Shown here piece by piece: positions 1-64,000 of a DNA stretch of 64,000 nucleotides (positions within the stretch are counted from its first letter, which is position 1; each line of letters starts with the position of its first letter). This DNA comes from a virus. The stretch lies in the IMG/VR virus record IMGVR_UViG_3300033149_002333, positions 1 through 64,000 of that record, one strand, 5' to 3'. The translations under genes and the position numbers were made by a program. The notes beneath the pieces were generated by a model. That model worked only from the letters and a program-made list of their open reading frames with translations. It made no database searches and was not told the origin of the DNA.

Positions 1-32
<32 letters not shown>

Positions 33-299
33 TAACTACTCGATTACTTAAGTACTTGTGTACTCTAAGTACGGCGACCTGACCCCCTGACCCCCCTACT
101 TGAAAGAAATGAAGGTTTTTGAAAAAAGCCTAATGATTTCGAGGGTTTAGGTGCTACTCCGAGTTTTGAATTTTTGAATTTATTCGTTTAGCAATGATTT
201 CAATAGCTTAGCCGCGCATCAGGGTTTTGAATTTAATTACTCCAGCTGCTGCGTTGCCTGGATTCAAGCCAACTCCGGGCTTGGCGGGCGGATTTAGGG

Positions 300-341
300 C
301 GGTGGCTCGATTTAGCCAGCCGGTGGCTTGATGTAGCCAGC
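300..341. repeat. imperfect 21-base tandem duplication
   Basis: Two adjacent 21-base units starting CGGTGGCT and ending TAGCCAGC differ at 2 positions. Function unknown; it lies in the non-coding leader. Confidence 0.6.
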
Positions 342-374
342 TTTTGAAGTTGGTGGAGCTTGCCAGTGAATCGA

Positions 375-387
375 TTCATTAAATGAA
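375..387. promoter_or_regulatory. recurrent palindrome TTCATTAAATGAA, copy 1
   Basis: This 13-base near-perfect palindrome with a central A occurs at least five times in the window (375, 10965, 28120, 51706, 60389). This copy is in the leader, 174 bases before the first plus-strand start codon. An operator or other protein-binding site is inferred from recurrence and symmetry only. Confidence 0.5.
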
Positions 388-561
388 GCGAGTAGTAGGC
401 TAAGCTAAGCTATTGAAATTGCAGGCGAACGCAGAAATTTGCATCAAAGCCGGATTTCGCATGGGATTTGGCACATGGATTGCATTCTAATACGGCGAAA
501 GCGCAAGGCAATCAGCAATGAGAACGGCTGGCAAGCCACAACCCAGAAAGGAGATCGAATC

Positions 562-837
562 ATGCGAGAAATGAAAGTCAAGGTCACCACAAAGGTCATG
601 GGACAGGAGTTCACGGATTACATCGATTACACGGAACCCGAATCATTGGAAGAAGCAGTCGACATCGACGGCGATGACAACGTTCTGAAGGTCTATTTGG
701 TCAAGCGGAAGACCAACTTCCAGGACAAAGCGCGCAAAGCCAAAACTGCTGAGATCGAACAGAAGCTGGCCAAGCTGTTCAAATCCGGCAAGCTGGACGG
801 AATTCTCTCAGCACTTGAAGGGCAGCAAACCGAATAG
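562..837 (+). CDS. small conserved phage protein, paralogue of the 57324 gene
   Basis: A 91-residue hydrophilic protein of unknown function. The start at 562 is chosen over the longer upstream frame because AAAGGAG lies about 9 bases before it. Its middle (PESLEEAVDIDGDD, then a KVYLVKRK stretch) matches the 89-residue minus-strand protein at 57324-57593 (PESLDEALEVDGEE, then KLYLQQRK). The two are paralogues sitting near opposite ends of the window. The C-terminal third looks helical and charged (EQKLAKLFKSGKLDG). It is a single-gene unit followed at once by a strong terminator, so it is probably expressed separately from the virion operon. The conserved acidic segment could be a protein or nucleic-acid interaction patch, but this is a guess. 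Confidence 0.8.
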   Translation: MREMKVKVTTKVMGQEFTDYIDYTEPESLEEAVDIDGDDNVLKVYLVKRKTNFQDKARKAKTAEIEQKLAKLFKSGKLDGILSALEGQQTE

Positions 838-853
838 CTAGTTCCCCGGCCCT

Positions 854-888
854 AAGCTCCTGGCTATCCCCGGCCAGGAGCTTTTTTC
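854..888 (+). terminator. rho-independent terminator
   Basis: An 11-base perfect stem, AAGCTCCTGGC paired with GCCAGGAGCTT, with an 8-base loop, runs straight into a T tract (TTTTTT). It lies 16 bases after the stop of the 562 gene and isolates that gene from the terminase operon. Confidence 0.9.
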
Positions 889-959
889 GTTCTGTCGATC
901 GAGCCCGATAAACGGGATTCGCGCTGTCGCCCGGCCGGGGCGGGAATGGATTCACGAAT

Positions 960-997
960 GAAAATTTTTTACGAAAATTTTTTACGAAAATTTTTTT
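960..997. repeat. three tandem copies of a 13-base AT-rich unit
   Basis: The unit GAAAATTTTTTAC is present twice exactly and a third time with a longer T run. It sits between the terminator and the start of the terminase operon. A-tracts at near-helical phase could bend DNA, so it may be a promoter UP-type or packaging-related element; nothing in the sequence proves this. Confidence 0.7.
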
Positions 998-1032
998 CCT
1001 GCCCACCCACCCAGTCCTCTTATCGATTTCCC

Positions 1033-1061
1033 TTGACATCAAGACGCATTTAAGCTAAGCT
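1033..1061 (+). promoter_or_regulatory. candidate promoter before the terminase operon
   Basis: A consensus -35 hexamer TTGACA is at 1033-1038. Seventeen bases later comes TAAGCT (1056-1061), a weak -10. It follows the terminator and A/T repeats and precedes the first virion gene by about 40 bases. The 11-mer TAAGCTAAGCT at 1051 is shared with 401-411. The weak -10 keeps confidence low. Confidence 0.35.
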
Positions 1062-1098
1062 TCGAAAGAAGCCTGCAAAAGGCTCGAAAGGCGCGCAG

Positions 1099-1590
1099 AT
1101 GAGCGGATTTAGATTAAGTCCATGGCATATTGAGATAGCGCGAAGAATAGCAGCAGGAAAGTCGAACCGCGAAATTCGCCGGGAGATTCAGATAAGCGAA
1201 TCGCGGCTGAGTGTTATCAAAGCGAATCCGCTGTTTAAGAGGCAAGTTGAGAAGTTCAAGGCTGAGGCAGAGAGTAAGTGGAAACGGACGCTCGATAAGT
1301 TGGAAGATCGGCTCGAAAAAGCCGGCGATGAACTGGTTCAGATAGCAACCACGGGAGCTGGTTCACGCACGCAATTAGAAGCCCTAAGGATGTGGTTTGA
1401 GATGGTCGGTCGACGGGGCGGCGAAGCAATGAAGGAGGATGAAGAGGAGAGTTTTGAGGTGTTGCTTCGGGCGACGCGCAGAGGTAAGTCGAGCCCCGAA
1501 AATGCGGGGTCGGGCTTCGACTACGAGCTCGCTGCTGCCGAGTTGGCGCAGGACGAACTTAAAACCCTAAAGAAGGTAGGAGGAGAGTAG
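1099..1590 (+). CDS. putative terminase small subunit
   Basis: A 163-residue protein opening the packaging module. Residues about 8-40 form a helix-turn-helix-like segment (IARRIAAGKSNREIRREI followed by SESRLSVIKANPLFKRQV), typical of small terminases that bind the packaging site. A predicted coiled coil follows (KWKRTLDKLEDRLEKAGDEL), as expected for the oligomerisation region. The rest is acidic and low in complexity. Position upstream of terminase large subunit and portal fits. The assignment rests on context plus the DNA-binding-like N-terminus; another transcription-factor-like role is possible. Confidence 0.65.
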   Translation: MSGFRLSPWHIEIARRIAAGKSNREIRREIQISESRLSVIKANPLFKRQVEKFKAEAESKWKRTLDKLEDRLEKAGDELVQIATTGAGSRTQLEALRMWFEMVGRRGGEAMKEDEEESFEVLLRATRRGKSSPENAGSGFDYELAAAELAQDELKTLKKVGGE

Positions 1591-1594
1591 CTAA

Positions 1595-1768
1595 ATGCCT
1601 GCTCCGCCGCGCAAAGGCGAGGCCCGACAAGCCTTCATTTCGAGATGTATCTCGCATATGCGCTCGAAGGAAGGTCGGGACGTCAAACAAGCTGCCGCGA
1701 TTTGCTTCGATATGTGGCGACGCAAAGACCGAGTCGCTCGAAAAGCGGCTGCGAAGAAGAGGACTTAA
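1595..1768 (+). CDS. 57-residue protein with FISRC...QAAAICFDMW motif
   Basis: A small basic protein starting 5 bases after the terminase small subunit stop; its TAA abuts the next ATG. It contains FISRCISHM, then QAAAICFDMW, and ends in a Lys/Arg-rich tail (RKAAAKKRT). The pattern F-[IV]-S-R-C ... Q-A-x-A-[IV]-C recurs in phage head-region proteins, often near prohead proteases or portals. The function of the motif is not known to me. Good frame continuity, junctions at both ends and the motif make it a real gene despite its length. Confidence 0.75.
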   Translation: MPAPPRKGEARQAFISRCISHMRSKEGRDVKQAAAICFDMWRRKDRVARKAAAKKRT

Positions 1769-3202
1769 ATGCCTGCCGCGCCTCAGGTTTTTAGACGTAC
1801 TCCGGCCACCGAACGGGCTATGGAGTACGGAATAGCCGACGCCATAGGAGATTTAGCTCAGCGAGTCGGTCAAGAGCTGCGCCAAATGGTGCGCATAAAT
1901 CCGGAACTTCGGGCGCGGCTTATGGGCGAGGTTCCGAACGAGATTCCCGAGGAACTCAAGCAGGATTTGATTGACATCGTAACCGGAGCTATCCCCGCAG
2001 CTGGCGCAACGATCCGTGCTCCTAAGCACGTAGCTAAAAACGTCCGCAAATTGATGCAAGCCGAGTTGCAACGCCGCGGCAAACCACCCGTCGAGCCTGA
2101 GGAACGCTGGATGGCTGATGTTTTGCGCGGAACGTGGTTTCATGGACGAAGAACATATCCTAAGTGGGGCGAGACGTTTGAAAGGGCTAGGCTTAAGGAA
2201 GGTAACTTGGGCGAACCTCGCGGCTTAAGCCTAACAGCAGCTAGATCCGTTGCTGAGAGCTTCGGAAGGTCGAAAGCTGTAGACAAGCTTGCCTCACTGC
2301 GCAACAAGGCAATTAACAAACTTGAAGAAGCTGAAACTCGCCTAAGGGAGTACCAATCGGAGATTTTGGAGGCGCTCGAGAGCGTCGGCGGTTATAAGCC
2401 CCGCGCGGACGAGGACCTAGCCTACGACATCGTCTCCGCTATTATGGTGAGTGGTAAGGCCGGCTTGAGGGATTATCCCACAGTTAGGTATATACTTTCC
2501 AAACTACCCGCTAAGGTAGTACAACAACTAGAATCCTTCGGCGAGCAGATAGATAAGCACAGAGCATTCCTTAAACGTCTTCTTCCAGCTGCCGAGCGGC
2601 TTTACGCAGTTAGTCAGAAACGCGGCATGCGCGTGGCCCGCGTAATGCCCAAATTCGCCGGGTTGCCCGAGAAGCAAGTCCTCCGCGCTTGGAAAGCTCC
2701 CGAGACCAAGGCCGACCAGCGCATTTTGAAGGAGGCTTATGTAGAAGCTGCTAAGCAAATCTTTCGTCTATCTCCCAGTAAACGTGCCGAAATATTCAAA
2801 CACCCAAATCCCGATGAGGTGCTCATGCACCTAGAAAACGCGCAATCTACCTTCAACGAACTAATTTCCGACTACCTCCAACGCAAAGGCTACAAAGCGT
2901 TGCTCTACTCTCCATACCGCTATGGAGAATACGAACTCCGAATGCTCGACCCTAGCGACGTGCTTATGGTTGATATGCGCAGGGTTAAGCATCCTTCGGT
3001 GGAGCGGATGTACGGAAAGTCCAAGGAAGGAGTGATCCCGAGCCGCAAGAAGTCTAAATTATGGCGTTGGAAAGTGGCAACCTCTAAGGGTTCACGCCTC
3101 CCCGACGAGTGGGGCGCAAGCCTCCGCGACATTTACAAAGACATCGACATCGAAAAGGAAATTCTCGAACCTCTAATGAAAGAATTCAGCGCCGCTAAAT
3201 GA
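1769..3202 (+). CDS. putative virion protein with an ADP-ribosyltransferase-like core
   Basis: A 477-residue protein with an alpha-helical N-terminal 110 residues. A WFHGRR motif at 123-128 follows, then GEPRGLSLT (148-156) with a helix AARSVAESFG. A long predicted coiled coil with Leu/Glu/Arg repeats spans about 170-300. The C-terminal part has GYKALLYSPYRYGEYEL then DPSDVLMVD. The sequence x-F-H-G, then a G-x-S-x-T strand, then a late G-Y-x-A-[LI]-x-Y ... E ... D-P-S block is the layout of ADP-ribosyltransferase-like domains in phage polyvalent or ejected proteins. The catalytic triad is not certain. It sits among head genes and overlaps the next gene by 4 bases. If enzymatic, it could be injected and modify host proteins; otherwise it is a degenerate structural relative. 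Confidence 0.5.
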   Translation: MPAAPQVFRRTPATERAMEYGIADAIGDLAQRVGQELRQMVRINPELRARLMGEVPNEIPEELKQDLIDIVTGAIPAAGATIRAPKHVAKNVRKLMQAELQRRGKPPVEPEERWMADVLRGTWFHGRRTYPKWGETFERARLKEGNLGEPRGLSLTAARSVAESFGRSKAVDKLASLRNKAINKLEEAETRLREYQSEILEALESVGGYKPRADEDLAYDIVSAIMVSGKAGLRDYPTVRYILSKLPAKVVQQLESFGEQIDKHRAFLKRLLPAAERLYAVSQKRGMRVARVMPKFAGLPEKQVLRAWKAPETKADQRILKEAYVEAAKQIFRLSPSKRAEIFKHPNPDEVLMHLENAQSTFNELISDYLQRKGYKALLYSPYRYGEYELRMLDPSDVLMVDMRRVKHPSVERMYGKSKEGVIPSRKKSKLWRWKVATSKGSRLPDEWGASLRDIYKDIDIEKEILEPLMKEFSAAK

Positions 3203-3594
3203 CCTCAACCCGCGACATATTTCCGATTCAAGTATTCAACTCTCTGATTCTCGCGGCCAACGACTCCGCTATCGGACCCCTAAAAGCCGACGGAACCGAA
3301 GGTTATGTCGATTTGGGGGATTATACCAACGTCGGGGAGTTCGGATGCGGGGTTAGTTTATCAGGCTCGGGGCGGATAGATGTTGAATACTTGCTCAGCT
3401 ACAAGCCACCCGAATTCGTCAGCCCAACCGGATCGTTGAAAATCTTCAGCGACTTCAGCTCAACCTCCGGCTCCTCCAGCAACGGCCAGGACATAATCGA
3501 ATTCACCCCCGAAGTAGCCCGCTTTTTGCAGCTTAAAGTTAGTGAAACTTCGGGCAACGACTGCATTGTTTCACTCTGGTTAGGAATTCTATAA
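3199..3594 (+). CDS. small virion-type beta protein, paralogue of the 16078 gene
   Basis: A 131-residue, beta-rich, Gly/Ser-rich protein. The C-terminal half, with T-S-G-S-S-S-N-G-Q-D-I then T-P-E-V-A-R-F, parallels the 127-residue protein at 16078-16461 (T-S-G-P-N-S-N-G-K-D-I then T-P-A-L-G-R-Y). Both end in a short strand VSLWLGIL / VSAWLALQ. They are therefore paralogues, probably repeated structural or decoration modules. The gene starts inside the stop of its upstream neighbour (ATGA). No enzymatic signature is visible. Confidence 0.7.
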   Translation: MTSTRDIFPIQVFNSLILAANDSAIGPLKADGTEGYVDLGDYTNVGEFGCGVSLSGSGRIDVEYLLSYKPPEFVSPTGSLKIFSDFSSTSGSSSNGQDIIEFTPEVARFLQLKVSETSGNDCIVSLWLGIL

Positions 3595-3595
3595 G

Positions 3596-4396
3596 ATGGC
3601 TTTCAACGAAGGCATAATGCTTCGCGATCCGAACGGACTGCCGTACGGGATTAAGCAAATCCAAAACAAACCCCGCATCAGCGCGACGCCTTACCTCTAC
3701 GACATCGCCGAGGGCAACCTCTCGAACCACTTCGCAATTCGACGCTACGGCCACAACCCCAACCTAGACACCTCGCTAGAAACCGTCTCCGACATCTCGA
3801 CCCTCCGAGCTGAGCTAACCTATGCTCAGCAGCTTTGGATTAGAAGCTCTAGCGCCGCTGATGCCGCAGCTGGCACCGGAGCTACCGCAGTCACTCTCTC
3901 GGCCCTCGACGCCAACTACGCCTGCAACGAAGAGTTGATTACGCTTAATGGCACGACAGCCGTCGGAACGGCTTACACAACCTACTGGGACGCCCTAACG
4001 GTCGAGGTAGCTACTGTCGGTTCCGACGGTACGAACCAGGGCGACATCGGAGTTATAGCAACCGACCCCGCCGAAACAACCCTAATTCAAGCCTCCGCGC
4101 TGCTTGGCCTAAGTCACTCATCCTGCTTCTGGGTTCCGGCTGGATATACATTCTACATAACCGACCTAACCGTCTCCGAAGCCACAAACAAAGGAGTGGA
4201 ATTTTACTTCTACTACAAGGAACCAACCGGTGGTTGGAAATCCCAACTAACCTACCTAACCTTAGGAAGCTCGGTGGTTCATACTCTGTCCATTCCCCTA
4301 GTTTATACCGAAAAAACCAAACTTCAATGGCGTGCCCGCGCTATCCAGGCCGGAGCAGATGTAGCAGCGGGCTACGCGGGGTGGTACGAATCATGA
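3596..4396 (+). CDS. putative capsid or virion structural protein
   Basis: A 266-residue protein. Residues about 50-60 hold Y-G-H-N-P-N-L-D-T-S, then repeated short strands including TAVTLSALDANYACNEE, then LITLNGTTAV, and a later W-V-P-A-G-Y-T-F-Y-I-T-D-L segment. This layout (a G-x-N-x-D-I-D-T opening, a D-A-N-Y ... T-L-N-G-T-T block and a V-P-A-G-K-T-like strand) is common in environmental phage virion proteins of unknown role, often near the head genes. It overlaps the terminase start by 4 bases (ATGA). Confidence 0.6.
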   Translation: MAFNEGIMLRDPNGLPYGIKQIQNKPRISATPYLYDIAEGNLSNHFAIRRYGHNPNLDTSLETVSDISTLRAELTYAQQLWIRSSSAADAAAGTGATAVTLSALDANYACNEELITLNGTTAVGTAYTTYWDALTVEVATVGSDGTNQGDIGVIATDPAETTLIQASALLGLSHSSCFWVPAGYTFYITDLTVSEATNKGVEFYFYYKEPTGGWKSQLTYLTLGSSVVHTLSIPLVYTEKTKLQWRARAIQAGADVAAGYAGWYES

Positions 4397-6171
4397 CAGG
4401 TCGGCCCCCGATCATAAACCTCGTCCGAGCGCAGGAGGACTTCCCCTACTATGCCTCCAAGTTGCTACGTATCAAGGACAAAGACTCGCAGCTTCGGCCC
4501 CTCGACCTCTGGGAACCCCAAATCCGCCTGCATCGAACGCTCGAAGACCTACGCTTGAAAGGTAAGTTGCAACGAGTTATCGTTCTGAAAGCTCGCCAAG
4601 AGGGCATTTCAACCTACAGCGAAGCGCGCATCTTCTGGAACGCCCACATGCGTGAAAACACCAAAAACGTCGTCATAGCCCACGAAAAAGAATCAGGCCG
4701 GGCTATCTTCGGAATGTGTAAGCTATTCCTCGACTGCATCCCTCCGAAGCTCAAGCCTATGACTAAATACTCCTCCCGCCAAGAAATCGTCTTTGCCAAC
4801 CCCGACGCCAAAACTAGCTTTCGCAACCCCGGCCTGAGATCCAGTTTAGAGGTGCTTACTGCTGGTAAGAAATCCGTCGCACGCGGAACCACCATACATC
4901 ATCTTCATGCCAGCGAGCTCGCTTCGTGGACCTTCCCCGAAGACGTCATACCAGCTCTACTGCCGACCATCCCCAAAACCGACGATTCGCTCGTTGTCTA
5001 CGAATCCACCGCCAAAGGGATGAATAACTTCTTCCACGAAGAATGGCGCGCGGCTGAAGAAGGGGAGTCGAACTTTCATCCATTTTTCTTAGCTTGGTTC
5101 GACCTGCCTCAATACCGACGACCCTTCAGGAGCGAAGAAGACGCCAAAGCCTTCGCCGAGACTCTCAACGACGAAGAAAAGGAACTTCAGGGTCGCTTCG
5201 GGGTCGACCTAGAGCAACTCCACTGGCGCAGATTAACCCTAGCCGATTTCAAGGGCGACCTACGGAGCTTCCGCCAGGAATACCCCGCGACCCCGACCGA
5301 AGCCTTTACCGTTTCGGGGGTTTGTATTTTCGACCACAACAAACTCGAAATGATGTCGCTGAAGTGCAGCGAGCCCGAATTTCGCGGGGATATTAAGATT
5401 CTCGGTGGTGACGTCGCGAGAGCCAAGCTAATTGGCGACTCCCGAGGCGATTTGCGAATTTGGCGGCGCCCGGAGCCCGATCAAATTTACGTTCTCGGAG
5501 TTGACGTAGCCGACGGCGGCCCCCAGGGAGATTACAGCTGCATAGAAGTCCTTCGAAAACTTTCCGCGCCCCTGATGGCCGAGCAAGTCGCAGAATGGCA
5601 CGGTCACATAGATCCTTATAATTTCGCACACGTAATCGAATACCTCGCCCGGCTTTATAACGAAGCTTTAGTCGCGGTCGAAATCAACGCCCACGGCTTA
5701 GCCACCCAGCAGGAGCTTCAGCGCACCTACTGGAATCTCTATCAACAAGAACATTACGACCGCTTCAAGAACCAATTCGCTAACAAAATCGGCTGGGAGA
5801 CCACTATCCGCACCAAAAAGCTCCTAGTCTCAGTCGGCAGCCACACCATCAGCGACATGACCGTGCTCCTCCACGGACGCGATTTAATAAGCGAATGTAT
5901 GACTTTCGTCCGGGACGATACCGGCTCCGCTTCCGCCTCCGGAGGCGCGCACGACGACCGCGTAATGGCTTTCCTGATAGCTCTATTCACGATGCACCAG
6001 GCTATCAACAAAGAACCCCCGGAGTCGGACCTGTTCCAAACAATCAAATCCCGGGCCGACGATTCGCTCCAACGCATGATTGACGACTTCTCCATCATAG
6101 ACCCCGAATTTCCGCGCCTTTTGGCCGGGTCGGTTATCGACGAATACGATGAAAGTTGGCTAAACTACTAA
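4393..6171 (+). CDS. terL: terminase large subunit
   Basis: The DNA packaging motor and headful nuclease, 592 residues. The start at 4393 (ATGA overlap with the previous stop) is preferred to the longer frame from 4234, which would overlap a real gene by 160 bases. The ATPase domain carries an adenine/Walker A-like KARQEGIST at 66-74 and a Walker B region around TTIHHLHASE (166-175). The nuclease domain carries an RNase H-like VLGVDVADGG with the metal-binding Asp at 371, VAVEINAHG, and HDDRVMAF near 534 as the last acidic motif. All expected motifs are present, so it should be functional. Confidence 0.95.
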   Translation: MTGRPPIINLVRAQEDFPYYASKLLRIKDKDSQLRPLDLWEPQIRLHRTLEDLRLKGKLQRVIVLKARQEGISTYSEARIFWNAHMRENTKNVVIAHEKESGRAIFGMCKLFLDCIPPKLKPMTKYSSRQEIVFANPDAKTSFRNPGLRSSLEVLTAGKKSVARGTTIHHLHASELASWTFPEDVIPALLPTIPKTDDSLVVYESTAKGMNNFFHEEWRAAEEGESNFHPFFLAWFDLPQYRRPFRSEEDAKAFAETLNDEEKELQGRFGVDLEQLHWRRLTLADFKGDLRSFRQEYPATPTEAFTVSGVCIFDHNKLEMMSLKCSEPEFRGDIKILGGDVARAKLIGDSRGDLRIWRRPEPDQIYVLGVDVADGGPQGDYSCIEVLRKLSAPLMAEQVAEWHGHIDPYNFAHVIEYLARLYNEALVAVEINAHGLATQQELQRTYWNLYQQEHYDRFKNQFANKIGWETTIRTKKLLVSVGSHTISDMTVLLHGRDLISECMTFVRDDTGSASASGGAHDDRVMAFLIALFTMHQAINKEPPESDLFQTIKSRADDSLQRMIDDFSIIDPEFPRLLAGSVIDEYDESWLNY

Positions 6172-6185
6172 GGAGGTGCAAGCCG

Positions 6186-6347
6186 ATGGCACACCAAGAC
6201 GAAAATCTACCGAGTTTTATCGAAGAGCAAGTACGCAAGCTAATCCACGACCTTCGACGCGGCATGCGAATCAATTACATCAACGGCGAAGGTGCCGTAG
6301 TCCAAAGCATCCTTCAGCAGATCGAACTGGAGGATTTAGATGGTTAA
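6186..6347 (+). CDS. 53-residue hypothetical protein
   Basis: A strong ribosome site AAGGAGGT lies at 6170-6177, just before the ATG at 6186. The longer upstream frame from 6156 would start inside terL and is rejected. The small protein is helical and charged (FIEEQVRKLIHDLRRG, then GAVVQSILQQIELEDL). No family recognised. It overlaps the next gene by 8 bases, showing it is part of the translated operon. Confidence 0.7.
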   Translation: MAHQDENLPSFIEEQVRKLIHDLRRGMRINYINGEGAVVQSILQQIELEDLDG

Positions 6348-6804
6348 GAACAAAACAAACGATGAACTCAATGCTGCGGCAGCTAAGCTGGTCGAACTGC
6401 TGCCCTCCGAGGCCCAAACGCTGATCGAAATCATCCAATCGGATCGCCACGTCGAACTTTGGCAAATCTGCGCCGGAGTTCTGCTGGAGGCTTACCAAAA
6501 CTACAACCTAACGGCTTTCCAGTTCGACCCCGATTGGAGCGACGCCGTTTTAACCAAAACCTTCTCCAAATGTATGCTCAAATCCTGCGGCAAGCGCTTC
6601 AAGCCTACGCACCTCGGGCAGCGCTTCTGCTCAAACAAATGCGGAGACATAGCTAATGGAGTTTATCACGAACCTGAGCCACCTCCTCCTACTTACGATT
6701 CTCGTAATGTTGCTCCTAACAAATACGCTTCTCGTAATACTTCTAGTGGGTGGGGCAGTGGTTCTATGGACGAAACTAAGGCCAGTCAAGCAGCGGAGGG
6801 TTGA
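6340..6804 (+). CDS. small protein with a four-Cys zinc-finger-like motif
   Basis: A 154-residue protein. The N-terminal half is helical. A putative zinc-binding unit follows: K-C-M-L-K-S-C-G-K-R-F, then R-F-C-S-N-K-C-G-D, that is C-x4-C ... C-x3-C. This is a short treble-clef or zinc-ribbon style often seen in small phage DNA-associated proteins. The C-terminal 45 residues after the finger are low in complexity, rich in Pro, Ser and Asn. That tail is encoded in the same DNA as the start of the membrane protein at 6656, so the real C-terminal function may be limited. Confidence 0.65.
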   Translation: MVKNKTNDELNAAAAKLVELLPSEAQTLIEIIQSDRHVELWQICAGVLLEAYQNYNLTAFQFDPDWSDAVLTKTFSKCMLKSCGKRFKPTHLGQRFCSNKCGDIANGVYHEPEPPPPTYDSRNVAPNKYASRNTSSGWGSGSMDETKASQAAEG

Positions 6805-6985
6805 GGAACTTGAGGAGTTTGAGCGGGTTTCGAAATCCGACCTCGGACAGCAAATCCCTGCGCCCGACCGAGGCAGTGCTTTTGGCTACTCCAAAGAAGA
6901 ACTCCAATGGGCCTACGAACAGGGAGCCAAAACATACGAGGACGCAGTTCGCCTAATTAACCAATCCATCGAGGCTGAGGAATGA
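6656..6985 (+). CDS. membrane-anchored small protein overlapping the zinc-finger gene
   Basis: A 109-residue protein. Residues about 7-38 are almost entirely Leu/Val/Ile/Thr, one or two transmembrane segments. A basic stop-transfer (KLRPVKQRR) and a soluble, acidic helical C-terminus (about 48-109) follow. The frame overlaps the previous gene by 149 bases in a different phase; internal Met codons near 6695-6710 could give a shorter start. It meets the next gene in an ATGA overlap, supporting translation. A holin or spanin-like lysis role is possible from topology, but its position in the head module does not require that. Confidence 0.6.
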   Translation: MEFITNLSHLLLLTILVMLLLTNTLLVILLVGGAVVLWTKLRPVKQRRVEELEEFERVSKSDLGQQIPAPDRGSAFGYSKEELQWAYEQGAKTYEDAVRLINQSIEAEE

Positions 6986-8196
6986 CGGTATTTACGCTCG
7001 TCAAAGACCTAATAGGCAAGGAAGACATCAACTGGGGTGACTCAAGCCAAACCTTCGCGCGGCCTACCCACACCGGTGGATCGACTGACATAACCTACAT
7101 CGACGCGGAGGTGATTCCCAGTACGACTCTGGGTGGTTACATAGGCGATCATCTGCATAGGCAGAATACCGACACAGGCACCGACAGCGTAACGTTTAGG
7201 ATTTACACCGGAGGCAACGGTGTTACGCTGGATGCTTCAGGATTGACTGCGCCGCGAAAGTTCACCTTCCCCGATACAGGCAATCAGGAGTTGGTCGGTG
7301 CTACGGATCTGGCTTCGACAGAAGAGGGTTATGGAGCTTCTAAGGTCGGCGTTGAGGATGCAGGGAATTATTATGATAATTCGACCGTTGAAGCGGTCTT
7401 GCAAGAAGCCGGGGCTTCGATTGCAGCCAATACGCTCGCTGCCAACAAATCGGGCTTCCGACGAGGATTTAAGTTGGTTTGGAGCTCAGCTACACGCATT
7501 GCCATCATGTCCGGCATTTGGCATCATCAAGGGTCGACCAACCAACTAGTCTACACTGATTCTACAATAAACTTCGACGTTGGCCCCGCAGGCTCCAACC
7601 CCAGTTCCTCCACTGGGAGTTCCGAGCTCCAATATCTCTACATAGACGACTCCGCAGTCAACGCCGCCGGAACCCAGGAACTTACTGCGTCCGAATTCAT
7701 CAATTCCTCTAACGTTCCCGGCTGGGACGCTACACGCAAAGGTTGGTATTACGGCCTCGACCGTTGCATCGGGGCCTTCTACCTCGATTCCACCACCGCG
7801 ATAAAAAAGTTTGCTACCTACGAAGCCGACGATCATTATCAATACCTCGAAATTCACTCCGCCCTTTGCACCTCCGCGCCCGTCATCGGCGCAATGAACA
7901 CCGGCGCCTCGGTCGACTTCAGCGCTACCGCCCCGGTCTTCGCAGACAAGGTCGAACTAGCCATCTACACCCCAGGAACCACCCAGCCCACCAGCTGGCA
8001 TTTTAACTTCGATGGCACCAATACGGCCGACCAAATGTACATCCAAAACATCTCCTGCCCAGCTGGCTCAGAGAATACGGGCGTAACCACCTCCGGAACT
8101 CTCGGGGTTGACTCCGACCGCCGCTCCTACTTCATGGGCACTTGGCAAGCCGAAACAACCTTTTGGCACACTGGCTACTTCTACGGGAGGCTATAA
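6982..8196 (+). CDS. putative tail or capsid fibre-like structural protein
   Basis: A 404-residue protein rich in Thr, Ser, Gly, Asn and Asp with no hydrophobic core helix. Residues about 108-145 carry a fibre-type linker, STEEGYGASKVGVEDAG then NYYDNSTVEAVLQEAG, a pattern common in phage fibres where it precedes a folded head. The C-terminal 230 residues look like a beta-sandwich receptor or decoration domain with aromatic strands. It lies between terminase and portal, an unusual place for a tail fibre, so a head fibre is an alternative. Confidence 0.6.
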   Translation: MTVFTLVKDLIGKEDINWGDSSQTFARPTHTGGSTDITYIDAEVIPSTTLGGYIGDHLHRQNTDTGTDSVTFRIYTGGNGVTLDASGLTAPRKFTFPDTGNQELVGATDLASTEEGYGASKVGVEDAGNYYDNSTVEAVLQEAGASIAANTLAANKSGFRRGFKLVWSSATRIAIMSGIWHHQGSTNQLVYTDSTINFDVGPAGSNPSSSTGSSELQYLYIDDSAVNAAGTQELTASEFINSSNVPGWDATRKGWYYGLDRCIGAFYLDSTTAIKKFATYEADDHYQYLEIHSALCTSAPVIGAMNTGASVDFSATAPVFADKVELAIYTPGTTQPTSWHFNFDGTNTADQMYIQNISCPAGSENTGVTTSGTLGVDSDRRSYFMGTWQAETTFWHTGYFYGRL

Positions 8197-9957
8197 TTGG
8201 CCGAAGAACAAGACAAACACCCGCCCATCGACGCGCAAAAGCTGATCGATGACAAAGTCCGCGAAATAGCCTACCTGCGGAAGTTGGAGGAAATCTACAA
8301 CGAAGGCTTGGCTCATAGGCGAGTTATAGCTGCCGATTGGGACGGTTATATTCAATTCCTTCGCGGCAAGCAGTGGCCTAAACGCAGACCCTCGCATAAA
8401 GTCTCCGCGACGATCAACTTGCTAATCGAGAATATCGAGCGCAAGTCGGCTTTGCTAACCGACGCGAAGCCTATTCCTAAAGTCATTCCGCGCTCTGATC
8501 GCTTCCAAGATACCGCCGATGTGCTCAACATTTTGATAAATCGCATTTTCCAAACCAGCGACTTCGGCCAGGCGCAGGTCGAAATGCTCGAATACGCTCA
8601 GCTGTTCGGCACCGGGTTTATAGGGACTGTATTCGACGAATCCGCGGCGAATGGCCTTGGCGACATAACCACCCCAGCTTTCGACCCGCGCGCGGTTTTG
8701 ATAGACCCCTTCGTACGCAAAAGCTATCTCCTGCATCAGGGCGAGTTCGTCATTCTCGAAGACATCTGGGCCTTAGACAAAGCCCGCGATTTATATCCCA
8801 AGCGGGCCGACAGATTCAAAGCCGACGAGGTTCTAAGCCGCTACTCAAACTCCAGAACCGACGCACAACACACCTGGTGGGCACGCATTTTCCACTCGCC
8901 CGACCAGGACGTCCGCGAAAGCTACATCCCCCGCGTTTCCGTGCGCGAATATTGGCTGCGCGACTACTCGGGTGAGTTTCGCAACAACATGCGCAAAACC
9001 GTTCTAGTTGGAGACGTCATAGCCGATGATGGCGAGAATCCCTACAACGACGGCGGCTTCCCCATCGAGATGCTGAGTTGGCATACCGACTTCAACACCG
9101 CCTGGGGCTGGGGTGATGTCGAACTGCTTAGATCGCCCCAGGAAGTTTACAATAAAATCCTCGCCTCGATAGTCGAAAACATCATCCTAATGCAAAACGC
9201 CATTTGGATTGGCGACGCCGACGCACTAACCAAAGAAGAATGGCGCAAGCTAACCAACGCCCCGGGCAGCTACGTTCGCAAACGCCCCGGCCGAGAGCTA
9301 AGGCGCGAACCCGGAGTTCCGCTGCCTTCAGACGTTTACAACACCCTGGGCATAGTCGAGGGCACGGGCATCGAAAAAACCACCGGCATGGTCGACGTAA
9401 TGCGCGGGGTTAGAACCGGACAAGTAAGCAGCGGAGTCGGGATCGAATCTCTGCAACTCATGGCGCAGGCTTTAATTCGACTTCGCGCCCGAGCCATAGA
9501 AGCTCTGCACGTGCGCTTGGGCAAAAAACTCGTTTCTAGGATTTTTCAGTTCTACGAGCCTGAAAAAATAGCCGAAGTTCTGCTAGCTAAGGGCGAAGAA
9601 AGCGAAACACTCCAAGCTCTAAACACGGATTTGCTAAAACCTATCAGCCGCCGAGATCGCAACGTATGGAAAGACTTCGCCTTCGAGGTAGAACCTGGCA
9701 GCGGCCTCGCACTGGCCGAAACCCAAAAACGCATCGAATCTTTCCGCCTGCGGGAAATCGGAGTAATCGACGACCGCGCCTTGCTGGAAGATTTGAAATA
9801 TCCGCATCGCGAGAAGGTCCTCAAACGCGTCGAAGCCATGCGCCAAAACGCGGCTAACGAGGAAATCCCACCCGGCCAGGACGGGGGTTCTCCGCAAGGC
9901 AGCCGAGCAACTCAATTCCCCAACCAAGCTGGGGCAAGTCCGAAGGGTAGATTCTGA
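8197..9957 (+). CDS. portal protein
   Basis: A 586-residue ring protein at the unique capsid vertex, through which DNA is packaged and ejected. It uses a TTG start directly after the previous stop, with GGGAGG upstream. N-terminal features include F-L-R-G-K-Q-W then A-T-I-N-L-L-I-E-N, and a later G-W-G-D-V-E-L-L-R-S-P-Q-E-V-Y-N-K clip/stem region typical of podovirus-like portals. The C-terminal 60 residues are Gln/Pro/Gly-rich and probably disordered or a barrel tail. Order terL-portal-scaffold-capsid supports the call. Confidence 0.9.
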   Translation: MAEEQDKHPPIDAQKLIDDKVREIAYLRKLEEIYNEGLAHRRVIAADWDGYIQFLRGKQWPKRRPSHKVSATINLLIENIERKSALLTDAKPIPKVIPRSDRFQDTADVLNILINRIFQTSDFGQAQVEMLEYAQLFGTGFIGTVFDESAANGLGDITTPAFDPRAVLIDPFVRKSYLLHQGEFVILEDIWALDKARDLYPKRADRFKADEVLSRYSNSRTDAQHTWWARIFHSPDQDVRESYIPRVSVREYWLRDYSGEFRNNMRKTVLVGDVIADDGENPYNDGGFPIEMLSWHTDFNTAWGWGDVELLRSPQEVYNKILASIVENIILMQNAIWIGDADALTKEEWRKLTNAPGSYVRKRPGRELRREPGVPLPSDVYNTLGIVEGTGIEKTTGMVDVMRGVRTGQVSSGVGIESLQLMAQALIRLRARAIEALHVRLGKKLVSRIFQFYEPEKIAEVLLAKGEESETLQALNTDLLKPISRRDRNVWKDFAFEVEPGSGLALAETQKRIESFRLREIGVIDDRALLEDLKYPHREKVLKRVEAMRQNAANEEIPPGQDGGSPQGSRATQFPNQAGASPKGRF

Positions 9958-10352
9958 TGCCGAGACCTCGACCGACTATAAAATTCGAACATCCGGAGGC
10001 GGTGCTTAACTCGGATATTCTGGATCTTATTCTCTCGACGCCTTACCTCGAGGAACTTCCGCCTCGGGTTATCATAGCCAACGTGCTGCTAGGCAACTAC
10101 GAACTCGCCACCCTTAGGCGCGGTGTTCGCTTGGAAGGAATTTGCATCTTCGCTCTGCGCGGGGCCGTATGCGACTTGATTCTGGTCACATGCCCTAACG
10201 CACTCAAAACATACCTAGGACTGTTTGAATCATCCTTAGCCTCGCGTGGAGCGAAGATGTTTAGATTTTTAACCCAACACAACCCCGAAGCCTTCGAGCG
10301 GTTGGCTGGGTACAAAACCCACTACCATTGCTTAACCAAGGAGATTTCCTAA
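9957..10352 (+). CDS. GNAT-like small virion-region protein
   Basis: A 131-residue protein starting in the TGATG stop/start junction of the portal. It has short strands around ICIFALRGAVCDLIL, then a helix, and ends with F-E-R-L-A-G-Y-K-T-H-Y-H-C-L-T-K-E, which resembles the last strand of the acetyltransferase (GNAT) fold. Similar small GNAT-like proteins occur between portal and scaffold in several podoviruses; enzymatic activity there is unproven. The acetyl-CoA loop is not clearly recognisable. Confidence 0.5.
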   Translation: MPRPRPTIKFEHPEAVLNSDILDLILSTPYLEELPPRVIIANVLLGNYELATLRRGVRLEGICIFALRGAVCDLILVTCPNALKTYLGLFESSLASRGAKMFRFLTQHNPEAFERLAGYKTHYHCLTKEIS

Positions 10353-10963
10353 TGAGTGGTGATCCTGGAGTAGGTCCTGGCGGTGAACCTCTAGGCGGCG
10401 GTTGGGACGCTGTAGCCGAAGGCGCTGCTGTAGCTGCCGGGGGTCCGGGGGCTGTAGGCGAAGTTCCTAGCGCGATTCCGGGCGTTGTTACTGGAGCACT
10501 CAGTATGCTAACGGGACTTCCTATCGGCGCACTAGCAGCCTTTGGGGCCGTTTTGCCGGATACTATATCAGACGCCGAAGCAGAAGCAGCTTTCGGCGGC
10601 GGCGGACCAGCAGCCGTCGGCGGGCCGGACTTCGAGCCTTACCTCGCACCGCCTTACGAACCTCCGGAGGAAGAGGAGTTCGAGTATCCCCAAGTGCTAA
10701 CCGAAGGCGTTCCGGGCCAACAGGAGCTAATTTCAGCTGCCGACCTACAACGCATCTACGGCCTCCAAGAGGAAATCCGGCAGCGCTTCGCCCCCGAACT
10801 CCAACAAGACCGAGAAGCACGCCTGGCCTTGCTTAGCCAACGCGACATCTCCCGTGGCCTGGGCGGACCATACCGCATCTCAAGGCGTCAACCCCGAACC
10901 GCCATGCAGCGAAGGCGCGGAGTTCCACCGACCTTCGGGATTCCGTTCCATCGCACTGCATAG
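10352..10963 (+). CDS. Gly/Ala-rich hydrophobic protein of the head module
   Basis: A 203-residue protein. The start at 10352, with AAGGAG 10 bases upstream, is better than a TTG frame at 10328. Residues 1-75 are rich in Gly, Ala, Val and Pro, with one possible membrane-active helix (VVTGALSMLTGLPIGALAAF). The middle is acidic and Pro-rich, and the C-terminus is very basic (RRQPRTAMQRRR). The opposite charges suggest an internal head or DNA-contacting virion protein. No family recognised. Confidence 0.6.
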   Translation: MSGDPGVGPGGEPLGGGWDAVAEGAAVAAGGPGAVGEVPSAIPGVVTGALSMLTGLPIGALAAFGAVLPDTISDAEAEAAFGGGGPAAVGGPDFEPYLAPPYEPPEEEEFEYPQVLTEGVPGQQELISAADLQRIYGLQEEIRQRFAPELQQDREARLALLSQRDISRGLGGPYRISRRQPRTAMQRRRGVPPTFGIPFHRTA

Positions 10964-10964
10964 C

Positions 10965-10977
10965 TTCATTAAATGAA
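10965..10977. promoter_or_regulatory. recurrent palindrome TTCATTAAATGAA, copy 2
   Basis: Lies in a 28-base gap, immediately before the AAGGAG ribosome site of the gene starting at 10992. The extended form GCTTCATTAAATGAACC matches the 17-base palindrome at 60387-60403 at 15 of 17 positions. A role in transcription or translation control of the capsid genes is inferred only. Confidence 0.5.
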
Positions 10978-10991
10978 CCAAGGAGTGCACA

Positions 10992-11396
10992 ATGCCTGAA
11001 GACATCGGATACGGAGACATGCTCGAAGGATTGAGCGACCAACCAGCGCAGCCAGAGCTCGTTGGCGAAATGGGACCTACTCAAAGCCCCGGAGGCCCCG
11101 GAATCGACACCCCCGAGGAACAACGCGCTGTCCAAATGCTCATGCAAGGCGCCAAACTCTTTCGCCAAGCTGCCATGACCGACCGCAGCCTCGAACCCAT
11201 CGTTAGCAAAATGCTCTCAGACGCCTTTTTGACAATAACCGACCACTACGGCATGGGCGAAGAAGGCAAGCTGGCTCTCAAAAAAGCCCAAATGCAAGCC
11301 AACATGGCCAAACAAGAACGCCTTCGCGGTGGGGCTGCACCACCCACAACCCCGGCTCCTCCGCTAGGCAAAGAGCACTACACCATAAACTACTAA
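10992..11396 (+). CDS. hypothetical head-module protein
   Basis: A 134-residue protein with Pro/Gly-rich ends and a central helical part (RAVQMLMQGAKLFRQAAMTD, then SKMLSDAFLTITDHYG, then LALKKAQMQANMAKQERL). Position just before the scaffold gene and helical content suggest an assembly cofactor. No family recognised. A clear AAGGAG site precedes the ATG. Confidence 0.6.
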   Translation: MPEDIGYGDMLEGLSDQPAQPELVGEMGPTQSPGGPGIDTPEEQRAVQMLMQGAKLFRQAAMTDRSLEPIVSKMLSDAFLTITDHYGMGEEGKLALKKAQMQANMAKQERLRGGAAPPTTPAPPLGKEHYTINY

Positions 11397-11408
11397 CCAT
11401 GAACCCAA

Positions 11409-11600
11409 ATGCGCATCTACGTATCACGCACCCTTACCTCTGCCGGAGTCCCTGAAGTGTGGCTCGCACGCAACTTCCGCCCCGGAGACACCATTCAATA
11501 CATCCGCGGCGATATATACATAAATGGCAATTCTTTACAAACCCTACTAACCAAGCACAGACTCCGCAAGGAGCAACTGGAGGACAAACAAAATGACTGA
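11409..11600 (+). CDS. 63-residue hypothetical protein
   Basis: A small protein with a beta-rich core (EVWLARNFRPGDTIQYIRGD, then IYINGNSL) and a charged helical tail. It overlaps the scaffold start by 8 bases. No obvious strong ribosome site is visible, so the call rests on frame length, packing and an amino-acid composition typical of folded proteins. Confidence 0.5.
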   Translation: MRIYVSRTLTSAGVPEVWLARNFRPGDTIQYIRGDIYINGNSLQTLLTKHRLRKEQLEDKQND

Positions 11601-12384
11601 CGAACCCAAAAACTCGACTCAACAACCAGACGAACCAGATTCTTTCACCAAATCCATTAACCCTGAAGAACTCCCTGACGAACTTCAGGAAATCTACAAA
11701 TCTATGCAGGCCGACTACACGCGCAAAACTCAGCAGCTCGCCGAGATGCGCAAGGAGTTCACGGAGAAAGAATCGACCTGGCAGGAGAAACTCAAACAGG
11801 CCGGAGCGGCTGAACACGAACTCAAGCAATGGCGCGATTGGTACGCCAGCTTGGAGGCCGAAGTTGAGAAGGAACTATCCAACCCCGGGGTTCCTGCCAA
11901 CCCAGCCCAACCATCCGACCAATCACAGCCAGGTCAACAAACCGTTGACCCCAACGCATTAAAATCCGTCCTCGACCAAGAGCTCTCAACCTTAAGGCAA
12001 ACCATCAAGGATCTTCAAGGCCAGCTAGCTTCCCAAGAGGACAAAACCAAGCGCATGTTTAGCTATCATGCTCAACTAGCTAACCTCCGCGCAGAGCGGG
12101 GTTTGAACGACGAAGACCAGCGTAAGGTGCTCGACTACGCCCTCGAAAACGGCCTAACAGACCTCAACCGCGCTTACAAGGACCTCTATGCCGACCAGCT
12201 CTTCGAGGAAGAAGTGCAGCGTCGCGTAGAAGAAGCCTTGAAGAAAGAGCGCACTCGAGGCCCATCCGCCGCCGGATCGGGGCATCCTTACACCTACAAA
12301 ACCCCCGCAAAACTCCCCAAAACGTTCGAAGAGGCGACCGAGCAGATTATCTCCGACCTTCGAGCTGAGGGAAAGTTGAGCTAA
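11593..12384 (+). CDS. putative capsid scaffolding protein
   Basis: A 263-residue, highly charged protein directly upstream of the major capsid gene. Long predicted coiled coils cover about 35-100 (LQEIYKSMQADYTRKTQQLAE) and 120-230, separated by a Pro/Gln linker. The basic, flexible C-terminus (KKERTRGPSAAGSG then TYKTPAKLPKTFEEA) ends in a short helix, the usual capsid-binding region of scaffolds. It would direct procapsid assembly and be lost on maturation. Confidence 0.8.
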   Translation: MTDEPKNSTQQPDEPDSFTKSINPEELPDELQEIYKSMQADYTRKTQQLAEMRKEFTEKESTWQEKLKQAGAAEHELKQWRDWYASLEAEVEKELSNPGVPANPAQPSDQSQPGQQTVDPNALKSVLDQELSTLRQTIKDLQGQLASQEDKTKRMFSYHAQLANLRAERGLNDEDQRKVLDYALENGLTDLNRAYKDLYADQLFEEEVQRRVEEALKKERTRGPSAAGSGHPYTYKTPAKLPKTFEEATEQIISDLRAEGKLS

Positions 12385-12409
12385 ATCACCCTTAGGAGGT
12401 TTACTCGAC

Positions 12410-13330
12410 ATGGCACTGACCTACGACGAGATTGATGCTCATGTTCGATCCAAATACATCCCCGTTCTCGTCGATCAGTATTTCAAATCCAACCCCCTCT
12501 GGACTCAGCTCCAGGCGAAGAGCAAAGTAATCTACGACTCCGGCTCCACCATCAAACAGCCGGTGCTCTTCGGGGAGCTGAACTCTGGATGGTATTCTGG
12601 ACTTGATACGTTCGACATTACAACCAAACAAACCGACACCTTGGCTGAGTTCAACTGGGCTCAGTTCTACGTCAACATCACCCTCGACGGCGAGACCGAA
12701 CTCAAAGTCGAAGGTGATGAGAAAATCCTCTCAATCATGGCAACCAAAATGGACAATGCGTCCAAAACCTTCAACAAGCAGATGAACCAGGCCTTATATG
12801 CCGACCAAGGCGCCAAAGCCATCCGCCCGCTGACCGAGGCCGTCGCGACCTCAGGAACCTACGGTGGCATCAGCAAGAGCAGCTATAGCTGGTGGCAAGG
12901 CAACGTCAACTCCACTGGCGGCGCCCTAACGCTCTCGATGCTACAGAGCATGTATGGTGACTGCTCCGACGGGGCGATTCAGCCGGATTTGATCGTAACA
13001 ACGCAAGACATCTACGACAAAATCTGGCAGCGCGTCCAGCCCCAAGATCGAGGCAATAACGAAAACACCCCCGCGCTTGGGAACGTCGGCTTCTCGGGAA
13101 TTCGCTTCAACAAAGCTACCATTGTGGTAGATAACTATTGCAACGACGGCTATATCTATTTCCTCAACACCGACTTCTGGAAGTTGGTCATCCACAAAAA
13201 GCGCCCGCCTCTGTGGACTCCGCCGAAGGTTCCGCTGAACCAAGACGCCTTTGTCCGGCAGCTCCTCTGGGCCGGTTGCTTGCTTTGCCAAGCCCCGCGC
13301 TGGCAGGGTTACATCTCGAACGTAAGCTAA
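12410..13330 (+). CDS. major capsid protein (HK97-type)
   Basis: A 306-residue protein with the strongest ribosome site in the region (AGGAGG). It contains aromatic and Gly-rich strands, an E-loop-like segment and a central helix before GGISKSSYSWWQGNVNSTGG. The later Q-P-D-L-I-V-T-T-Q-D-I-Y-D-K-I-W segment is characteristic of HK97-fold capsids in podo- and siphoviruses. The C-terminal strands around RPPLWTPPKVPLNQDAF complete the A-domain. Short hairpin and decoration genes follow. Length is typical of T=7-type capsids without a delta domain, the scaffold being separate. Confidence 0.9.
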   Translation: MALTYDEIDAHVRSKYIPVLVDQYFKSNPLWTQLQAKSKVIYDSGSTIKQPVLFGELNSGWYSGLDTFDITTKQTDTLAEFNWAQFYVNITLDGETELKVEGDEKILSIMATKMDNASKTFNKQMNQALYADQGAKAIRPLTEAVATSGTYGGISKSSYSWWQGNVNSTGGALTLSMLQSMYGDCSDGAIQPDLIVTTQDIYDKIWQRVQPQDRGNNENTPALGNVGFSGIRFNKATIVVDNYCNDGYIYFLNTDFWKLVIHKKRPPLWTPPKVPLNQDAFVRQLLWAGCLLCQAPRWQGYISNVS

Positions 13331-13335
13331 CCCAA

Positions 13336-13368
13336 CCTCCGGGGAGCAAGCCAATGCTCCCCTTGAGG
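13336..13368 (+). other. RNA hairpin after the major capsid gene
   Basis: Eight-base perfect stem GGGGAGCA / TGCTCCCC (13341-13348 with 13355-13362) plus outer CCTC/GAGG. No T tract follows, so it looks more like an mRNA-stabilising or partial attenuation hairpin than a full terminator. Confidence 0.6.
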
Positions 13369-13397
13369 TAGCCTAAACACCAAGGAGGATCTATCGA

Positions 13398-14153
13398 ATG
13401 GCTATCACCGACAACATCTATCAAGAAGCAATGGTAGGTGACCCTCTAATCAGGCCCGCGCAGGGTATCTACGAGGAGTCTTCAACTCAGAAAGCCCCTC
13501 TCGGAACTCGCCTGGCTTTCTCCGATGGACGCGTTTATCGTTACGCTCTCAACGGATCGACCGCGCTGGCGGCTGGCAAGCCAGTCAAATCCCTAGCTTC
13601 GGGGTCGGATCTGGTCAACTTGCTTGTCCAATCCGCCGCAGCTATCGGGACGAAGACCGTCACCGTCTCCACCGCCGCAGCCATGACCACCCTCGCCGAG
13701 GGTTATCTTTGCATCAACGACAACACCGGCCAGGGCTTGATGTACAAAATCAAGAAATCGGCTGCGAACGCTTCGACTTCGACCCACACCGACATCACGC
13801 TTTATGATCCGATCTACACCGCGCTGGATACCACGAGCGAGTGTATCGTCGTACCGAGTCCCTACTACGGCGTAACGGTTGCGACTGCCGACGGCGAAGA
13901 GAACATCATTGGAGTTCCCCCGATCGCAGTCACGGCCAGCTATTATTTCTGGCTACAAACTTGGGGAATCTGCAACGTTCTTCGGGCCGACACCGCAGCC
14001 GTTGGCAACGATCTCACAACCCAAACCACCACAGCTAACGCTGTAGGCGAACGCACCGCTGGAACCTCCAACACCGGCTACATCGGCCACGGTTGGGGCT
14101 GTGCCGGAGTTGCGACCGAGTATCGTCCAGTTATGCTGCGGATCGCACCGTAA
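13398..14153 (+). CDS. putative capsid decoration/stabilising protein
   Basis: A 251-residue beta-rich protein right after the capsid gene, with a strong AAGGAGG site. Residues about 36-50 have F-S-D-G-R-V-Y-R-Y-A-L-N-G, followed by many Thr/Ala/Val strands and no helices, as in trimeric capsid cement proteins of podovirus-like phages. The family assignment comes from position and style rather than a diagnostic motif. Confidence 0.7.
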   Translation: MAITDNIYQEAMVGDPLIRPAQGIYEESSTQKAPLGTRLAFSDGRVYRYALNGSTALAAGKPVKSLASGSDLVNLLVQSAAAIGTKTVTVSTAAAMTTLAEGYLCINDNTGQGLMYKIKKSAANASTSTHTDITLYDPIYTALDTTSECIVVPSPYYGVTVATADGEENIIGVPPIAVTASYYFWLQTWGICNVLRADTAAVGNDLTTQTTTANAVGERTAGTSNTGYIGHGWGCAGVATEYRPVMLRIAP

Positions 14154-14167
14154 GGAGGTGATCGCAG

Positions 14168-14416
14168 ATGGCTTTTACGGAGACTGAAGTTTTCATGGAC
14201 GCAATTGGCAACCGGACTTTTGGTTGCTATTTGCTGGAGGCAGATGGATCTGATACCACCTTCAAAGCTCCGGTGGGTCAGATCGATGCTGCTTGGATGC
14301 AAACTCGAACCGCCGCTGCCACGGGAAGTTTAAGTTGGAGCGGAAACACGATCACATTCACCAGCGCCTACGATGATGGTGACTATTTGTATATATTCTT
14401 CGTTGGCACGCCTTAA
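14168..14416 (+). CDS. small virion-type beta protein
   Basis: An 82-residue protein with a strong TAAGGAGGT site. It resembles a single beta domain (SWSGNTITFTSAYDDGDY, then LYIFFVGTP). Probably a structural accessory, as judged from position between decoration protein and a strong RNA hairpin. No family recognised. Confidence 0.7.
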   Translation: MAFTETEVFMDAIGNRTFGCYLLEADGSDTTFKAPVGQIDAAWMQTRTAAATGSLSWSGNTITFTSAYDDGDYLYIFFVGTP

Positions 14417-14433
14417 GGATTAGCTATCTAACC

Positions 14434-14457
14434 AAGGTGGGACTTCGGTCCCACCTT
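14434..14457 (+). terminator. strong UUCG-capped hairpin, possible attenuator
   Basis: A perfect 10-base stem (AAGGTGGGAC with GTCCCACCTT) closed by the extra-stable TTCG tetraloop. No T tract follows, so it may be a partial terminator, RNase processing site or mRNA 3' protector. It divides the highly expressed head genes from the O-antigen ligase-like gene 20 bases later. Confidence 0.6.
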
Positions 14458-14477
14458 GCAGCAAATCGAGGAACAAT

Positions 14478-16091
14478 ATGTTCGACATAATTCCTTGGAT
14501 ACTGACGGGATATATTTGGCTTTGGTATCCGCTGAATGTAAGCAAGCTGCCCTACGAAACCCCGCGCGAGATGTTCTTGGCCGGGGCAGGGCTGGTGATG
14601 GTTTGGGTTTATATACTCGCTAACGAACCGATGCCGATTTGGATTTTCTACGCTTTGGGCTTAACCGGACTGTGGATCATCAACGGAGCAACATCTCAAG
14701 TTCCGCGCTTGGGCTTGCGCCTTGCGGTTACGTACAGCTTAATTATGCTATTTGCTTTGTTGCTTAGCCGCGCAGGAACCGATCTCGGATTGCAACTAAT
14801 CGCCGTTGGAGGCGCAGTTAACGCCATCTATGCTTTCGCCCAAAATAAACTCAAATGGGACTTTTTGAGCGTTTCGACCAATCTCGAAACTCACTACCCG
14901 ATCGGCTTCGTGGGTAACTCGAACATGCTCGGGTGTTTCTTGGTGCCATGCGCGTTCGCTCCGATGGCTCTGGGTGGGTGGTGGACGCTACTAGCTATTC
15001 CAACCTTACTAGGCATTTGGATAACCCAATGTCGCTCTGCCTTCGTCGGCCTCTGGGTGGGCGCGGCGTTTATGCTCTTGCTTACTCTAGGTGATCCGAC
15101 TTACATCCCAACTCTCGCGGCAGCAACCTTTTTGGGTTTGGTTCTGCTGCAACGCTTCGCGCCTAACAGTTATATATTCTACTCCGGAACCTTAAAGGAA
15201 CGATTAAACTACTGGCGAGCAGCTTGGACTCAGATTAAACGAGCCCCACTACTAGGCTGCGGGTTCAACGTTTTCGCTACGAAAGTTCCATTCGTAAATC
15301 GCCACCTAAACTTTCAATCTAAGGGCGAGTTTTTGCATCCGGACAACTATCAAAACCCCTGGCCTCAGCGCTGCCATAGCGACTTTATTCAACACGTTCT
15401 CGATAACGGCCTCTTGGGAGCTTCGGGAATTTACTTGCTAGCCTTCTTAGCAGTTTGGAACCTCGCTCAAACCCAACCCTGGGTAGCTGGGGCCTTGGTT
15501 TCGCTGCTCGGCTGCGGCATTTTCTTTCACACCTTCCATATAGCAGTCACGAATTTGCTTTTTTGGATTCTAGTCGGAATGGGTTTGCCTAACATAGGTT
15601 ACGCCTACCCAGCCCCGCTTCTCGTAGCAATCTTCACTCTCCTAACCCTCCTAACCCTTAAACTCCTGCCCCGGTTCCAACTAACCGACTGGGCTTTCTC
15701 ACGCTTTTTCAAACACCGCACCGAGGATTGCTTAGTTAGAGTTCACAACCTCTCCCCCTATAGCTCCGCCGTCAATTGCCACGCTACAGCCTTCTACGCT
15801 CAAAAAGGCGACCCCTGGCGAACCTTCCGCCATGCCATGCGCGCAATCGAACACACCGACGGTGAGCAACGCATGTGGGAGCTCTGGAATAACCTCGGAG
15901 TAGCTTGCTTAATGAACCGTGCGATAATCCTGGCCGAACTATGTTTCAGGGAATCCCTAAGCTTTTGGCCTAGTTATACAGCAGCTCAACAACAACTAGC
16001 TGGCTTAGCAGCTATGCACAAACAGCCACAAGCCCAGGCCCAAACAGCCTCGGCTTCACAGGGAGGCACAACCAAAAATGACTCACGCTAG
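14478..16091 (+). CDS. O-antigen ligase/polymerase-like membrane protein (Wzy/WaaL superfamily)
   Basis: A 537-residue inner-membrane protein with about ten transmembrane segments over residues 1-400 and a soluble helical, TPR-like C-terminal part (about 430-510). Family hallmarks are GNSNMLG at 146-152, CRSAFVG at 185-191, the periplasmic-loop entry ERLNYWRAAW at 241-250, and HSDFIQHVLDNGLLG at 300-314. The loop His at 300 matches the conserved catalytic region of the O-antigen ligase/polymerase family. These enzymes join or extend lipid-linked O-antigen units in the periplasm. Being inside the virion operon just after a strong hairpin is very unusual. It may alter the host surface to exclude other phages; membership of the family is clear, whether ligase or polymerase is not. 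Confidence 0.85.
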   Translation: MFDIIPWILTGYIWLWYPLNVSKLPYETPREMFLAGAGLVMVWVYILANEPMPIWIFYALGLTGLWIINGATSQVPRLGLRLAVTYSLIMLFALLLSRAGTDLGLQLIAVGGAVNAIYAFAQNKLKWDFLSVSTNLETHYPIGFVGNSNMLGCFLVPCAFAPMALGGWWTLLAIPTLLGIWITQCRSAFVGLWVGAAFMLLLTLGDPTYIPTLAAATFLGLVLLQRFAPNSYIFYSGTLKERLNYWRAAWTQIKRAPLLGCGFNVFATKVPFVNRHLNFQSKGEFLHPDNYQNPWPQRCHSDFIQHVLDNGLLGASGIYLLAFLAVWNLAQTQPWVAGALVSLLGCGIFFHTFHIAVTNLLFWILVGMGLPNIGYAYPAPLLVAIFTLLTLLTLKLLPRFQLTDWAFSRFFKHRTEDCLVRVHNLSPYSSAVNCHATAFYAQKGDPWRTFRHAMRAIEHTDGEQRMWELWNNLGVACLMNRAIILAELCFRESLSFWPSYTAAQQQLAGLAAMHKQPQAQAQTASASQGGTTKNDSR

Positions 16092-16461
16092 GGATATAAC
16101 TATTCACACCGTTTGGAGCTCGGAAGCAGTGACGGGTTCCGCTGGGGTAACCTCGCAGGCTTACGATTTGGGCAATGCCGCCGACAACTTCACTCTTTCG
16201 CTTCAGGTTGAAGTAGCCAACACCGGGGCCTCGTATAGCTTCGATTACACTCTCTCCAACAATGGCACGGATTTTCTGCTGCCGACTGGAAGTAGCTACG
16301 GAGGTTCTATCGTGGCAGGTTTTACTGGAACCTCTGGGCCGAACTCCAATGGCAAGGACATTTTCGCAATTACGCCTGCACTGGGTCGTTACATCAAAGT
16401 TCATGCCAACGAGGTCGGGGCGTCCCCCGGCTACGTCTCGGCATGGTTGGCACTTCAGTAG
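16078..16461 (+). CDS. small virion-type beta protein, paralogue of the 3199 gene
   Basis: A 127-residue protein overlapping the end of the O-antigen ligase-like gene by 14 bases. Its C-terminal half parallels the protein at 3199-3594 (see the shared T-S-G-x-x-S-N-G-x-D-I and T-P-x-x-x-R-[FY] blocks). A jelly-roll-like structural or decoration role is inferred. Confidence 0.7.
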   Translation: MTHARDITIHTVWSSEAVTGSAGVTSQAYDLGNAADNFTLSLQVEVANTGASYSFDYTLSNNGTDFLLPTGSSYGGSIVAGFTGTSGPNSNGKDIFAITPALGRYIKVHANEVGASPGYVSAWLALQ

Positions 16462-16472
16462 GAGATTTGGCG

Positions 16473-18437
16473 ATGCGGAAAGTTATTGCAGTAGTATTGG
16501 CTTGTGTGCTGCTATTTGCTGGGCAGGCGCTTGGCCGGACGGTTTATTTGAGTCTAAGCGACGAAGATAGCCCGGCTTTTGCGGGGTTGGATCTGACTGG
16601 ACTCACGGATGACTACGTGCCTTACGTTGGGGCTGATGGGTTGGCTGATAGTCCTATATCCACGGACGGGTCGGATGTAGCAATCAACTCGTTGACTGCT
16701 AGTCGATTAGTGGCGTCCGACGGCAGCAAGAACCTCACCAGCACTATCACAGAGGCTAACCTTGAAGCCTCTGTGTCCGATATGGCAAACATCATTCAGG
16801 CTGCTGAGATTGATACGTCTGCTAAGTTAGCGGGCATAGTTGGTGATGAAACTGGCAGTGGGGCGCTGGTTTTCGGAACGTCTCCAACGCTTTCTGATTT
16901 GGACTTGAGTGACATCACCGACGGCTACGTCCCCTACGTCACAGCCGGGGGAATGGCTGATAGTCCGATTTATACGGATGGGACGAATGTGGGGATTGGG
17001 ACGACAGGTTTAGGGGGAAAACTGACGATATCGAGTGATGCTTCGTCGCTGAATCAATTCATTAGATTGGAAAATACGGAATCTGGACACGAGAGAAACT
17101 GGATGCTAGGGATTTTGAATGCGAGTTCTGGGGCATTTCGCATTTATGATTTGACAGCAGATACCACTAGATTTTTGATAGACAGCTCTGGCAAAGTCGG
17201 CATCGGAACGACGAGTCCAGACGCAAATTTAGAGGTTGAGGAATCGGCAGCAAGTGAAGGACGTACACTGTTAGAGATAGATGGAGATATAAACAGCGGT
17301 GCGGCAGTTACAAATATTTATGGTGTCAAAGTCGTAACCAGTGTGTCTGACTATGCTGGGGGTACTGACGTCACCAACATGTATGGAGTGTATGTTGATG
17401 ATTCATCGAGCGGTGCCGGTACTACTCTAGGCAATTATTGGGGCATATATGTCCCTGCGGCTGGTACAAGAGTAGGGAATGCTTACGGGGCATATTTTGC
17501 GGACAATGTCGGCATCAATACTAACACGCCCGCAACCAAGTTAGCAGTCAACGGCCTCACCAGCACCTCCAGCTACAATCTCGTCCGCGTAGATACTGCC
17601 GACGGAGACTTCTACTACGACTCCTCCAGCGAACGCAACAAAGAAAATATCCTGGAGTATAGCCCGAGCTTAACCAAGGTGCTAGCCCTCACCCCAGTAG
17701 CCTACACTGATAGCACCTCCGGCCAGCAAGAAATCGGCTTAGTAGCTGAAGACCTGAATGAAATCGACCTAAACGACCTTGTGATTTACAACTCGGAAGG
17801 TGAACCTGACGGCATTAAATACGAACGGTTGAATCTTTTCCTGCTTCAAGCCCTTCGGGAGATGTTGTGGGCTTCACTAGATACTACGCGCAAACAAGCC
17901 ATCAGAAACCAAGTTCGCAAACAATGGCTTCGCCAATGGCGACGAGACAACGCTACCGAAACCGAGATCACTGAAGCGCAGGCCTACGAGGAAACTGGCG
18001 AAACCGAGGAACAAGAAGCATGGGAAGTTCTTCCACGTGAACAATGGGCTGAGGCGATCGAAGACCGAATCGTGGAAGTCGAAGACCGCGAAAACATCAC
18101 AGGCTACGAAGTTGAAACAACCATAGCTGAAGATGGGACGGTAACGGAAACACAGAAACCGATCTACGGAAAGAAACAGGTCATTCGAGGCAAAAAGCTA
18201 AAAGGAGGCTATCGACGCATTAAGGGTCGCAAAGCCGCCGACGGCACTTGGATCGAACGTCCGCGCATTGAAAAGCGCGTTACCACCCAAGTACCCAAGA
18301 AGCGCATAAAACAACGCGTAATTGAGCGCGACGGAAAATTCTACCTCCGCACTCTTCCAACCCTAGAAGAAGCTCAAGCGGCCCTTCAAGCTGCCGGAGA
18401 GGCTTGGAAACCTCAGTGGCTTGCCAACTTGAACTAG
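16473..18437 (+). CDS. tail fibre with Sec-type signal peptide and S74 intramolecular chaperone domain
   Basis: A 654-residue protein. The start at 16473 follows an AGGAGA site. Residues 1-21 (MRKVIAVVLACVLLFAGQALG) form a classic n-h-c signal peptide, odd for a virion fibre. Two repeats follow: T-D-D-Y-V-P-Y-V ... D-S-P-I-S-T-D-G and T-D-G-Y-V-P-Y-V ... D-S-P-I-Y-T-D-G. Fibre shaft motifs GIGTT come next. The S74 endosialidase-chaperone domain is at about 385-465, with the self-cleavage signature SERNKENI, then IGLVAEDLNE, and IKYERLNLFLLQALREM. Unusually, about 185 charged residues follow the S74 domain. S74 domains trimerise the fibre and cut themselves off before the Ser. Confidence 0.8.
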   Translation: MRKVIAVVLACVLLFAGQALGRTVYLSLSDEDSPAFAGLDLTGLTDDYVPYVGADGLADSPISTDGSDVAINSLTASRLVASDGSKNLTSTITEANLEASVSDMANIIQAAEIDTSAKLAGIVGDETGSGALVFGTSPTLSDLDLSDITDGYVPYVTAGGMADSPIYTDGTNVGIGTTGLGGKLTISSDASSLNQFIRLENTESGHERNWMLGILNASSGAFRIYDLTADTTRFLIDSSGKVGIGTTSPDANLEVEESAASEGRTLLEIDGDINSGAAVTNIYGVKVVTSVSDYAGGTDVTNMYGVYVDDSSSGAGTTLGNYWGIYVPAAGTRVGNAYGAYFADNVGINTNTPATKLAVNGLTSTSSYNLVRVDTADGDFYYDSSSERNKENILEYSPSLTKVLALTPVAYTDSTSGQQEIGLVAEDLNEIDLNDLVIYNSEGEPDGIKYERLNLFLLQALREMLWASLDTTRKQAIRNQVRKQWLRQWRRDNATETEITEAQAYEETGETEEQEAWEVLPREQWAEAIEDRIVEVEDRENITGYEVETTIAEDGTVTETQKPIYGKKQVIRGKKLKGGYRRIKGRKAADGTWIERPRIEKRVTTQVPKKRIKQRVIERDGKFYLRTLPTLEEAQAALQAAGEAWKPQWLANLN

Positions 18438-18452
18438 AAAGGAGAACCAAAG

Positions 18453-18749
18453 ATGTGGACGATAACTTGGCTAGTCATAACCTACATAGCGGTTCCGTAC
18501 CCAATTACTCCCCCAGAACCCGATGAGTTCGGAAGACCTATTAGCACTTTCAACGCTGTCCCTGCGGTAGCTTGTTATAAACGTATTGAAAAGCCGATGG
18601 AGAAGACCTTTGAGACTGAGGAAGAAGCCAGTGCTTTTCTGCAACGCTTACAGAAGGCCATTGAAGAACAGTCAACTCCCGTAGTAATCCCCGGTGCGAA
18701 TTATCTTGAGAACCCGGAGAAGAGTTTTAAGTCCTCAGAACGGCATTAA
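18453..18749 (+). CDS. 98-residue hypothetical protein
   Basis: A good AAAGGAG site precedes the ATG. The N-terminus is mildly hydrophobic (MWTITWLVITYIAVPYP) and then Pro-rich, with helix-forming KTFETEEEASAFLQRLQKA behind it. The first 17 residues may be a signal anchor. No family recognised; it opens the envelope cassette 18.45-21.46 kb. Confidence 0.65.
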   Translation: MWTITWLVITYIAVPYPITPPEPDEFGRPISTFNAVPAVACYKRIEKPMEKTFETEEEASAFLQRLQKAIEEQSTPVVIPGANYLENPEKSFKSSERH

Positions 18750-18777
18750 ACCACTTACTTCAACCAAGGATACTACA

Positions 18778-19077
18778 TTGATCAATACCGAACTAATCGC
18801 TGGAGGAGTTGCCATCATTGGAGGAGCGGGCGTAGTTTTACACCGCCTAGGTCTTATCACATTCGGCAAAAACAACAAACCCCGCACCGGAATCTGCCCC
18901 GACTCTAGCTGCCAAGCTAACGTACAAACCGCAGTTCGTCACATGGGCGAGTTCTCATATATGATCTCCGACGTGCGCAAGCAACAGGAAAAACTCGAAG
19001 ACAAAATGGACAAAGTCCTCGAAGACGTTGCTTATATGCGAGGAAAGTTTGATAAGTTATCTGAAAATTCTTCATAA
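18778..19077 (+). CDS. small membrane protein with coiled coil
   Basis: A 99-residue protein from a TTG start with AAGGA 7 bases before; a longer ATG frame at 18694 would overlap the upstream gene. One glycine-rich membrane segment (LIAGGVAIIGGAGVVLHRLG) is followed by a Cys pair (CPDSSC) and a coiled coil (SDVRKQQEKLEDKMDKVLED). The one-TM plus coiled-coil layout resembles XhlA-like or holin-accessory proteins, so a lysis role is possible. Confidence 0.6.
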   Translation: MINTELIAGGVAIIGGAGVVLHRLGLITFGKNNKPRTGICPDSSCQANVQTAVRHMGEFSYMISDVRKQQEKLEDKMDKVLEDVAYMRGKFDKLSENSS

Positions 19078-19107
19078 GTGTTCACCCAAACCTCGGAGGT
19101 GCCTACA

Positions 19108-19518
19108 ATGCGCTGGCTTATTATACTCCTACTAGCAGGATGTGTAACCACAACCCAAGCTATCCGTCAAACCGAGGAAGAGTTCAAACCTGCAATCTAT
19201 CAATGTGAAGGCAGATGGTATGATATAGTTGTTCCAACTTGCCTGCCGGATAACTTAGCCAACGGAACCCCGGTTATGCCCCCGGATGAGGACCAACTAT
19301 ACCTCATACGCTACACTGTTCCTGGCGACGAACCAGCTCTTATAGTCTTCGATTGGACCCCAGGCGTTTGCGGACCCGAATATATAATCGCAGCCACTTG
19401 CGGGGGCCAAGCCTGGACGCACGGAGACGGCACTTGGCGGCCAGTTGAACGCGAAGCTATCGGTCCTTATCTGCGCGACTATCGCGGCGACGAAGCCGAG
19501 GGAGACTTTCGATTATGA
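19108..19518 (+). CDS. putative lipoprotein
   Basis: A 136-residue protein. The start at 19108 follows GGAGG; a GTG frame at 19078 is less likely. The lipobox L-L-A-G-C with Cys 12 follows a short hydrophobic stretch (MRWLIILLLAG), as for signal peptidase II processing and lipid anchoring. The mature part (RQTEEEFKPAIYQCEGRWYD ... TCLPDN ... CGPEYI ... TCGGQ) has five further Cys, suggesting disulphides and an extra-cytoplasmic location. It overlaps the ExbB-like gene by 4 bases, so it is co-translated. It could tie the ExbB/ExbD-like unit to the outer membrane or act as an o-spanin. Confidence 0.75.
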   Translation: MRWLIILLLAGCVTTTQAIRQTEEEFKPAIYQCEGRWYDIVVPTCLPDNLANGTPVMPPDEDQLYLIRYTVPGDEPALIVFDWTPGVCGPEYIIAATCGGQAWTHGDGTWRPVEREAIGPYLRDYRGDEAEGDFRL

Positions 19519-19958
19519 ATCGACTGCTTAGATGGTGGTTGATGTTCTGCCTCATACTCCTAGCTTCTGCTGGGTTGGCAGTGATGAGATTCGATCAGCA
19601 GTTGCTTCGAGCTGACGTAACTAGGTTGAGTTTCTTTATTTATGGCTTGTTCATGTTTGCCAACCTGCGCTTGTATTACGGCTTGCGAACTAATCGCTTT
19701 GCGAGCGCGGTTTCTTCTGCTTGGCTGGTCGTCAGAATCTCCCCGATTTTTGGGATGATCGGCACGGTCATAGGCTTCATCATCATGCTCCTGGGAGCGT
19801 TCACTGATTTGGACGTATCCAACACCGCCAGCATGAAGCAGGCCCTAACCACTATGGCCATCGGCATGGGTTCGGCTTTATGGACAACTCTAACTGGCTT
19901 AATTTGCAGCGTTGCTCTGCGTATCGAACTTTTCCTACTCGGAGTTGATGATGCGTAA
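19515..19958 (+). CDS. MotA/TolQ/ExbB-like channel protein
   Basis: A 147-residue integral membrane protein with hydrophobic segments at about 7-25, 38-56, 78-97 and 110-142. Residues 75-97 (RISPIFGMIGTVIGFIIMLLG) match the G-L-[IL]-G-T-V-x-G core of the family. Residues 107-132 (MKQALTTMAIGMGSALWTT, then LTGLI) match the A-L-x-T-T-A-x-G block, including the Thr residues that line the ion path. The cytoplasmic loop is much shorter than in ExbB, TolQ or MotA (about 230-290 residues), so it is a minimal version. It is coupled by overlap to an ExbD/TolR-like gene. Together they would form a proton-motive-force-driven complex in the host inner membrane. Confidence 0.8.
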   Translation: MNRLLRWWLMFCLILLASAGLAVMRFDQQLLRADVTRLSFFIYGLFMFANLRLYYGLRTNRFASAVSSAWLVVRISPIFGMIGTVIGFIIMLLGAFTDLDVSNTASMKQALTTMAIGMGSALWTTLTGLICSVALRIELFLLGVDDA

Positions 19959-20574
19959 CAACACCGCGTTTTTGGATTTGATGCTTAATTTGTGCTTGGG
20001 TATATTCACCCTATTTGCTATAGCGTTTTTCTCGATTCAAGTCGAGCAGAGCAAAGCTGATGTGAAACTCAAAGCCGAATTTGTCATCGTCGCTACCTGG
20101 CCCAAGGAACTGACTAGCGACGTCGATCTCTGGGTGGCTGATCCGGCTGGCAATACGATGTATTATGGCAACAAAGAATCAGGAATGATGCACCTCGACA
20201 GGGACGATCTGGGAAACGTAAACGATGTCATAACCCTCCCTTCCGGGCAGAAAATTGAATGTTCCACAAATCAGGAAGTAGCTACAATCCGCGGCATAAT
20301 TCCTGGGGAGTGGATTGTAAACGTTCACCTGTTCCGCTGGGACGGACGAGACCCTATTCCGGTGACGGTGCGCATAGACGACCTGAATCCGAAGGTGACT
20401 AGAGTGGCCGAAAAGACTGTCAACTTGCTCAACTACGGCCATGAGATAACCATAACTAGAATGTTGGTTAGTGCCTCCGGGGATGTTTTAAGCCTCGACC
20501 CAACCCCCAAAGAACTTTGTAGAATGCAATGGTTAAACCGCAACACTAGCTCAACTGGAGACCACGGAATATGA
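19951..20574 (+). CDS. ExbD/TolR/MotB-like protein with beta-sandwich periplasmic domain
   Basis: A 207-residue protein starting inside the end of the ExbB-like gene; GGAG is 6 bases before. One N-terminal membrane helix (residues 7-30) begins FLDLMLNL, closely matching ExbD's FIDVMLVL around its essential proton-carrying Asp; here that residue is Asp 9. The periplasmic part (about 40-170) differs from ExbD or TolR. It has T-W-P-K-E-L-T-S-D-V-D-L-W-V-A-D-P-A-G then H-L-D-R-D-D-L-G-N, a D-x-D-L-x-V-x-D-P-x-G / D-x-D-x-G pattern like the DUF2135 or calcium-binding sandwich family. A swapped output domain suggests a new target for the motor. Confidence 0.8.
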   Translation: MRNNTAFLDLMLNLCLGIFTLFAIAFFSIQVEQSKADVKLKAEFVIVATWPKELTSDVDLWVADPAGNTMYYGNKESGMMHLDRDDLGNVNDVITLPSGQKIECSTNQEVATIRGIIPGEWIVNVHLFRWDGRDPIPVTVRIDDLNPKVTRVAEKTVNLLNYGHEITITRMLVSASGDVLSLDPTPKELCRMQWLNRNTSSTGDHGI

Positions 20575-21128
20575 TCGGCGCCGGACATCTAACCTTAGCT
20601 GTCGCGTACACCATGCTAGCTGCAATAACCGGCTGGTTGCTGAGCGGTAGAGCAGTTCGAACCTTTCACCGCGCCCTGCTTATTCCTTTGCTGGTTTGGT
20701 TTGGCTTGGTACTGCTTTACGTACCTAACCACCTTCTAGGCTGGCCAACCAACGAGGAGCCTGTCGAAGAGCTATACATGGTAGGCTATTCCATAGGCAA
20801 ACTTGCAAGCGCCATCTACATTTGGGGTATTCCACTCCAAGGAGACGAAACAGCTAGTTGGTGGGTTCTAGGTTATTCCCCCGAAGACCCACAAGCTCCG
20901 CGAGCTTACAAAATCCCCTATTACAGAGCTTTGCACAAAGCCCTCGAACAGTGGCGACTCGGCAAAAGTCAAAAAGGAATCCCGATTTTGCGGAACGTAG
21001 GCAAAAAACAAAAAAGCAAACGCAAACTAGCCGACACCGGTTCTTCGAAATGGAAAAGCGAACAATACGAATTCTTAGTCCTAAACCCTAGAAACATTCT
21101 ACCACCTAAACAAATACCTCAACCCTGA
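20571..21128 (+). CDS. membrane protein of the ExbB/ExbD-like operon
   Basis: A 185-residue protein beginning in the ATGA overlap with the ExbD-like gene. Two hydrophobic segments (about 5-25 and 34-56) and perhaps a third (about 72-90) are followed by a strongly basic cytoplasmic-type tail (KSQKGIPILRNVGKKQKSKR). No family recognised. Operon overlap implies a third component of the same system. Confidence 0.65.
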   Translation: MIGAGHLTLAVAYTMLAAITGWLLSGRAVRTFHRALLIPLLVWFGLVLLYVPNHLLGWPTNEEPVEELYMVGYSIGKLASAIYIWGIPLQGDETASWWVLGYSPEDPQAPRAYKIPYYRALHKALEQWRLGKSQKGIPILRNVGKKQKSKRKLADTGSSKWKSEQYEFLVLNPRNILPPKQIPQP

Positions 21129-21143
21129 CACGGCAGGTTTCTC

Positions 21144-21260
21144 ATGAACCATAAACACTCAACCAAACCACGCGGCCGCGAATTTATAGTGACTGTCCGA
21201 CTAGAGACACTCATTAGCGCACTGCGATGGATAATGAGCAAGTTCAGGAGGACTAAATGA
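21144..21260 (+). CDS. 38-residue basic hypothetical protein
   Basis: Reads MNHKHSTKPRGREFIVTV then RLETLISALRWIMSKFRRTK. It is too short for certainty, but the ATGA overlap with the next gene and the amphipathic basic C-terminal helix support it. It may be membrane-associated. The upstream ribosome site is weak. Confidence 0.5.
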   Translation: MNHKHSTKPRGREFIVTVRLETLISALRWIMSKFRRTK

Positions 21261-21457
21261 AAGCAACAATTATTGCTAAACTTATCGAACTCTTGCTTGG
21301 AATGCTCAGCCCCGAGCTGCTGAAGCGAGCTGTCGATATGATCCTCGACATCTTCGAGGATATGATAGCGGAGACGGAGAATCAACTCGACGACAAAATC
21401 ATCCTGCCAATTCTCGGAATGATCCGCGAAACCTTCAACATTCCGGACGAGGACTAG
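21257..21457 (+). CDS. 66-residue acidic amphipathic protein
   Basis: The N-terminus is hydrophobic (IIAKLIELLLGMLSPELLKRA) and the remainder acidic (DIFEDMIAETENQLDDK), so it could lie along the membrane surface. It closes the envelope cassette. AGGAGG at 21247 lies before the ATG. No family recognised. Confidence 0.65.
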   Translation: MKATIIAKLIELLLGMLSPELLKRAVDMILDIFEDMIAETENQLDDKIILPILGMIRETFNIPDED

Positions 21458-21479
21458 ACCCTAAGCGGAGAAACCTGCC

Positions 21480-22235
21480 GTGCCAAGGCATTTAACAACT
21501 TCGATAGACGATACGATAACTGCAACGCATACCTATGAAGGTGTGTTGATTGCGGTGAACCAGGCTCAGGTTAGCGGAGGGATTGTCGACGGGGTTGTGG
21601 TTGGAGGCACTACTCCGGCTGCTGGATACTTCACCAACTTGGCCGGCGTGACGGTCGGCACTAGCGACCAAACCGTTACGCTTCAATACGGCAACGCAAC
21701 CCTAGATGGTTTTCTCCACGTAGGCACAACCATCAACGTTCCGGTTTCGACTGGAACGACGATTTCTACCGGCGGAGTTACGGCTTCGTATAACGACCTG
21801 ACTGTCCTGGGTTGGGCTGACGTTTCGGGTAGTTTGTATGCTTCCACCAGCCCGACTTCCGCCTCCGGAGTAGGCAACCGCGATTTCAACGACGGGCGTT
21901 ATTATCAAAAGTGGGAATTCGTTCATGAAACTGCTGGTGGAGTATCAGCTTATCAACCAGTTAAGCTCAATAGTCAGGGGGAGTTAGATTCGAGCTTTGT
22001 CGATTCGGCGATTGAGGCGAATGCCCACGTCGATGCGGCCTATCAGCATACTACCTCCACCGGCGCGGATCATTCGTATATTGACCAAGATTTAACCGCC
22101 GGTTCAACCGTCAGTTTCGGGGCGGTTTACTTAGACAACACCAATCCGGCTGCTGCTAACTACGCAACCTCTAGGGCTTACGTGGATTCCTTCAACGCAC
22201 ATGCTTATTTTATAGCTAACGGATTGCCAGTATAG
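21480..22235 (+). CDS. tail fibre protein with shared N-terminal attachment domain
   Basis: A 251-residue protein from a GTG start with GCGGAG upstream. Residues 1-45 (PRHLTTSIDDTITATHTYEG, then NQAQVSGG) are repeated almost exactly at the start of the tailspike at 26461-28113. This shared block is most likely the particle-attachment domain. A G-G-T-T-P-A-A-G-Y-F-T-N-L block follows (fibre linker), then R-D-F-N-D-G-R-Y-Y shaft-like motifs and a short C-terminus. It may be an adaptor fibre. Confidence 0.75.
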   Translation: MPRHLTTSIDDTITATHTYEGVLIAVNQAQVSGGIVDGVVVGGTTPAAGYFTNLAGVTVGTSDQTVTLQYGNATLDGFLHVGTTINVPVSTGTTISTGGVTASYNDLTVLGWADVSGSLYASTSPTSASGVGNRDFNDGRYYQKWEFVHETAGGVSAYQPVKLNSQGELDSSFVDSAIEANAHVDAAYQHTTSTGADHSYIDQDLTAGSTVSFGAVYLDNTNPAAANYATSRAYVDSFNAHAYFIANGLPV

Positions 22236-22244
22236 GACACTTCA

Positions 22245-22577
22245 ATGGGACACGAGTACGGACGTTTAGGCGCGGTTAGACCGGATGCGGGAGATACTGA
22301 ATACGAACTCTACCAAGTCCCCGCGGGCACGTCTGCGGTGGTTAATCTTTCAATATGCAACGTGGCTGATTATAGCATCTCGATCAGGGTTGCCCGTACG
22401 ACCGACAGCCATAGCGCCTACACTTGGGATTGGCTTTTGTATGATACTGAGGTTTCAGCTAACGATGGATATCAGCCATTTACTGGCCTGTCAATGGGAC
22501 CATCTGAAACCCTCAGAGTAAGCTGCAACGTAGCCGACGTGTGCGTCTTTATAGCCGATGGGCTGGAGATTAGCTAG
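22245..22577 (+). CDS. small fibre-associated protein
   Basis: A 110-residue beta protein with Y-Q-V-P-A-G-T-S-A-V-V-N-L-S-I-C-N, a common strand pair in small phage tail proteins next to fibre genes (V-P-A-G-x-x-A-x-V-x-x-I-x-x-x-N). Its role is probably receptor-module or tail assembly. Confidence 0.65.
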   Translation: MGHEYGRLGAVRPDAGDTEYELYQVPAGTSAVVNLSICNVADYSISIRVARTTDSHSAYTWDWLLYDTEVSANDGYQPFTGLSMGPSETLRVSCNVADVCVFIADGLEIS

Positions 22578-22609
22578 TGGGTACATACCGACTAGGAGGT
22601 TGGTTTGCT

Positions 22610-23020
22610 ATGACTATTGATGGGAGGGCAATAAACTCCTCCACTGTTGGAGTTACAACCCCCGCCGAGGGCAGATTTACCACCCTGCGCGGGGCTTATG
22701 TTAGTACGTCGGTGCACTCTGCCGATTACACAATTACTGCATACGACCTGGGCGGATTGATGGTTATGAACGCCCCCAGCATTGCGACGTTCACACTGCC
22801 AGCCGTTGGTGCTAGCGAAGACGGCGCGCATGTTATGATAGCGAACCAGTCTGATAACCAGTTGGGTATTCAAGCCCAAGCCGGGGATTATATAATGGAC
22901 TCCTCTGCCGGGGGGTTTTGCTACAACGCCGGGACGAGTTCGTTCATCGAGCTTGTTTATCACGACGCTTCAAGCGTTTGGCTAATGCGCGGCGGTGCTG
23001 GGACTTGGACGACTGGATAA
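22610..23020 (+). CDS. short tail fibre-like protein
   Basis: The start at 22610 is chosen because AGGAGG lies 10 bases before it; the GTG frame at 22577 lacks a site. 136 residues. It opens with the fibre linker IDGRAINSSTVGVTTPAEGR, then F-T-T-L-R-G, followed by a compact beta domain (H-V-M-I-A-N-Q-S-D-N-Q-L-G-I-Q). A separately encoded fibre tip or accessory fibre is likely. Confidence 0.7.
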   Translation: MTIDGRAINSSTVGVTTPAEGRFTTLRGAYVSTSVHSADYTITAYDLGGLMVMNAPSIATFTLPAVGASEDGAHVMIANQSDNQLGIQAQAGDYIMDSSAGGFCYNAGTSSFIELVYHDASSVWLMRGGAGTWTTG

Positions 23021-23557
23021 ATGGGACAGCGAAGGCTCAAAAACGAGGATCATGACAGGTTAGTAAATCGTGATTCCAAAGGCCAGCATTCGGCTAAAGC
23101 AATACAGTTCAACCCCACCGGGGGAGTGTTTAGTACGGATGTTCAGGCAGCAATTCAGGAGCTTGATAGAAAAAAGTTAGATACCAATTTCGGCAATTTA
23201 GCCAGCGTTGCTTGGGCACTGGCCGCGTTGGGGATTACGGTATGGGAGTCTGAGAGCGATACGATAAGTGGGGGAGCGACTACACTCAACAGCACCGCTT
23301 GGAATGTTACTTACACAATCGACACCGAAGGCGGGGCTGGTTCGGATGATCTGGCTACGATAAACGGCGGAGTGGAGGGGCAGAAAGTTTATATTCAAGC
23401 AGCTAACGACGCCAGAACGGTCGTAGTCAAAGCCGGAACTGGCAATATATATATGCGAACGGATTTTTCCTTGGATAATACGAAGGATAAGCTAGTTTTG
23501 CTAAACATCGGAGGTTCCGAGTGGCATGAGGTTTCGAGGGTTAGTAACGGGAGTTAG
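23021..23557 (+). CDS. fibre-associated structural protein
   Basis: A 178-residue protein. Residues 36-52 (GGVFSTDVQAAIQELDRKK) form the short coiled coil usual in fibre neck regions. A beta-rich C-terminal domain ends in VLLNIGGSEWHEV. Its 3' end overlaps the next gene's start by 32 bases. Structural role inferred from composition and place. Confidence 0.7.
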   Translation: MGQRRLKNEDHDRLVNRDSKGQHSAKAIQFNPTGGVFSTDVQAAIQELDRKKLDTNFGNLASVAWALAALGITVWESESDTISGGATTLNSTAWNVTYTIDTEGGAGSDDLATINGGVEGQKVYIQAANDARTVVVKAGTGNIYMRTDFSLDNTKDKLVLLNIGGSEWHEVSRVSNGS

Positions 23558-26441
23558 TATAATAGGCTTGTTCGTGCTGCTGGTTTGGGTTGGCTGGACC
23601 ATCGGCGCTGCGGGCGATCCAGCTATTGAAGGGGTTAGTGAAGTCGAAGATTTTGCCACTTCGGGGGCTGCTGGAACAGCGCCACTTAGCGATGGGGCTA
23701 GTGGGTTGAGTATGACGGATGTGCTTACGGAGGATGAGCTAAACTCCGAGGCCGAACTCGAAGCCCAACTAGCCGATGTGTCGGACGTCTATACGGACAA
23801 CGACGTCGACTTCATAACTGCCGACGATATGGCAGATGCCGATCACGGAGATGTCAGTTGGTCTAGTGGTGTTGCATCAGTGGAGGACCTAACCATTTCC
23901 GGAGAAACTCAGGGTGACGTTCTCTACTTTAATGGATCGAACTGGGTGCGCCTCGGTATAGGTGCCGCTGGACAGGTCCTTGAGGTCAACGCAGGTGGAA
24001 CGGCCCCGGAGTGGGATACGGACGATTCGGCAGCAGGTGGCGGAAACGATGTCTACATAGAAGAGGGAGACGCTGCTAGGGTGGACTCGACCAGTGCGGA
24101 TCTTTATTTGGACTTCGATGACAGCGACTTTGATGTTGGCGTTGCGGGTAATGAAGCTAATATTACGATAAACGTAGGTCCGAACCAAATGTCCGATGCC
24201 GACCACGGAGACGTGGCCTGGTCCGGCGGAGTGGCTTCCGTACAAGCAGTGCAAAACAATTCCGTTGATCTAGGCACCGACACTGTTGGGAATTACGTAG
24301 CCACTGTTGCCGACGGCACGGGGATAGACGGTACAGCTTCCGGGGAAGGTTCAACCTACACGCCTTCTTTCGATTCGACAGAACTAGGCAACTTGGTCTG
24401 GGGAGACAACTCCCAAGCAACAATCAGCTGGCTTTTCTCGCTAACTGGAGGAAACGACCCAAGTATTTTATTCTCTGATAACAAAATAACGTACTATTCG
24501 ACGTTCGAACTCAACAGTACTGCACCTAGCATAACTCTTTACGAAAACGACACGAACGATTACTGGTATCGCAGTACAGTAAACAGCGGACTCCTTGTTA
24601 TAGGTTACGACGAAGACCGCGATGGAGCGTTTACTCCAGTAACCAATGTTCTAACCTTCTATCCTGCTGATATTACTACTACAGACGACCGCATAGTAAT
24701 AGGCAGCGGGTCCTCGAAGTCTAATACAGACTTTTCTTTGGCTTTTGATACTGATACTGAAGATTATTTCTTCGGTTATGACGATTCCCAAGATAAGTTC
24801 ATATTCGGTTCGGCTGGAGCTGCATACAACATTGGTGATTACGATAGGCGCTATCTTACTGCCCAAATTTCAACTAATGACGACGGTTACATTTTGGGAA
24901 ATGCTAACGTCTTCGTTCCCCAAATGTTTGGCCCAATAGATCCAACGGACGACGCGGCAAACACGGACGATACTGCTATACAGGCCGCGATCGACGCAGC
25001 TGAGGCTTCGATCATTAACTACGATGGGTCTCCTGCAGTAGTGTTTTTACCTCCAGGTTATTATAATATAGATGCCGGGCTTACCATTTCTAAGGGTATA
25101 CATCTCATTGGGTCTGGGAAATCCTCTAGTGTAATAAAGTCTGATATAACCGCCGATCATGTAATTACGGTGGATAATGGTGCCGCCGGTTCGGTGGTGG
25201 GTTACGGCAAAGTTGCCAACTTGTCTATTGCGACAACGGTTGAGAACGACGGAAAGGCTTTGTTGTATATGGTTGAGCCCTTTCACTATACGATTGAGAA
25301 CGTGTTCCTTGGAAACGGGTCTTACGGAATCTACTTAGACGATCCGGACTGGGTAACGGTAAATAAAGCATTTATCTATTACGATGGTGCTGTACATGAC
25401 AACGCAGACCCCGCGAACGCAGGGATTTACATAACTGCGAACGACAGTGCAGATCACCCGAATGTACGGATACAAGACTCCGAGATAAATGGAGGTAGTG
25501 GGGCGTCTCCTGAAAGAGTTGTTAACTACTGTATCAGAATAGGTGGTGCGGATGGCATATGGATAAGCAACACCCACATGTATTTTGCCAAATTGGCCAA
25601 CATATATGCAAGGGCTGATGGAGTTGATTATTGGCTAAATGGAATCCTCGTTGACAACTCGTGGATAGAAAAGGCTGGGCAGTATAACTTTCTTCTCAGT
25701 GACAGTACTGCTACTGTTCGTGCTACCTATTACAGCATTTCCAACAGTGTTATGGACGGTGGTGAGGTAACGCAGTTTGGAGTGTATGTGGATCATTCCA
25801 GCCTGGAGACGTTCGTCATTTCAGACAACGTAATAAAGTCCCATGATTACGATGGTATTCAGATAGCGGATACGTCGGCTAGCGCAGAGGTAGTCATTAT
25901 CGGAAACGTCATAGCGGGACACTCCGAGGCTGGAGAAGACGGGATCGACATAGGTGAAGCGTCCATTGACGAAATCGTAATCTCCGACAACGTGTTCAGT
26001 GACAACGATGAAAACATCGAATGGCCGTCTGTGGGGCAAGAGGCGGATATTGTAGTTGCTAACAACGTCAACGAGGATAGTCACGGACTAACTAGGAAAA
26101 TCATTCCAATCACCTCTGGTTCTTCCAGAAACGTCGCAGCGTACGAAAGCGGGGCGTTGTTTTCTGTCAATTCGAGTTATGCGGGGTTGGTAACTCTAAC
26201 CCTTCCGGCAGATCCGACTGGGTTGTATTATACCTTCTGCAACGCAAATTCTTCGTACTCACTTCGCATAGACGGCAACGGTGCTGATACAATAGCTGGT
26301 GTACTAGCTGGAAGCGCCAGCACTACCGCAGCCGACATAGACATAGACACTGCTGGAGCGTGCGTTACGCTGGTCGGAGTCAACTCGGCAGGATGGGGAA
26401 TAGTAGCAGCAACAGGCGACTCTGGGGATTATACATTTTAG
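23526..26441 (+). CDS. large tailspike with parallel beta-helix and N-terminal hydrophobic segment
   Basis: A 971-residue protein. Residues 1-30 (RFRGLVTGVSIIGLFVLLVW) look like a signal anchor, which is odd for a virion spike. Fibre linkers follow: two D-A-D-H-G-D-V-[SA]-W-S-x-G-V-A-S-V repeats and G-D-V-L-Y-F-N-G-S-N-W-V-R-L-G. From about 465 the pectate-lyase-type beta-helix starts: D-D-T-A-I-Q-A-A-I-D-A-A-E, V-V-F-L-P-P-G-Y-Y-N-I, then H-L-I-G-S-G-K-S-S-S-V-I, and many repeated strands. This fold is typical of glycan-degrading or glycan-binding spikes. The Gly/Ser-rich C-terminus would trimerise. Confidence 0.85.
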   Translation: MRFRGLVTGVSIIGLFVLLVWVGWTIGAAGDPAIEGVSEVEDFATSGAAGTAPLSDGASGLSMTDVLTEDELNSEAELEAQLADVSDVYTDNDVDFITADDMADADHGDVSWSSGVASVEDLTISGETQGDVLYFNGSNWVRLGIGAAGQVLEVNAGGTAPEWDTDDSAAGGGNDVYIEEGDAARVDSTSADLYLDFDDSDFDVGVAGNEANITINVGPNQMSDADHGDVAWSGGVASVQAVQNNSVDLGTDTVGNYVATVADGTGIDGTASGEGSTYTPSFDSTELGNLVWGDNSQATISWLFSLTGGNDPSILFSDNKITYYSTFELNSTAPSITLYENDTNDYWYRSTVNSGLLVIGYDEDRDGAFTPVTNVLTFYPADITTTDDRIVIGSGSSKSNTDFSLAFDTDTEDYFFGYDDSQDKFIFGSAGAAYNIGDYDRRYLTAQISTNDDGYILGNANVFVPQMFGPIDPTDDAANTDDTAIQAAIDAAEASIINYDGSPAVVFLPPGYYNIDAGLTISKGIHLIGSGKSSSVIKSDITADHVITVDNGAAGSVVGYGKVANLSIATTVENDGKALLYMVEPFHYTIENVFLGNGSYGIYLDDPDWVTVNKAFIYYDGAVHDNADPANAGIYITANDSADHPNVRIQDSEINGGSGASPERVVNYCIRIGGADGIWISNTHMYFAKLANIYARADGVDYWLNGILVDNSWIEKAGQYNFLLSDSTATVRATYYSISNSVMDGGEVTQFGVYVDHSSLETFVISDNVIKSHDYDGIQIADTSASAEVVIIGNVIAGHSEAGEDGIDIGEASIDEIVISDNVFSDNDENIEWPSVGQEADIVVANNVNEDSHGLTRKIIPITSGSSRNVAAYESGALFSVNSSYAGLVTLTLPADPTGLYYTFCNANSSYSLRIDGNGADTIAGVLAGSASTTAADIDIDTAGACVTLVGVNSAGWGIVAATGDSGDYTF

Positions 26442-26460
26442 TTAAGTTCGGGAGCTTACA

Positions 26461-28113
26461 ATGCCAAGACATTTAACGACTTCAGTTGATGACACTATTA
26501 CGGCGACGCATACTTATACTGGTGCTATAGTAGCCACTAATCAGGCAGTGGTTAGTGGGGGGCAGATCGACAACGTTCCGGTTGGTGGGGTGAGCCCGTC
26601 GAGTGTTTATTGTACGTATGCTTATGTTACAAGCTCGAGCGGGGATGCTATAATGGGGTTGGATAGCGGTGCTGGAGCTAGTGCTACTATTGCCTTTTTG
26701 GAGGAAGGTACTACAAAGTGGAGGTGGCTTAACAACGGTGGGAACGACGACTTGGAGCTTTGGGACCACGCCAACAATGCTTCCGTAGCTCGAATTCAGG
26801 CCAACAACGCCGGGGTTAGCTTCGATGCTCCGCTTGGGTTCAAAAAAGTCTACAACGCGGCCACCTACGGCAGCGGAATGACGGACGTCGAGATTCAAGC
26901 CGCCATAGACCATTGCGAAGCGGATGGTGGATATGGAGTTGTATACTTACATGGCGGAGTTTGGACCCTAAGCACCGGAATAAGTATTACCAAAAACAGC
27001 ATCACCCTAATGGGCGCGGGGAAGCTAAATACTTACCTCTCCCGAGCTGGGGGTTCGGGGCATACTGTTACACTTGAGAACGAGACGGAGGGAAATTACA
27101 TAACAGCTGTTTCCTTGCAAGGAATGACTATTCGATCTACTGACACGATGACCAGCGGAGCTGCACATATTTACATCGTGGACGGGGATCATGTTGTCTT
27201 GCGTGACATAATGTTGGACAGAGGCTACACAGGAATCGAAGCTACATCTATGGGGAATTCTACCCTGGATAATGTATGGATCAAGAACGACTCGATAGAC
27301 TACGGAGCGACTACCTCAACCTCATCTGGCATTTGGATAGGCAATACCGGAAAGCGCAACAACGGGAACATGATGCTTAAGAATGTAAGCATTGGTTCGA
27401 GTACGAACGGCTACATTCAGTATGGCTTGGTAATCGAAGCTGCTGATGGATGGTGGATTACTAACCTATACACTGGATACATGAACGGCACGGATGTTTA
27501 CCTAAGTCCAAGCGGATCAACATCTCTTACCGGGTTGAAATTCAACAACTGTTGGTTTGACCCGGCGGGAGATTATGGGTTGTTGGCTGATGGTGGAACG
27601 ACTGGCAACTACGGTGGACTGCAATTAGCTAATTGTCGCTTCTGGGGTTGGTACGGTGGAGCAATGACTAGCGTGACTGGTTCGGCCACGACTAGAAGTT
27701 GCCAGTATGGAATTTATCTCTCGCCAACCAGTAGTTCTATGGAGCATGTGAACATAAATAATTGCTTCATTAGCGACTGGGGTCGGGACGGAATTTATCT
27801 GGCTGATAGCAATTTGGTACATAGTGTGATAAACGGAAACAACATCTGCGGCAATAGTCAGATGTCTAACGGTACGTACGACGCGATCAAGGTGGCCCCG
27901 GAGGTGTCGTTCTTTAACATAATGAATAATAATTGCGGTTATGATATGTATAACTCCACCGTTGCTTCAATGCAACGATATGGGATCGCAGTACAAACTG
28001 GAGACTCAACTGGGTTCGTCATCATCGGAAACAACTGCTTGGGCAACCAAACAGGTGGCGTAGCCAACAACGCAACCGGAACTAGCATGGTAGTGCACAA
28101 TTTGCCTGAGTAA
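26461..28113 (+). CDS. tailspike with beta-helix, second copy
   Basis: A 550-residue protein. Its first 45 residues repeat the N-terminal domain of the fibre at 21480. A second linker is followed by the beta-helix signature: M-T-D-V-E-I-Q-A-A-I-D-H-C-E, V-V-Y-L-H-G-G-V-W-T-L, then I-T-L-M-G-A-G-K-L-N-T-Y-L. Many N-N-C-x-F / N-N-x-W rungs follow. Two spikes with different beta-helices in one phage suggest binding or cutting of two glycans or of one complex capsule. Confidence 0.85.
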   Translation: MPRHLTTSVDDTITATHTYTGAIVATNQAVVSGGQIDNVPVGGVSPSSVYCTYAYVTSSSGDAIMGLDSGAGASATIAFLEEGTTKWRWLNNGGNDDLELWDHANNASVARIQANNAGVSFDAPLGFKKVYNAATYGSGMTDVEIQAAIDHCEADGGYGVVYLHGGVWTLSTGISITKNSITLMGAGKLNTYLSRAGGSGHTVTLENETEGNYITAVSLQGMTIRSTDTMTSGAAHIYIVDGDHVVLRDIMLDRGYTGIEATSMGNSTLDNVWIKNDSIDYGATTSTSSGIWIGNTGKRNNGNMMLKNVSIGSSTNGYIQYGLVIEAADGWWITNLYTGYMNGTDVYLSPSGSTSLTGLKFNNCWFDPAGDYGLLADGGTTGNYGGLQLANCRFWGWYGGAMTSVTGSATTRSCQYGIYLSPTSSSMEHVNINNCFISDWGRDGIYLADSNLVHSVINGNNICGNSQMSNGTYDAIKVAPEVSFFNIMNNNCGYDMYNSTVASMQRYGIAVQTGDSTGFVIIGNNCLGNQTGGVANNATGTSMVVHNLPE

Positions 28114-28119
28114 GCTCAA

Positions 28120-28132
28120 TTCATTTAATGAA
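28120..28132. promoter_or_regulatory. recurrent palindrome TTCATTTAATGAA, copy 3
   Basis: Reverse complement of the other copies. It lies in the 39-base gap after the second tailspike, 20 bases before the start codon of the adaptor gene at 28153. The right arm extends to GAAGCGC, as in copy 1 (GAAGCG). Confidence 0.5.
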
Positions 28133-28152
28133 GCGCTAAGTAGGGAGCTAGA

Positions 28153-29058
28153 ATGAACTTTCGCAAGATGTACCTAAACATTAAAGAATTCTGCCCGAAG
28201 CTGTCGATTCCGGTTATCAAGGAGCGTATAAACATACGCTATCAACAAATCCTGGCAGCTGAGGATTGGGAGTTTTTGTACGACACCACAACGGTTCGGT
28301 TGGTAGCTATTCACGAATCGCTTGATGGCGAAACCGTGCAAGTAGCTCAGGGCGATACAGCTGTGACCGGAACTGGGACGACTTTTACCTCCGCGCACGA
28401 AGGGTATTATATACGCTTCGGCAGCGATTCACAGCCTTATGTGGTGAGTAGCGTGACCGATACGACGCACCTCGTGCTTGAGACAGCTTATGGAGATGAT
28501 AGCGATTCGTCGATGAGTTATAGCTTGTATCCGAGGTCTTACAGTCCGAGCGTCGGCGATGTTGGGGAAATTTTGTCGATTGCTTATAACTCGAAGCTGG
28601 GCGAAGTTTCAGAAGGGTTTTTGTATAGATTAGATCCTGAGCGCGACTCGACTGGGGAGCCTACCTACTACCGAATCTTCAGCAAATCAAAAGCCGACCA
28701 AGGTACGGTTAGCTTCGAGGTTTGGCCTATTCCGGACGAGGATTATGTGGTTACAGTCAGCTACAAACGAACCGTCTCTGCGCTTAGCGAGGATACCGAC
28801 GAGCCAGTTTTCAGGCCGGAGTTGCTAGAAGCCGGGGCTTTGTGGGATTGCTATAGGATGTGCTTTAATCTAACCCAAAATCCGGCTTTCATGGGTATGG
28901 CACGCGATTCGAGAAACGAATACGACCGCCTAATGCGCGACATGCTGCTGGAAGACCTGCGCACGGCTTCCATACCCCAGCGGATTAGATCCTTCGAATC
29001 CGACTCTCCGATATGGAACAACGAATACTACATCGACCACGACACGGAGCCTTGGTGA
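28153..29058 (+). CDS. head-tail adaptor-like protein 1
   Basis: A 301-residue protein opening the neck module. The N-terminal helices include E-R-I-N-I-R-Y-Q-Q-I-L-A-A-E-D-W-E-F-L, a pattern found in podovirus adaptors that bind the portal. A beta insertion follows (V-A-Q-G-D-T-A-V-T-G-T-G-T-T-F-T), then helices ending M-R-D-M-L-L-E-D. Two more proteins with similar N-terminal starts follow. Confidence 0.65.
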   Translation: MNFRKMYLNIKEFCPKLSIPVIKERINIRYQQILAAEDWEFLYDTTTVRLVAIHESLDGETVQVAQGDTAVTGTGTTFTSAHEGYYIRFGSDSQPYVVSSVTDTTHLVLETAYGDDSDSSMSYSLYPRSYSPSVGDVGEILSIAYNSKLGEVSEGFLYRLDPERDSTGEPTYYRIFSKSKADQGTVSFEVWPIPDEDYVVTVSYKRTVSALSEDTDEPVFRPELLEAGALWDCYRMCFNLTQNPAFMGMARDSRNEYDRLMRDMLLEDLRTASIPQRIRSFESDSPIWNNEYYIDHDTEPW

Positions 29059-29138
29059 TGAGTTTCACCGACGGCTGGATGATAGCCTTCGGGTTGGCTG
29101 TTTATTTATTCTTGGAGATTCTAACAAGGGATTATTAA
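29058..29138 (+). CDS. 26-residue single-span membrane peptide
   Basis: Reads MSFTDGWMIAFGLAVYLFLE then ILTRDY. It starts inside the previous stop (TGATG) and its TAA abuts the next ATG, so it is well packed between genes. One transmembrane helix. Function unknown; a small lysis or superinfection peptide is conceivable. Confidence 0.5.
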   Translation: MSFTDGWMIAFGLAVYLFLEILTRDY

Positions 29139-29852
29139 ATGAAAGTCTCCGAACTGATGGACCAAATACAAGCAAGCCTCGAAGACGAGGGGGTGTATCG
29201 AACGGATGATTTCATCCTCGATGCTATTAACGACGGCTATAAAATGATGGCTGTGTTGACCTTGTTCGACGAGCGGCGGGTTGATGTGGAAGTCGATGGA
29301 ACGCGGAATTACGTCTGCTTGCCTAAAGATGGCGATGCGGAATGTATTGCGCCTTTGTATGTAGCTAACAAAGCAACCGGTAAGCGCGTGCATCCAGTTA
29401 ATATCCGAGATATGGAATATTACAGCAGCGCTTGGGAAGGTAAGGTCGGCTCGGGCGGAGACGCACAATATTACTGGGTCCAAAGCCCGTATCATTATCC
29501 CAATTCGCGGTTGCTTATAGTTCCGATGCAAAACATAGGTGGAACAAGCCTAAGCGTAATTGGAGCATTCGTGCCGACGGATTTAACCCCTTCAGACGAA
29601 CCCCGGATTCCCCGAGGATTTCAAGATGCGCTATACTACTACGCTCGATTCCTAGGTTTCACATCCGAACCAACCCGAGGCAACGAAGCTGCGGAATCCT
29701 TCGGACATTTTATCGACAAAGTCAACGCCCTAGCAGCCCTGCAAAAAAGCCGCTTTCCATCGCACATAGGCTTCGAGCCACAAAGCGTGGAGTTCCTATA
29801 CGAAAACGTTTCTACCAAAGACTTCAAGGCAGCTGATAATGAGAGTAACTGA
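29139..29852 (+). CDS. head-tail adaptor-like protein 2
   Basis: A 237-residue protein with an opening similar in style to the next protein (V-S-E-L-M-D-Q-I-Q-A-S-L here; V-T-D-L-V-D-K-I-G-D-I-L there). It has mixed helix and strand and ends in helices with Y-Y-Y-A-R-F. A neck or gateway protein is likely from context. Confidence 0.6.
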   Translation: MKVSELMDQIQASLEDEGVYRTDDFILDAINDGYKMMAVLTLFDERRVDVEVDGTRNYVCLPKDGDAECIAPLYVANKATGKRVHPVNIRDMEYYSSAWEGKVGSGGDAQYYWVQSPYHYPNSRLLIVPMQNIGGTSLSVIGAFVPTDLTPSDEPRIPRGFQDALYYYARFLGFTSEPTRGNEAAESFGHFIDKVNALAALQKSRFPSHIGFEPQSVEFLYENVSTKDFKAADNESN

Positions 29853-30954
29853 TCTAGTAGACAAGATCGGCGACATCCTGGGGGAGGACTACACCTACGC
29901 TCCTATATGGACCAAGTCCGAAATCGTCAAGATCGTTATGTCCATACTTGGAGAATTCTCTCAGCTAACCAACATTGCTGATTTTATAACTATACGTTAT
30001 GTTGATAGTTCTACTGGCGAAGCAGATATGCCAGTGGAGTTCAATGCTGCGTATTACATGACATTCAGCGAGGCTTTTCTGGATGTGGCCAACTGGAGCG
30101 ACCTCGACCACGGAGATGATGATTGGTTGGGTGGGAGTTCGACAGGAACCCCGCGCGTGGCTACGATTATCGGCAGCGGGGATTATGCTTCGATTAGAAT
30201 GGTGCCGACGCCGAGTTCGGTTTATACATACACCGAAAATACTTCGAGTTCGATTTACATCGGCTCGGCAGGTGGTAGTGTGTTCGAGCTAGCTTTCGGC
30301 AATGGCGCGGCTATTACCACGTACTCTCCAACAGCTACTTCGCAGGAATTTCGAATTCCGACTTCCGGAACTGGCAGCACGGTTTGGGAAGTAGCTTGCG
30401 AAGAAGACGGCAGATTGACCACGACTGCATCCGGCAGCCCGGTGACGGATACTATATATTTCGATGATGTAATAAGCTCGACCATTTGGAGAGCATACGC
30501 CACCGATGAAGGAGCTTTGACAACTTATCCTGCCAGCTACGAATATGGCCTTACATCCGGGGCAATACTAGACGGAACATATCAAGACTTCATTCAAGGA
30601 ACAAGCACTAGCTCAGTTCACTATGGAGCCGTTGTTGACGCATACCCCACCGCGACAGCTACATCTCCAACCGCGTCCATATGGATCGACCGTCCGTATG
30701 GCGTGGTGCTGTATGAGCGAACCTCAACCTCAGCTGCGATGATATGGTATAAGGGCAGCATTTATCCAGTTGCCGGGCTTGATTCAGAGCTGCAAATATC
30801 CGACGCCTTCGTACCAATTCTCATCCACGGCATCCTGGCCGAGGCATTTTCGCACGACGGTGACGGACGCGACGACACCAAAGCCAAATTGCTGCGAACC
30901 GTTTTCGAGGCTGAATGTAGAACTTTGAAACACCTATTTCAAAGATGGAGTTAG
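29839..30954 (+). CDS. head-tail adaptor-like protein 3 with beta insertion
   Basis: A 371-residue protein overlapping the previous gene by 14 bases. The helical start (D-L-V-D-K-I-G-D-I-L) and end (H-G-I-L-A-E-A-F-S-H-D-G-D-G-R-D-D-T-K-A-K) frame a Thr/Ser-rich beta insertion at about 95-300. This looks like an elaborated adaptor or collar protein. Three such genes in a row suggest duplication. Confidence 0.6.
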   Translation: MRVTDLVDKIGDILGEDYTYAPIWTKSEIVKIVMSILGEFSQLTNIADFITIRYVDSSTGEADMPVEFNAAYYMTFSEAFLDVANWSDLDHGDDDWLGGSSTGTPRVATIIGSGDYASIRMVPTPSSVYTYTENTSSSIYIGSAGGSVFELAFGNGAAITTYSPTATSQEFRIPTSGTGSTVWEVACEEDGRLTTTASGSPVTDTIYFDDVISSTIWRAYATDEGALTTYPASYEYGLTSGAILDGTYQDFIQGTSTSSVHYGAVVDAYPTATATSPTASIWIDRPYGVVLYERTSTSAAMIWYKGSIYPVAGLDSELQISDAFVPILIHGILAEAFSHDGDGRDDTKAKLLRTVFEAECRTLKHLFQRWS

Positions 30955-30956
30955 CC

Positions 30957-31256
30957 ATGATTCGGGTCAAGCCCGGGGTGAGGTTTCACCCAGATACTTG
31001 GGTTTGCGGTATGACGCGGATTCTGCGAGCGGTAGAAGACTTAGCGCCTGCAAGGTATACGATTACAATAACTAGTGGTTGCGACGGAAAGCACAGAGAG
31101 GGCTCGAAGCACTACAAAGGCCGGGCCTTGGATTTTCGAACACGCGACTTTCCCTACAGCCCTGGAACTTGGGCGCGGCGAATTCAGAATCGACTTGGAG
31201 ACGAATACTTCGTGCTGGTCGAACCTACGCACATGCACATCCAATGGAACGGTTAG
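30957..31256 (+). CDS. M15-like peptidase (endolysin or tail lysin)
   Basis: A 99-residue protein from the ATG at 30957, with GGAG 6 bases upstream. It has the zinc-site pattern of the M15/VanY-like or DUF882 type: S-K-H-Y-K-G-R-A-L-D-F-R with His 52 and Asp 59, and T-H-M-H-I-Q-W with His 94. It would cut the peptide part of peptidoglycan. The lack of signal peptide and the place among neck genes fit either a virion-carried lysin that opens the wall on entry or the lysis endolysin. It is shorter than most M15 endolysins (about 130-160), so it is a minimal domain. Confidence 0.75.
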   Translation: MIRVKPGVRFHPDTWVCGMTRILRAVEDLAPARYTITITSGCDGKHREGSKHYKGRALDFRTRDFPYSPGTWARRIQNRLGDEYFVLVEPTHMHIQWNG

Positions 31257-31265
31257 AGGCTTAAT

Positions 31266-33110
31266 ATGGCTGTTAAGATAGGCGGATTCACACGCGGCTG
31301 GCAAAACCGGGCTCGCCAAGAGCTTATGCGCGACGACGCGCTGTTTTGGATTGAGGATTGCGAGATAAATCAACTAGGAAGCATCGCTCCGAGGAGGTTT
31401 CTGAAACGTAGTGGACCTTTTGATGAGTTCTCTATGGGGAGCCTGTCGGGGTTGTTGCGGATTTTCAACGTCGAGGGCAGGTCGAAGAAGCTGATTTATT
31501 GGTGTCAGTCGGATGGGTTGTATAGGTATAATTCGACCACGGCTCAACGAACGAATATAAGTTCTAGCATAGTGTGTGTTTATGATTCCGTGAGTGCTAT
31601 AAAACGTCGCCCCAGTATGGCCGCAATCAGACCGCTGCTGAGCGATTACACGCGCATATACATAACCGACGGGGTTACGTTTTTAAGTGATAACGGAACG
31701 TCGACCAAAACCTGGGGTATTGATCCACCTGGGCAAATACCAACGGCTTCGGTAGTAACTGGAGAATCCGGGGGTTTAAGTGAGGGCGAGTATGGATATG
31801 TAGTTACGTTTTATGATGCGGACACTGGGGCAGAATCCGACCCGTCGCCGGAAGTTTCTATAGAAGTTTCCGCCGGAGCTTTGGTAAGATTGGTGGGGAT
31901 TCCGGTTAGCAACAATTCTAGGGTTACCTCACGTAGAATATACCGAACTGTAGCAAATGGTGGGACGTGGTACTTAGCTGCGGAGATTCCGGATAATGTA
32001 GTAACTGAACATCTGGATTATGTTTATGATGCTGATTTGACTACGGAATGTAACACAGACCAAGGTATTCCGCCAGAAGGGGATGTTGTGGTTAGTTTCC
32101 AGGATCGCCTGTGGATGGCCGGGGATGAGAGTTATCCCAATACGTTATATTTTTCTAGGGCTTCCCGACCTGATAATTGGCCTTCGACGTATTATTTGGA
32201 AACTGACACGCCGGGCGAAAAGATTCGGAATTTGGTCGAATATGACGGAAAGTTATATGTGTTGACTTACGACGGAATTTACGGCGTGAGTGGGTCTGAT
32301 CCGGATACGTACGTGATGGCTAATACCAGGTCTCATGTTGGCGTATATGGACGCTGGACCGTAGCTGCGGGGCCTGATGGGGTTTACTTTTTGGGCCGGG
32401 ATGGAGTTTATCGGTATGATGGGTTCAAGACCGAATCTATTAGCGAGCAGATAGCTAAGTTGTTTGACGACACTCCGGCCAGGTGGAACCCGGTGCTGGA
32501 CTACGGAACGGCCGAACTACGCTCGCGCGGGGTTTTTCGCGGGTCGGATTATTTTCTACTGCTGCCTTTGAAAGCTCTGGATGGAAGTCAGTATCATAGG
32601 GTTTTGGTTTATTCCACCGATACTCAAACTTGGACTGTACATAATCTCAACGGCAGCGAGTCCGGGGATGGGAAGAGTCATGCAGGAGACTTAGAAACGG
32701 ATGCTGAGGAACTGAAGAGTTATATAACGAATTATTTCGACGAGCCGACTGCCTGCGAGATATTCGAGGCCGATTCGGAGCGGCTGGGGTTTGATGTATC
32801 GAATCCGGTTTTTGTAACGAAGGCATATCCGGTGGTTGAACGTAAGGCTGAGACTGGGAAAACTCCCGCTGTAGGTTGGATCAGGCGGTATCGAATTGAC
32901 GCAGATGGAAGTTGGGCGTTGACGTTTTATCTGGATGATCGGAATGTGCACAGTGAAACCCTCAGCAGCCAAAGCGCATCGACGAGATACGACTGGCACG
33001 ACTTCCCACCGAAACTCAAAGGAAGATACATCTACATAAAAGCCGAAGCGGCGGGGAGTACGCTTACTGCTCCGACTACATACGAATTCAACGAAGTGGA
33101 GATTCGCTAA
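31266..33110 (+). CDS. tail nozzle/tail tubular-like protein
   Basis: A 614-residue protein with repeated beta strands of propeller style, such as R-L-W-M-A-G-D-E, V-Y-F-L-G-R-D-G-V-Y-R-Y-D-G-F, and a central Ig-like segment with E-S-D-P-S-P-E-V. These features and its place after the adaptors match the nozzle (T7 gp12-like) proteins of podoviruses that form the distal tail. It overlaps the next ATG by one base. Confidence 0.75.
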   Translation: MAVKIGGFTRGWQNRARQELMRDDALFWIEDCEINQLGSIAPRRFLKRSGPFDEFSMGSLSGLLRIFNVEGRSKKLIYWCQSDGLYRYNSTTAQRTNISSSIVCVYDSVSAIKRRPSMAAIRPLLSDYTRIYITDGVTFLSDNGTSTKTWGIDPPGQIPTASVVTGESGGLSEGEYGYVVTFYDADTGAESDPSPEVSIEVSAGALVRLVGIPVSNNSRVTSRRIYRTVANGGTWYLAAEIPDNVVTEHLDYVYDADLTTECNTDQGIPPEGDVVVSFQDRLWMAGDESYPNTLYFSRASRPDNWPSTYYLETDTPGEKIRNLVEYDGKLYVLTYDGIYGVSGSDPDTYVMANTRSHVGVYGRWTVAAGPDGVYFLGRDGVYRYDGFKTESISEQIAKLFDDTPARWNPVLDYGTAELRSRGVFRGSDYFLLLPLKALDGSQYHRVLVYSTDTQTWTVHNLNGSESGDGKSHAGDLETDAEELKSYITNYFDEPTACEIFEADSERLGFDVSNPVFVTKAYPVVERKAETGKTPAVGWIRRYRIDADGSWALTFYLDDRNVHSETLSSQSASTRYDWHDFPPKLKGRYIYIKAEAAGSTLTAPTTYEFNEVEIR

Positions 33111-33397
33111 TGGGCGTGTTATATAAAATTCGCGGTAAAGGTTTGAAGGCTGAGGATTTGGTTATCGAACTGAACGGTCTGTTGCAAGAATTGAGCGAAG
33201 TTCTAGACCAAGTCCGTGGCCTACGCGGAGACATCAGCTGGCACAACAGAGCAATTACCAACCACGACATTGTAATAGGCAATAATTCCAAAGGTTTGGT
33301 CCTGCGCGACACCGCCAACCCGGCGAATTACTGGCGTGTTACTGTCGATTCAACTGGATCACTACAAGTTACCAATCTAGGGAGGAACTATAAATGA
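33110..33397 (+). CDS. small tail-associated protein
   Basis: A 95-residue protein with an N-terminal helix (E-L-N-G-L-L-Q-E-L-S-E-V-L-D-Q-V) and a C-terminal strand set N-P-A-N-Y-W-R-V-T-V-D-S-T-G-S-L, seen in short tail or fibre-neck proteins. It overlaps both neighbours by 1-4 bases. Confidence 0.65.
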   Translation: MGVLYKIRGKGLKAEDLVIELNGLLQELSEVLDQVRGLRGDISWHNRAITNHDIVIGNNSKGLVLRDTANPANYWRVTVDSTGSLQVTNLGRNYK

Positions 33398-34092
33398 GTG
33401 GCGACGGTGGAAGCACTTTAGGAAGTGCAGCCCAGCTGGCTCTGGGTGGTTTTGGGATGATTCAATCCTACAGAGCTGCTAGCAGACAGGAGGACGTCCT
33501 GCGCGGAGCACAAAGGGCCGCACAGCAGCAGCGGGGTCGAGTTGAGCCTATTTTTGAGTATTTCTTGGGCGGTGGTCGGGCGCAGGATTTGAACATCCCC
33601 GGGTTTGCTGAGCAGTTTGCCGAGGTCGACGCTGCGCTCCAAGAAGAACAGCGTAGAATAGATGCTCAGTTTCAGAACGCCCAGCAGCAAATTATGGACG
33701 CTATACCTCAGCAGCGCGGGGCTAGAGTTCGAGCTTTGGCCGAGCTGGCACGCAAAAAACAAGACCTGAAAGCCGCTGCGGCACGCCGGGCGATTCAACG
33801 CAAGCATGAGCTCGATGTAACGCTGACGAACGATTATCTTAAAGCAGCTTTGGGGTATGCTCCCGGGGGTTCTCAAGAGGCTTTGTTGGCTCAGGCGCAA
33901 CGGTCGTACGATACGAATCTCGCCAACTTGGCAGCTTTAGGGCAGTATGTAGGTTCGGCTTTGGGACCTAGAGTGCAACAACAGCCAATGGTGAACGTAT
34001 ACTCCGGCTACCCCTCAAGGCCACCGGTTGCGCCATACAGCACTCTAGCACGACAACCGAGTGAGTTCTCACTTCGCGGGGTAGGAGGCTAA
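33394..34092 (+). CDS. internal virion protein (ejection core, small)
   Basis: A 232-residue protein with a Gly-rich, hydrophobic N-terminus (A-A-Q-L-A-L-G-G-F-G-M-I) followed by long Gln/Ala/Arg-rich coiled coils and a Pro-rich tail. This matches small internal virion proteins (gp14-like) that form a channel for DNA entry. Call based on composition and place. Confidence 0.65.
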   Translation: MSGDGGSTLGSAAQLALGGFGMIQSYRAASRQEDVLRGAQRAAQQQRGRVEPIFEYFLGGGRAQDLNIPGFAEQFAEVDAALQEEQRRIDAQFQNAQQQIMDAIPQQRGARVRALAELARKKQDLKAAAARRAIQRKHELDVTLTNDYLKAALGYAPGGSQEALLAQAQRSYDTNLANLAALGQYVGSALGPRVQQQPMVNVYSGYPSRPPVAPYSTLARQPSEFSLRGVGG

Positions 34093-34093
34093 A

Positions 34094-34975
34094 ATGACAG
34101 ACGGAGCTTTAGGCACTGCTATCGCCGGGGCACTGGGAGGTTATCAACAGTCTGTTGAACGCGCAGCTCAGGCACGCCGCAGTAGGGAATCCCAGGCGTT
34201 GGAGATGTATACTACGCTGCTCAAAGAAGGCTGGAGGCCCGTAGATATTAAACGCGGCAGTAGGGAGGGCGAGGTTCTACAGATAGCCCCGCTCGGGGTG
34301 TTTTTAGAGCCGCCCAAGATAGATAAGTCGAAAGAATACGCCCTGAGGTTAAAACGCCTAGAAACGGAAGAACGGATAGCTAACATGCGGTTGGCTATCG
34401 CTAAGGCACAACAAGAGGGGTTGATTTCTAAGAGTGAGGCTGCGGAGAAACTTAGAGGGTTGGACTTGAAGATCAAGCAATTGCAACTAGCTCAGGAAGA
34501 AGCCCGAACCGAGCGCGCTAGGACTGGTGGAGCAGGCAGGGTTTTCTTCAATCGAATCCCCTTGGGTGGTGCTAAAGAACGCGTCGTCGGCCAAGATACC
34601 TACGGAAACGTGGTTTATGATGAGGTCGTAGACACGACCAAACCTCCCAGTCCAACCGAGCGCCGAATGGCTGTTAGGCAATTGGCTGAGGACGAAATAC
34701 AAATCGAGTTAAACAAAAACCTCGAAGCCGTCAAGCCGCTGATTCAGAGTGTTAACAACCGCCTACCCCCGGATGCTCGATACGGATGGGCTTGGCTTGA
34801 TGCTGGCTGGTTGCCAGATATTCTACCCTTCGGCGAGCACAGCGGAGCCGTTAAGGTCGAACTTCCTCCCGAGGTCGGAACTATGGCTACGGTCAGACAA
34901 ATGGCCAAGGAAAACGGAATCAGCGTCGAAGAACAATTGGAGCTTATTTACGTAAGAACCCAAGAGGAAAAGTAA
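34094..34975 (+). CDS. internal virion protein (ejection core, middle)
   Basis: A 293-residue protein. The N-terminus is glycine-rich (G-T-A-I-A-G-A-L-G-G-Y). A long coiled coil of Lys/Glu/Leu/Arg spans about 90-160, then a folded C-terminal domain. It sits between two other internal-protein candidates, which is the usual gp14-15-16-like arrangement. Confidence 0.6.
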   Translation: MTDGALGTAIAGALGGYQQSVERAAQARRSRESQALEMYTTLLKEGWRPVDIKRGSREGEVLQIAPLGVFLEPPKIDKSKEYALRLKRLETEERIANMRLAIAKAQQEGLISKSEAAEKLRGLDLKIKQLQLAQEEARTERARTGGAGRVFFNRIPLGGAKERVVGQDTYGNVVYDEVVDTTKPPSPTERRMAVRQLAEDEIQIELNKNLEAVKPLIQSVNNRLPPDARYGWAWLDAGWLPDILPFGEHSGAVKVELPPEVGTMATVRQMAKENGISVEEQLELIYVRTQEEK

Positions 34976-37774
34976 ATGACTCCTAGTGAGTTAGCTAGAA
35001 AGTACGCTCCAGCTGAGAAATCCGAGCTGGCCCAAAAGTACTCCCCCGAAGACAGAGACTTCCCGCGCAAAGCTCCAGTTTATCGCGGAGGGATGTTAGC
35101 GCCGACGCTCAAGACTGCCGGTGCAGTCGTTGGTGGCGCAGCAGCATTTCCGCTGGCTGGCCTGGGTGCTTACGGAGTGTTCGTAGCCAAAGGTCCTGAA
35201 GCTGCGGAGCGGGTTTATAACAAGTTGTTAGAAGCTCCTGCTAAGCTGTTGAATTTGGGCGAGAAGGAACAGGAGATTTTATCAGCTATTGGATTGCCGT
35301 TCGAAAAGCTTCACGAAGCCGGGAACTGGATTCAAGAACAGTTCGAAGACAGTCCAACGCTGGGAGCTACGTTGGCGACGGCGTTCGAATTCGGGGCGAT
35401 GATGCTGGGGCCTGCGTGGGCTAAGAAGGTGGTTGGGCGGCTGCAAAAAGGAGATAAAATCGGGGCGGCTGCCGAGCTTCGAAGGGTGCATGAAGAGCGC
35501 TTGGAGGGGCTTCGAGCCAAGCCTCCCAGGTTGAAGGAGCTAGCTAAGCGAGAGGCGGCCCTGAGAGGCCCTGAGAGCTTCGAGGATCTTGCCAAATTAG
35601 AAAGCTATATCAGGACAAGGGTGGCCGAGGGGAAGCTCCCTGTGGGGCAAATTCGGGGCTTTCTGAAGAAGCTCCAAAAAGCTGCCCCTGAGCCTCCGCC
35701 AGCCGAACCCCACCCTTTATATGGCCGAGTGATCAAACAACGCACCCTGAAGAAAAGCGACGGTACGGAGCTTAAGTTTCCTAAGGTTTATCTAGGCGAA
35801 CTTAGCATACTCCAAAAGATGCCCGATTTGCCGCCGACGTTTGTAGGACTTGGCGGGGAGCTAAAATGGACGCCTGCTACGTTCAGCAGCGCGGGGTCGG
35901 GCCTGTGGAAAACGCGGCCTTTGGGTGGGTTGATTGAGCCGATGATTAGTGTGTTTGATCGCCTCGGGCCTAAGGCGAAGGAGTTGATTTATAGGCCGGT
36001 TAAGCAAGCAGAATTCAACATCGCGGTCGATAATAAGCGATTGCAGAGTTTTATAAAAGATGTTCGTAAGAAATACTCAGCCAAAGAACGCGAACGTATA
36101 GGCTTGTGGGCTGTTGCTCAGCAAAAACGCGGAAAGCAAATTTTGAAAATAATGGGCCGGAAGGTTGAGCAACTAACCCCGCGCGAAAAGCAGCTTTATA
36201 AAGAGTTGCGTGGAAGGTTTGATCTTTATTGGGAGCGCTTGAACTCAGCAAGAAAAGCCTCAGGTAAAGCCCCGCTTCCGAAGGTGCGAAATTACTTCAC
36301 CTTCATGCGAACGCTGGATTATATGGACAAGCTGGGCATAAATCCAGTCGAAGCCTCGGCTAAGAGTTTTGCTAAGCATTTGGATGCTGTTAAGTCGATG
36401 TATGGCATTCCGACTACGGCTAAGTTTCCTTTCGAAATTCCGCGCTTGAAGGCGGCGGGGTTGTCGGTTGAGTTGGATGTAGCTAGGGTGTTTGAGCGCT
36501 ATGGCGAAGCAGCGAATAGGTATATACACCTCAGTCCAGTGTTGACTAAAATCCACGAACTAACCGGAACATCGATTGTCGATCCGAAAACTGGCAAACG
36601 CTGGCGTTTGAGCGAAACGCATCCGAATGCTTACGAGGCGATAACCAAATGGCGAACGTTTCTAGCTAATGCGTCGGATATGAGTTTTCTAGGCAAGGCG
36701 CCGCCGTTGGTCGAGCGGGCAGCCCGAACGCTGAATAGAAATCTAACCTATGCGGTGTTGAGTGCTAATGTTCGCTCGGCACTGATTCAGCCTACGGCGT
36801 TTGTTAATACCTTCACGCAGATTGGTTCTAGATACGGCTTCGAAGGAGCTTATAGTTTATTCTCGCCTCAGAAGCGCAAGTTTGTGCTTCAGAATTCTAA
36901 GGTTCTGCTACCGAGGCAATATGATGTTGCTGTGCGTGAAGCCATGCAAGCTGTTAAATCGGGGCGGGTAGGTGAAGCTAAGAAACTAACTGCACGCGTA
37001 GCTTTGAAGCCTCTGCAAATGCTAGATATGGAAACTGCAACGGCTACGTGGTATGGCGGATATAAGTATGCTAAGGAGGCTCTAGGTTTAAGCCATAAGC
37101 GCGCGGCTAACTGGGCGGATGATTTAGTTACTCGAACGCAGGCCAGCGGTGCGATGTCGGATATTGCCCCAATTCAGCGTAGTGCTCTGGGGCGGTCGGC
37201 TAGTTTGTTTCAAACATTTATTATTCAGAATTGGAATTTGTTAACGCGGGATATTTTAGGATTAAACAATCCCCGCATTAGCCGAGCTACCGCAATGCGT
37301 CGAGTAGCCAGATTGATTATGGGAACGACGTTAGTTAATATGCTTTATGAGGATGTTCTGGGGCTGAATTCGCCCTTTCCGACGCCGCTCAGGGTTTATC
37401 AAGAAATGGTCGATGAAGGTGCGCCGCCGCAGGAACGCTTGGTCAGGATCATTAAGGAGTTGTCGGAATATGTTCCAATAATCGGAGGCGGATTAAGGTA
37501 TGGCTCACATCCTTTGGGAGCTCCGTTTCAGTTTGCTGGCGAAGTTTCGGAGGCTTTAAGCGGAGAACCGTTAGCTCCCGGAATACCCGAACTAGCTGCC
37601 AAGGGCGCAGGTATTCCAGGAACGCAGGCTTTGATTAAGTATAAGAAAATTCGCCAACGCGGCGGTACCATTCCTGAGGCGATAATAGGTAAGTTTCCCA
37701 AGAAGTCTTTGCGAGAAGCCTTGAAAGCATTGCCCCCACCTACAGCCGGGAAAGCATTAAGAAGATTAAAGTAG
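34976..37774 (+). CDS. large internal virion/ejection protein
   Basis: A 932-residue protein, the last of the plus-strand arm. The N-terminus has a duplicated A-R-K-Y-A-P-A-E-K-S / A-Q-K-Y-S-P-E-D-R start, and a Gly/Ala hydrophobic segment about 42-70 that may insert in membrane. The rest is largely helical. The C-terminus is basic and Pro-rich. It fits the large gp16-like protein that forms part of the trans-envelope channel on ejection. A 3' inverted repeat (GATTAAAG at 37764, CTTTAATC at 37799) lies in the convergent gap. Confidence 0.7.
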   Translation: MTPSELARKYAPAEKSELAQKYSPEDRDFPRKAPVYRGGMLAPTLKTAGAVVGGAAAFPLAGLGAYGVFVAKGPEAAERVYNKLLEAPAKLLNLGEKEQEILSAIGLPFEKLHEAGNWIQEQFEDSPTLGATLATAFEFGAMMLGPAWAKKVVGRLQKGDKIGAAAELRRVHEERLEGLRAKPPRLKELAKREAALRGPESFEDLAKLESYIRTRVAEGKLPVGQIRGFLKKLQKAAPEPPPAEPHPLYGRVIKQRTLKKSDGTELKFPKVYLGELSILQKMPDLPPTFVGLGGELKWTPATFSSAGSGLWKTRPLGGLIEPMISVFDRLGPKAKELIYRPVKQAEFNIAVDNKRLQSFIKDVRKKYSAKERERIGLWAVAQQKRGKQILKIMGRKVEQLTPREKQLYKELRGRFDLYWERLNSARKASGKAPLPKVRNYFTFMRTLDYMDKLGINPVEASAKSFAKHLDAVKSMYGIPTTAKFPFEIPRLKAAGLSVELDVARVFERYGEAANRYIHLSPVLTKIHELTGTSIVDPKTGKRWRLSETHPNAYEAITKWRTFLANASDMSFLGKAPPLVERAARTLNRNLTYAVLSANVRSALIQPTAFVNTFTQIGSRYGFEGAYSLFSPQKRKFVLQNSKVLLPRQYDVAVREAMQAVKSGRVGEAKKLTARVALKPLQMLDMETATATWYGGYKYAKEALGLSHKRAANWADDLVTRTQASGAMSDIAPIQRSALGRSASLFQTFIIQNWNLLTRDILGLNNPRISRATAMRRVARLIMGTTLVNMLYEDVLGLNSPFPTPLRVYQEMVDEGAPPQERLVRIIKELSEYVPIIGGGLRYGSHPLGAPFQFAGEVSEALSGEPLAPGIPELAAKGAGIPGTQALIKYKKIRQRGGTIPEAIIGKFPKKSLREALKALPPPTAGKALRRLK

Positions 37775-37837
37775 CATAAATTAGCAGCTCGCATAATTCT
37801 TTAATCCAAGTCCAAACCCGGTGTTTCATCCAACGGT

Positions 37838-39052
37838 TCATACAGGCTCCGTTAGTCGATAGATTGTCTGACTTTTGCGCTTGCCTGGGTTGATGATGGT
37901 TTCGACCAACCCCGCGTCGTTTAGGTTTTGCATTATTCTGTCGAGGGTTAGGTGGTCGAAGCGGCTGAAGTTCAGCCGCAGAATTTGCGAGCGGGAAAGC
38001 TCGTTCGCAGGAGCGCGGGAGAGCTGGGTTACGACTATGTCTCGGTATTTAAGCGCGGGGTCGTCTACAACTCCACTTAGGGCTTTCGACATGGTTTGTT
38101 CTGTTGAATGGAGGATTTTCAAAGCGCGGGCCATGATGATGTCGTCGACGATAAGAGTGTCGTCGCGGGATACGGACAGCAAGATGCACAACTTGAAAAT
38201 CAAATCGCGCTTACGCATATAATAACCACGCAGGCGTTCGTCTTTGACCTCAGAAGCCCCGCGTTTGAGTAGACGATACCAGGCTTCGTAGTCTTGACGG
38301 GCTTCTTGAGTTATGATGATTTCGCCTTTTATGTTGGCGGCTATATAATCCAAGTCCTCTGCCAAATCATCCCAAGTATCTTTGCGTTCGGCAGTCCAAG
38401 CCTCCTCTGGGAAAGGAATTAGTTTTTCGGTTCCATCTGAATAAACATAAACAAACCTGCCCGTAAAACCGCCAGCAACCTCATCAGATGTTGTTCCAAC
38501 AGTTAGCCATTCCGGAGTCGAGCAAGCAAGGAGATTTATGCAGACGTTGCGGTATTTGCGTATCTGCATATCTCCCCCGCCTTTGCCTTTGGTTGAGTAC
38601 TCGGCGTAATCGGGGCAGGTATAGAATGAAGTCAGTAAAGTAACAAGTTCCGTTTTGTTCAAATCCCCCAAGAAAGTTTTCATCTCCGGGGCGTAGATAG
38701 ACATCACGCATTCGTTGTAAGCTCCGACTAGTTTGTGCATGCGTTCGAGAATAAACCACGAAGTTAGCTTCTCTCGGCGGAGTTCTATTTTGTGTTTTAG
38801 TGCAACTTTTTGGAGGATGTTTACTCCTAGATCCGCAGCGGTTGTCTTGCCGTCGCCGGTTGGCCCGATGATACCTACGTAGAGGTTTGGGAAGATTTTC
38901 CAGCGAACTCGGTCGTAATAAACCTTACGGCCGAGGGCAGTAGCCAGAACGTATAAACCTATCCATAGATTGAAGTTATCTGGCGCTTCGACCGTGTCGC
39001 GAGTTGTCTCTACGTAGGTCGAGATCCAGTCTTTTAGGTTGCGTTTGGGCAT
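37838..39052 (-). CDS. DUF3987-like helicase/ATPase of the replication module
   Basis: A 404-residue protein with a Walker A motif G-P-T-G-D-G-K-T at 63-70. Later helices and a C-terminal winged-helix-like segment (S-R-S-Q-I-L-R-L-N-F-S-R-F-D-H-L) suggest DNA binding. DUF3987-type proteins are often the C-terminal half of phage primase-helicases. It lies two short genes downstream of the polymerase. It is the terminal gene of the minus arm. Confidence 0.7.
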   Translation of the reverse strand: MPKRNLKDWISTYVETTRDTVEAPDNFNLWIGLYVLATALGRKVYYDRVRWKIFPNLYVGIIGPTGDGKTTAADLGVNILQKVALKHKIELRREKLTSWFILERMHKLVGAYNECVMSIYAPEMKTFLGDLNKTELVTLLTSFYTCPDYAEYSTKGKGGGDMQIRKYRNVCINLLACSTPEWLTVGTTSDEVAGGFTGRFVYVYSDGTEKLIPFPEEAWTAERKDTWDDLAEDLDYIAANIKGEIIITQEARQDYEAWYRLLKRGASEVKDERLRGYYMRKRDLIFKLCILLSVSRDDTLIVDDIIMARALKILHSTEQTMSKALSGVVDDPALKYRDIVVTQLSRAPANELSRSQILRLNFSRFDHLTLDRIMQNLNDAGLVETIINPGKRKSQTIYRLTEPV

Positions 39053-39055
39053 AAA

Positions 39056-39385
39056 TCACTCGGCTGGCGGGGAGTCGGTTACCCACTCTCCACAAGTCAA
39101 TAGGCCAAACTGAAGGATGCGGCTTAGTATGTCGGATTCGAAATCGGCGGCGTTTGGAAACCGCTTTTTGAATTCTGGGTCTCGTTCAGTGTTGAGGTCG
39201 TAAAGTCGTTCGAGTATTTTGTAAGCTGCATGGGGAATGCGCAGACTTACTAGAACTCGGTGGCAGTCTTCGTCATTCCAGGCTTCTGGTTGAGGTAAGG
39301 CAAACAACATAGCTTGGCTGATAGTACCCAAAGAGTGCAAATAATTTCCAGGTTTGGCAGCTTTGCCTAGTATGTGGATTGACAT
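39056..39385 (-). CDS. hypothetical protein next to the helicase
   Basis: A 109-residue, helix-rich, acidic protein with a GGAGGG ribosome site. Its gene ends 3 bases before the helicase-like gene starts. No domain recognised; a helicase loader is a context guess only. Confidence 0.6.
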   Translation of the reverse strand: MSIHILGKAAKPGNYLHSLGTISQAMLFALPQPEAWNDEDCHRVLVSLRIPHAAYKILERLYDLNTERDPEFKKRFPNAADFESDILSRILQFGLLTCGEWVTDSPPAE

Positions 39386-39694
39386 CTAACCCTCCTTTGA
39401 GGCCAAAAGTTTAGGCAGCAGTTCGCGCAGAAGTTGATGATGTGATTTGGCTAGTTCGAGCAATTTGTCAGCTTCGGGTTTGGATTCCTTGGCGACGGAG
39501 GGTCTGAAGGTGTCGAACAGTTCTGGGTGTTCTTCTAGCTCGACTTCGCGATGACGTTTCCATAGCAAGAATTCGATGTCATTCAAGAAACTTTGACGCT
39601 TTGATATATTGATACGTTCTTCGATGGTTTGTTCTTTGGTCATCTGGGAGATTTCTGCTGTTGTGGGTAGCTGAAAACTGTAAGTGTAACTCAT
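39386..39694 (-). CDS. hypothetical helical protein
   Basis: A 102-residue protein from ATG at 39694, which overlaps the upstream stop by one base, with AGGAGG before it. A GTG one codon upstream is possible. Charged helices (E-E-R-I-N-I-S-K-R-Q-S-F-L-N-D-I-E-F-L-L) and a Leu/Lys-rich tail. No family recognised. Confidence 0.6.
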   Translation of the reverse strand: MSYTYSFQLPTTAEISQMTKEQTIEERINISKRQSFLNDIEFLLWKRHREVELEEHPELFDTFRPSVAKESKPEADKLLELAKSHHQLLRELLPKLLASKEG

Positions 39695-39894
39695 CACAAA
39701 CCCCTCCTTTGTCTTAGTTTGAGTTCAAGTTCTCGCATTCTACGTTTGTAGGCGTCTTTCTGTGCTTGATGCCGCCTTTTCATAGCTTCGATGCAGGAAG
39801 TTCGCGCGTGGCAACATATCTGATTTGGCTGACCGAGAAAATCCTCGCCGCAGAATATGCACGTGCGAATCCATAGAAAATCGGTTTTGCTCAT
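39694..39894 (-). CDS. small zinc-finger-like protein
   Basis: A 66-residue protein with C-I-F-C-G-E-D-F and then C-C-H-A-R-T-S-C, a possible four-ligand zinc knuckle. A strongly basic helix follows (K-D-A-Y-K-R-R-M-R-E-L-E-L-K-L-R-Q-R-R). Nucleic-acid binding is likely. It overlaps the polymerase gene end by 4 bases. Confidence 0.7.
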   Translation of the reverse strand: MSKTDFLWIRTCIFCGEDFLGQPNQICCHARTSCIEAMKRRHQAQKDAYKRRMRELELKLRQRRGL

Positions 39895-42221
39895 TTTAAC
39901 CAGGTCTCCTTTGGTCCATCGATGTCTACGGGAATAGTTAGGACGTCGCCTTTGATTTCGATTTCGCGTAGGGTTTCGAGGTGGAGTTTGATGAGTTGGT
40001 TGATGGTTTCGACCAGCTCGGGCGGGGTTGATATTAGAACCGAGTCGTGGGTTTGGGTTGCGATGTAGACTTCATCTGGTTTGGTTAGCCAAAATCCCAG
40101 CAGGCCGATGTTGATTGTGTCAACGACGGTTGATTGCGGAATTTGAGCATAGCCTGAGCGGAAGGTTTCGTCGTCGATTCTGCCAGTGAAAACACGAGTT
40201 CGTCCATAAGGGGTGGTCAGACGGCGTTCGGTCGAAATCAAACTGCGGATTTCTTGGTGGTAGCGTTGGAGTTCTGGAACGACTGCGAAGTACTTAGCCC
40301 GAATGGCTTTGGCTTCGGCCACGGGGCGTCCGATTAGAGTGGCGAATTTGCGCTCGCCCATGTGGTAGTTAGATCCATGAACAGTTTGCTTGGCTATTTT
40401 GTATTGAGCCGGGGTTACATCCTCACCGAAGATCCAGCGGGCGACCTCGGAGTGGATTTTCTTGCCCGAGGCGAAGACTTGTTTCAGCTTGTCAGACTCC
40501 ATCAAATAAGCCATTACCATGGCTTCGGCTTGTCGCAGGTCTGGTTCAACGAAAACATGGCCAGGCTCGGGCAGGAATAGCTTGCGGAATTTTTTAGGCT
40601 GGTTTTGCAAGTTGGTGCCTTCGTTGCGAAAGTTGCTCTTCGAGTTCAAGCGACCAGTTACGGTCGTTCCATAGCTGCAACGCATCCGGCCATCGGGGCT
40701 GAGTTTAGCTTTGAGGTAAGTTCCTAGATCCTTAGCCTTGAGGGTACGCGCACATAAAATAAGATCAAAAAGCTGTCGATATTGCGGATAGCGTGCGGAG
40801 AGTTCGTGTAGCTTTTTTTCGTCGAGGTTCCAATTTCCGGCTGCGGTTTTAGGCACGGGGATTTTGAGCTTGTAGTAGAGTAGGTCGCCTATTTGTTTGG
40901 ATGAGTTTGGATTTAGTTCCTGTCCTGTCAATTCGGCGATGTGCCATAAAACGTCCGGTAGTTCATCAGACTCGATTCGTTCGATCCAGCTATTCCTAAG
41001 AGCTGTGTCAACCCTCAGCCCTCGGTGTTCCATTTCGAACAAAACGCGTCTAAAGGGCATAATGTAGCCAACGAAGAAATCGTACAAACCAAGCTCAAGG
41101 AGGTCCTGTCGCAGCTTAAGCTGAACTCGATGGGTGGCAATGACGTCTTTGATGTTGTATTCCCAGAGGGTTTGGTCGTGGGGTAGGCTTTTTTCTTGCC
41201 AGTCTTTGAATTCATCCTTGTGGTAGGGCATTGAGGTGTAGACCGAGGTCAAAAATCCTAGGTCGTGCTTAGCATCTGGGTGGATAAGCCAATGGGCGTA
41301 CATGGTGTCGAACAAAGGCTCACGCGGGAAGCCTAAGAGCGGCAGCAAAAAGTGAAGATCATAGTGCATATTCTGGGCTATTTTGGTTATGCGAGGATTC
41401 TGGAAAATCGAGCGCATTTCGTTGAGTAGCATGATTTGTTCAGCTTCAGACCAACGGAGCTTGAGACCAGAATGTCTAAAAGGAATGCAAATTGCGGAGT
41501 TTGGATTTAAGGTCCAGCCTATGCAGGTGATGCGTTGATGGCCCACGGTTTCGATGTCGAAGCAAGTGGAGGTTGAGGTTGCGTTGATGGTTTTGAGAAA
41601 CTCGAAGGCTTGGGTGAAAGTTGGGTTGATGATTTGTTCGTAGCTGATGTCTTTGGGTTTGATGCCGAAAGCCAACTTAGCCCAAGTTTTGATATCGTGG
41701 CGAACGTATGGGTAGAGGTGCAGTTGGCCGCGCAGCAAGTAGGCAGGATGAAGCGTCGGAATCAAGGGATATGGCTCGGGGGTTAGTTTGCACTCCATTA
41801 GCGAGCCGCGCCATTTGGTTATGCCGCTCTCGTGGGTTAGGACTTGCAACGCGAGATTGCCCACAGCTAAAATGGCTTTAGGTTGGACTATGGAAAGTTC
41901 CTCTTTAAGCATTGGGAGGAAGTCTGCGGTGGAAAGTCCGAGTTCGTAAAGTCGGTCCATCTTGTTGGCTGGCGGGCGGACTTTGCAGACGTTGGTTATG
42001 TAGATTGAAGAGCGGGGAATGTTGAGGTCGGCGAGGAGTTTGTTAAGCAGACCTCCGGCTTTGCCGACGAAGTAGTCGCCTTCTAGTTCTTCGTCTGCCC
42101 CGAGGGATTCGCCTATGATGCAAAGGCGCGTGGGTTTGAGCGGGGAAGTTGGCAGAACGAGCTTAGCTTTCACGCATTTTGCAACGAGCGCGGGGTAGGA
42201 TTGAAGTTCAGTAGGATGCAT
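39891..42221 (-). CDS. DNA polymerase A with N-terminal uracil-DNA glycosylase-like domain
   Basis: A 776-residue fusion. Residues 35-185 match the family 4-like UDG fold: G-E-S-L-G-A-D-E-E-L-E-G (37-48), F-V-G-K-A-G (51-56), T-N-V-C-K-V-R-P-P-A-N (76-86) and L-H-P-A-Y-L-L-R (157-164). The usual iron-sulphur Cys set looks incomplete. The 3'-5' exonuclease has D-I-E-T at 222-225, N-M-H-Y-D-L (284-289) and Y-N-I-K-D-V (355-360). Polymerase motifs: A at 559-566 (E-P-D-L-R-Q-A-E), B at 609-619 (I-A-K-Q-T-V-H-G-S-N-Y), C at 724-728 (T-H-D-S-V). The residue aligned with E. coli Phe 762 is His 615. It is the replicative polymerase; the UDG-like part may recognise uracil. Confidence 0.9.
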   Translation of the reverse strand: MHPTELQSYPALVAKCVKAKLVLPTSPLKPTRLCIIGESLGADEELEGDYFVGKAGGLLNKLLADLNIPRSSIYITNVCKVRPPANKMDRLYELGLSTADFLPMLKEELSIVQPKAILAVGNLALQVLTHESGITKWRGSLMECKLTPEPYPLIPTLHPAYLLRGQLHLYPYVRHDIKTWAKLAFGIKPKDISYEQIINPTFTQAFEFLKTINATSTSTCFDIETVGHQRITCIGWTLNPNSAICIPFRHSGLKLRWSEAEQIMLLNEMRSIFQNPRITKIAQNMHYDLHFLLPLLGFPREPLFDTMYAHWLIHPDAKHDLGFLTSVYTSMPYHKDEFKDWQEKSLPHDQTLWEYNIKDVIATHRVQLKLRQDLLELGLYDFFVGYIMPFRRVLFEMEHRGLRVDTALRNSWIERIESDELPDVLWHIAELTGQELNPNSSKQIGDLLYYKLKIPVPKTAAGNWNLDEKKLHELSARYPQYRQLFDLILCARTLKAKDLGTYLKAKLSPDGRMRCSYGTTVTGRLNSKSNFRNEGTNLQNQPKKFRKLFLPEPGHVFVEPDLRQAEAMVMAYLMESDKLKQVFASGKKIHSEVARWIFGEDVTPAQYKIAKQTVHGSNYHMGERKFATLIGRPVAEAKAIRAKYFAVVPELQRYHQEIRSLISTERRLTTPYGRTRVFTGRIDDETFRSGYAQIPQSTVVDTINIGLLGFWLTKPDEVYIATQTHDSVLISTPPELVETINQLIKLHLETLREIEIKGDVLTIPVDIDGPKETWLK

Positions 42222-42233
42222 ATACTGCTCCGT

Positions 42234-42380
42234 TTATTTGAAGATGGAGTCCATAACGGTGAAGAAGCCTCCTAGACCGACTGCTATTAGGAACAAGATC
42301 CGGGCAGTGGTCCAAAGGAAGTCCAAACATTTGTCGAGGGCGTTCCCGAGCTTGGAGAGGGGACGGCAGAAGTAGTCCAT
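42234..42380 (-). CDS. 48-residue membrane peptide overlapping an ATP-pyrophosphatase gene
   Basis: Reads MDYFCRPLSKLGNALDKC then LDFLWTTARILFLIAV and GLGGFFTVMDSIFK, with one membrane helix. GGGAG precedes the ATG. It overlaps the 3' end of the 42287 gene by 94 bases in another frame. If this peptide is real, the low-complexity last 30 residues of the 42287 protein are a by-product. Confidence 0.5.
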   Translation of the reverse strand: MDYFCRPLSKLGNALDKCLDFLWTTARILFLIAVGLGGFFTVMDSIFK

Positions 42381-43135
42381 TTGCGTGCTCCCAGCCAGAT
42401 GGTAGTGATCAACCGTTGGATTAAATTTCGTGCATCTTCTTTGGAAGTTGGGTTGTAACTAGGAAAATGCTTGCGCCAAGTTGTGTTCCAGATTTCGAGG
42501 TAATTAGCGCCCACTGCGGGTCTGTTCGTGAATGTTTGCCAGTAGGGCAAAAGGTCGGCATAAGCCTGGCGTAGAAAAAACTTATCCGGCGGTGCGAAAT
42601 AAGGGGTCATTGCGTGTCGGTCTAGGTTTAGGAATGGTTGGTAAAGCTCCACGTTGAGAAAGTTGCATGGAATTTGGAAGGCTGGTTGGACGTACATAAG
42701 TTGCCCCGCCCAACCTCGGAGGTAGCTTCCGTGGTCGTAGCCCCCGAAGTGTTCATCCGCTCCCTCGCCAGTGAAGATAGCGTTGGCTTTGCATTTGGTT
42801 GCTGCGTATTTGATGGCAAACCAAGGCCAGACATTCCACTGAGGCTTGGGGAAGTGACATAGGATTTGGGGGAGTTCGCCAACGAACTCTTCATGGATAT
42901 CGATGAAGTGGTAGCGTACTCCGTAATGCCGAGCTACTCGTTCAGCTTCTTCGCGTGGGTCCTTGGAGGTTCCGAAGCCTACGGTTATAGCGTCGATGCA
43001 TGCTGGCGGGTAGAGTTCGCATAGGTGGTGTAGGATTATAGTCGAGTCCAGGCCTCCGCTCAGTAAGATTGCGGGCCTGAGCCCCGGATTTTGGGGAAAG
43101 TTTGCTTTTATATGATTTCTAATCACACTCGGCAT
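42287..43135 (-). CDS. asparagine synthase-like ATP-pyrophosphatase (amidotransferase)
   Basis: A 282-residue protein. The start at 43135 is chosen as AGGAG lies 6 bases before it. Residues 26-31 are S-G-G-L-D-S, the PP-loop that activates a carboxylate by AMP, and F-T-G-E-G-A-D-E-H-F-G-G-Y follows the family layout. The N-terminal glutaminase (Ntn, Cys 2) domain of true asparagine synthetases is missing, so ammonia must come from elsewhere. Its last 30 residues are Ser/Pro/Thr-rich and atypical. It lies in the sugar island, so a sugar-carboxylate amidation is a better guess than asparagine supply. Confidence 0.8.
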   Translation of the reverse strand: MPSVIRNHIKANFPQNPGLRPAILLSGGLDSTIILHHLCELYPPACIDAITVGFGTSKDPREEAERVARHYGVRYHFIDIHEEFVGELPQILCHFPKPQWNVWPWFAIKYAATKCKANAIFTGEGADEHFGGYDHGSYLRGWAGQLMYVQPAFQIPCNFLNVELYQPFLNLDRHAMTPYFAPPDKFFLRQAYADLLPYWQTFTNRPAVGANYLEIWNTTWRKHFPSYNPTSKEDARNLIQRLITTIWLGARKWTTSAVPSPSSGTPSTNVWTSFGPLPGSCS

Positions 43136-44048
43136 AAGCATCTCCTGTGGGAAGAAGTCGTACGTTGAGTTCCAGTGAGTAAGCCACGGGGGCGTTGAAG
43201 GATAGGGAGGTGTAGCCTAGTTGGTCGACTAACAGCGGGATTGTTGCTGCGCCTGTCGAAGGCTCCGGGGTGTCGAGTCTTATGGCTATAGATTGATAGT
43301 TCCATTTGCCGGTTTTTGCTTGGAAGTGAACCCCTGGGATGTTCCCGAAGAGGGTTAAATACCCCTCATAAACCTTCGCGCGGCGTTCGATTTCTTGTTC
43401 GAGATAATACAATTGGCCTAGTCCAATAGCCGCGTTTATCTCGGACATTCGATAGTTGCCCAGGCCGAAGTCGCGCATGGCTCTGATTCTTTGGATCATT
43501 TCGATGGAGTCTGATACCACCACTCCGCCTTCGCCAGTAGTGACTAGCTTGCGGGGGTGGAAGCTATAGACGGCTGCGATGGCGTTCGAGCGGGCGGACC
43601 CAAGACTGCAAGCAGCGTCTTCTATTGTTCGGGAAGGCGGGAAACCTTTTGGGATAGGCATTCCGTAGGCCGAAACGGGAATGAAAAATATCGAAGGGTT
43701 GCTAAGATAATCATCGAGCTTGTTGGGGTCGAGCATGAAGGTGTTTGGGTCTACGTCTGCTATGACGACTTCGTACTTAGCGCGTTCTACTGCTAAGCGG
43801 GTGGCTTTGTGGGTGTAGGCCGGAATTAAGCATTTAGCTGGCGTGGGACTTATAGCGCGTAGGGCTAGTTCTAGGCCGATGGTTGCGTTGCAAACTGCGA
43901 CTGCGTAGGGGTAACTAGCTATCCGGGCCACGCGATATTCGAATTCCTGTACCATCGGGCCGTTGTTGGCGTAGGTTCTCGATTTGATGGCTTCTTCGAG
44001 AAGGTCGAGAGAACGTTGAGGGAGTTTGATGGTGTTGATTCGGGTCAT
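43119..44048 (-). CDS. DegT/DnrJ/EryC1-type sugar aminotransferase (WbpE-like)
   Basis: A 309-residue pyridoxal-phosphate enzyme, slightly shorter than the usual about 360. Y-S-F-H-P-R-K at 161-167 contains the cofactor Lys 167, followed by T-T-G-E-G-G. T-I-E-D-A-A at 141-146 contains the Asp that contacts the ring nitrogen. C-N-A-T-I-G-L-E-L-A-L at 53-63 binds the phosphate. It would transfer amino groups to a keto sugar nucleotide. With the WlbA/WbpB-like dehydrogenase and acetyltransferase below it fits a 3-amino-uronic acid route. It overlaps the next gene. Confidence 0.85.
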   Translation of the reverse strand: MTRINTIKLPQRSLDLLEEAIKSRTYANNGPMVQEFEYRVARIASYPYAVAVCNATIGLELALRAISPTPAKCLIPAYTHKATRLAVERAKYEVVIADVDPNTFMLDPNKLDDYLSNPSIFFIPVSAYGMPIPKGFPPSRTIEDAACSLGSARSNAIAAVYSFHPRKLVTTGEGGVVVSDSIEMIQRIRAMRDFGLGNYRMSEINAAIGLGQLYYLEQEIERRAKVYEGYLTLFGNIPGVHFQAKTGKWNYQSIAIRLDTPEPSTGAATIPLLVDQLGYTSLSFNAPVAYSLELNVRLLPTGDAYAECD

Positions 44049-44272
44049 GGTTGGGGCTCCTTTCCGATGGTGCTCTTAGGTAACAACAACCACCAGCCCA
44101 GCCAAGCGGCTGTTAGCAAGATTAACGTAAGGCAGTATTCGAGGAGGGTGGCAGCGGCACCATCTGTGCTGCGCAAATGCTGTGTACCCCAATACACGCC
44201 CGCCACGATGCTATTGATGACTGCTATTGTAAACGAAAGCCATGCAAGGCATATTTTTATCAATCGTGTCAT
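44045..44272 (-). CDS. 75-residue membrane protein
   Basis: Two hydrophobic segments (about 5-26 and 43-64) separated by an acidic loop. GGAGG precedes the ATG. No family recognised; it overlaps the aminotransferase start by 4 bases, so is co-translated. Confidence 0.65.
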   Translation of the reverse strand: MTRLIKICLAWLSFTIAVINSIVAGVYWGTQHLRSTDGAAATLLEYCLTLILLTAAWLGWWLLLPKSTIGKEPQP

Positions 44273-44296
44273 TTCCTGACCTCCTTGTTCGTATGG

Positions 44297-44485
44297 TCAA
44301 GGTTTTCGTCTTTGCTGATCATCGTTAGTGGATAGGTCCATCCATATCCAGATTGTGGCAGCTGTACTAACGGCTAAGCTACAGATGAATAGAGTTAATC
44401 GCGGCCCGAAAATATATAACATAGCTATTATAAGAGCAGCCATGATTATGCTCGCTATCGAATAGACTATAATTACTTTACGCAT
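44297..44485 (-). CDS. 62-residue membrane protein
   Basis: The start at 44485 (M-R-K-V-I-I-V-Y) follows AAGGTGG; a longer frame from 44608 would overlap a real gene. Two membrane helices and a basic tail. Function unknown. Confidence 0.6.
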   Translation of the reverse strand: MRKVIIVYSIASIIMAALIIAMLYIFGPRLTLFICSLAVSTAATIWIWMDLSTNDDQQRRKP

Positions 44486-44495
44486 GTCCACCTTA

Positions 44496-44813
44496 CTAAG
44501 GCTGCTCCCCTGGGTCGTACCAAACGTTATTTTCGCCCCAGGTGCATCTGAGATAGGGCACCCATGTGCTACGAAACTCAGGGTCAGGGACGAAGATAAT
44601 ACAGTCAAAATAGCCGTCTGCCTCTAGGTACGTTTTCCAAGCCTCCAGTTCCTCTCTGTTGTAGCTTTGTATAAGCAACGATCCCATAAGGTGTGCGTGC
44701 TCCCCTCCGTCCTTATCTAAGGCTACGACTAGTTCTTTACATCCCTCACCCGTCTCAGCGGCAACAGGGACCGCAAGCAACAAGAGTACTGCAAAGATTA
44801 CAACTAGCTTCAT
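44496..44813 (-). CDS. secreted Cys-containing protein
   Basis: A 105-residue protein. Residues 1-19 (K-L-V-V-I-F-A-V-L-L-L-L-A-V-P-V-A-A) form a clear signal peptide ending A-x-A, so the mature protein lies in the periplasm. Three Cys (C25, C70, C89) could allow a disulphide. Strong AAAGGAGG site. No family recognised. Confidence 0.7.
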   Translation of the reverse strand: MKLVVIFAVLLLLAVPVAAETGEGCKELVVALDKDGGEHAHLMGSLLIQSYNREELEAWKTYLEADGYFDCIIFVPDPEFRSTWVPYLRCTWGENNVWYDPGEQP

Positions 44814-44995
44814 TGTTTACCTCCTTTCCTCGTCCAAAAAGTTATGTCATAACCTCCGCGCTTAACGTGCAGGGGTGTTTTTGGACTCCCCCGGAATTTC
44901 CAAGGATCTCCGATCTTCAGGATTTGTTTATCTTCCTTCGTGGCGCGGATGTCTAAGAATAGTACCCTGCGAAACATGTTGAGTAGGCGCTTCAT
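44810..44995 (-). CDS. 61-residue basic hypothetical protein
   Basis: An arginine/lysine-rich protein (M-K-R-L-L-N-M-F-R-R-V-L-F-L-D-I-R-A-T-K, then P-L-H-V-K-R-G-G-Y-D-I-T-F-W). Good AGGAGG site and ATGA overlap with the next gene. No family recognised. Confidence 0.6.
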   Translation of the reverse strand: MKRLLNMFRRVLFLDIRATKEDKQILKIGDPWKFRGSPKTPLHVKRGGYDITFWTRKGGKQ

Positions 44996-45033
44996 TTGTT
45001 ATTCTCCTCCTTTCTATGTTCATCGTTCCACCC

Positions 45034-45201
45034 TCACGTATAAAAAAGCAAAAAGATACCAAGTGGTATTGTAACAATCAGGACAGCTCCCCAGAGCCCA
45101 AACATCATGGTGAGAATTATGATGTGTGAAGCAGAGTAAACGAGGAGCAGAAGCCCAATGATTTTGCAGGCGGTTCTTAACTGCTTGCATTTGTCAATCA
45201 T
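45034..45201 (-). CDS. 55-residue membrane protein
   Basis: The start at 45201 avoids overlap with the radical SAM gene. A basic N-terminus (M-I-D-K-C-K-Q-L-R-T-A-C-K) is followed by two hydrophobic helices. One of several tiny membrane proteins between the sugar genes. Confidence 0.6.
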   Translation of the reverse strand: MIDKCKQLRTACKIIGLLLLVYSASHIIILTMMFGLWGAVLIVTIPLGIFLLFYT

Positions 45202-45217
45202 CTCGATGTTCCGCCTT

Positions 45218-45982
45218 CTACTCCAAACGCTCTCCCCTACTAAACCCCGTCCACTGGTCGCACTTAGCACAAGTGCTATCCGGATACTCGCTGCAAATCT
45301 TCGAGCTTCGCAGCCGACGCTCGACTTCGTCTAGGGATGAAGTTCGAACATTCAAATTCGGCTCGGGTTGCCAAACATGACAACAACGAGAAACCTGCCC
45401 GTCCCAGGAGATAACAAGGTCGTGTTTGAGTTTGCTGCAAAACTTACGCGGGGATTCGGGACGGTGAGCTGGGAGAGTTTGGCCATAGATTCCATTTATG
45501 GTATGCGGGGCGTAGGTTCGAATGATGTCTGGTTGTAATTGCTTGATGCGTTCGACCGGAACGTCGTAGCCCATAACGGTGCTAGCTTGGATGCGTGGTT
45601 TAGAAAAACCGCCGCGCTTGGCCAGCAGCATGTCGAGCGTCGCGAGGCTTTGCTCGCTGTGAATACTTACGCTGATTTCGGTTAGCTTGAAGAATACTTC
45701 ATCCGGCCAAACGTCTTGGCGAATCCCATTAGTTGCTATGATAACGCGTGGAATGAGTTCGACCGCAACGCGCATCCAGTCGGCAAATTCTGGATGCAGG
45801 GTTGGTTCGCCACGCCAAAATGGGATTAAGGTTAGAGTCTCGTCCCTAGCACTAACCTGATGCAGAAGATCGAAAAATATCCAATCTTCCATATAGCCTA
45901 GTTTCATGTTGGTAGTATGCCTCGGGCACATGCTGCAAGATAGGTTGCAATGGTTGGTTAGTTCGATTATCAAATTGCGCAT
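45218..45982 (-). CDS. radical SAM/SPASM enzyme
   Basis: A 254-residue protein. H-C-N-L-S-C-S-M-C-P gives the C-x3-C-x2-C cluster motif (Cys 12, 16, 19) that holds the SAM iron-sulphur cluster. W-R-G-E-P-T-L-H-P matches the G-G-E-P motif (here R-G-E-P). A C-terminal SPASM-like set of Cys occurs at F-C-S-K-L, V-S-R-C-C-H-V-W and C-A-K-C-D-Q-W. It catalyses radical chemistry, often on sugars or peptides. The place beside sugar genes suggests sugar modification (dehydration or epimerisation). Confidence 0.8.
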   Translation of the reverse strand: MRNLIIELTNHCNLSCSMCPRHTTNMKLGYMEDWIFFDLLHQVSARDETLTLIPFWRGEPTLHPEFADWMRVAVELIPRVIIATNGIRQDVWPDEVFFKLTEISVSIHSEQSLATLDMLLAKRGGFSKPRIQASTVMGYDVPVERIKQLQPDIIRTYAPHTINGIYGQTLPAHRPESPRKFCSKLKHDLVISWDGQVSRCCHVWQPEPNLNVRTSSLDEVERRLRSSKICSEYPDSTCAKCDQWTGFSRGERLE

Positions 45983-45985
45983 TGA

Positions 45986-46195
45986 TTACTCCTTGAATTC
46001 CTGAGCACCGGGGCGAAGTTCATAGGTAAGCGTTACCGTAGCGCGAGTTTGGTGGCAATCGACCAAGGCTAGAATGTCCAACAGCGGATCGAAATCCTGC
46101 TCAACTAGCCAAGAAGTGGTAGCTTGAATCAAGGAATCGATAAGTTGCTTCGGCGTCCAAAAGCGAGGTTTGGTTAACGTGAAGGTTCTTCGCAT
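45986..46195 (-). CDS. 69-residue hypothetical protein
   Basis: The start at 46195 follows AAGGAGG; a longer frame would overlap the 46174 gene by about 150 bases. It has one helix (Q-L-I-D-S-L-I-Q-A-T-T-S-W-L-V) and a strand. The radical SAM gene begins only 3 bases after its end, so it may be a small partner. Confidence 0.6.
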   Translation of the reverse strand: MRRTFTLTKPRFWTPKQLIDSLIQATTSWLVEQDFDPLLDILALVDCHQTRATVTLTYELRPGAQEFKE

Positions 46196-47211
46196 GCTTG
46201 GGCCTCCTTTCCGTGGTAGAGTTTTTTCATAAGCATCGACCAGAGATCGTAGGGGTCGATGGCCTCGACTTGGTGGGGTTGGAGGTTTAGTTTTGATTCT
46301 AGCAGAGGTTTGAGTGGACTTGCGTACCATGAGGTTAGGGGAACGCCGAAGCCTTGCTTTGGACGGTCCCAGAGGGGTTTGGGGAGGTAATGAGATAAAA
46401 TCGAACGCAGAATAAGTTTGCCCTTGAAGGGGGATAAGTGATAATGGCGTGGCAAGCTAGTGGCCAAAAAGGGATTGGAGTTGAGGAAGTCAACAAATGG
46501 CATACTTAGTCTCAATCCATGGTGAAGAGCTGCGAACACCGTTTTGTGAAGAGTGCTGATAGGATCTCTCCAGTTGACAGCTAGTGTCGTATCCCACCAA
46601 CGTGATTGAATTTCGTCTACTACGGTGGGTTGTTGGAGAAGTTGTTCCAACTTCTTCCACTTTTGGTCCATGTTGGGGCGTTTGAGTGGAAGCTGCTCGG
46701 CAACCCGTGGCAAGCGATTAGCTATTGCTTTACGCAGCCGGTAGGGGATGTGCTTTAACCACAAAGCCGCGCGATAGCGGTCGTAGCCGTAAAATAGTTC
46801 ATCCCCCAACTCGCCAGTAATCACGCGCGAGTAAGGCCTAGCAAGCTCGCAGGCTTTGAGCGTGGGGACGGCTGAGGGATTGTCGAGCAGGTTGGGATAG
46901 ACCTTGGGGATGAGCAAGGTATTAGCTAGAACATCTTCATCAGTTAAATCATGAACTACGTGTCTAACTCCTAGACGTTGAGCTATACGAGTTGCGTGGA
47001 TAGATTCGTCGCAGTCCGACCCCCAGAAGGCTATAGTTATAGCTACGACAGAGCGCGGATGTTCTCGTGCAAGCATAGCCAGCAAAAGAGTCGAATCTAT
47101 TCCCCCGCTGAATAGCACGGCAACCGGATCTTCGGGGGTAGGCTTGGGGTGGAGAGTTACTTCAAGCAACTCCTCCCAAATACGATCCCTAGCTTTTTTC
47201 CAGTATGACAC
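46174..47211 (-). CDS. second asparagine synthase-like ATP-pyrophosphatase
   Basis: A 345-residue protein from a GTG start with AAGGAGG. S-G-G-I-D-S at 35-40 is the PP-loop. T-G-E-L-G-D-E-L-F-Y-G-Y and P-F-V-D-F-L complete the active-site blocks of the synthetase domain. No glutaminase domain. The C-terminal W-D-R-P-K-Q-G-F-G-V-P matches asparagine synthetase ends. It may activate a carboxyl group of a sugar or amino acid. Confidence 0.85.
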   Translation of the reverse strand: MSYWKKARDRIWEELLEVTLHPKPTPEDPVAVLFSGGIDSTLLLAMLAREHPRSVVAITIAFWGSDCDESIHATRIAQRLGVRHVVHDLTDEDVLANTLLIPKVYPNLLDNPSAVPTLKACELARPYSRVITGELGDELFYGYDRYRAALWLKHIPYRLRKAIANRLPRVAEQLPLKRPNMDQKWKKLEQLLQQPTVVDEIQSRWWDTTLAVNWRDPISTLHKTVFAALHHGLRLSMPFVDFLNSNPFLATSLPRHYHLSPFKGKLILRSILSHYLPKPLWDRPKQGFGVPLTSWYASPLKPLLESKLNLQPHQVEAIDPYDLWSMLMKKLYHGKEAQACEEPSR

Positions 47212-48280
47212 GATAAACCTCCTTTTCCTGGTTGGTTATGGCGGTGGGGTTGAACATTTTTAGGGCTTTGCGCCGGGCGTTGACTCCGAGCAACTCGGGG
47301 TCGGATTCTAGGGTTTGAATTATGGCTTCGGCTAGGGCTGTGGAGTTGCCCTCTGGGGCTAGGCAGCCTACGTCTGAGCTGACGAATTCCGACAACCATT
47401 CTATATCATAGCCTACAATAGGTGCCCCGCATAAGGCTGCTTCGACGATGGTTGAACCCCCGTAAGGAGAAAGAAAAACCTGATGCGAGCGATATAGCTG
47501 ATGGAGTTTTATCTGCGTAACCCAACCAGTAAAGCGTACCAATCCGGGGGCTTTTTGGCTGGCGTAGGTTGCGATGCGTTCATAAGCCGGGCCGGAGCCA
47601 GCGATTGTGAGCGTGACGTGCGCTTGAGCCACGGCGTCGATGCAATCGAGGACGTAGGATTCGTATTCGGTTGATAGGCGGCTGACGTAAAGGCATGTGC
47701 CTAGTGGCTCGGAGCGCTGAGGTTCGACATAATGAATCGGATGAATGCCTATGTTGCGTATGGTTGGGACGGGGTAGCTAACGTATCTGGAAGCCCAAGC
47801 GGAGTTGTTGGCATTCCCACCGAAAACCAAAGCCGCGTCTCGCATGACACGTTCGGCTAGATGGAGAAAGAGTTTCCATTTGAGGGGTGAGTTGCAATAC
47901 CACCCCCGATCGTGCATGAAGCCGAAGTTGGCGCCAACGTAAACTACATAAGGCAAGTTGAAGCGCTTGGACAGTTGGCGAGCTATTAGGCCACAAGTAG
48001 AGGGATTGCCCGCTTTGATGATAGTTAAGCCGGGGTGGTCGGCGATAATCTCCTCAACGGTGCGCTGCAACTTCATATATCCGCGCAAACCCCGATTGAA
48101 ATCACGCACATAAGCACGTTGCCTCGGGGCGTCGAGGCGTAGTTCTTGATCGCACTGGGGGTGGAGGGTGTAAACCTGGTCGAAAAATCCTCCGAGGGTG
48201 CGTTGGTAGATAACTTCCCACATCTCGTTGCGAGTCAAAACCGGGATGGAGGATGGAATGATGGTTATTAGAGTTGGCAT
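47189..48280 (-). CDS. GT4-type glycosyltransferase
   Basis: A 363-residue protein from M at 48280, AAGGAG upstream (a longer frame from 48364 overlaps a small membrane gene). It has two Rossmann-like halves. The second carries C-L-Y-V-S-R-L-S, L-T-I-A-G-S-G-P, V-R-F-T-G-W-V and the sugar-nucleotide E-A-A-L-C-G-A-P-I-V-G-Y block, as in GT-B family 4 enzymes. It likely adds a sugar to a surface glycan. Confidence 0.85.
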   Translation of the reverse strand: MPTLITIIPSSIPVLTRNEMWEVIYQRTLGGFFDQVYTLHPQCDQELRLDAPRQRAYVRDFNRGLRGYMKLQRTVEEIIADHPGLTIIKAGNPSTCGLIARQLSKRFNLPYVVYVGANFGFMHDRGWYCNSPLKWKLFLHLAERVMRDAALVFGGNANNSAWASRYVSYPVPTIRNIGIHPIHYVEPQRSEPLGTCLYVSRLSTEYESYVLDCIDAVAQAHVTLTIAGSGPAYERIATYASQKAPGLVRFTGWVTQIKLHQLYRSHQVFLSPYGGSTIVEAALCGAPIVGYDIEWLSEFVSSDVGCLAPEGNSTALAEAIIQTLESDPELLGVNARRKALKMFNPTAITNQEKEVYRVILEKS

Positions 48281-48294
48281 TTTGGGTTGGCTCC

Positions 48295-48456
48295 TTAACC
48301 AGAAAGTAGAAAAATACCAGTTATAAGTGCGGCGGAGAGGATAAGGGATGCTCCAAGAATACATAAACCCACTCTGGTCCCGACACTATAGAAGAGTCCG
48401 GCAAAGATAGCTCCAAACACGGCTGAAATGAGTAGAATACCTATAATTTCGCGCAT
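48295..48456 (-). CDS. 53-residue two-helix membrane protein
   Basis: Reads MREIIGILLISAVFGAIF then AGLFYSVGTRVGLCILGA and SLILSAALITGIFLLSG. GGAGGA precedes the ATG. Mostly transmembrane, Gly/Ala-rich, with a Leu/Ile/Ala zipper-like pattern. Unknown role, short but well supported by site and packing. Confidence 0.6.
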   Translation of the reverse strand: MREIIGILLISAVFGAIFAGLFYSVGTRVGLCILGASLILSAALITGIFLLSG

Positions 48457-48803
48457 GGTCTGTCCTCCTCCAGTTTGTTTATTCCCTCCCTCAGCGCTTC
48501 AATAAACGCCTCGATCTGTTCTTTGCTGTCAAACAAAAACTCAGAGTCAACCCGGACCGAGACGCCTGATAGGATTTTCAGAGCAGCCCTTAGGCGTGTC
48601 CGCAGCTTGGCCCAAAAGCCCGTTGGCCAGCAAGGATAATACATCCGACGATATAGGCTCAACTCGACGTATCCCGGAGTGTCTTGGTGACGTTCTAGCG
48701 TTAAGTCCAGGTGGCATTCATCCCCACCACAAGCGCATCCCGCTCTGTACCATACTTCCAAACCATCTGTTTCATCCAGCTTCATTACTCTGTTTGAAAT
48801 CAT
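48441..48803 (-). CDS. hypothetical protein
   Basis: A 120-residue acidic protein with a Cys cluster near the start (C-A-C-G-G-D-E-C-H-L), then mixed helices and strands. GGGGAG lies 8 bases before the ATG. It overlaps the upstream gene by 32 bases and the downstream membrane gene by 16. No family recognised. Confidence 0.6.
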   Translation of the reverse strand: MISNRVMKLDETDGLEVWYRAGCACGGDECHLDLTLERHQDTPGYVELSLYRRMYYPCWPTGFWAKLRTRLRAALKILSGVSVRVDSEFLFDSKEQIEAFIEALREGINKLEEDRPCAKL

Positions 48804-49050
48804 TGCGCTTTCTCCCCACCAGTAATATATCGCCCGGTCCTAGACTGCATATCGCATGTGGTGCGTCTTTATCGAGCAACCACAGCCGCTCCACTTCGTT
48901 GATTCTGTTCGAGATAATAAACCACTCGCGTTGCTCCTTGCATAACAGTGCGTGTGCTTTTACAAGTCCATCGCGTCGTTCTATTTCTCGGTTGAGATCC
49001 TCGATATGTCGCTGAGCCCATTTAGGTAATTTTGCTATCCTCGAAATCAT
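48772..49050 (-). CDS. DUF7239-like small protein
   Basis: A 92-residue protein from 49050 with AGGAGG. The motif L-P-K-W-A-Q-R-H-I-E-D-L-N-R-E-I is a recurrent phage small-protein start followed by a coiled coil. Function unknown. Confidence 0.6.
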   Translation of the reverse strand: MISRIAKLPKWAQRHIEDLNREIERRDGLVKAHALLCKEQREWFIISNRINEVERLWLLDKDAPHAICSLGPGDILLVGRKRNDFKQSNEAG

Positions 49051-49307
49051 TCCACCTCCTCCGCTAACTTCGCCAGCACGTCTCCATGACAAGCCAGTGG
49101 CTTACACCAACACCCTAAGGTTTTACCTTTTAGTTCATACAGTGCTTCCATCAAATCTTTTCTGCCTCTTATGTACGCTTCGTATTTGGCTATAACATCG
49201 TTTCTTGTTCCGTCCTTTCCGATCTTGAAAGGATTGCCCCACTTAGACGGCCTGCCAATGTATACGTCATAGGCGGCTTTCTTGCAGTGGACTACTTTGG
49301 TTTTCAT
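49047..49307 (-). CDS. DUF4326 domain protein
   Basis: An 86-residue protein starting at 49307 with GGGGAG. It carries the hallmark Y-I-G-R-P-S-K-W-G-N-P-F with a later G-C-W-C-K-P-L-A-C-H-G-D block of DUF4326. This family is common in phages and bacteria, with an unknown biochemical role. Confidence 0.85.
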   Translation of the reverse strand: MKTKVVHCKKAAYDVYIGRPSKWGNPFKIGKDGTRNDVIAKYEAYIRGRKDLMEALYELKGKTLGCWCKPLACHGDVLAKLAEEVE

Positions 49308-49317
49308 TTTGCTCCCC

Positions 49318-50457
49318 CTATATCGTGCCCTTCCGACAAAACTTCCTATAAAAAGACTCATGCACCAACCCGCATTTTAACATCAACCAAAACAACGGTT
49401 GATAACGCTTGAATTTGGCGCGGTAGTTGTTGTATTCTTTGTAGGAGTGTTTGGGCAGGTTGAGCCACAAGGTTAGTTGCTTAGCATCAACGCCGAGTTT
49501 GGACATCAACTCTTCTAGGTCTTCCTTGGGAAAACGCGGAGGTTCTTTGAGTTGATCCGAGGCCCAAGCTCTGGTTATGTACCCGGAGCGAATCTGAGCA
49601 GAAAGAAAGACATACCGATGGTCGATTCCATATCGAGCTGGCATGTAGTGTTGGTGCCAAAATGCAGTTAGAAGATTCTCTCCATGTTTGGAGGAGTAGG
49701 CGGTCCAGTTGTAGCATTTGATCAGCTCTTCTTGCATGTCGCGTTTTGATTTAGAGAGATGATAAAGCGGACGGATTAGTTTTACGCGTTTGCGGAGTCG
49801 GTAATGCAATTGCTTGCTGAACGAGAAGTCTGGAAAGTTCATTTCCTCAAGGGAAATATTGGAACGTTTAGCTACGTCACTTATGTAAGCATAGTCCATA
49901 TACAACCAATCCATCGGAGCTATGCCTTCGGTGCGAAAGTTGTGGCCTTCGAATATATAAGGAGTTTGGTGAAGCTCGGCCTGTTCGTACAGAGCTGCTG
50001 CTAAACCAATATCTGCGGGTGCTTCGAAGTCTGGCAAACCCCGATTAAGAAAGGCTCGAACGAGGTGGTTGTAAAGCTCGAAGTCTACCTTGCGAACGAC
50101 AAGCGGAACGTTTAAGGCCTTGGTTATGGATTGCATGTTGGTCATAGCGAAAGGTTTAGACCAACCGTTGTCGAAGTTTACTGCTATAGGATTTAGATCC
50201 AGAAATTTAGCCAAACGCAGCATATAACTCGAATCAGTTCCACCCGAAACTCCGACTATAACCTTGCCATCGCCGGTTTTGCGTTTGATATCTTTAGCCA
50301 ATTTCTCCAAAGCCTGAAGGCCGCGGTTGCCGGTTGGGTATTTGCGGCTTAGGTCGACGTGCATTTGGCAATAGTTGCATAGACCGTTGGGTCCGATCCG
50401 AACCGTCCTGGACATTGCCGGAGTCATTAAGCAGATGTTGCATTTGACGTATGGCAT
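49318..50457 (-). CDS. N-acetyl sugar amidotransferase (WbpG/PseA-like)
   Basis: A 379-residue protein. Two Cys pairs, C-N-I-C (6-9) and C-N-Y-C (27-30), precede V-S-G-G-T-D-S-S-Y at 70-78, the PP-loop. Later E-G-H-N-F-R-T-E-G and the C-terminal Y-G-I-D-H-R-Y-V block fit the N-acetyl sugar amidotransferase family that, with a HisH-like glutaminase and a HisF-like partner, turns an N-acetyl group into an acetamidino group on 2,3-diamino-uronic acid or legionaminic/pseudaminic-type sugars. No HisH/HisF partner was seen here. It is the third PP-loop enzyme in the island. Confidence 0.8.
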   Translation of the reverse strand: MPYVKCNICLMTPAMSRTVRIGPNGLCNYCQMHVDLSRKYPTGNRGLQALEKLAKDIKRKTGDGKVIVGVSGGTDSSYMLRLAKFLDLNPIAVNFDNGWSKPFAMTNMQSITKALNVPLVVRKVDFELYNHLVRAFLNRGLPDFEAPADIGLAAALYEQAELHQTPYIFEGHNFRTEGIAPMDWLYMDYAYISDVAKRSNISLEEMNFPDFSFSKQLHYRLRKRVKLIRPLYHLSKSKRDMQEELIKCYNWTAYSSKHGENLLTAFWHQHYMPARYGIDHRYVFLSAQIRSGYITRAWASDQLKEPPRFPKEDLEELMSKLGVDAKQLTLWLNLPKHSYKEYNNYRAKFKRYQPLFWLMLKCGLVHESFYRKFCRKGTI

Positions 50458-50462
50458 GATAC

Positions 50463-51023
50463 TTATTCTCCGCTGGATATCGGGTGGTAGAATATTTTGC
50501 TGCCGCTAATCACGAGGCGTTTGCGTGGTTTGCAAGGTTGGCCTACGCAGAGGGTGTAGCTGGGCAGGTCACGATCCACGAACGATCCTGCGCCGATGAT
50601 GACGTGGTCGCCGATTTTAACGCCCATTGCTATAACGGTTTGAGGGCCTACAAAAACACAATCCCCGATTTTAACTGGCTTATATGTGTAGGGAGCTTCG
50701 CCGTTGGTGAGTGCCCAATTGACTGCTGAGTGGGTATAAATCTGCACCCCGGCTGAGATGGAGCAGTTGGAGCCGATAGTCAGACCACCCGATCCGTCAA
50801 GCACAGTAAAAGGCCCAATCCAGGTACGATCGCCAACTCCGACTTCCCCAAAAACATACGAACTTTGATAAATCGATGTATCTTCGCCAAAGTTTTCCCA
50901 TTTAGCACGCTCCCAACGATCAAAGGGAAGTTCAAACCAAGGCAGAGAACGATTATAGGCGAGTTGCATCTGCACGCGTTGAATCTCGTATAGATTTTGC
51001 AAGTCGCGTTCGAGGTCAGACAT
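50463..51023 (-). CDS. hexapeptide-repeat acyltransferase (maltose O-acetyltransferase-like)
   Basis: A 186-residue protein with left-handed beta-helix repeats such as V-G-D-R-T-W-I-G-P, L-T-I-G-S-N-C-S-I-S-A and I-G-D-H-V-I-I-G-A-G. I-Y-T-H-S marks the acyl-acceptor His region. It transfers an acyl group from CoA, likely to a sugar. A GGAGG site precedes. Confidence 0.8.
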   Translation of the reverse strand: MSDLERDLQNLYEIQRVQMQLAYNRSLPWFELPFDRWERAKWENFGEDTSIYQSSYVFGEVGVGDRTWIGPFTVLDGSGGLTIGSNCSISAGVQIYTHSAVNWALTNGEAPYTYKPVKIGDCVFVGPQTVIAMGVKIGDHVIIGAGSFVDRDLPSYTLCVGQPCKPRKRLVISGSKIFYHPISSGE

Positions 51024-52290
51024 TTAGGGCCTCCTTAGAGAAGGTTATGTAGGTCGAGTCTATAGAGGTGGATACTATGCAGTACTTTAGTGCTCCGAAT
51101 GTAGTGAGAGGGTTAGTTACCCGATCCGCCATGACTGGAGTGGCATAAGCCTCGACGAAGTTTTTGTCTAGAATAAGAAAGTCGATGGAATGTTCAACCA
51201 AACGACGTTTGAGTTCGTCCAAAGTTAGGTAGGGATAAAAACCTTTCAAGTTGTCGAAGCCATATCCGTGGCCACCCCAGAGGACTTGGCAGCGGCATTT
51301 GTAGGCAAGCATATCGCACAAAGAGAGTGGCAAGCAGGCTACTCGATGGTGGGGTTTGATTTGAGCCATGATGCGTGTGAGGGTTGGATTCTCGCTAGCT
51401 AGAAAAGGACTAGCTAGGGAGTCAGCTAGGATAGCAACCAAAAAAGTCAACCCCGCGAGGGTGTAGAGCGTGGTGGGCAGCGGTCCCAGGTTGCAAATCC
51501 CTACAGCAGCCGGAAGCGCAGCGTATTTGTAGTATTTCCAACCTTCACCAAAGATTCGCAGGGGAACGGTGGTGGCTATGGCGAGGGTGATGACGATTAG
51601 TATCCAGGCGACGAACGGATGCTCAGGAGTATGCCAGAAACCCGCCAAGCCTAGGAAAATTGGGGCACCGTGGAAAAGGTGCCGCTTGATTTGCCCACTC
51701 CATGCTTCATTAAATGAAGGGTTTAGTAGAATGTGGGGTTCGTCTGGTTTGGGCTGACGAAAGGCCCAAGTCCAGAAGCGTAGAATGTCTAGGTGAGCGC
51801 GTAGGATTTTCCAGTAGCCTAGTGGGAGTGCCAGCACGGCAGCTGGCAGAAGCACATACCAAGCTGGCCAAACCAAAAACTGTACCGCCATCTTGTGCGA
51901 AAGGAGCGTCGCGAAAGCCGGGATGAAGTTCCAGGGTGGCTGAATGGTTAGAGTAAGCACAACCAACAAGCAACTCCAAGCCCGAGCATTGAGATTGCGG
52001 AATTCGCTTAGGCAAGTGGGTGTTAGGAAGTAAACTATACCTACTATTGGGCTAGCATACACCCCGCAGATAATTGCAGTAATTAGATGGACGCTCAGCG
52101 AAATCCACGAGGCGGAGCGTTCGAGGAACTTGAGGGGGAAGAGTGCTAGTATCCATTTGAACATGTTCGGATACCAGTACTCCTGGTCGAGCAGATGCAG
52201 GCGCACCTTAGGCCAGAGGGTGCGTTGCTCCTTGACTTCGCGTATTTGGACTAAGTGCGACCATCCATCAGCCATGCGTGGGGTTGGCAT
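51016..52290 (-). CDS. polytopic membrane protein, GT-C-like
   Basis: A 424-residue protein starting at 52290 after AAGGAG. Eight or more hydrophobic helices cover about 35-310, then a soluble domain of about 110 residues with G-H-G-Y-G-F-D-N-L and E-H-S-I-D-F-L-I-L-D. This membrane-plus-soluble layout is that of GT-C glycosyltransferases that use lipid-phosphate sugars, but the N-terminal D/E catalytic motif is not certain. One copy of the recurrent palindrome lies inside it, coding S-F-N-E-A. Confidence 0.6.
   Translation of the reverse strand: MPTPRMADGWSHLVQIREVKEQRTLWPKVRLHLLDQEYWYPNMFKWILALFPLKFLERSASWISLSVHLITAIICGVYASPIVGIVYFLTPTCLSEFRNLNARAWSCLLVVLTLTIQPPWNFIPAFATLLSHKMAVQFLVWPAWYVLLPAAVLALPLGYWKILRAHLDILRFWTWAFRQPKPDEPHILLNPSFNEAWSGQIKRHLFHGAPIFLGLAGFWHTPEHPFVAWILIVITLAIATTVPLRIFGEGWKYYKYAALPAAVGICNLGPLPTTLYTLAGLTFLVAILADSLASPFLASENPTLTRIMAQIKPHHRVACLPLSLCDMLAYKCRCQVLWGGHGYGFDNLKGFYPYLTLDELKRRLVEHSIDFLILDKNFVEAYATPVMADRVTNPLTTFGALKYCIVSTSIDSTYITFSKEALNV
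51706..51718. promoter_or_regulatory. recurrent palindrome TTCATTAAATGAA, copy 4
   Basis: Inside the GT-C-like gene, with flanks GC and GG. It codes the same residues (S-F-N-E-A, minus strand) as copy 5. Being in coding sequence, it may be a chance or transferred copy, or an intragenic regulatory site. Confidence 0.35.
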
Positions 52291-52291
52291 T

Positions 52292-52732
52292 TTAGGCTCC
52301 TTTGTGAATTCTGCCCGGGACGCCGACAATCACAGCACTCGCCGGGACGTCGCGCGTGACCACGCTCCCAGCTCCTACCATTGCACCATGACCTATAGTA
52401 ATACCAGGCAATATAATCGCCCCGGCTCCTATAGATGCGTGGGATTTGATTTTAACGCGTTCGAATTTTCCCCGAACTCCGGCTCGGGGGTATTTGACGT
52501 TGCAAACAATAACCCCCGGTCCGACGAAGACATAATCTTCTAGCTCCGTGCCTTCGTAAAGCATAACCGAATCTTGCAATCGACACTTGTTCCCAATCAC
52601 AACCCCCTGACCGATAATGCAGTTGCGACCTATACTACAATCCCGGCCTATGCGAGCGTCGCGGGCAACGTAGGTATTAGGCCAAACAACAGTATCTTTG
52701 CCGATGTGAGCGGACGGACTAATATACGACAT
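52292..52732 (-). CDS. sugar N-acetyltransferase (WbpD/WlbB-like)
   Basis: A 146-residue left-handed beta-helix protein. It has I-G-R-N-C-I-I-G-Q-G-V-V-I-G-N-K-C and later I-G-A-G-A-I-I-L-P-G-I-T-I-G, with a V-V-T-R-D-V-P end typical of UDP-2-acetamido-3-amino-2,3-dideoxy-glucuronate N-acetyltransferases. The dehydrogenase right upstream and the aminotransferase at 43119 would provide its substrate. It overlaps the dehydrogenase gene by 14 bases. Confidence 0.85.
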   Translation of the reverse strand: MSYISPSAHIGKDTVVWPNTYVARDARIGRDCSIGRNCIIGQGVVIGNKCRLQDSVMLYEGTELEDYVFVGPGVIVCNVKYPRAGVRGKFERVKIKSHASIGAGAIILPGITIGHGAMVGAGSVVTRDVPASAVIVGVPGRIHKGA

Positions 52733-53612
52733 TGCTGATTTTCTCCGCTAGTTGAATAGCCGGGGCACAGCTTTCGACGGTCGGACCTCGGCCTTTGAGG
52801 ATGGCTTGGTAGTTGGGTATGTGCAGATTGTTGAAGCCTTCTGAGAAGTTGAAAGTCTTCGAATCGCCAGAATCGTGGATTGTTATCTCGCGTTGCAGGG
52901 GAGCTCGGGGGTGGATTGATATATGGATGTTGATCGGACGTTCGAAATAATGCAAAGCGCATTCGATGGTGTGTCTGGGGTCGAAGGCCAGCGGGCGGCC
53001 TTCGACCTCGACTCTTCCCGGGTCGATGTCAAACGCCCAGCACAATAAATCGAGAATATGAATTCCGATATTGAATACCAACCCGCCACTCATCTCACGC
53101 CGTGCTTTCCAAGTGCTCGAATACCAAGCCCCGCGCGGGGAGTTGTAGGTTATGTCGATTATCGGACTGTTGGTCAAAGCTGCCATACGGAGTAGCTTGC
53201 TGGCGTTGGGGTGATAACGCAACTGACTAATCCCCCAGATTTTGCGGGGGCGTAGGAGTTCGAGGCGTTCCAACTGCTTAGCTCCGAGGGCTATCGGCTT
53301 CTCGATGATGATTTCGGACGACATAAAAGGTAAGTGCTGGTGGATGTATTCCGCCTGCGAAACGTGTAGATAATTCGGGGTTGCTATTACGACGTAATCA
53401 GCGCTCCATAAGTCCGACTCCGAGATTTGGTTCTCGGAGTCGTAAGCTACATAGCGCGCAGCTGGAAAGTATTGCTCCAGATAGCCTACGTTCTCGTGTG
53501 GGTCGGCGGCTACGAGTAGGCGTCCGCCAACTTCTTTAATGGCTTTGACGTGCGAGCGGGCTATATAACCTGCTGCGCCTAGTAGAACAAAGGTTGGCGT
53601 GTCGCTAGGCAT
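52719..53612 (-). CDS. sugar nucleotide dehydrogenase (WbpB/WlbA-like, Gfo/Idh/MocA)
   Basis: A 297-residue enzyme. L-G-A-A-G-Y-I-A-R-S-H-V-K-A-I-K at 11-26 binds NAD and is the WlbA/WbpB version (G-A-A-G-Y-I-A-x-R-H-x-K-A-I). The family E-K-P is at 104-106 and M-S-G-G-L-V-F-N-I-G-I-H-I-L-D at 174-188 carries the active-site His region. It oxidises the 3-hydroxyl of UDP-N-acetylglucosaminuronic acid to a keto group, the first step to the 2,3-diamino acid sugar. It is the clearest sugar-pathway assignment in the island. Confidence 0.88.
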   Translation of the reverse strand: MPSDTPTFVLLGAAGYIARSHVKAIKEVGGRLLVAADPHENVGYLEQYFPAARYVAYDSENQISESDLWSADYVVIATPNYLHVSQAEYIHQHLPFMSSEIIIEKPIALGAKQLERLELLRPRKIWGISQLRYHPNASKLLRMAALTNSPIIDITYNSPRGAWYSSTWKARREMSGGLVFNIGIHILDLLCWAFDIDPGRVEVEGRPLAFDPRHTIECALHYFERPINIHISIHPRAPLQREITIHDSGDSKTFNFSEGFNNLHIPNYQAILKGRGPTVESCAPAIQLAEKISNVVY

Positions 53613-53869
53613 TATCGAGCCTCCCGGGGTTGGGGAACGACCTCGAACTGTCTGGGAAGTAGCCGAACAAAACCTTCGTCGTCGACCACCACAACATAGA
53701 AGATTTTGGTTATAGGTTTGGGTTGCCTGCTTTGGGGTGGTGCAATAGGAGCCTGCTGAGACTGTACGGCTTGGGGTTGCTGAGGTGGTTGAACTGGGGC
53801 CGAAGTCTGTGCCAGAGCGTTCGAAGCGAACAGCAGAACCGCTAGCACAATCAAGCTAACTTTCCGCAT
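53612..53869 (-). CDS. secreted Pro/Gln-rich protein
   Basis: An 85-residue protein from M at 53869, AAGGAGG before. Residues 1-21 (M-R-K-V-S-L-I-V-L-A-V-L-L-F-A-S-N-A-L-A-Q) form a signal peptide with A-L-A cleavage. The mature part is a Pro/Gln linker (about 24-55), then a small strand set (F-Y-V-V-V-V-D-D-E-G-F). Periplasmic; role unknown. Confidence 0.65.
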   Translation of the reverse strand: MRKVSLIVLAVLLFASNALAQTSAPVQPPQQPQAVQSQQAPIAPPQSRQPKPITKIFYVVVVDDEGFVRLLPRQFEVVPQPREAR

Positions 53870-53871
53870 TT

Positions 53872-54222
53872 CTAATCCTCCTTGTTTAGACACTCTTCCA
53901 ACTGCTTTCGCAACTCAATAAGCCGGTGCAACATCAGGATTCGTTGCATCTCGCAGTTGCCTAGTTTGTCCCGACACGTTTGCGGGGGAGTGGGGGTCGG
54001 CGGGGGTTGTTCAAAAACACACTCCCCGTCAACCCACTTCCCGCCCATCAGCTCGCAGGTTAGGTTGTTAGCGTAAACACCAACATGCCAGCCCAATCCG
54101 AGGATGAGAAGCAAACAAACAACTGAAATCCTCGCTCTCGCAGGACGCTTAGATCCAAGCCTTCGAGTTTTCTGACCCGAATCGTATACGGCCCAAACGG
54201 ACCGAATGTTACCCTTCCGCAT
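53872..54222 (-). CDS. putative envelope protein with signal anchor
   Basis: Up to 116 residues; the true start may be a later TTG near 54110, after GAGGA, because the longer frame overlaps the 54060 gene by 163 bases. A hydrophobic segment (V-V-C-L-L-L-I-L-G-L-G-W) is followed by a Pro-rich linker and four or more Cys (C-E-L-M-G, G-E-C-V-F, T-C-R-D-K, N-C-E-M). The end is a charged helix. It could be periplasmic or outer-membrane linked. Confidence 0.5.
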   Translation of the reverse strand: MRKGNIRSVWAVYDSGQKTRRLGSKRPARARISVVCLLLILGLGWHVGVYANNLTCELMGGKWVDGECVFEQPPPTPTPPQTCRDKLGNCEMQRILMLHRLIELRKQLEECLNKED

Positions 54223-54530
54223 GGTGTTGCCTCCGTGGTGACTGCGCCGGTGCCGGTTACGTAACGCACGGTTCCATCCGGAGCTATGGTTCCGGCGTAG
54301 ATGTTGTACGTTCCGGCTTGGGGGAGGACGCAGGTTGGTGAGAATTTGTTCGAAGCGAGGGGCCGTTCCACTTCAGTTATGCCTTCGGCGACTTCGTAGC
54401 GCTGAGTTGGAGTTGCCAAATAGCCCTTGATTGCGTCGAGGATACTAGCATAAATTGCCTGCCACGAAACCTCGGCTTTGGGTTGGACGTTTGAGATAAT
54501 TACTTCGGTCAAATGGGTGATGTCGTTCAT
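54060..54530 (-). CDS. hypothetical beta-rich protein
   Basis: A 156-residue protein with an N-terminal helix and strands rich in Thr/Gly/Val after about 65 (A-G-T-Y-N-I-Y-A-G-T-I). The C-terminus (L-F-V-C-F-S-S-S-D-W) lies in DNA shared with the next gene. A structural type, but no family is recognised and no signal peptide is present. Confidence 0.6.
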   Translation of the reverse strand: MNDITHLTEVIISNVQPKAEVSWQAIYASILDAIKGYLATPTQRYEVAEGITEVERPLASNKFSPTCVLPQAGTYNIYAGTIAPDGTVRYVTGTGAVTTEATPCGRVTFGPFGPYTIRVRKLEGLDLSVLRERGFQLFVCFSSSDWAGMLVFTLTT

Positions 54531-55132
54531 TTTACTTCTCCTTCCTTGTTTAGGATTCGTGCTGGATTGCCTACCACTGTAACTCCACTTGGAACATCCT
54601 TAACTACAACTGCTCCCATTCCAACAAAGGCTTCATCACCAACCGTAACATCCCCGCGAATCAGTGCGCCGGGCGAGACCCAAACCCAATTACCTAATTT
54701 AGCCCCGCCGCAAATCACGGCACCGGTTCCGATGATGCAGTGCTCGCCGATTTCAACATTATGCCCGATTTTGGCGAGGGCGTTGATTTTAGTTCCGGCT
54801 CCGATACGGGTTGGTTCGCGCGTTCCACTCGAAATGTCGACGAATGGATAAATCTCGACGTCGTCTCCAAGCACAACCCCGGCGCAGCTTGGTATGTGGA
54901 GCCAACCTTCGGGAGTGCGAGCATAACCAAATCCCGGCGAGCCGATTTGGGCCGTTGGATGAATGCGCTGCCGTCCGTAGGTCGGCTCGGGTTCGATGTG
55001 TTTACCTTTCAGATCGGGCGTTGCTGCGTCGAGCTGTCGGGCGAACTCGGCCCGGGGGTTGGAGCTAGGAATGTAGCGTTCGCCGATCCAAACACCGTGG
55101 TCGTCGTACCGAATGTCGTTTAGGTCAAGCAT
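54527..55132 (-). CDS. LpxD-like hexapeptide acyltransferase
   Basis: A 201-residue protein. I-G-S-P-G-F-G-Y-A-R-T-P-E-G at 63-76 and I-N-A-L-A-K-I-G-H-N-V-E-I-G (about 115-128) match LpxD hallmarks (I-G-x-x-G-F-G-Y and the H-N-V block holding the catalytic His). The N-terminal region is shortened compared with the usual about 340 residues, and the substrate could be a sugar nucleotide other than UDP-3-acyl-glucosamine. Acyl transfer to a surface sugar or lipid A-type molecule is inferred. Confidence 0.75.
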   Translation of the reverse strand: MLDLNDIRYDDHGVWIGERYIPSSNPRAEFARQLDAATPDLKGKHIEPEPTYGRQRIHPTAQIGSPGFGYARTPEGWLHIPSCAGVVLGDDVEIYPFVDISSGTREPTRIGAGTKINALAKIGHNVEIGEHCIIGTGAVICGGAKLGNWVWVSPGALIRGDVTVGDEAFVGMGAVVVKDVPSGVTVVGNPARILNKEGEVK

Positions 55133-55144
55133 ATCGAACCTCTC

Positions 55145-55780
55145 TCACCAACGCTTAACTCCTTTCCACATGGCTTTGAGTTGCGTGTCTTGAACCTTTG
55201 CAGCTAAGTCCCTAATGCGTTCCCAGCCGGTCCACCATTCTGGGTGGAGGTTGATTTCGTACAATACTTGATCATCCGGGCGAGGGCTGAAATTCAAGGG
55301 TCGGTTGTTGGAGTCGGCTAGATAGACATACTCTGGGGAGTTTGGGTCGTTGGTTACAGCACTTGGACATGCCACACCGCCGCCTCCGTGGAGGGTAGGC
55401 GTATCGAAGTATGCTTCCAGACCTACGATCGCACTCACCATTGCGTCGGCTAGGTAGTCGATATGCGAATCCTTGGGATAATAAACATGCAGCCCAACAT
55501 CGAAGCCGAGCGAAGTAATCTCGTCGACAATCGCGATGTTCTCAGGCAGCATCAAATTATAAAACGGCGAATCCAGGCAAAAGAAATAAGTCGACGGAAC
55601 ATCGAGATAAGACTCCGTCTTAGCCATCTCCAAGGCCGCCGGGGGCCAGCAGTCAACATCATGCCTCAACCATATAGCCGGGGCATAGACGTCGACATCT
55701 TCCAAACTACTCACAAAAACATGCTTAGCTTCTTTGCATTTTTGGATAAACTCCGCATAATCCTTTAATCCTTTACCCAT
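55145..55780 (-). CDS. polysaccharide deacetylase-like protein
   Basis: A 211-residue protein. W-L-R-H-D-V-D at 37-43 contains the R-H-D-V-D signature of this fold, and S-T-Y-F-F then D-V-G-L-H-V-Y-Y supplies a likely metal His. It may deacetylate N-acetyl sugars or be an inactive relative. It precedes the LpxD-like gene in transcription, which would re-acylate. Confidence 0.7.
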   Translation of the reverse strand: MGKGLKDYAEFIQKCKEAKHVFVSSLEDVDVYAPAIWLRHDVDCWPPAALEMAKTESYLDVPSTYFFCLDSPFYNLMLPENIAIVDEITSLGFDVGLHVYYPKDSHIDYLADAMVSAIVGLEAYFDTPTLHGGGGVACPSAVTNDPNSPEYVYLADSNNRPLNFSPRPDDQVLYEINLHPEWWTGWERIRDLAAKVQDTQLKAMWKGVKRW

Positions 55781-57015
55781 TGTTGCACCTCCGAGTTGGC
55801 AAGATGATAGTAAGTCTCCAACTTTTCGATGCCGAGGGCTCGTCGACCCAATCGGAGGGCTGCTACCAAACTTGCCCCACTGCCTGCGAATGGGTCGCAG
55901 ACTAGCTCGCCCTCAACCGTCGAGGCTTCGATTAGGTATTCGATGACTTCGGGTGGTTTTTGGGCTGGGTGAAGTTTTTGAGCTGGGGGTTTGGCTTCGA
56001 TGACGGCGTAGAGAGGATTGATAAACGGTTTAGGAGCTCCGCGTGAGAAGCAGATTATAGGTTCGTAGTCTTGTTTAATGGTTAGATAAGGCTGGCTCGC
56101 GTGAGCGACGCGGGGTTTGTACCAAATCGAGAATTGGTCTTTGACGGCGTAGTCTAAGTCGCGCAAAATTCTATACATAGCCCCGCTTAGCAGGTGCTTC
56201 GAAGCGCAAAACAGCCAGCACAAACTCCCAGGAACGAGCTTGGGCTTGAGGAGTTCGAGGACGGTTTTGGTGTCGTTCAAGGTCCAGCTTTCGGAGTTGA
56301 ATTGCGAGTCGTACTCAACGTCCCAAGGCGGGTCGGTTATTAAGCAGTCAATCGAGTTGTCAGGCAGTATCGGGATGATTTCGCGACAATCGCCGCGCTT
56401 GAGCAGGAGTTTCTGGCTCGCATCAAGCGCAGGCGCGGCTTCGGGTTTAGACTCCGGCTTTTGCTCAGCCGACTCTTGCTTCAACGCGCTCAACATAACC
56501 CGCGCATTAAGGTGTTGCTGACGTTTGTAGGCATTCCAAGCCTGAATTTTGGTTTTGCATTGCTTAAAACCTTCAGGATTAGACTTAACTGCTTTAGCAA
56601 GTTGCAAATCTTGACTCAACTTGCCAGTCGAAATGCCTAAATGCTCCGCAGTATCTTGTTGAAACCACTCTCTATCCGCATTACGAGCTAGCAGTTTATG
56701 AACTCGTTCCTTAGCATCCAGTTTCTCTTGCCAAGTCAAGCCCTGCCTGCGGATGTTTTCTTCGAGTTCGATCAGTTCCTTTTTCCATTGGGGCAAATCA
56801 CTGAAACACTCGGCTCGAATGTGGGTCCAGCCGAGTTGCCGCGCGGCCCTAACGCGACATTCGCCAGCGATTATATAATCGTCCTCGTCGATCACAATAG
56901 AATGAATCTGCCCGGTCAAGCGGAGCGACTCGGCCAGCTTATCGATATAATCCGGATCGACATGCTGCCGCTGCCTATCGGGTTTGATTTTGAGTTTCGC
57001 AAGTTCGACTTTCAT
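55765..57015 (-). CDS. ParB-like domain fused to a DNA methyltransferase
   Basis: A 416-residue protein. Residues 1-110 are ParB-nuclease-like (I-I-A-G-E-C-R-V-R-A-A at 48-58), followed by a DNA-binding helical part about 90-170. From about 200 the methyltransferase starts: D-P-P-W at 228-231 (amino-methyl, N4-C or N6-A type) and C-D-P-F-A-G-S-G-A-S near 376-385 as the SAM site. It would protect or mark phage DNA. Such ParB-MTase fusions are known in phages. Confidence 0.85.
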   Translation of the reverse strand: MKVELAKLKIKPDRQRQHVDPDYIDKLAESLRLTGQIHSIVIDEDDYIIAGECRVRAARQLGWTHIRAECFSDLPQWKKELIELEENIRRQGLTWQEKLDAKERVHKLLARNADREWFQQDTAEHLGISTGKLSQDLQLAKAVKSNPEGFKQCKTKIQAWNAYKRQQHLNARVMLSALKQESAEQKPESKPEAAPALDASQKLLLKRGDCREIIPILPDNSIDCLITDPPWDVEYDSQFNSESWTLNDTKTVLELLKPKLVPGSLCWLFCASKHLLSGAMYRILRDLDYAVKDQFSIWYKPRVAHASQPYLTIKQDYEPIICFSRGAPKPFINPLYAVIEAKPPAQKLHPAQKPPEVIEYLIEASTVEGELVCDPFAGSGASLVAALRLGRRALGIEKLETYYHLANSEVQQWVKD

Positions 57016-57209
57016 GGATATTCACGCTCCGGTTGAATAGCTATAGGCTCGCCGCAGAAAGGACAGTGGGTTATGTAAGTTGTCGACTCGCGAGCTTGCG
57101 AGAACTTGATCCGCGGTCGGCCATCAAAGACGCCATAAGTGAAACTTGGTGCAGCGCGGAACGAGGTCAGAGCGTCGCGCATCTCCTCGCAGCAAAAGTG
57201 GATTGACAT
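57012..57209 (-). CDS. small zinc-finger-like protein
   Basis: A 65-residue protein, start at 57209 (57224 is an alternative). H-F-C-C-E-E-M at the start and H-C-P-F-C-G-E-P at the end give a split C-x-x-C knuckle. Small zinc proteins like this occur throughout phage early regions. Confidence 0.65.
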   Translation of the reverse strand: MSIHFCCEEMRDALTSFRAAPSFTYGVFDGRPRIKFSQARESTTYITHCPFCGEPIAIQPEREYP

Positions 57210-57323
57210 TCGGCCTAAGCGCATTTTTCCAATCTCCCAGTTCGGTTTGAATGCCCTCAGTTTGCTAAGCGGGGAGAGGGCAGGCCCGTTGGAGGTTGAA
57301 AGTTACGGCCTGGCGGGAGAGAC

Positions 57324-57593
57324 CTACGCTTCGGCCAACATAGCCATGAGCTTCTCGACCTGCTCTGGCGATGCAGTCTTGAGCATGTTGATCAGCTCCC
57401 GGGGGATTCCGCCGCCGGTGACTTCGCGGCGCTTGGCATCGGTCCAACGGATCTTCCGCTGCTGGAGATAGAGTTTGAAGATTTTCTCTTCGCCGTCGAC
57501 CTCAAGCGCCTCGTCGAGGCTTTCTGGGTAGGCATAATCGCCACTCCAAACAACGGACCCTTTGGATTTGATTTCCACTTGTTCGGTCTGCAT
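57324..57593 (-). CDS. paralogue of the 562 gene
   Basis: An 89-residue protein with an AAGGAG site. It shares P-E-S-L-D-E-A-L-E-V-D-G-E-E and K-L-Y-L-Q-Q-R-K with the first plus-strand gene. The C-terminal helix (E-L-I-N-M-L-K-T-A-S-P-E-Q-V-E-K-L) differs. Unknown role, but kept in two copies. Confidence 0.75.
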   Translation of the reverse strand: MQTEQVEIKSKGSVVWSGDYAYPESLDEALEVDGEEKIFKLYLQQRKIRWTDAKRREVTGGGIPRELINMLKTASPEQVEKLMAMLAEA

Positions 57594-57663
57594 AAATAGC
57601 TCCTTGATTTGAAGGTTAACGGTTAAATTGCCTTAGCCTCTTGGAACTTCACCTCCTTTCTCG

Positions 57664-58122
57664 TTAGTATTCGAAGCCAGCTACATCGCTCGTCGGGGGC
57701 GCGTCTTGGTCGTCAACCCACTGGCCGGCTTCGTTCTGCTTACGGGCAGGCACTTGCTTAATGCGAACAACCCCGGATAGATTAACATACTCATCCGGAT
57801 CGATCGCCGAGCCGGTCCAGGGCTTGCCGACAGCTTTGCAAAGGCCCACCAAATTGCCCACGCCGGTGATGATTACTTCACCCGTAACCGGATCAGGCCA
57901 GGGCAACATGGTCATGAAACGCTGCCTGCGCGTTTTGCCGGATTCGACTTCGACCGCCAGCTGCCACACTAAATAAGGCCGCCCGGGGTTTTTGGAGGTT
58001 TCGCCACTTTCGAGTTTCTCCCATGACAAAATAGTGAACGGATACGTCCCTGGCGGGATCGGTTTGGGTCGGTCTTCGTCTTTTACATCGTCGAAATTCA
58101 CGTTCAGGTCAATCGTTGGCAT
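57664..58122 (-). CDS. DUF669-like protein of the recombination module
   Basis: A 152-residue protein. I-P-P-G-T-Y-P-F-T-I-L-S-W-E-K-L-E-S-G is the family opening (P-x-G-x-Y-x-x-x-I). DUF669 proteins usually sit next to a Sak4-type ATPase, as here, and are thought to bind single-stranded DNA. AAGGAG site. Confidence 0.75.
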   Translation of the reverse strand: MPTIDLNVNFDDVKDEDRPKPIPPGTYPFTILSWEKLESGETSKNPGRPYLVWQLAVEVESGKTRRQRFMTMLPWPDPVTGEVIITGVGNLVGLCKAVGKPWTGSAIDPDEYVNLSGVVRIKQVPARKQNEAGQWVDDQDAPPTSDVAGFEY

Positions 58123-58179
58123 CTTGCGACTCCTTGTTTAAGGTTTGGGTTGATTGGACGATTAGCTGCTAGGGTTAGC

Positions 58180-59001
58180 CTAATCACCTCCTTTCGGTTG
58201 GGATAGACGCTCGATCGAACCGGCGATGGAGCGATAGTGGGTAGGCAGCGGGCTGGCTAGGTCGAAGCGACTGCCAGCCACCACCGGACCTGCGCCTTGG
58301 GTGTGCATTAGGTATTCCGCCTTGCCGCCTTTGGGGCGGGTGAAGGTATGATAAACCTCATCGAAATACCCAGCTACTTCGCTGGCTAGTTTGCCGACGA
58401 AATTAGGCCGCACCTCAATCACGGCTCCGGATTCTTTGTCTTCGCGGATTTCTTGATGGGCGATGCAGACGAAGTTAATTCCAGGTAGGGCGCGGCCGTC
58501 GGTTAGCAAGCCGAGCATCAGGTTGCGCAGCTTGCCCCATTCGGGCTGGGTGATTTTGTGCGTTTGCTTCAAAAACGCGGCATGGCGTCCGGTTAGGCAT
58601 AAAACTTGATCCAGGGCCATTTTGCTGAGAGAGGTTACTTCATCGAGAACGACTGTTTTGGGTTTGACTCCAGCATATTCGCTGCGTTCTTTTAGATGGT
58701 CGAAGGCCGTGCGAACGGTTAGCCAGCCGATATGTTGGCTGGCTGGGCCGACTTTAATGATGCGGTCTTCGATGGGTACGCGGTAGATTTTGTCCAAATG
58801 CTTGATTCGCCCGGCTGTGGCTGCAGTTTTGAGCGTTAGTAAGCCGCGCCCAGAGTCGAGAAATAGCACTTCGCCCAGCTCAGCCCACGTGCCAGCGAAC
58901 TCGGTCTTGCCGGTCTTGGGCATCCCGTAGATTAGGATGTCGTATTTGGTTGGAACGAACTTAGCTAAAGATTCGGGGTCGGGGAGGGTTATTTGGGTCA
59001 T
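58180..59001 (-). CDS. Sak4-like RecA-fold ATPase
   Basis: A 273-residue protein with Walker A G-M-P-K-T-G-K-T at 26-33 and Walker B V-V-L-D-E-V near 117. Its size matches Sak4-type phage annealing or strand-exchange ATPases. With the nuclease at 62013 and DUF669 it forms a phage recombination set. Confidence 0.8.
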   Translation of the reverse strand: MTQITLPDPESLAKFVPTKYDILIYGMPKTGKTEFAGTWAELGEVLFLDSGRGLLTLKTAATAGRIKHLDKIYRVPIEDRIIKVGPASQHIGWLTVRTAFDHLKERSEYAGVKPKTVVLDEVTSLSKMALDQVLCLTGRHAAFLKQTHKITQPEWGKLRNLMLGLLTDGRALPGINFVCIAHQEIREDKESGAVIEVRPNFVGKLASEVAGYFDEVYHTFTRPKGGKAEYLMHTQGAGPVVAGSRFDLASPLPTHYRSIAGSIERLSQPKGGD

Positions 59002-59381
59002 TAGCTAGGCTCCTTTGTGGCTAGGGCGTTTTCGTAGACTGCTGAGACGAGGTCCGACGCATCGATTAATTGACGCGGCATATTCGGCTCGCAAGAATGA
59101 TGATACATTGCAACACACGCAGCGAATCTCAAAGCGCTGCGTATTCCCTGTAAAAGCTCCGGATTTTCCGAGGCCCGAGCCATTCGCAGTATGCTTGCAG
59201 CTTCCCACAGTAAAGCAGTGGTGTCGTTCAATTCGGGGTTGCAGGTACATTCTTGGGGACACTGTCGATAGTTAGATTTGATGCCGTCTTGACAATTCGG
59301 AGCGTGGACTAACTTGCGCAAGGACAGTTCTAGTTTTTTAGCTTTGTTCTGTAGTCCTTCTGTCCAAACTTCTTTGGTCAT
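59001..59381 (-). CDS. Cys-rich four-copy family protein, copy A
   Basis: A 126-residue protein. The core reads L-R-K-L-V-H-A-P-N-C, then C-P-Q-E-C-T-C-N-P-E-L-N-D-T-T-A-L-L-W-E-A-A. The same core appears in three more genes here. Four Cys and His suggest zinc or disulphide binding. No known family. The last base overlaps the Sak4-like gene start. Confidence 0.75.
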   Translation of the reverse strand: MTKEVWTEGLQNKAKKLELSLRKLVHAPNCQDGIKSNYRQCPQECTCNPELNDTTALLWEAASILRMARASENPELLQGIRSALRFAACVAMYHHSCEPNMPRQLIDASDLVSAVYENALATKEPS

Positions 59382-59764
59382 CGTTTGACCTCCCCCGAAA
59401 TGGACCTAATGAAGGCTATTCTAATCGTTTGCACTGTCTCCCACAACAACATTGCTGGAGGTTCTTTGTAGGGGTCGTGATGACGATTAACAGCGTCGTA
59501 CAAAACTTGTGCTCCACACAAGAGCGCGTGGAGCATATGTGTTCTGTCTTCGTCCCGGGCGTGCCTCAATACATCAGCGGCCTTCCACAGCATAGCGGTG
59601 AAATCGTTGAGTTCTGGATCGCAGCCGCATTGCTGAGGGCAAATTCGGTACTCAAGCGCGGGGTCGCTCGTGCAGCCCGGGGCGTGGACGCATTTGCGTA
59701 GTTTCATTTCCAACTCTTCGCATTTGTTTCTCGATTCTTCTGTCCAAGCCTTTTCAGTCACCAC
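59378..59764 (-). CDS. Cys-rich four-copy family protein, copy B
   Basis: A 128-residue protein from a GTG start. L-R-K-C-V-H-A-P-G-C then C-P-Q-Q-C-G-C-D-P-E-L-N-D-F-T-A-M-L-W-K-A-A. Tandem with copies A and C, sharing 4- to 7-base overlaps, so it arose by local duplication. Confidence 0.75.
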   Translation of the reverse strand: MVTEKAWTEESRNKCEELEMKLRKCVHAPGCTSDPALEYRICPQQCGCDPELNDFTAMLWKAADVLRHARDEDRTHMLHALLCGAQVLYDAVNRHHDPYKEPPAMLLWETVQTIRIAFIRSISGEVKR

Positions 59765-60132
59765 TCAACCTCCTTTTCGTCCACAAACTTACGGTGCATC
59801 TTCCACAGCACGACCTCTGCCCGATCCAACGCTTGTACTCGTGGGTCCTTAGGATCGTTGTGGTGGTAAATAGCCGTATTAAACAAGGTGCTCACACCTA
59901 CTGCGAACAGGTTTGTATGAACTGGGAAAAACTCCCGCGCACGCTTTAGGTATTTCGCGGCTTGCCACAGAATGGCCGTGAAGTCGTCGAGCTTTGGATT
60001 GCAAGAGCAACCCCTGGGGCAGTCGTTAGGGTCAGCCTCGCAATCCGGAGCGTGGGCAAACCTCCGTAGGTCTGTCTCCACTTTTTTAGACTCTTCAACT
60101 AAGCTCTTTAGGTCAGTTTGCACGTTGGTCAT
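59758..60132 (-). CDS. Cys-rich four-copy family protein, copy C
   Basis: A 124-residue protein. L-R-R-F-A-H-A-P-D-C then C-P-R-G-C-S-C-N-P-K-L-D-D-F-T-A-I-L-W-Q-A-A. The C-terminus with Y-H-H matches the H-H pair of copies A and D. AAGGAGG site. Confidence 0.75.
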   Translation of the reverse strand: MTNVQTDLKSLVEESKKVETDLRRFAHAPDCEADPNDCPRGCSCNPKLDDFTAILWQAAKYLKRAREFFPVHTNLFAVGVSTLFNTAIYHHNDPKDPRVQALDRAEVVLWKMHRKFVDEKEVEW

Positions 60133-60159
60133 TGTTCGACCTCCTTTCCAAAGGCCACA

Positions 60160-60357
60160 CTACGATTCATCCTCTGTAGAAACGGTTATTCCAGAACCAC
60201 CTTTTGGTACAGTGATTGTATTGTTTGAAACCGTAACTTCAACCTGAACAGAAATGAGAGCCTTTGAGAGGTTCTCGATTGCCCGCGACACTGCGGCGAT
60301 TGCTTCCATCTTCTCAGTGGACGTGTTCGGTATTGCTACGTTGATTGGTTTACTCAT
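60160..60357 (-). CDS. 65-residue hypothetical protein
   Basis: From M at 60357 with GAGGAG before. It has a helix (E-A-I-A-A-V-S-R-A-I-E-N-L-S-K-A-L) and a Thr/Val-rich strand set. It has a recurrent palindrome 32 bases before its start. No family recognised. Confidence 0.6.
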   Translation of the reverse strand: MSKPINVAIPNTSTEKMEAIAAVSRAIENLSKALISVQVEVTVSNNTITVPKGGSGITVSTEDES

Positions 60358-60373
60358 CTTTAATAGTCTCCTC

Positions 60374-60967
60374 TCACAACCTAATCGCTTCATTAAATGA
60401 AGCCTTAGGTGCGTCAATAAGCACCTGAACCGCGGCGCTCAACTTCAGAGGCTCGCTGACGTGCATATACCTACCACCTGTTGCTTCGGCGATGGATTTG
60501 AGCAACCGTTCGGCCTCTGCTCGGTCGTAGCCATCCTGGAAGAAACCAACGGTGTCGACCTTGCAGTAGGGATGCTTTCTGACTTCTTCGAGGATGGTGT
60601 TTGGCGTAGCGTCAGTCGGCATACCGTCGCTCAGCAAGACAGCATGCGATGGTGCACCCGGCTGCCAAGCGTATTCTAAGGCTGCTAGCATGGCGGTGTT
60701 GCCAGCTGTCGTCAGTCTGTCTATATCCTGCTCCGTGATCTCATACAAATCCGAGCCGAACCCTACGCACTCAAACCCCGGCTTCCAAATGTCACGCAAA
60801 GCGCGCTTCAAGCCTTCCAACTTCTCTCCGGCCATCGAACCGGAGATGTCTGCTAGCAGAAGAACCTTATTCGATTGGACCACGGCCTTCGTTTGACTGA
60901 GCTTAACTCCGCGAACTCCAGCCTTAACCACTGCCGAGCTTCTAGCATCGGTCTTTGCGACATCCAT
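60374..60967 (-). CDS. von Willebrand factor A domain protein
   Basis: A 197-residue protein. D-I-S-G-S-M at 40-45 is the MIDAS metal site (D-x-S-x-S), T 91 (G-N-T-A-M) and D 114 (L-L-S-D-G-M-P-T-D) complete it. VWA domains mediate metal-dependent protein contacts and often partner with AAA ATPases. Here it lies among recombination genes, next to a J-domain protein. The last codons contain a recurrent palindrome. Confidence 0.85.
   Translation of the reverse strand: MDVAKTDARSSAVVKAGVRGVKLSQTKAVVQSNKVLLLADISGSMAGEKLEGLKRALRDIWKPGFECVGFGSDLYEITEQDIDRLTTAGNTAMLAALEYAWQPGAPSHAVLLSDGMPTDATPNTILEEVRKHPYCKVDTVGFFQDGYDRAEAERLLKSIAEATGGRYMHVSEPLKLSAAVQVLIDAPKASFNEAIRL
60389..60401. promoter_or_regulatory. 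recurrent palindrome TTCATTAAATGAA, copy 5
   Basis: The flanks make a perfect 17-base palindrome GCTTCATTAAATGAAGC at 60387-60403. It lies at the 3' end of the VWA gene, 32 bases before the start of the 60160 gene. It codes S-F-N-E-A. Confidence 0.5.
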
Positions 60968-60969
60968 CC

Positions 60970-61449
60970 CTAACTCCTTTCTTCTCCGTTTGCAAGTTCG
61001 CCCAAAATTTCCTTGTACGCCGCGTTTATCTTCTGCATTGCTTCGACGTCGCCACCTTTGTCGGGATGATATTTCTGCGCGAGGGTTTTGTAGGCAGCGC
61101 GCACGATCTCAAGCGGGGCGTTGGGAATGAGATACAACCTCGACCAGGCATCCGCAGCGACTTCATGTGCAGGAAAATCAATAAGCTGAACTTCATCAAA
61201 ATACTCCTCCATAATCAAGCACAAACGGTCGAATTGCGACTTGACGACATACCAACATTTGTCGTTTTTGTCCCAAAGTCGGTGTTTGGCTGCGATACTT
61301 TTCTTAAGGGTTTCAGTGAAGGCTTTGTTATAACCCGCGTCTACTTGCAACATTACACCATTAGGTAAGTGTCGGATTGAAGCGATGCTGCGACCAAGTG
61401 GACGGCGGGTGCGTTGGCCTGCGGAACTAATTGGTCGGAGGCGTCTCAT
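60970..61449 (-). CDS. J-domain protein with an N-terminal HARP-like segment
   Basis: A 159-residue protein from M at 61449, with AAGGAG before. Residues 50-75 include H-R-L-W-D-K-N-D-K-C-W-Y-V-V, similar to HARP or annealing-helicase associated repeats. The C-terminal 55 residues form a J-domain: A-A-Y-K-T-L-A-Q-K-Y-H-P-D-K-G-G with H-P-D at 128-130. It would recruit a host DnaK-type chaperone. J-domains are used by some phages for replication complex remodelling. It overlaps copy D. Confidence 0.8.
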   Translation of the reverse strand: MRRLRPISSAGQRTRRPLGRSIASIRHLPNGVMLQVDAGYNKAFTETLKKSIAAKHRLWDKNDKCWYVVKSQFDRLCLIMEEYFDEVQLIDFPAHEVAADAWSRLYLIPNAPLEIVRAAYKTLAQKYHPDKGGDVEAMQKINAAYKEILGELANGEERS

Positions 61450-61823
61450 CGTTGCGACTCCTTGTGGGGGGTGCAAGCTCTCTTGTAGACCTGTTTGATT
61501 AGATCCACTGCTTCCTGAAGAGTTCCTGCTGCTGAGTTGCTGAACAGCTCGTGGTGAAAGCACACAGTGTTTCGAAGGACAGACAGGACTGCTAAACGCT
61601 CATGGAGTGCCGTGGCGTCGGTGGTCCAGCGAGCGTATTCCAACCACCCTGCTGCCGTCCACAGAATGGCAGTGAAATCACTGAGATGGGGGTCGCAGCC
61701 ACACCCCCTCGGACATGCGTCGGGGTCACCTTCGCAATCTGGAGCGTGTACGTGCTTGCGTAACCGTCGTTCTATCGTCTTGCATTCTTTGAGCAGTTCC
61801 TCAGTCCAAACCTCTTCATTCAT
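61446..61823 (-). CDS. Cys-rich four-copy family protein, copy D
   Basis: A 125-residue protein. L-R-K-H-V-H-A-P-D-C then C-P-R-G-C-G-C-D-P-H-L-S-D-F-T-A-I-L-W-T-A-A. It is separated from copies A-C by the VWA and J-domain genes but still in the same operon. AAGGAGG site. Confidence 0.75.
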   Translation of the reverse strand: MNEEVWTEELLKECKTIERRLRKHVHAPDCEGDPDACPRGCGCDPHLSDFTAILWTAAGWLEYARWTTDATALHERLAVLSVLRNTVCFHHELFSNSAAGTLQEAVDLIKQVYKRACTPHKESQR

Positions 61824-62020
61824 TGTCCTACCCTCCTTTTTAGAGTCTTAACCGGGCGCAGCTTTTTGCTCAACTTATGCACCCTGATCACTTTCTCCCA
61901 GCCTTCAGGACGCAACCAATAAGATCGAGCGTTTTCTTTAACGACCTCAACTCGATGCCGCGTTCCATCGCTAGTTACAAACCTATCAGGCTGTGGTCGC
62001 TTGATCCAAAACTTAGCCAT
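61820..62020 (-). CDS. 66-residue basic protein
   Basis: A basic protein (I-K-R-P-Q-P-D-R-F-V, then R-S-Y-W-L-R-P-E-G-W-E, then K-K-L-R-P-V-K-T-L-K-R-R). It overlaps neighbours by 4-8 bases. Nucleic-acid binding is likely but no motif is recognised. Confidence 0.6.
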   Translation of the reverse strand: MAKFWIKRPQPDRFVTSDGTRHRVEVVKENARSYWLRPEGWEKVIRVHKLSKKLRPVKTLKRRVGQ

Positions 62021-62948
62021 CTATCACTCCAAATGGGTCCCAAAAATCAACCTCATACAATGATTGCATAATAGGCTCGTGCGCGGCCAGACTGGCCAAG
62101 CTGCAAAGCGCCAGATACGGACATTCGCGATTAAAGTTCATGCAATTCCAAGCCTGTGGCCACGCGCGGAATTGTTCGTCCTCGGCCAGCGCGGCTTCGG
62201 CTTCAACCCCGCGCTTGATAGCTTCGATATGACGAATCAACGACGTTTGCCACTCGGCCATCTGCCAGTCGGTATACTCAATCGGCACGCGAGTAAGCAT
62301 CTCATCGGGCGGGGCGGATTTCGAAACTCCCAGAATATCCAACTCCCCCTTCGGACGACGGTTGCTCAGGCGCTCGACCAGCCAAGAATACGTCTGAAAC
62401 TGCGGATTAGGCACGTGGATGAATTTATTGACGTATTTCGTGGTTTTGTAATCAGCGAAAACCAGCTCCCTATCCGAACGCTCCATGATTTTGTCAATCC
62501 GCCCGCAGATATAAATCCCGTCAGCGACTTCTTCGGCAAGCGGAACTTCGACTTCCAGCACCTTACGCTCATCTTTGCGGTATTTGTCGAAGTACGCATC
62601 TAGCAGCACACTACCATAAAGCATCGTGTAGGTGGCTTTCAAGGGTTTGCCAGTCTTGGGGGAGGTGGCTTCAGGTTCTTCGAGTCCTTCGAACGCCTCT
62701 CGGAACGCTCGAAGCGCGGCATCGTCATCTCGACTAGTCAACTCCCACGTTTCCAGCGCTTGATGAATTGCGGCGCCGAAATTCAACCCGTAGCTTTGCC
62801 TCACGTTAATGTCTTTACGCACCAACCCTAGTCGATGTCGATAGAAATATTTCCTTGGACAACTCAAAAAGGTCGAGATCATCGAGTTGTCGAATATCTC
62901 AACCCCTTGAGCGCGGAGTTGCTGAATAGTCGATTCGGAGGCTTTCAA
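62013..62948 (-). CDS. PD-(D/E)XK nuclease, Cas4/RecB-like with Fe-S Cys set
   Basis: A 311-residue protein from a TTG start. S-C-P-R-K-Y-F-Y-R marks the N-terminal Cys; G-R-I-D-K-I and D-Y-K-T-T hold the catalytic acidic residues and Lys; C-M-N-F-N-R-E-C-P-Y-L-A-L-C gives three Cys near 270-285. It would process ends for recombination with the Sak4-like ATPase. Confidence 0.85.
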   Translation of the reverse strand: MKASESTIQQLRAQGVEIFDNSMISTFLSCPRKYFYRHRLGLVRKDINVRQSYGLNFGAAIHQALETWELTSRDDDAALRAFREAFEGLEEPEATSPKTGKPLKATYTMLYGSVLLDAYFDKYRKDERKVLEVEVPLAEEVADGIYICGRIDKIMERSDRELVFADYKTTKYVNKFIHVPNPQFQTYSWLVERLSNRRPKGELDILGVSKSAPPDEMLTRVPIEYTDWQMAEWQTSLIRHIEAIKRGVEAEAALAEDEQFRAWPQAWNCMNFNRECPYLALCSLASLAAHEPIMQSLYEVDFWDPFGVIDG

Positions 62949-63346
62949 GAGTTCTCCTTTATATTATGGAGCATTTTAACCAAAAGCTCGCGTTGCTGCT
63001 TGTTCAAACCTTTGAGTTGGTCTTCCAGCGTTTTGGGCTTAGCGGTTCGGCGACTCCGACGAGCTTTCCTAAAACTGCTGAACTCAGGAAGCGCACGCTC
63101 TAGGCCTAGAGCTTTTTGGAACTCGCTTGGCTGGAGGTCGAACCTCGCGCAGATCCACTCCGGGGTTCGGCCTGTTGGGAGTAAGTTTTTGAGTTCGAAC
63201 AGCCTTGAGGTCGGCTCGTCGGAGTCTAACAGCTCAACTACGGCTTGTTGCTGCGGTGCAAGGGCCGTGATGCGCACCGCAAAGCCATGTAGGCGAGCGC
63301 GGGGTTGGTTTATGATAGCTAGTTGACCGGGTGCGAAATTGGGCAT
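62945..63346 (-). CDS. hypothetical protein upstream of the nuclease
   Basis: A 133-residue protein with a beta-barrel-like start (G-Q-L-A-I-I-N-Q-P, then A-V-V-E-L-L-D-S) and a basic helical C-terminus ending K-M-L-H-N-I-K-E-N-S. It overlaps the nuclease by 4 bases. No family recognised. Confidence 0.6.
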   Translation of the reverse strand: MPNFAPGQLAIINQPRARLHGFAVRITALAPQQQAVVELLDSDEPTSRLFELKNLLPTGRTPEWICARFDLQPSEFQKALGLERALPEFSSFRKARRSRRTAKPKTLEDQLKGLNKQQRELLVKMLHNIKENS

Positions 63347-63348
63347 GG

Positions 63349-63468
63349 TTAGTCTTTTTCATCCATCAACTTAGCCAAGTCGTTAAACAAAACAGCCAGC
63401 AGCATCAAAACCACCGACGCTATTGCACAGCCTATTCCGAAAACTAACACACTCTCCCAGAAAGTCAT
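63349..63468 (-). CDS. 39-residue membrane peptide
   Basis: Reads MTFWESVLVFGIGCAIAS then VVLMLLAVLFNDLAKLMD and EKD. One membrane helix; AAAGGAG before the ATG. Unknown role. Confidence 0.6.
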   Translation of the reverse strand: MTFWESVLVFGIGCAIASVVLMLLAVLFNDLAKLMDEKD

Positions 63469-63490
63469 TTTCGACTCCTTTACTCAGCTC

Positions 63491-63661
63491 TTAGTTCTCG
63501 ATCACCTGAACATAGTCGTGAACCTGGCCACAAGTCGCGCAAACCGGAGCTACATCCCACTCCGAGTCAGCAAACACTGGATAGCAATTATCCCTTGGTG
63601 CACACTCAACACAAAATACGTCGCAGTCGCAAACAACCGCTCTATAATCGTAACTCTTCAT
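63491..63661 (-). CDS. 56-residue Cys-rich protein
   Basis: Starts M-K-S-Y-D-Y and has Cys at 11, 13, 17, 20, 26, 41, 44 in patterns C-D-C-D-V-F-C-V-E-C and C-A-T-C-G-Q-V-H. A zinc-knuckle type protein is likely. GGAGGA precedes the ATG. It overlaps the upstream gene by 4 bases. Confidence 0.6.
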   Translation of the reverse strand: MKSYDYRAVVCDCDVFCVECAPRDNCYPVFADSEWDVAPVCATCGQVHDYVQVIEN

Positions 63662-63885
63662 GCGTCCTCCAAATTAACTAAGTCCAAGTCGGACTCGGTT
63701 AGATAATCATAAGTCCACAAACCGTGCTTGATCGGAACTCGCACCTTCTCAGGACTACGCTTCCAAACCTTGGGCCGACCGTTCACCCGCCAGCGCTGTG
63801 GAGTGCCGTCGGCGTTGCGATTACGGACATGATGCAGTACCTGTCCGGGCCGGAGTTGTTTGGCTTGCTCTAAACTGATTGGCAT
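63658..63885 (-). CDS. 75-residue basic protein
   Basis: From M at 63885 with GAGGGGG before. Arg-rich strands (H-H-V-R-N-R-N-A-D-G-T-P-Q-R-W-R-V-N-G) and an acidic C-terminus (D-L-D-L-V-N-L-E-D-A). Nucleic-acid binding is plausible. A longer frame from 63915 is less likely. Confidence 0.6.
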   Translation of the reverse strand: MPISLEQAKQLRPGQVLHHVRNRNADGTPQRWRVNGRPKVWKRSPEKVRVPIKHGLWTYDYLTESDLDLVNLEDA

Positions 63886-64000
63886 CGAGAAACCCCCTCT
63901 CGTTGTTGGTACCATAGGAGTTCTTTCTTAACTACTCTGGCGACGTAGTCCCAGTCGAGGATGTCGCAAGGACATTCTGGGCCCCTATTTGGGCTCTTGG
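63870..64000 (-). CDS. partial gene at the right edge
   Basis: The open frame continues beyond the window. The visible end reads C-P-C-D-I-L-D-W-D-Y-V-A-R-V-V-K-K-E-L-L-W-Y-Q-Q-R and stops at 63870, overlapping the next gene by 16 bases. Too little to assign. Confidence 0.45.
   Translation of the reverse strand, partial: KSPNRGPECPCDILDWDYVARVVKKELLWYQQREGVSRCQSV

Follow-up and report, generated by a model that had tools for sequence, protein, structure and literature searches.

A conserved three-gene cassette of phages and Proteobacteria that may encode an ion-driven inner-membrane motor with a beta-sandwich output domain

Three overlapping genes on the plus strand lie downstream of a tail-fibre gene in a virus. 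We analysed a window of 64,000 nucleotides (positions 1 to 64,000 of the 66,975-base virus contig IMGVR_UViG_3300033149_002333), which elsewhere encodes a portal protein, a DNA polymerase, a primase, and tail-fibre-like proteins, and in which no RNA families or tRNAs were found. Gene A (19515..19958) encodes a 147-residue putative pore protein of the MotA/TolQ/ExbB family with about four transmembrane (TM) helices. Gene B (19951..20574) encodes a putative stator-type partner of 207 residues, and gene C (20571..21128) a protein of 185 residues with two predicted TM helices that is the constant third partner of A and B. Genes A and B overlap by 8 bp at 19951, and the stop codon of B overlaps the start codon of C (ATGA at 20571). 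The start codon of A is likewise overlapped (ATGA at 19515, suggestive of translational coupling) by the stop codon of a lipoprotein-like gene (19078..19518, plus strand, lipobox LLAGC). The reading frames and overlaps of A and B agree with a preliminary description of this locus, which was made from the sequence alone. The cassette reading frames are conserved, which excludes chance open reading frames.

The lipoprotein-like gene is not a conserved part of the cassette. It had no homologue in the other A-B-C loci compared, so the earlier placement of a lipoprotein in the unit was not upheld, and a lysis operon that includes this gene was rejected for the same reason. The product has a weak spanin match (phrog_6073, E = 9e-4). 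Long tail-fibre-like proteins are encoded at 16443-18437 and 23526-26441; in the middle of the first of these is a Peptidase_S74 chaperone domain that scores below threshold, and about 190 residues, most of them charged, follow it.

Judged by its sequence, the product of gene A is a true MotA/TolQ/ExbB homologue. It matched Pfam family PF01618 with E = 1.7e-8 and 34.7 bits (cut-off 22.9), as did 10 of its first 11 relatives. Profiles of the gene A family matched TolQ, ExbB, MotA, PomA, and ZorA chains in the PDB, including 8gqy and 8bri (flagellar stators MotA-MotB / PomA-PomB), and in the reverse direction the gene A profile found canonical TolQ/ExbB-type proteins with E-values down to 3e-11. 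These matches bear out the family core recognised in the preliminary description from the motifs GMIGTVIG (residues 80-87) and TTMAIGMG (112-119). A more diagnostic motif in TM4 is ALWTTLTGL, which contains T125. In the phage collection, canonical TolQ matches fell mostly on bacterial-looking contigs labelled phage; an exception is Moraxella phage Mcat3, which has a partial match. CAKLQF and CAKLQH (Acinetobacter phage MD-2021a) are apparently bacterial contigs of this sort, with several tolQ/exbB copies.

The TM3/TM4 motif with its predicted pore-lining threonines is conserved in gene A. The conserved residues are G83, T84, G87, T125, and G128; the GTVWG of TolQ (T145) aligns with G83/T84, and the ATAIG (T178) with T125. 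Thr84, in the GTVIG motif (19764..19766, plus strand), is Thr in 104 of 119 viral and 85 of 87 bacterial sequences. Thr125 (19887..19889, plus strand) is Thr in 98 of 119 viral sequences, the others having Asn or Ser, and in 85 of 87 bacterial ones. Some phage A proteins have Asn in place of Thr at these two positions. The median length of phage A proteins is 154 residues, versus 217 for the bacterial proteins and 230 for TolQ, and the difference lies mostly in the TM2-TM3 loop and the N-terminus, so the word "minimal" in the preliminary description fits gene A. The cytoplasmic domain is almost absent, and coupling may therefore differ from that of known motors.

Gene B is predicted to encode a single TM helix with a conserved Asp, followed by a beta-sandwich. 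The AlphaFold model (mean pLDDT 90.1) has one helix at residues 4-35 and then the sandwich, which is probably periplasmic. The motif FLDLMLNL, with Asp9, is followed in the sequence by DVDLWVADPAG, and B has the layout of an axle-type protein, in which the one TM helix at the N-terminus has an Asp close to its start. The family is conserved over more than 220 sequences. Asp9 (19975..19977, plus strand), at the head of the helix and a candidate for carrying the ion, is Asp in 218 of 221 sequences (124 of 126 viral and 94 of 95 bacterial), the rest being alignment gaps. Alignment of B with canonical ExbD/TolR by hhalign covered the TM helix only (E = 0.032, probability 1.6%, not significant by itself), and it placed Asp9, weakly, in exact register with the TolR/ExbD Asp, the position that had been proposed for it.

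B is not a direct member of the ExbD/TolR family. The PF02472 profile matched none of 65 B proteins, and this ruled out direct membership, although the layout of B seems built to that of the ExbD/TolR working unit. The ExbB/ExbD-like pair of the preliminary description is thus supported by the homology of A; for B there is no ExbD profile match, and a constant third gene, C, has to be added. Similarly, the claim of a swapped periplasmic domain stands in that B has a different domain, but the label DUF2135 does not. PF09906 (DUF2135, cut-off 22 bits) gave no hit for the window B and only two matches of E about 0.03 among the 65 B proteins (best E = 0.032), and we rejected this identity. The likeness to DUF2135 is one seen by eye, DxDLxV...P.G at the start of the sandwich, and no DUF2135 proteins for comparison were found in 58 related genomes.

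The beta-sandwich (20080..20502, plus strand) has seven residues that are 100% conserved: W50, D57, D59, D85, D86, G88, and E109. R84 is Lys in four homologues. To judge from the residues themselves, the invariant set may be a site that binds a metal or a ligand. No Pfam family, DUF2135 included, fits the sandwich, no similarity to OmpA was found in gene B, and a PDB fold search with the B model gave no match at E < 0.001 (the top TM-scores, about 0.1-0.3, are meaningless). The viral fold library gave weak partial matches of the domain to large uncharacterised phage proteins (BFVD S0A5K4 and I7JBZ3), and the domain was also weakly matched inside larger bacterial proteins (G160 and G192). This pattern suggests that the B-type sandwich is used elsewhere too.

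The conserved unit is A-B-C, three genes rather than the pair first described. To locate cassettes we scanned DNA for a motif of B alone, which makes A and C independent evidence, and we counted linkage where a locus had 1 kb or more of flank. Among the matches listed, 110 of 112 viral loci and 94 of 99 bacterial ones had A upstream of B on the same strand. C was downstream of B, again on that strand, in 109 of 111 viral loci and in 88 of 96 from bacteria. Linkage thus held in about 98% of the viral loci with flank and in about 92-95% of the bacterial ones. The model of gene C (pLDDT 79) has two TM helices, a small alpha/beta domain, and a flexible tail, and no significant Pfam or PDB match to C was found, the fold search giving nothing at E < 0.001. 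The loop between the helices is basic, which by the positive-inside rule suggests that both termini, and with them the small domain, are periplasmic.

The cassette is found in phages and in bacteria. The preliminary description had named homologues in other phages as decisive support, and the scan found more than 100 loci in IMG/VR, which is a lower bound. Among isolate phages there were 21-28 records per query, nearly all of them Rhizobium and Sinorhizobium phages: Pootjesviridae (RHph_N34 and P10VF), the 68-kb RHph_N3_13 group, RHph_I1_18, and temperate phage 16-3 with its relatives AP-16-3 and NV1.1.1. Virulent-type T4-like phages also have it. The genes are annotated in isolates as "hypothetical" or by number only; the orthologues in 16-3 are p038 (A, E = 7e-18), p040 (B, 4e-48), and p042 (C, 5e-22). 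The cassette of Pootjesviridae lies among gyrase, sigma-factor, and clamp-loader genes, and that of 16-3 is within a few kb of immX, in a region of immunity genes. The bacterial scan gave at least 120 stretches with the cassette motif. In evenly drawn genomes, B was matched in 27 of 190 from the class of Denitrobaculum (22 at E <= 1e-49) and 22 of 185 from the class of Neptuniibacter, the class names being taken by inference from the organisms at the centre of each sample. About 12% of the sampled Alpha- and Gammaproteobacteria have the cassette, so it is not phage-specific, as it had been framed. Prophages account for some of the bacterial loci (for example, L196), and no larger conserved operon was found around the cassette in bacteria. 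On the B tree, viral and bacterial labels switch only about five times, which indicates that the cassette is old in both and rarely exchanged; the window falls in the mostly viral half. No description of the A-B-C cassette was found in the literature searched, an absence that is no proof, and we regard the cassette as real, well conserved, and under-described.

Two kinds of gene recur next to the cassette in phages. The commonest neighbour on the same strand was a secreted trypsin-like protease (PF13365), which was within about 2.1 kb in 21 of 120 viral loci among the matches listed and was present in four early loci as well (at 2.6 kb in one of them), either upstream of A or downstream of C. 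The second, an SbmA/BacA peptide importer (PF05992, E down to 5e-138), was near the cassette in 13 viral loci, nearly always just after C. By parsimony on the tree, the protease needs about 11 changes and SbmA six, so neither was inherited as one block. A reverse test gave a modest result: of 80 phage loci with SbmA, 8 had A-B-C adjacent. Some relatives (L009, for example) have a putative cell-wall hydrolase close to the cassette. The window itself has neither a protease nor an SbmA/BacA neighbour. The phage-encoded trypsin-like proteases beside A-B-C, which are secreted or lipoproteins, include those at L104:5707-6507 and L054:9651-9941 and p036 of 16-3 (L261:4256-5155). SbmA/BacA genes are very common in phage contigs (at least 192 contigs, 88-94% identity; for example, L080:2482-3471, L085:949-1932, and L262-L341).

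Known ion-driven motors of the 5:2 kind serve motility, the import of nutrients, the stability of the envelope, and defence, and the cassette resembles several of them in part. With TolQ-TolR(-TolA) and ExbB-ExbD(-TonB) it has in common the TM3/TM4 core and threonines of A, a partner whose one TM helix is headed by an Asp, and, as in the order tolQ-tolR-tolA, a third membrane gene in last place. It differs in the short A protein with almost no cytoplasmic domain, in the beta-sandwich of B instead of the ExbD/TolR domain, and in C, where two TM helices and a compact domain take the place of the single TM helix, long linker, and C-terminal domain for binding an outer-membrane partner that mark TolA/TonB-type transducers. 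The four-TM layout of A and its G.IGT..G and TTL.G motifs are those of MotA-MotB and PomA-PomB, but the cassette lacks the torque-generating cytoplasmic domain, the OmpA-like peptidoglycan-binding domain, and the flagellar gene linkage of these stators. The generic ion transporters (GIT class) of a 2025 motor classification (PMC12505986) are also similar in that they are motors outside the flagellum to which varied domains are appended; phage-encoded motors are not mentioned in the passages found there.

We think it likely that A and B assemble into an inner-membrane motor of the 5:2 class driven by ion-motive force. The motor assignment is supported by homology, and the original observation is confirmed, whereas its interpretation is supported in part. 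In such a motor, A would form a pentameric ring with the conserved TM3/TM4 threonines lining its channel, a dimer of B would be the axle, and Asp9 would carry the ion (proton or sodium). Ion flux would presumably cause rotation, and the part moved would be the periplasmic beta-sandwich, in place of a peptidoglycan-binding or ExbD/TolR domain. C, which is encoded third as tolA is after tolQR, may couple to B or regulate it in the periplasm.

We lean, with modest confidence, towards a broader reading in which A-B-C is an undescribed class of 5:2 motor driven by proton-motive force, with a beta-sandwich output and a dedicated third subunit. On this reading, tailed phages and Proteobacteria have the motor in common, and it would supply phages with the power for a process in the periplasm, such as protein or peptide turnover or envelope guarding, during infection. 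Phages would most likely use it to alter or maintain the periplasm or envelope of the infected or lysogenised cell. The recurrence of a trypsin-like protease or SbmA/BacA suggests that the process is tied to the handling of periplasmic proteins or peptides, or to envelope guarding. Taken by itself, the peptide-handling role seems to us less likely than not; the theme rests on neighbours that only a minority of the phages have, and marine phages commonly carry SbmA.

The cassette might instead guard the cell, in a manner functionally like Zorya, by sensing or altering the envelope against incoming phages or bacteriocins. ZorA was the curated model matched most often by A (32 of 50 members) and often the best one, the cassette of temperate 16-3 is in an immunity gene region, and the cassette is common to phages and bacteria. 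However, the window A matched ZorA weakly (E about 1e-3, with scores far below the curated cut-offs; relatives down to 2.3e-8), and such low scores probably reflect the shared motor core. The cassette is without the long ZorA tail, ZorB and its peptidoglycan-binding domain (the domain of B is a beta-sandwich), ZorC/D or other adjacent Zorya genes, and a nuclease effector; PADLOC gave no match for B or C. Virulent-type T4-like phages are also carriers. We consider a guarding role on its own unlikely. An auxiliary module that raises import driven by proton-motive force during infection is unlikely to a similar degree. The SbmA/BacA importers beside the cassette would fit it, as would a proposal that an annotated ExbB of Lentisphaerae phages is an auxiliary gene (PMC11361711), which means that a phage with ExbB is not wholly without precedent, but the cassette has no linked TonB or outer-membrane receptor partner and B has no ExbD periplasmic domain.

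A role in lysis, in which a motor or proton leak depolarises the membrane or breaks the outer membrane late in infection, is quite improbable. The position of the window cassette after a tail-fibre gene and beside a lipoprotein with a weak spanin match, and the hydrolase near some cassettes, would fit such a role. However, the stand-alone cassette is kept in free-living bacteria, lies among replication genes in Pootjesviridae and near immX in 16-3, and adjoins a lipoprotein that is not conserved, all of which argues against a dedicated lysis function. Our best reading is that it acts in the periplasm and not mainly for lysis. Least probable of all is a static membrane scaffold in which A is no longer an ion motor, as its near-absent cytoplasmic domain and the Asn found at the two threonine positions in some phage proteins might suggest, since Asp9 and the pore Thr/Gly set are kept across very divergent phages and bacteria.

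If the motor reading is true, many different tailed phages equip the envelope of the cell with a proton-powered machine of viral origin. The cassette is unnamed in about one-eighth of the sampled Alpha- and Gammaproteobacteria, so that solving its function would explain a widespread bacterial system too. Its presence in Sinorhizobium meliloti phage 16-3 makes the question accessible to ordinary phage genetics. In four identical contigs (L002-L005), B appears to lack the TM Asp while A and C are still present, which provides a natural test of the dependence on this residue.

Follow-up and report, generated by a model that had tools for sequence, protein, structure and literature searches.

A 64,000-nucleotide stretch of a tailed phage genome (IMGVR_UViG_3300033149_002333:1-64000; hereafter, the window) carries four intact genes, A to D, for small paralogous proteins that form an orphan family. 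These proteins are predicted four-helix bundles, probably stabilized by zinc, that were duplicated long ago. The reading that we tentatively prefer, at somewhat less than even chances, is that they act by non-catalytic binding, with a different partner for each copy.

Four genes within a run of recombination genes

The four minus-strand ORFs listed in the sequence-only reading (at 59001, 59378, 59758 and 61446) are all present at exactly these ends (table). Just 5' of its start codon, each has a strong Shine-Dalgarno site that reads GGAGG or nearly so (upstream bases: A, GGGGGAGGTC; B, AAGGAGGTTGA; C, AAGGAGGTCG; D, AAGGAGGG). Most of the junctions with neighbors are overlaps of 1 to 7 nt: the stop of A and the start of the Sak4-like gene share 1 nt, and the overlaps of B are 7 nt with C and 4 nt with A. 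Together, the ribosome-binding sites and the overlaps indicate that A-D are translated, co-expressed genes. Differences between the copies are most frequent in third codon positions and least frequent in second positions.

The four genes lie among recombination and replication genes of the phage, the other half of which encodes the terminase, portal, capsid and tail proteins. In the direction of transcription, the PD-(D/E)XK exonuclease gene is followed by the 66-aa gene, D, the DnaJ and VWA genes, and the 65-aa gene, and then by C, B, A, the Sak4-like ATPase gene, and the genes for the 152-aa and 89-aa proteins. The proposal that the paralogues belong to one operon holds in the sense of a tightly packed, same-strand run, in which D is parted from C by the DnaJ, VWA and 65-aa genes; strand and spacing suggest that this run is an operon.

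Table. The paralogues and the adjoining genes in transcription order. Percentages refer to orthologues in the kin phage described below.
Feature	Position	Strand	Properties and matches
PD-(D/E)XK exonuclease	62013..62948	(-)	PF12705 1.2e-26, phrog_1218 2.5e-22; kin orthologue 35%
66-aa protein, between exonuclease and D	61820..62020	(-)	weak matches only in Pfam and PHROGs
Paralogue D	61446..61823	(-)	125 aa; HAPDC-x6-CPRGCGC, TAILWTAA, HH
DnaJ-domain protein	60970..61449	(-)	PF00226 2.6e-7; ATG overlaps D stop; kin orthologue 45%
VWA-domain protein	60374..60967	(-)	PF13768 1.5e-7; kin orthologue 40%
65-aa protein, between VWA and C	60160..60357	(-)	no family match
Paralogue C	59758..60132	(-)	124 aa; HAPDC-x6-CPRGCSC, TAILWQAA, HH
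Paralogue B	59378..59764	(-)	128 aa, GTG start; HAPGC-x10-CPQQCGC, TAMLWKAA, HH
Paralogue A	59001..59381	(-)	126 aa; HAPNC-x10-CPQECTC, TALLWEAA, HH; HAPxC-to-CPxxC spacing 10 residues
Sak4-like single-strand annealing ATPase (AAA_24), immediately downstream of A	58180..59001	(-)	phrog_124 5.8e-30, PF13479 1.8e-16; kin orthologue 36%
152-aa protein, downstream of Sak4	57664..58122	(-)	kin orthologue 46%; no Pfam match

An invariant core, old duplications and a remote relative

In the alignment of the four proteins, 25 of the 130 columns are invariant, including HAPxC, CPxxCxC, DxTAxLWxAA and a HH pair. All four copies match the core quoted previously (L-R-[KR]-x-x-H-A-P-x-C...W-x-A-A), and the HH pair (H90-H91 of D), missed in the earlier reading, is an additional invariant element. 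Cysteine, histidine and proline are prominent among the invariant core residues. The invariant cysteines are C30, C37, C41 and C43 (D numbering); beyond this set, HH, D49, T51 and R22 are invariant as well. Local alignment scores among the pairs range from 167 to 234, 28 to 43 standard deviations above the mean of the shuffled controls (500 per pair), among which the top score was 55. A degenerate DNA pattern for C-x-C-x3-L-x3-T-A-x2-W-x-A-A matches the 64 kb exactly four times (0 expected), in A, B, C and D, and a profile run against the complete record (66,975 bases) likewise finds exactly four members and no fifth copy.

Outside the core, the copies differ greatly, as had been noted: columns 18-70 are 49-63% identical in pairwise comparisons vs 9-28% for columns 71-130. 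Synonymous sites are saturated in the paralogue pairs (pS 0.75-0.84), with pN of 0.40-0.52, which implies that the duplications are old and that the protein sequence is constrained, mainly in the core. Because of this saturation, dN/dS between the paralogues is not measurable, and diversifying selection is indistinguishable from the ordinary drift that follows duplications of such age. Relaxed constraint alone might account for the divergence beyond the core. The quartet tree groups A with B and C with D (87% bootstrap), and rooting with the relative from the archaeal virus vir521 described below is unstable.

Searches with A-D yielded no match at the gathering score in Pfam-A, no useful match in PHROGs (best E 0.018), and none in NCBIfam or PADLOC, and nothing relevant to the family was found in the literature. 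The description of the family as unknown is thus upheld, with no well-known structural or enzymatic family among these databases to explain the copies.

In a tblastn search of the phage collection, only vir521 and vir519 were plausible, and vir521 gave the lowest E (0.03-0.08) for each of B, C and D. The protein in question, vir521_00034 (DBA34828.1; Caudoviricetes sp. vir521, host Methanofastidiosa, mangrove sediment), is 150 aa long (HAKECTNDPFICPRTCGC). A profile built from A-D only matches it with E 8.4e-9 per genome, or ~4e-4 once scaled up from the single genome to the size of the whole phage collection, a value at which the relationship is credible; hhalign gives a probability of 95.9% and E 5e-9. 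Retained in vir521_00034 are H26, A27, C30, C37, P38, C41, C43, L47 and T51 (D numbering), within a HAxxC-x6-CPRxCGC-x3-L-x3-T core of the same spacing as in C and D. Similarly to A-D, it is a small protein within a run of small genes and has a histidine near the HH position, but one instead of two. Unlike its window counterparts, it is a single-copy protein with no recombination genes annotated next to it; its overall identity to D is 21%, and the W-x-A-A element of D is missing. The shared core at conserved spacing argues convincingly that vir521_00034 is a relative of A-D.

The second candidate, vir519_00038 (DBA34703.1; Caudoviricetes sp. vir519, host Methanofastidiosa), matches with E 1.3e-5 per genome, at which ~0.8 such matches are expected by chance across the whole phage collection; the hhalign probability is 90.4%. 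Its HKPGC...CCC and TGIAWTAAD segments resemble HAPGC...CGC...TAMLWKAAD of B. It differs from A-D in lacking the CPxxC pair, with H, C, CxC and WTAA retained, and is a possible second relative. Two further matches in the phage collection were discarded, one with only short open frames around it (H49) and the other overlapping another gene (H51).

Searches of viral contigs by alignment, with a single protein and with motif patterns, detected no further true relative; the motif matches were other-frame overlaps or unrelated Cys-rich stretches. Among the genomes of 84,980 species, alignment and pattern searches returned chance matches only and no cellular relative, and plasmids yielded one match (E 2). 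Sequence matches in the PDB were mostly to designed helical proteins or repeats and were taken as compositional.

Predicted fold and candidate metal site

The AlphaFold2 model of D, obtained from the four-row alignment, has a mean pLDDT of 86.5 and pTM of 0.81 and shows, besides a short helix (residues 38-41), four long ones (8-24, 49-64, 70-91 and 97-117). The model of A, folded separately (pLDDT 77.9; helices 8-25, 53-69, 74-94 and 100-123), agrees with it: four helices follow in the same order, with the Cys/His cluster in the loop that joins helices 1 and 2. The invariant HH forms the end of helix 3. The cysteine cluster itself falls in the lower-confidence part of the models, where 10-residue blocks score 77-88 in D and 49-68 in A.

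The bundle may have an up-and-down topology, as do many of its structural neighbors. With this topology, helices 1 and 3 end at the same pole, which would place HH near the Cys/His loop. If so, the invariant cysteines and histidines would lie at one end of the molecule, suggesting a single metal site with at most seven candidate ligands. Given the Cys/His ligand set in the sequences, A-D probably bind a metal, most plausibly zinc.

Foldseek searches with the model found no match at E 0.001 in the PDB or BFVD (best E 0.54 and 0.14, respectively). VIA-align Z reaches 9.7, in a range (below ~13) for which the tool warns that only a common arrangement may be shared, so that known folds appear to match the models only at the level of a generic helical bundle. 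The S23/Avd proteins (2rld, 2gsc, 4dwl), small four-helix proteins like A-D that include the phage-encoded Avd, are among the best Foldseek neighbors (E 0.54-1.4, not significant), with a VIA-align Z of 8.4 over 100 residues, within the generic helical-bundle range; unlike for A-D, no Cys/His knuckle is recorded for them here. The copper storage proteins Csp1 and Csp3 also combine a four-helix bundle with cysteines. Csp proteins have many cysteines lining the inside of the helices. All invariant cysteines of A-D are located in one loop between helices 1 and 2, and a copper storage identity was rejected on this placement.

These comparisons bear on two of the alternative explanations. A-D might be zinc-dependent nucleic-acid-binding proteins, either regulators or DNA/RNA-binding accessories, as a compact Cys/His knuckle, adjoining DNA-processing genes and the weak structural resemblance to S23/Avd, some of which occur in RNA-protein complexes, would suggest. 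We consider this rather unlikely, given that no known DNA-binding family was matched in Pfam or PHROGs and that the S23/Avd similarity is no better than that to generic bundles. Far less probable is an enzymatic role with a metal catalytic site built from the invariant His, Asp and Cys: the invariance of HH, D49, T51 and R22 besides the cysteines is the argument for it, but the predicted fold is a simple bundle, no enzyme family was matched in Pfam, PHROGs or NCBIfam, and the vir521 protein retains one histidine of the two.

A probable accessory addition to a conserved gene run

A terminase search identified the nearest sequenced relative of the phage, the kin phage IMGVR_UViG_3300033153_014453 (locus L131; 59,721 bases), with 67% identity in the capsid protein, 55% in the DNA polymerase, 55% in the portal and 47% in the terminase. 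This phage encodes orthologues of the exonuclease, the DnaJ and VWA proteins, Sak4, and the 152-aa and 89-aa proteins. Its VWA and Sak4 genes adjoin, 43 bases apart, without A, B and C between them, an unrelated gene occupies the place of D upstream of DnaJ, and no family member is detected when the complete record is searched with the profile. Other relatives recognized by capsid or terminase similarity, many of them represented by fragmentary records, also yielded no family member in the profile search. The presence of the same operon without A-D in the kin phage indicates that the family is accessory; most simply, A-D are an addition to a conserved operon and lie outside its core machinery, the alternative being that the kin phage has lost them.

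The VWA and DnaJ-domain genes (60374-61449) are kept in the kin phage within the recombination operon, which suggests a conserved role there. The part of the window from the DNA polymerase to the 89-aa gene (42287-55780) spans ~15 kb vs ~2.4 kb in the kin phage; with asparagine-synthase-like, aminotransferase, glycosyltransferase, three hexapeptide-transferase and PP-loop genes, it looks like a phage-borne sugar or surface-polysaccharide cassette. At 55765-57015, a 416-aa protein combines a ParB-like N-terminal domain with a DNA methyltransferase. The window contains two more pairs of paralogues (439-837 and 57324-57593; 3199-3594 and 16078-16461), and the kin phage has a tandem look-alike pair of its own (L202:3856-4260 and 4266-4580, both starting with MKIKIDKNGFL), so that duplication of small genes extends beyond the window phage. 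Both phages also encode another small protein rich in Cys, which shows a CP...C-x2-C...CPC pattern (L205:1870-2292, L202:5206-5475) and, by eye, is unrelated to A-D.

Paralogues that are retained together may specialize into hetero-oligomers. A-D could accordingly be envisaged as the parts of a single hetero-oligomer acting jointly with Sak4, the exonuclease, DnaJ and VWA in recombination or replication, an arrangement compatible with the gene order and overlaps that put them within the operon; however, the kin phage has the operon without A-D, so that the machinery does not strictly depend on them, and we regard this explanation as unlikely.

Under the preferred reading, that of binding proteins with different partners, the family would have been added to the recombination and replication operon and duplicated there long ago. 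The Cys/His knuckle (HAPxC...CPxxCxC) would tie helices 1 and 2 together and fix a common scaffold, perhaps with the help of the HH pair that ends helix 3. The outer parts of helices 3 and 4, which are poorly conserved, would provide four different binding surfaces. The proteins would then act through partner binding without catalysis, the partners being host or defence proteins or the recombination machinery. We infer binding as the mode of action, with a different partner for each copy, from several features taken together: the scaffold is conserved and probably locked by a metal, the outer helices have diverged, there are four copies, their position is accessory, and no catalytic family was matched.

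A variable-specificity role, such as that of an interaction scaffold, had been suggested before, and this part of the suggestion fits the accessory status, the kept core and the diverged remainder. For its anti-defence part, we found nothing specific. A dedicated array, in which each copy counters a different host defence, would account for accessory, multi-copy proteins with a conserved core and a divergent remainder; nevertheless, PADLOC yields no match, no known anti-defence gene adjoins, and with saturated dS any recent diversifying selection is unreadable, which makes such an array quite improbable. Thus, binders of different partners rank first among the explanations considered here, followed by the hetero-oligomer, nucleic-acid binding and the anti-defence array, in that order. 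A bolder and similarly doubtful possibility is a new host-interaction family of phages and archaeal viruses, with a zinc-locked core and a binding face diversified by duplication; A-D would then serve one phage as four inhibitors, each directed at a different host or defence target.

Orphan accessory genes are common in phage early operons, and some prove to be host-takeover or counter-defence factors. A-D are a real orphan family, new but of an ordinary kind, that of duplicated accessory phage proteins, and nothing yet shows a surprising function for them. With an unusually clear core, a confidently predicted fold, four natural variants, a remote archaeal-virus relative and a kin phage whose operon, lacking the family, serves for comparison, they offer a practical test case for phage proteins in which the core is conserved and the surface diversified.
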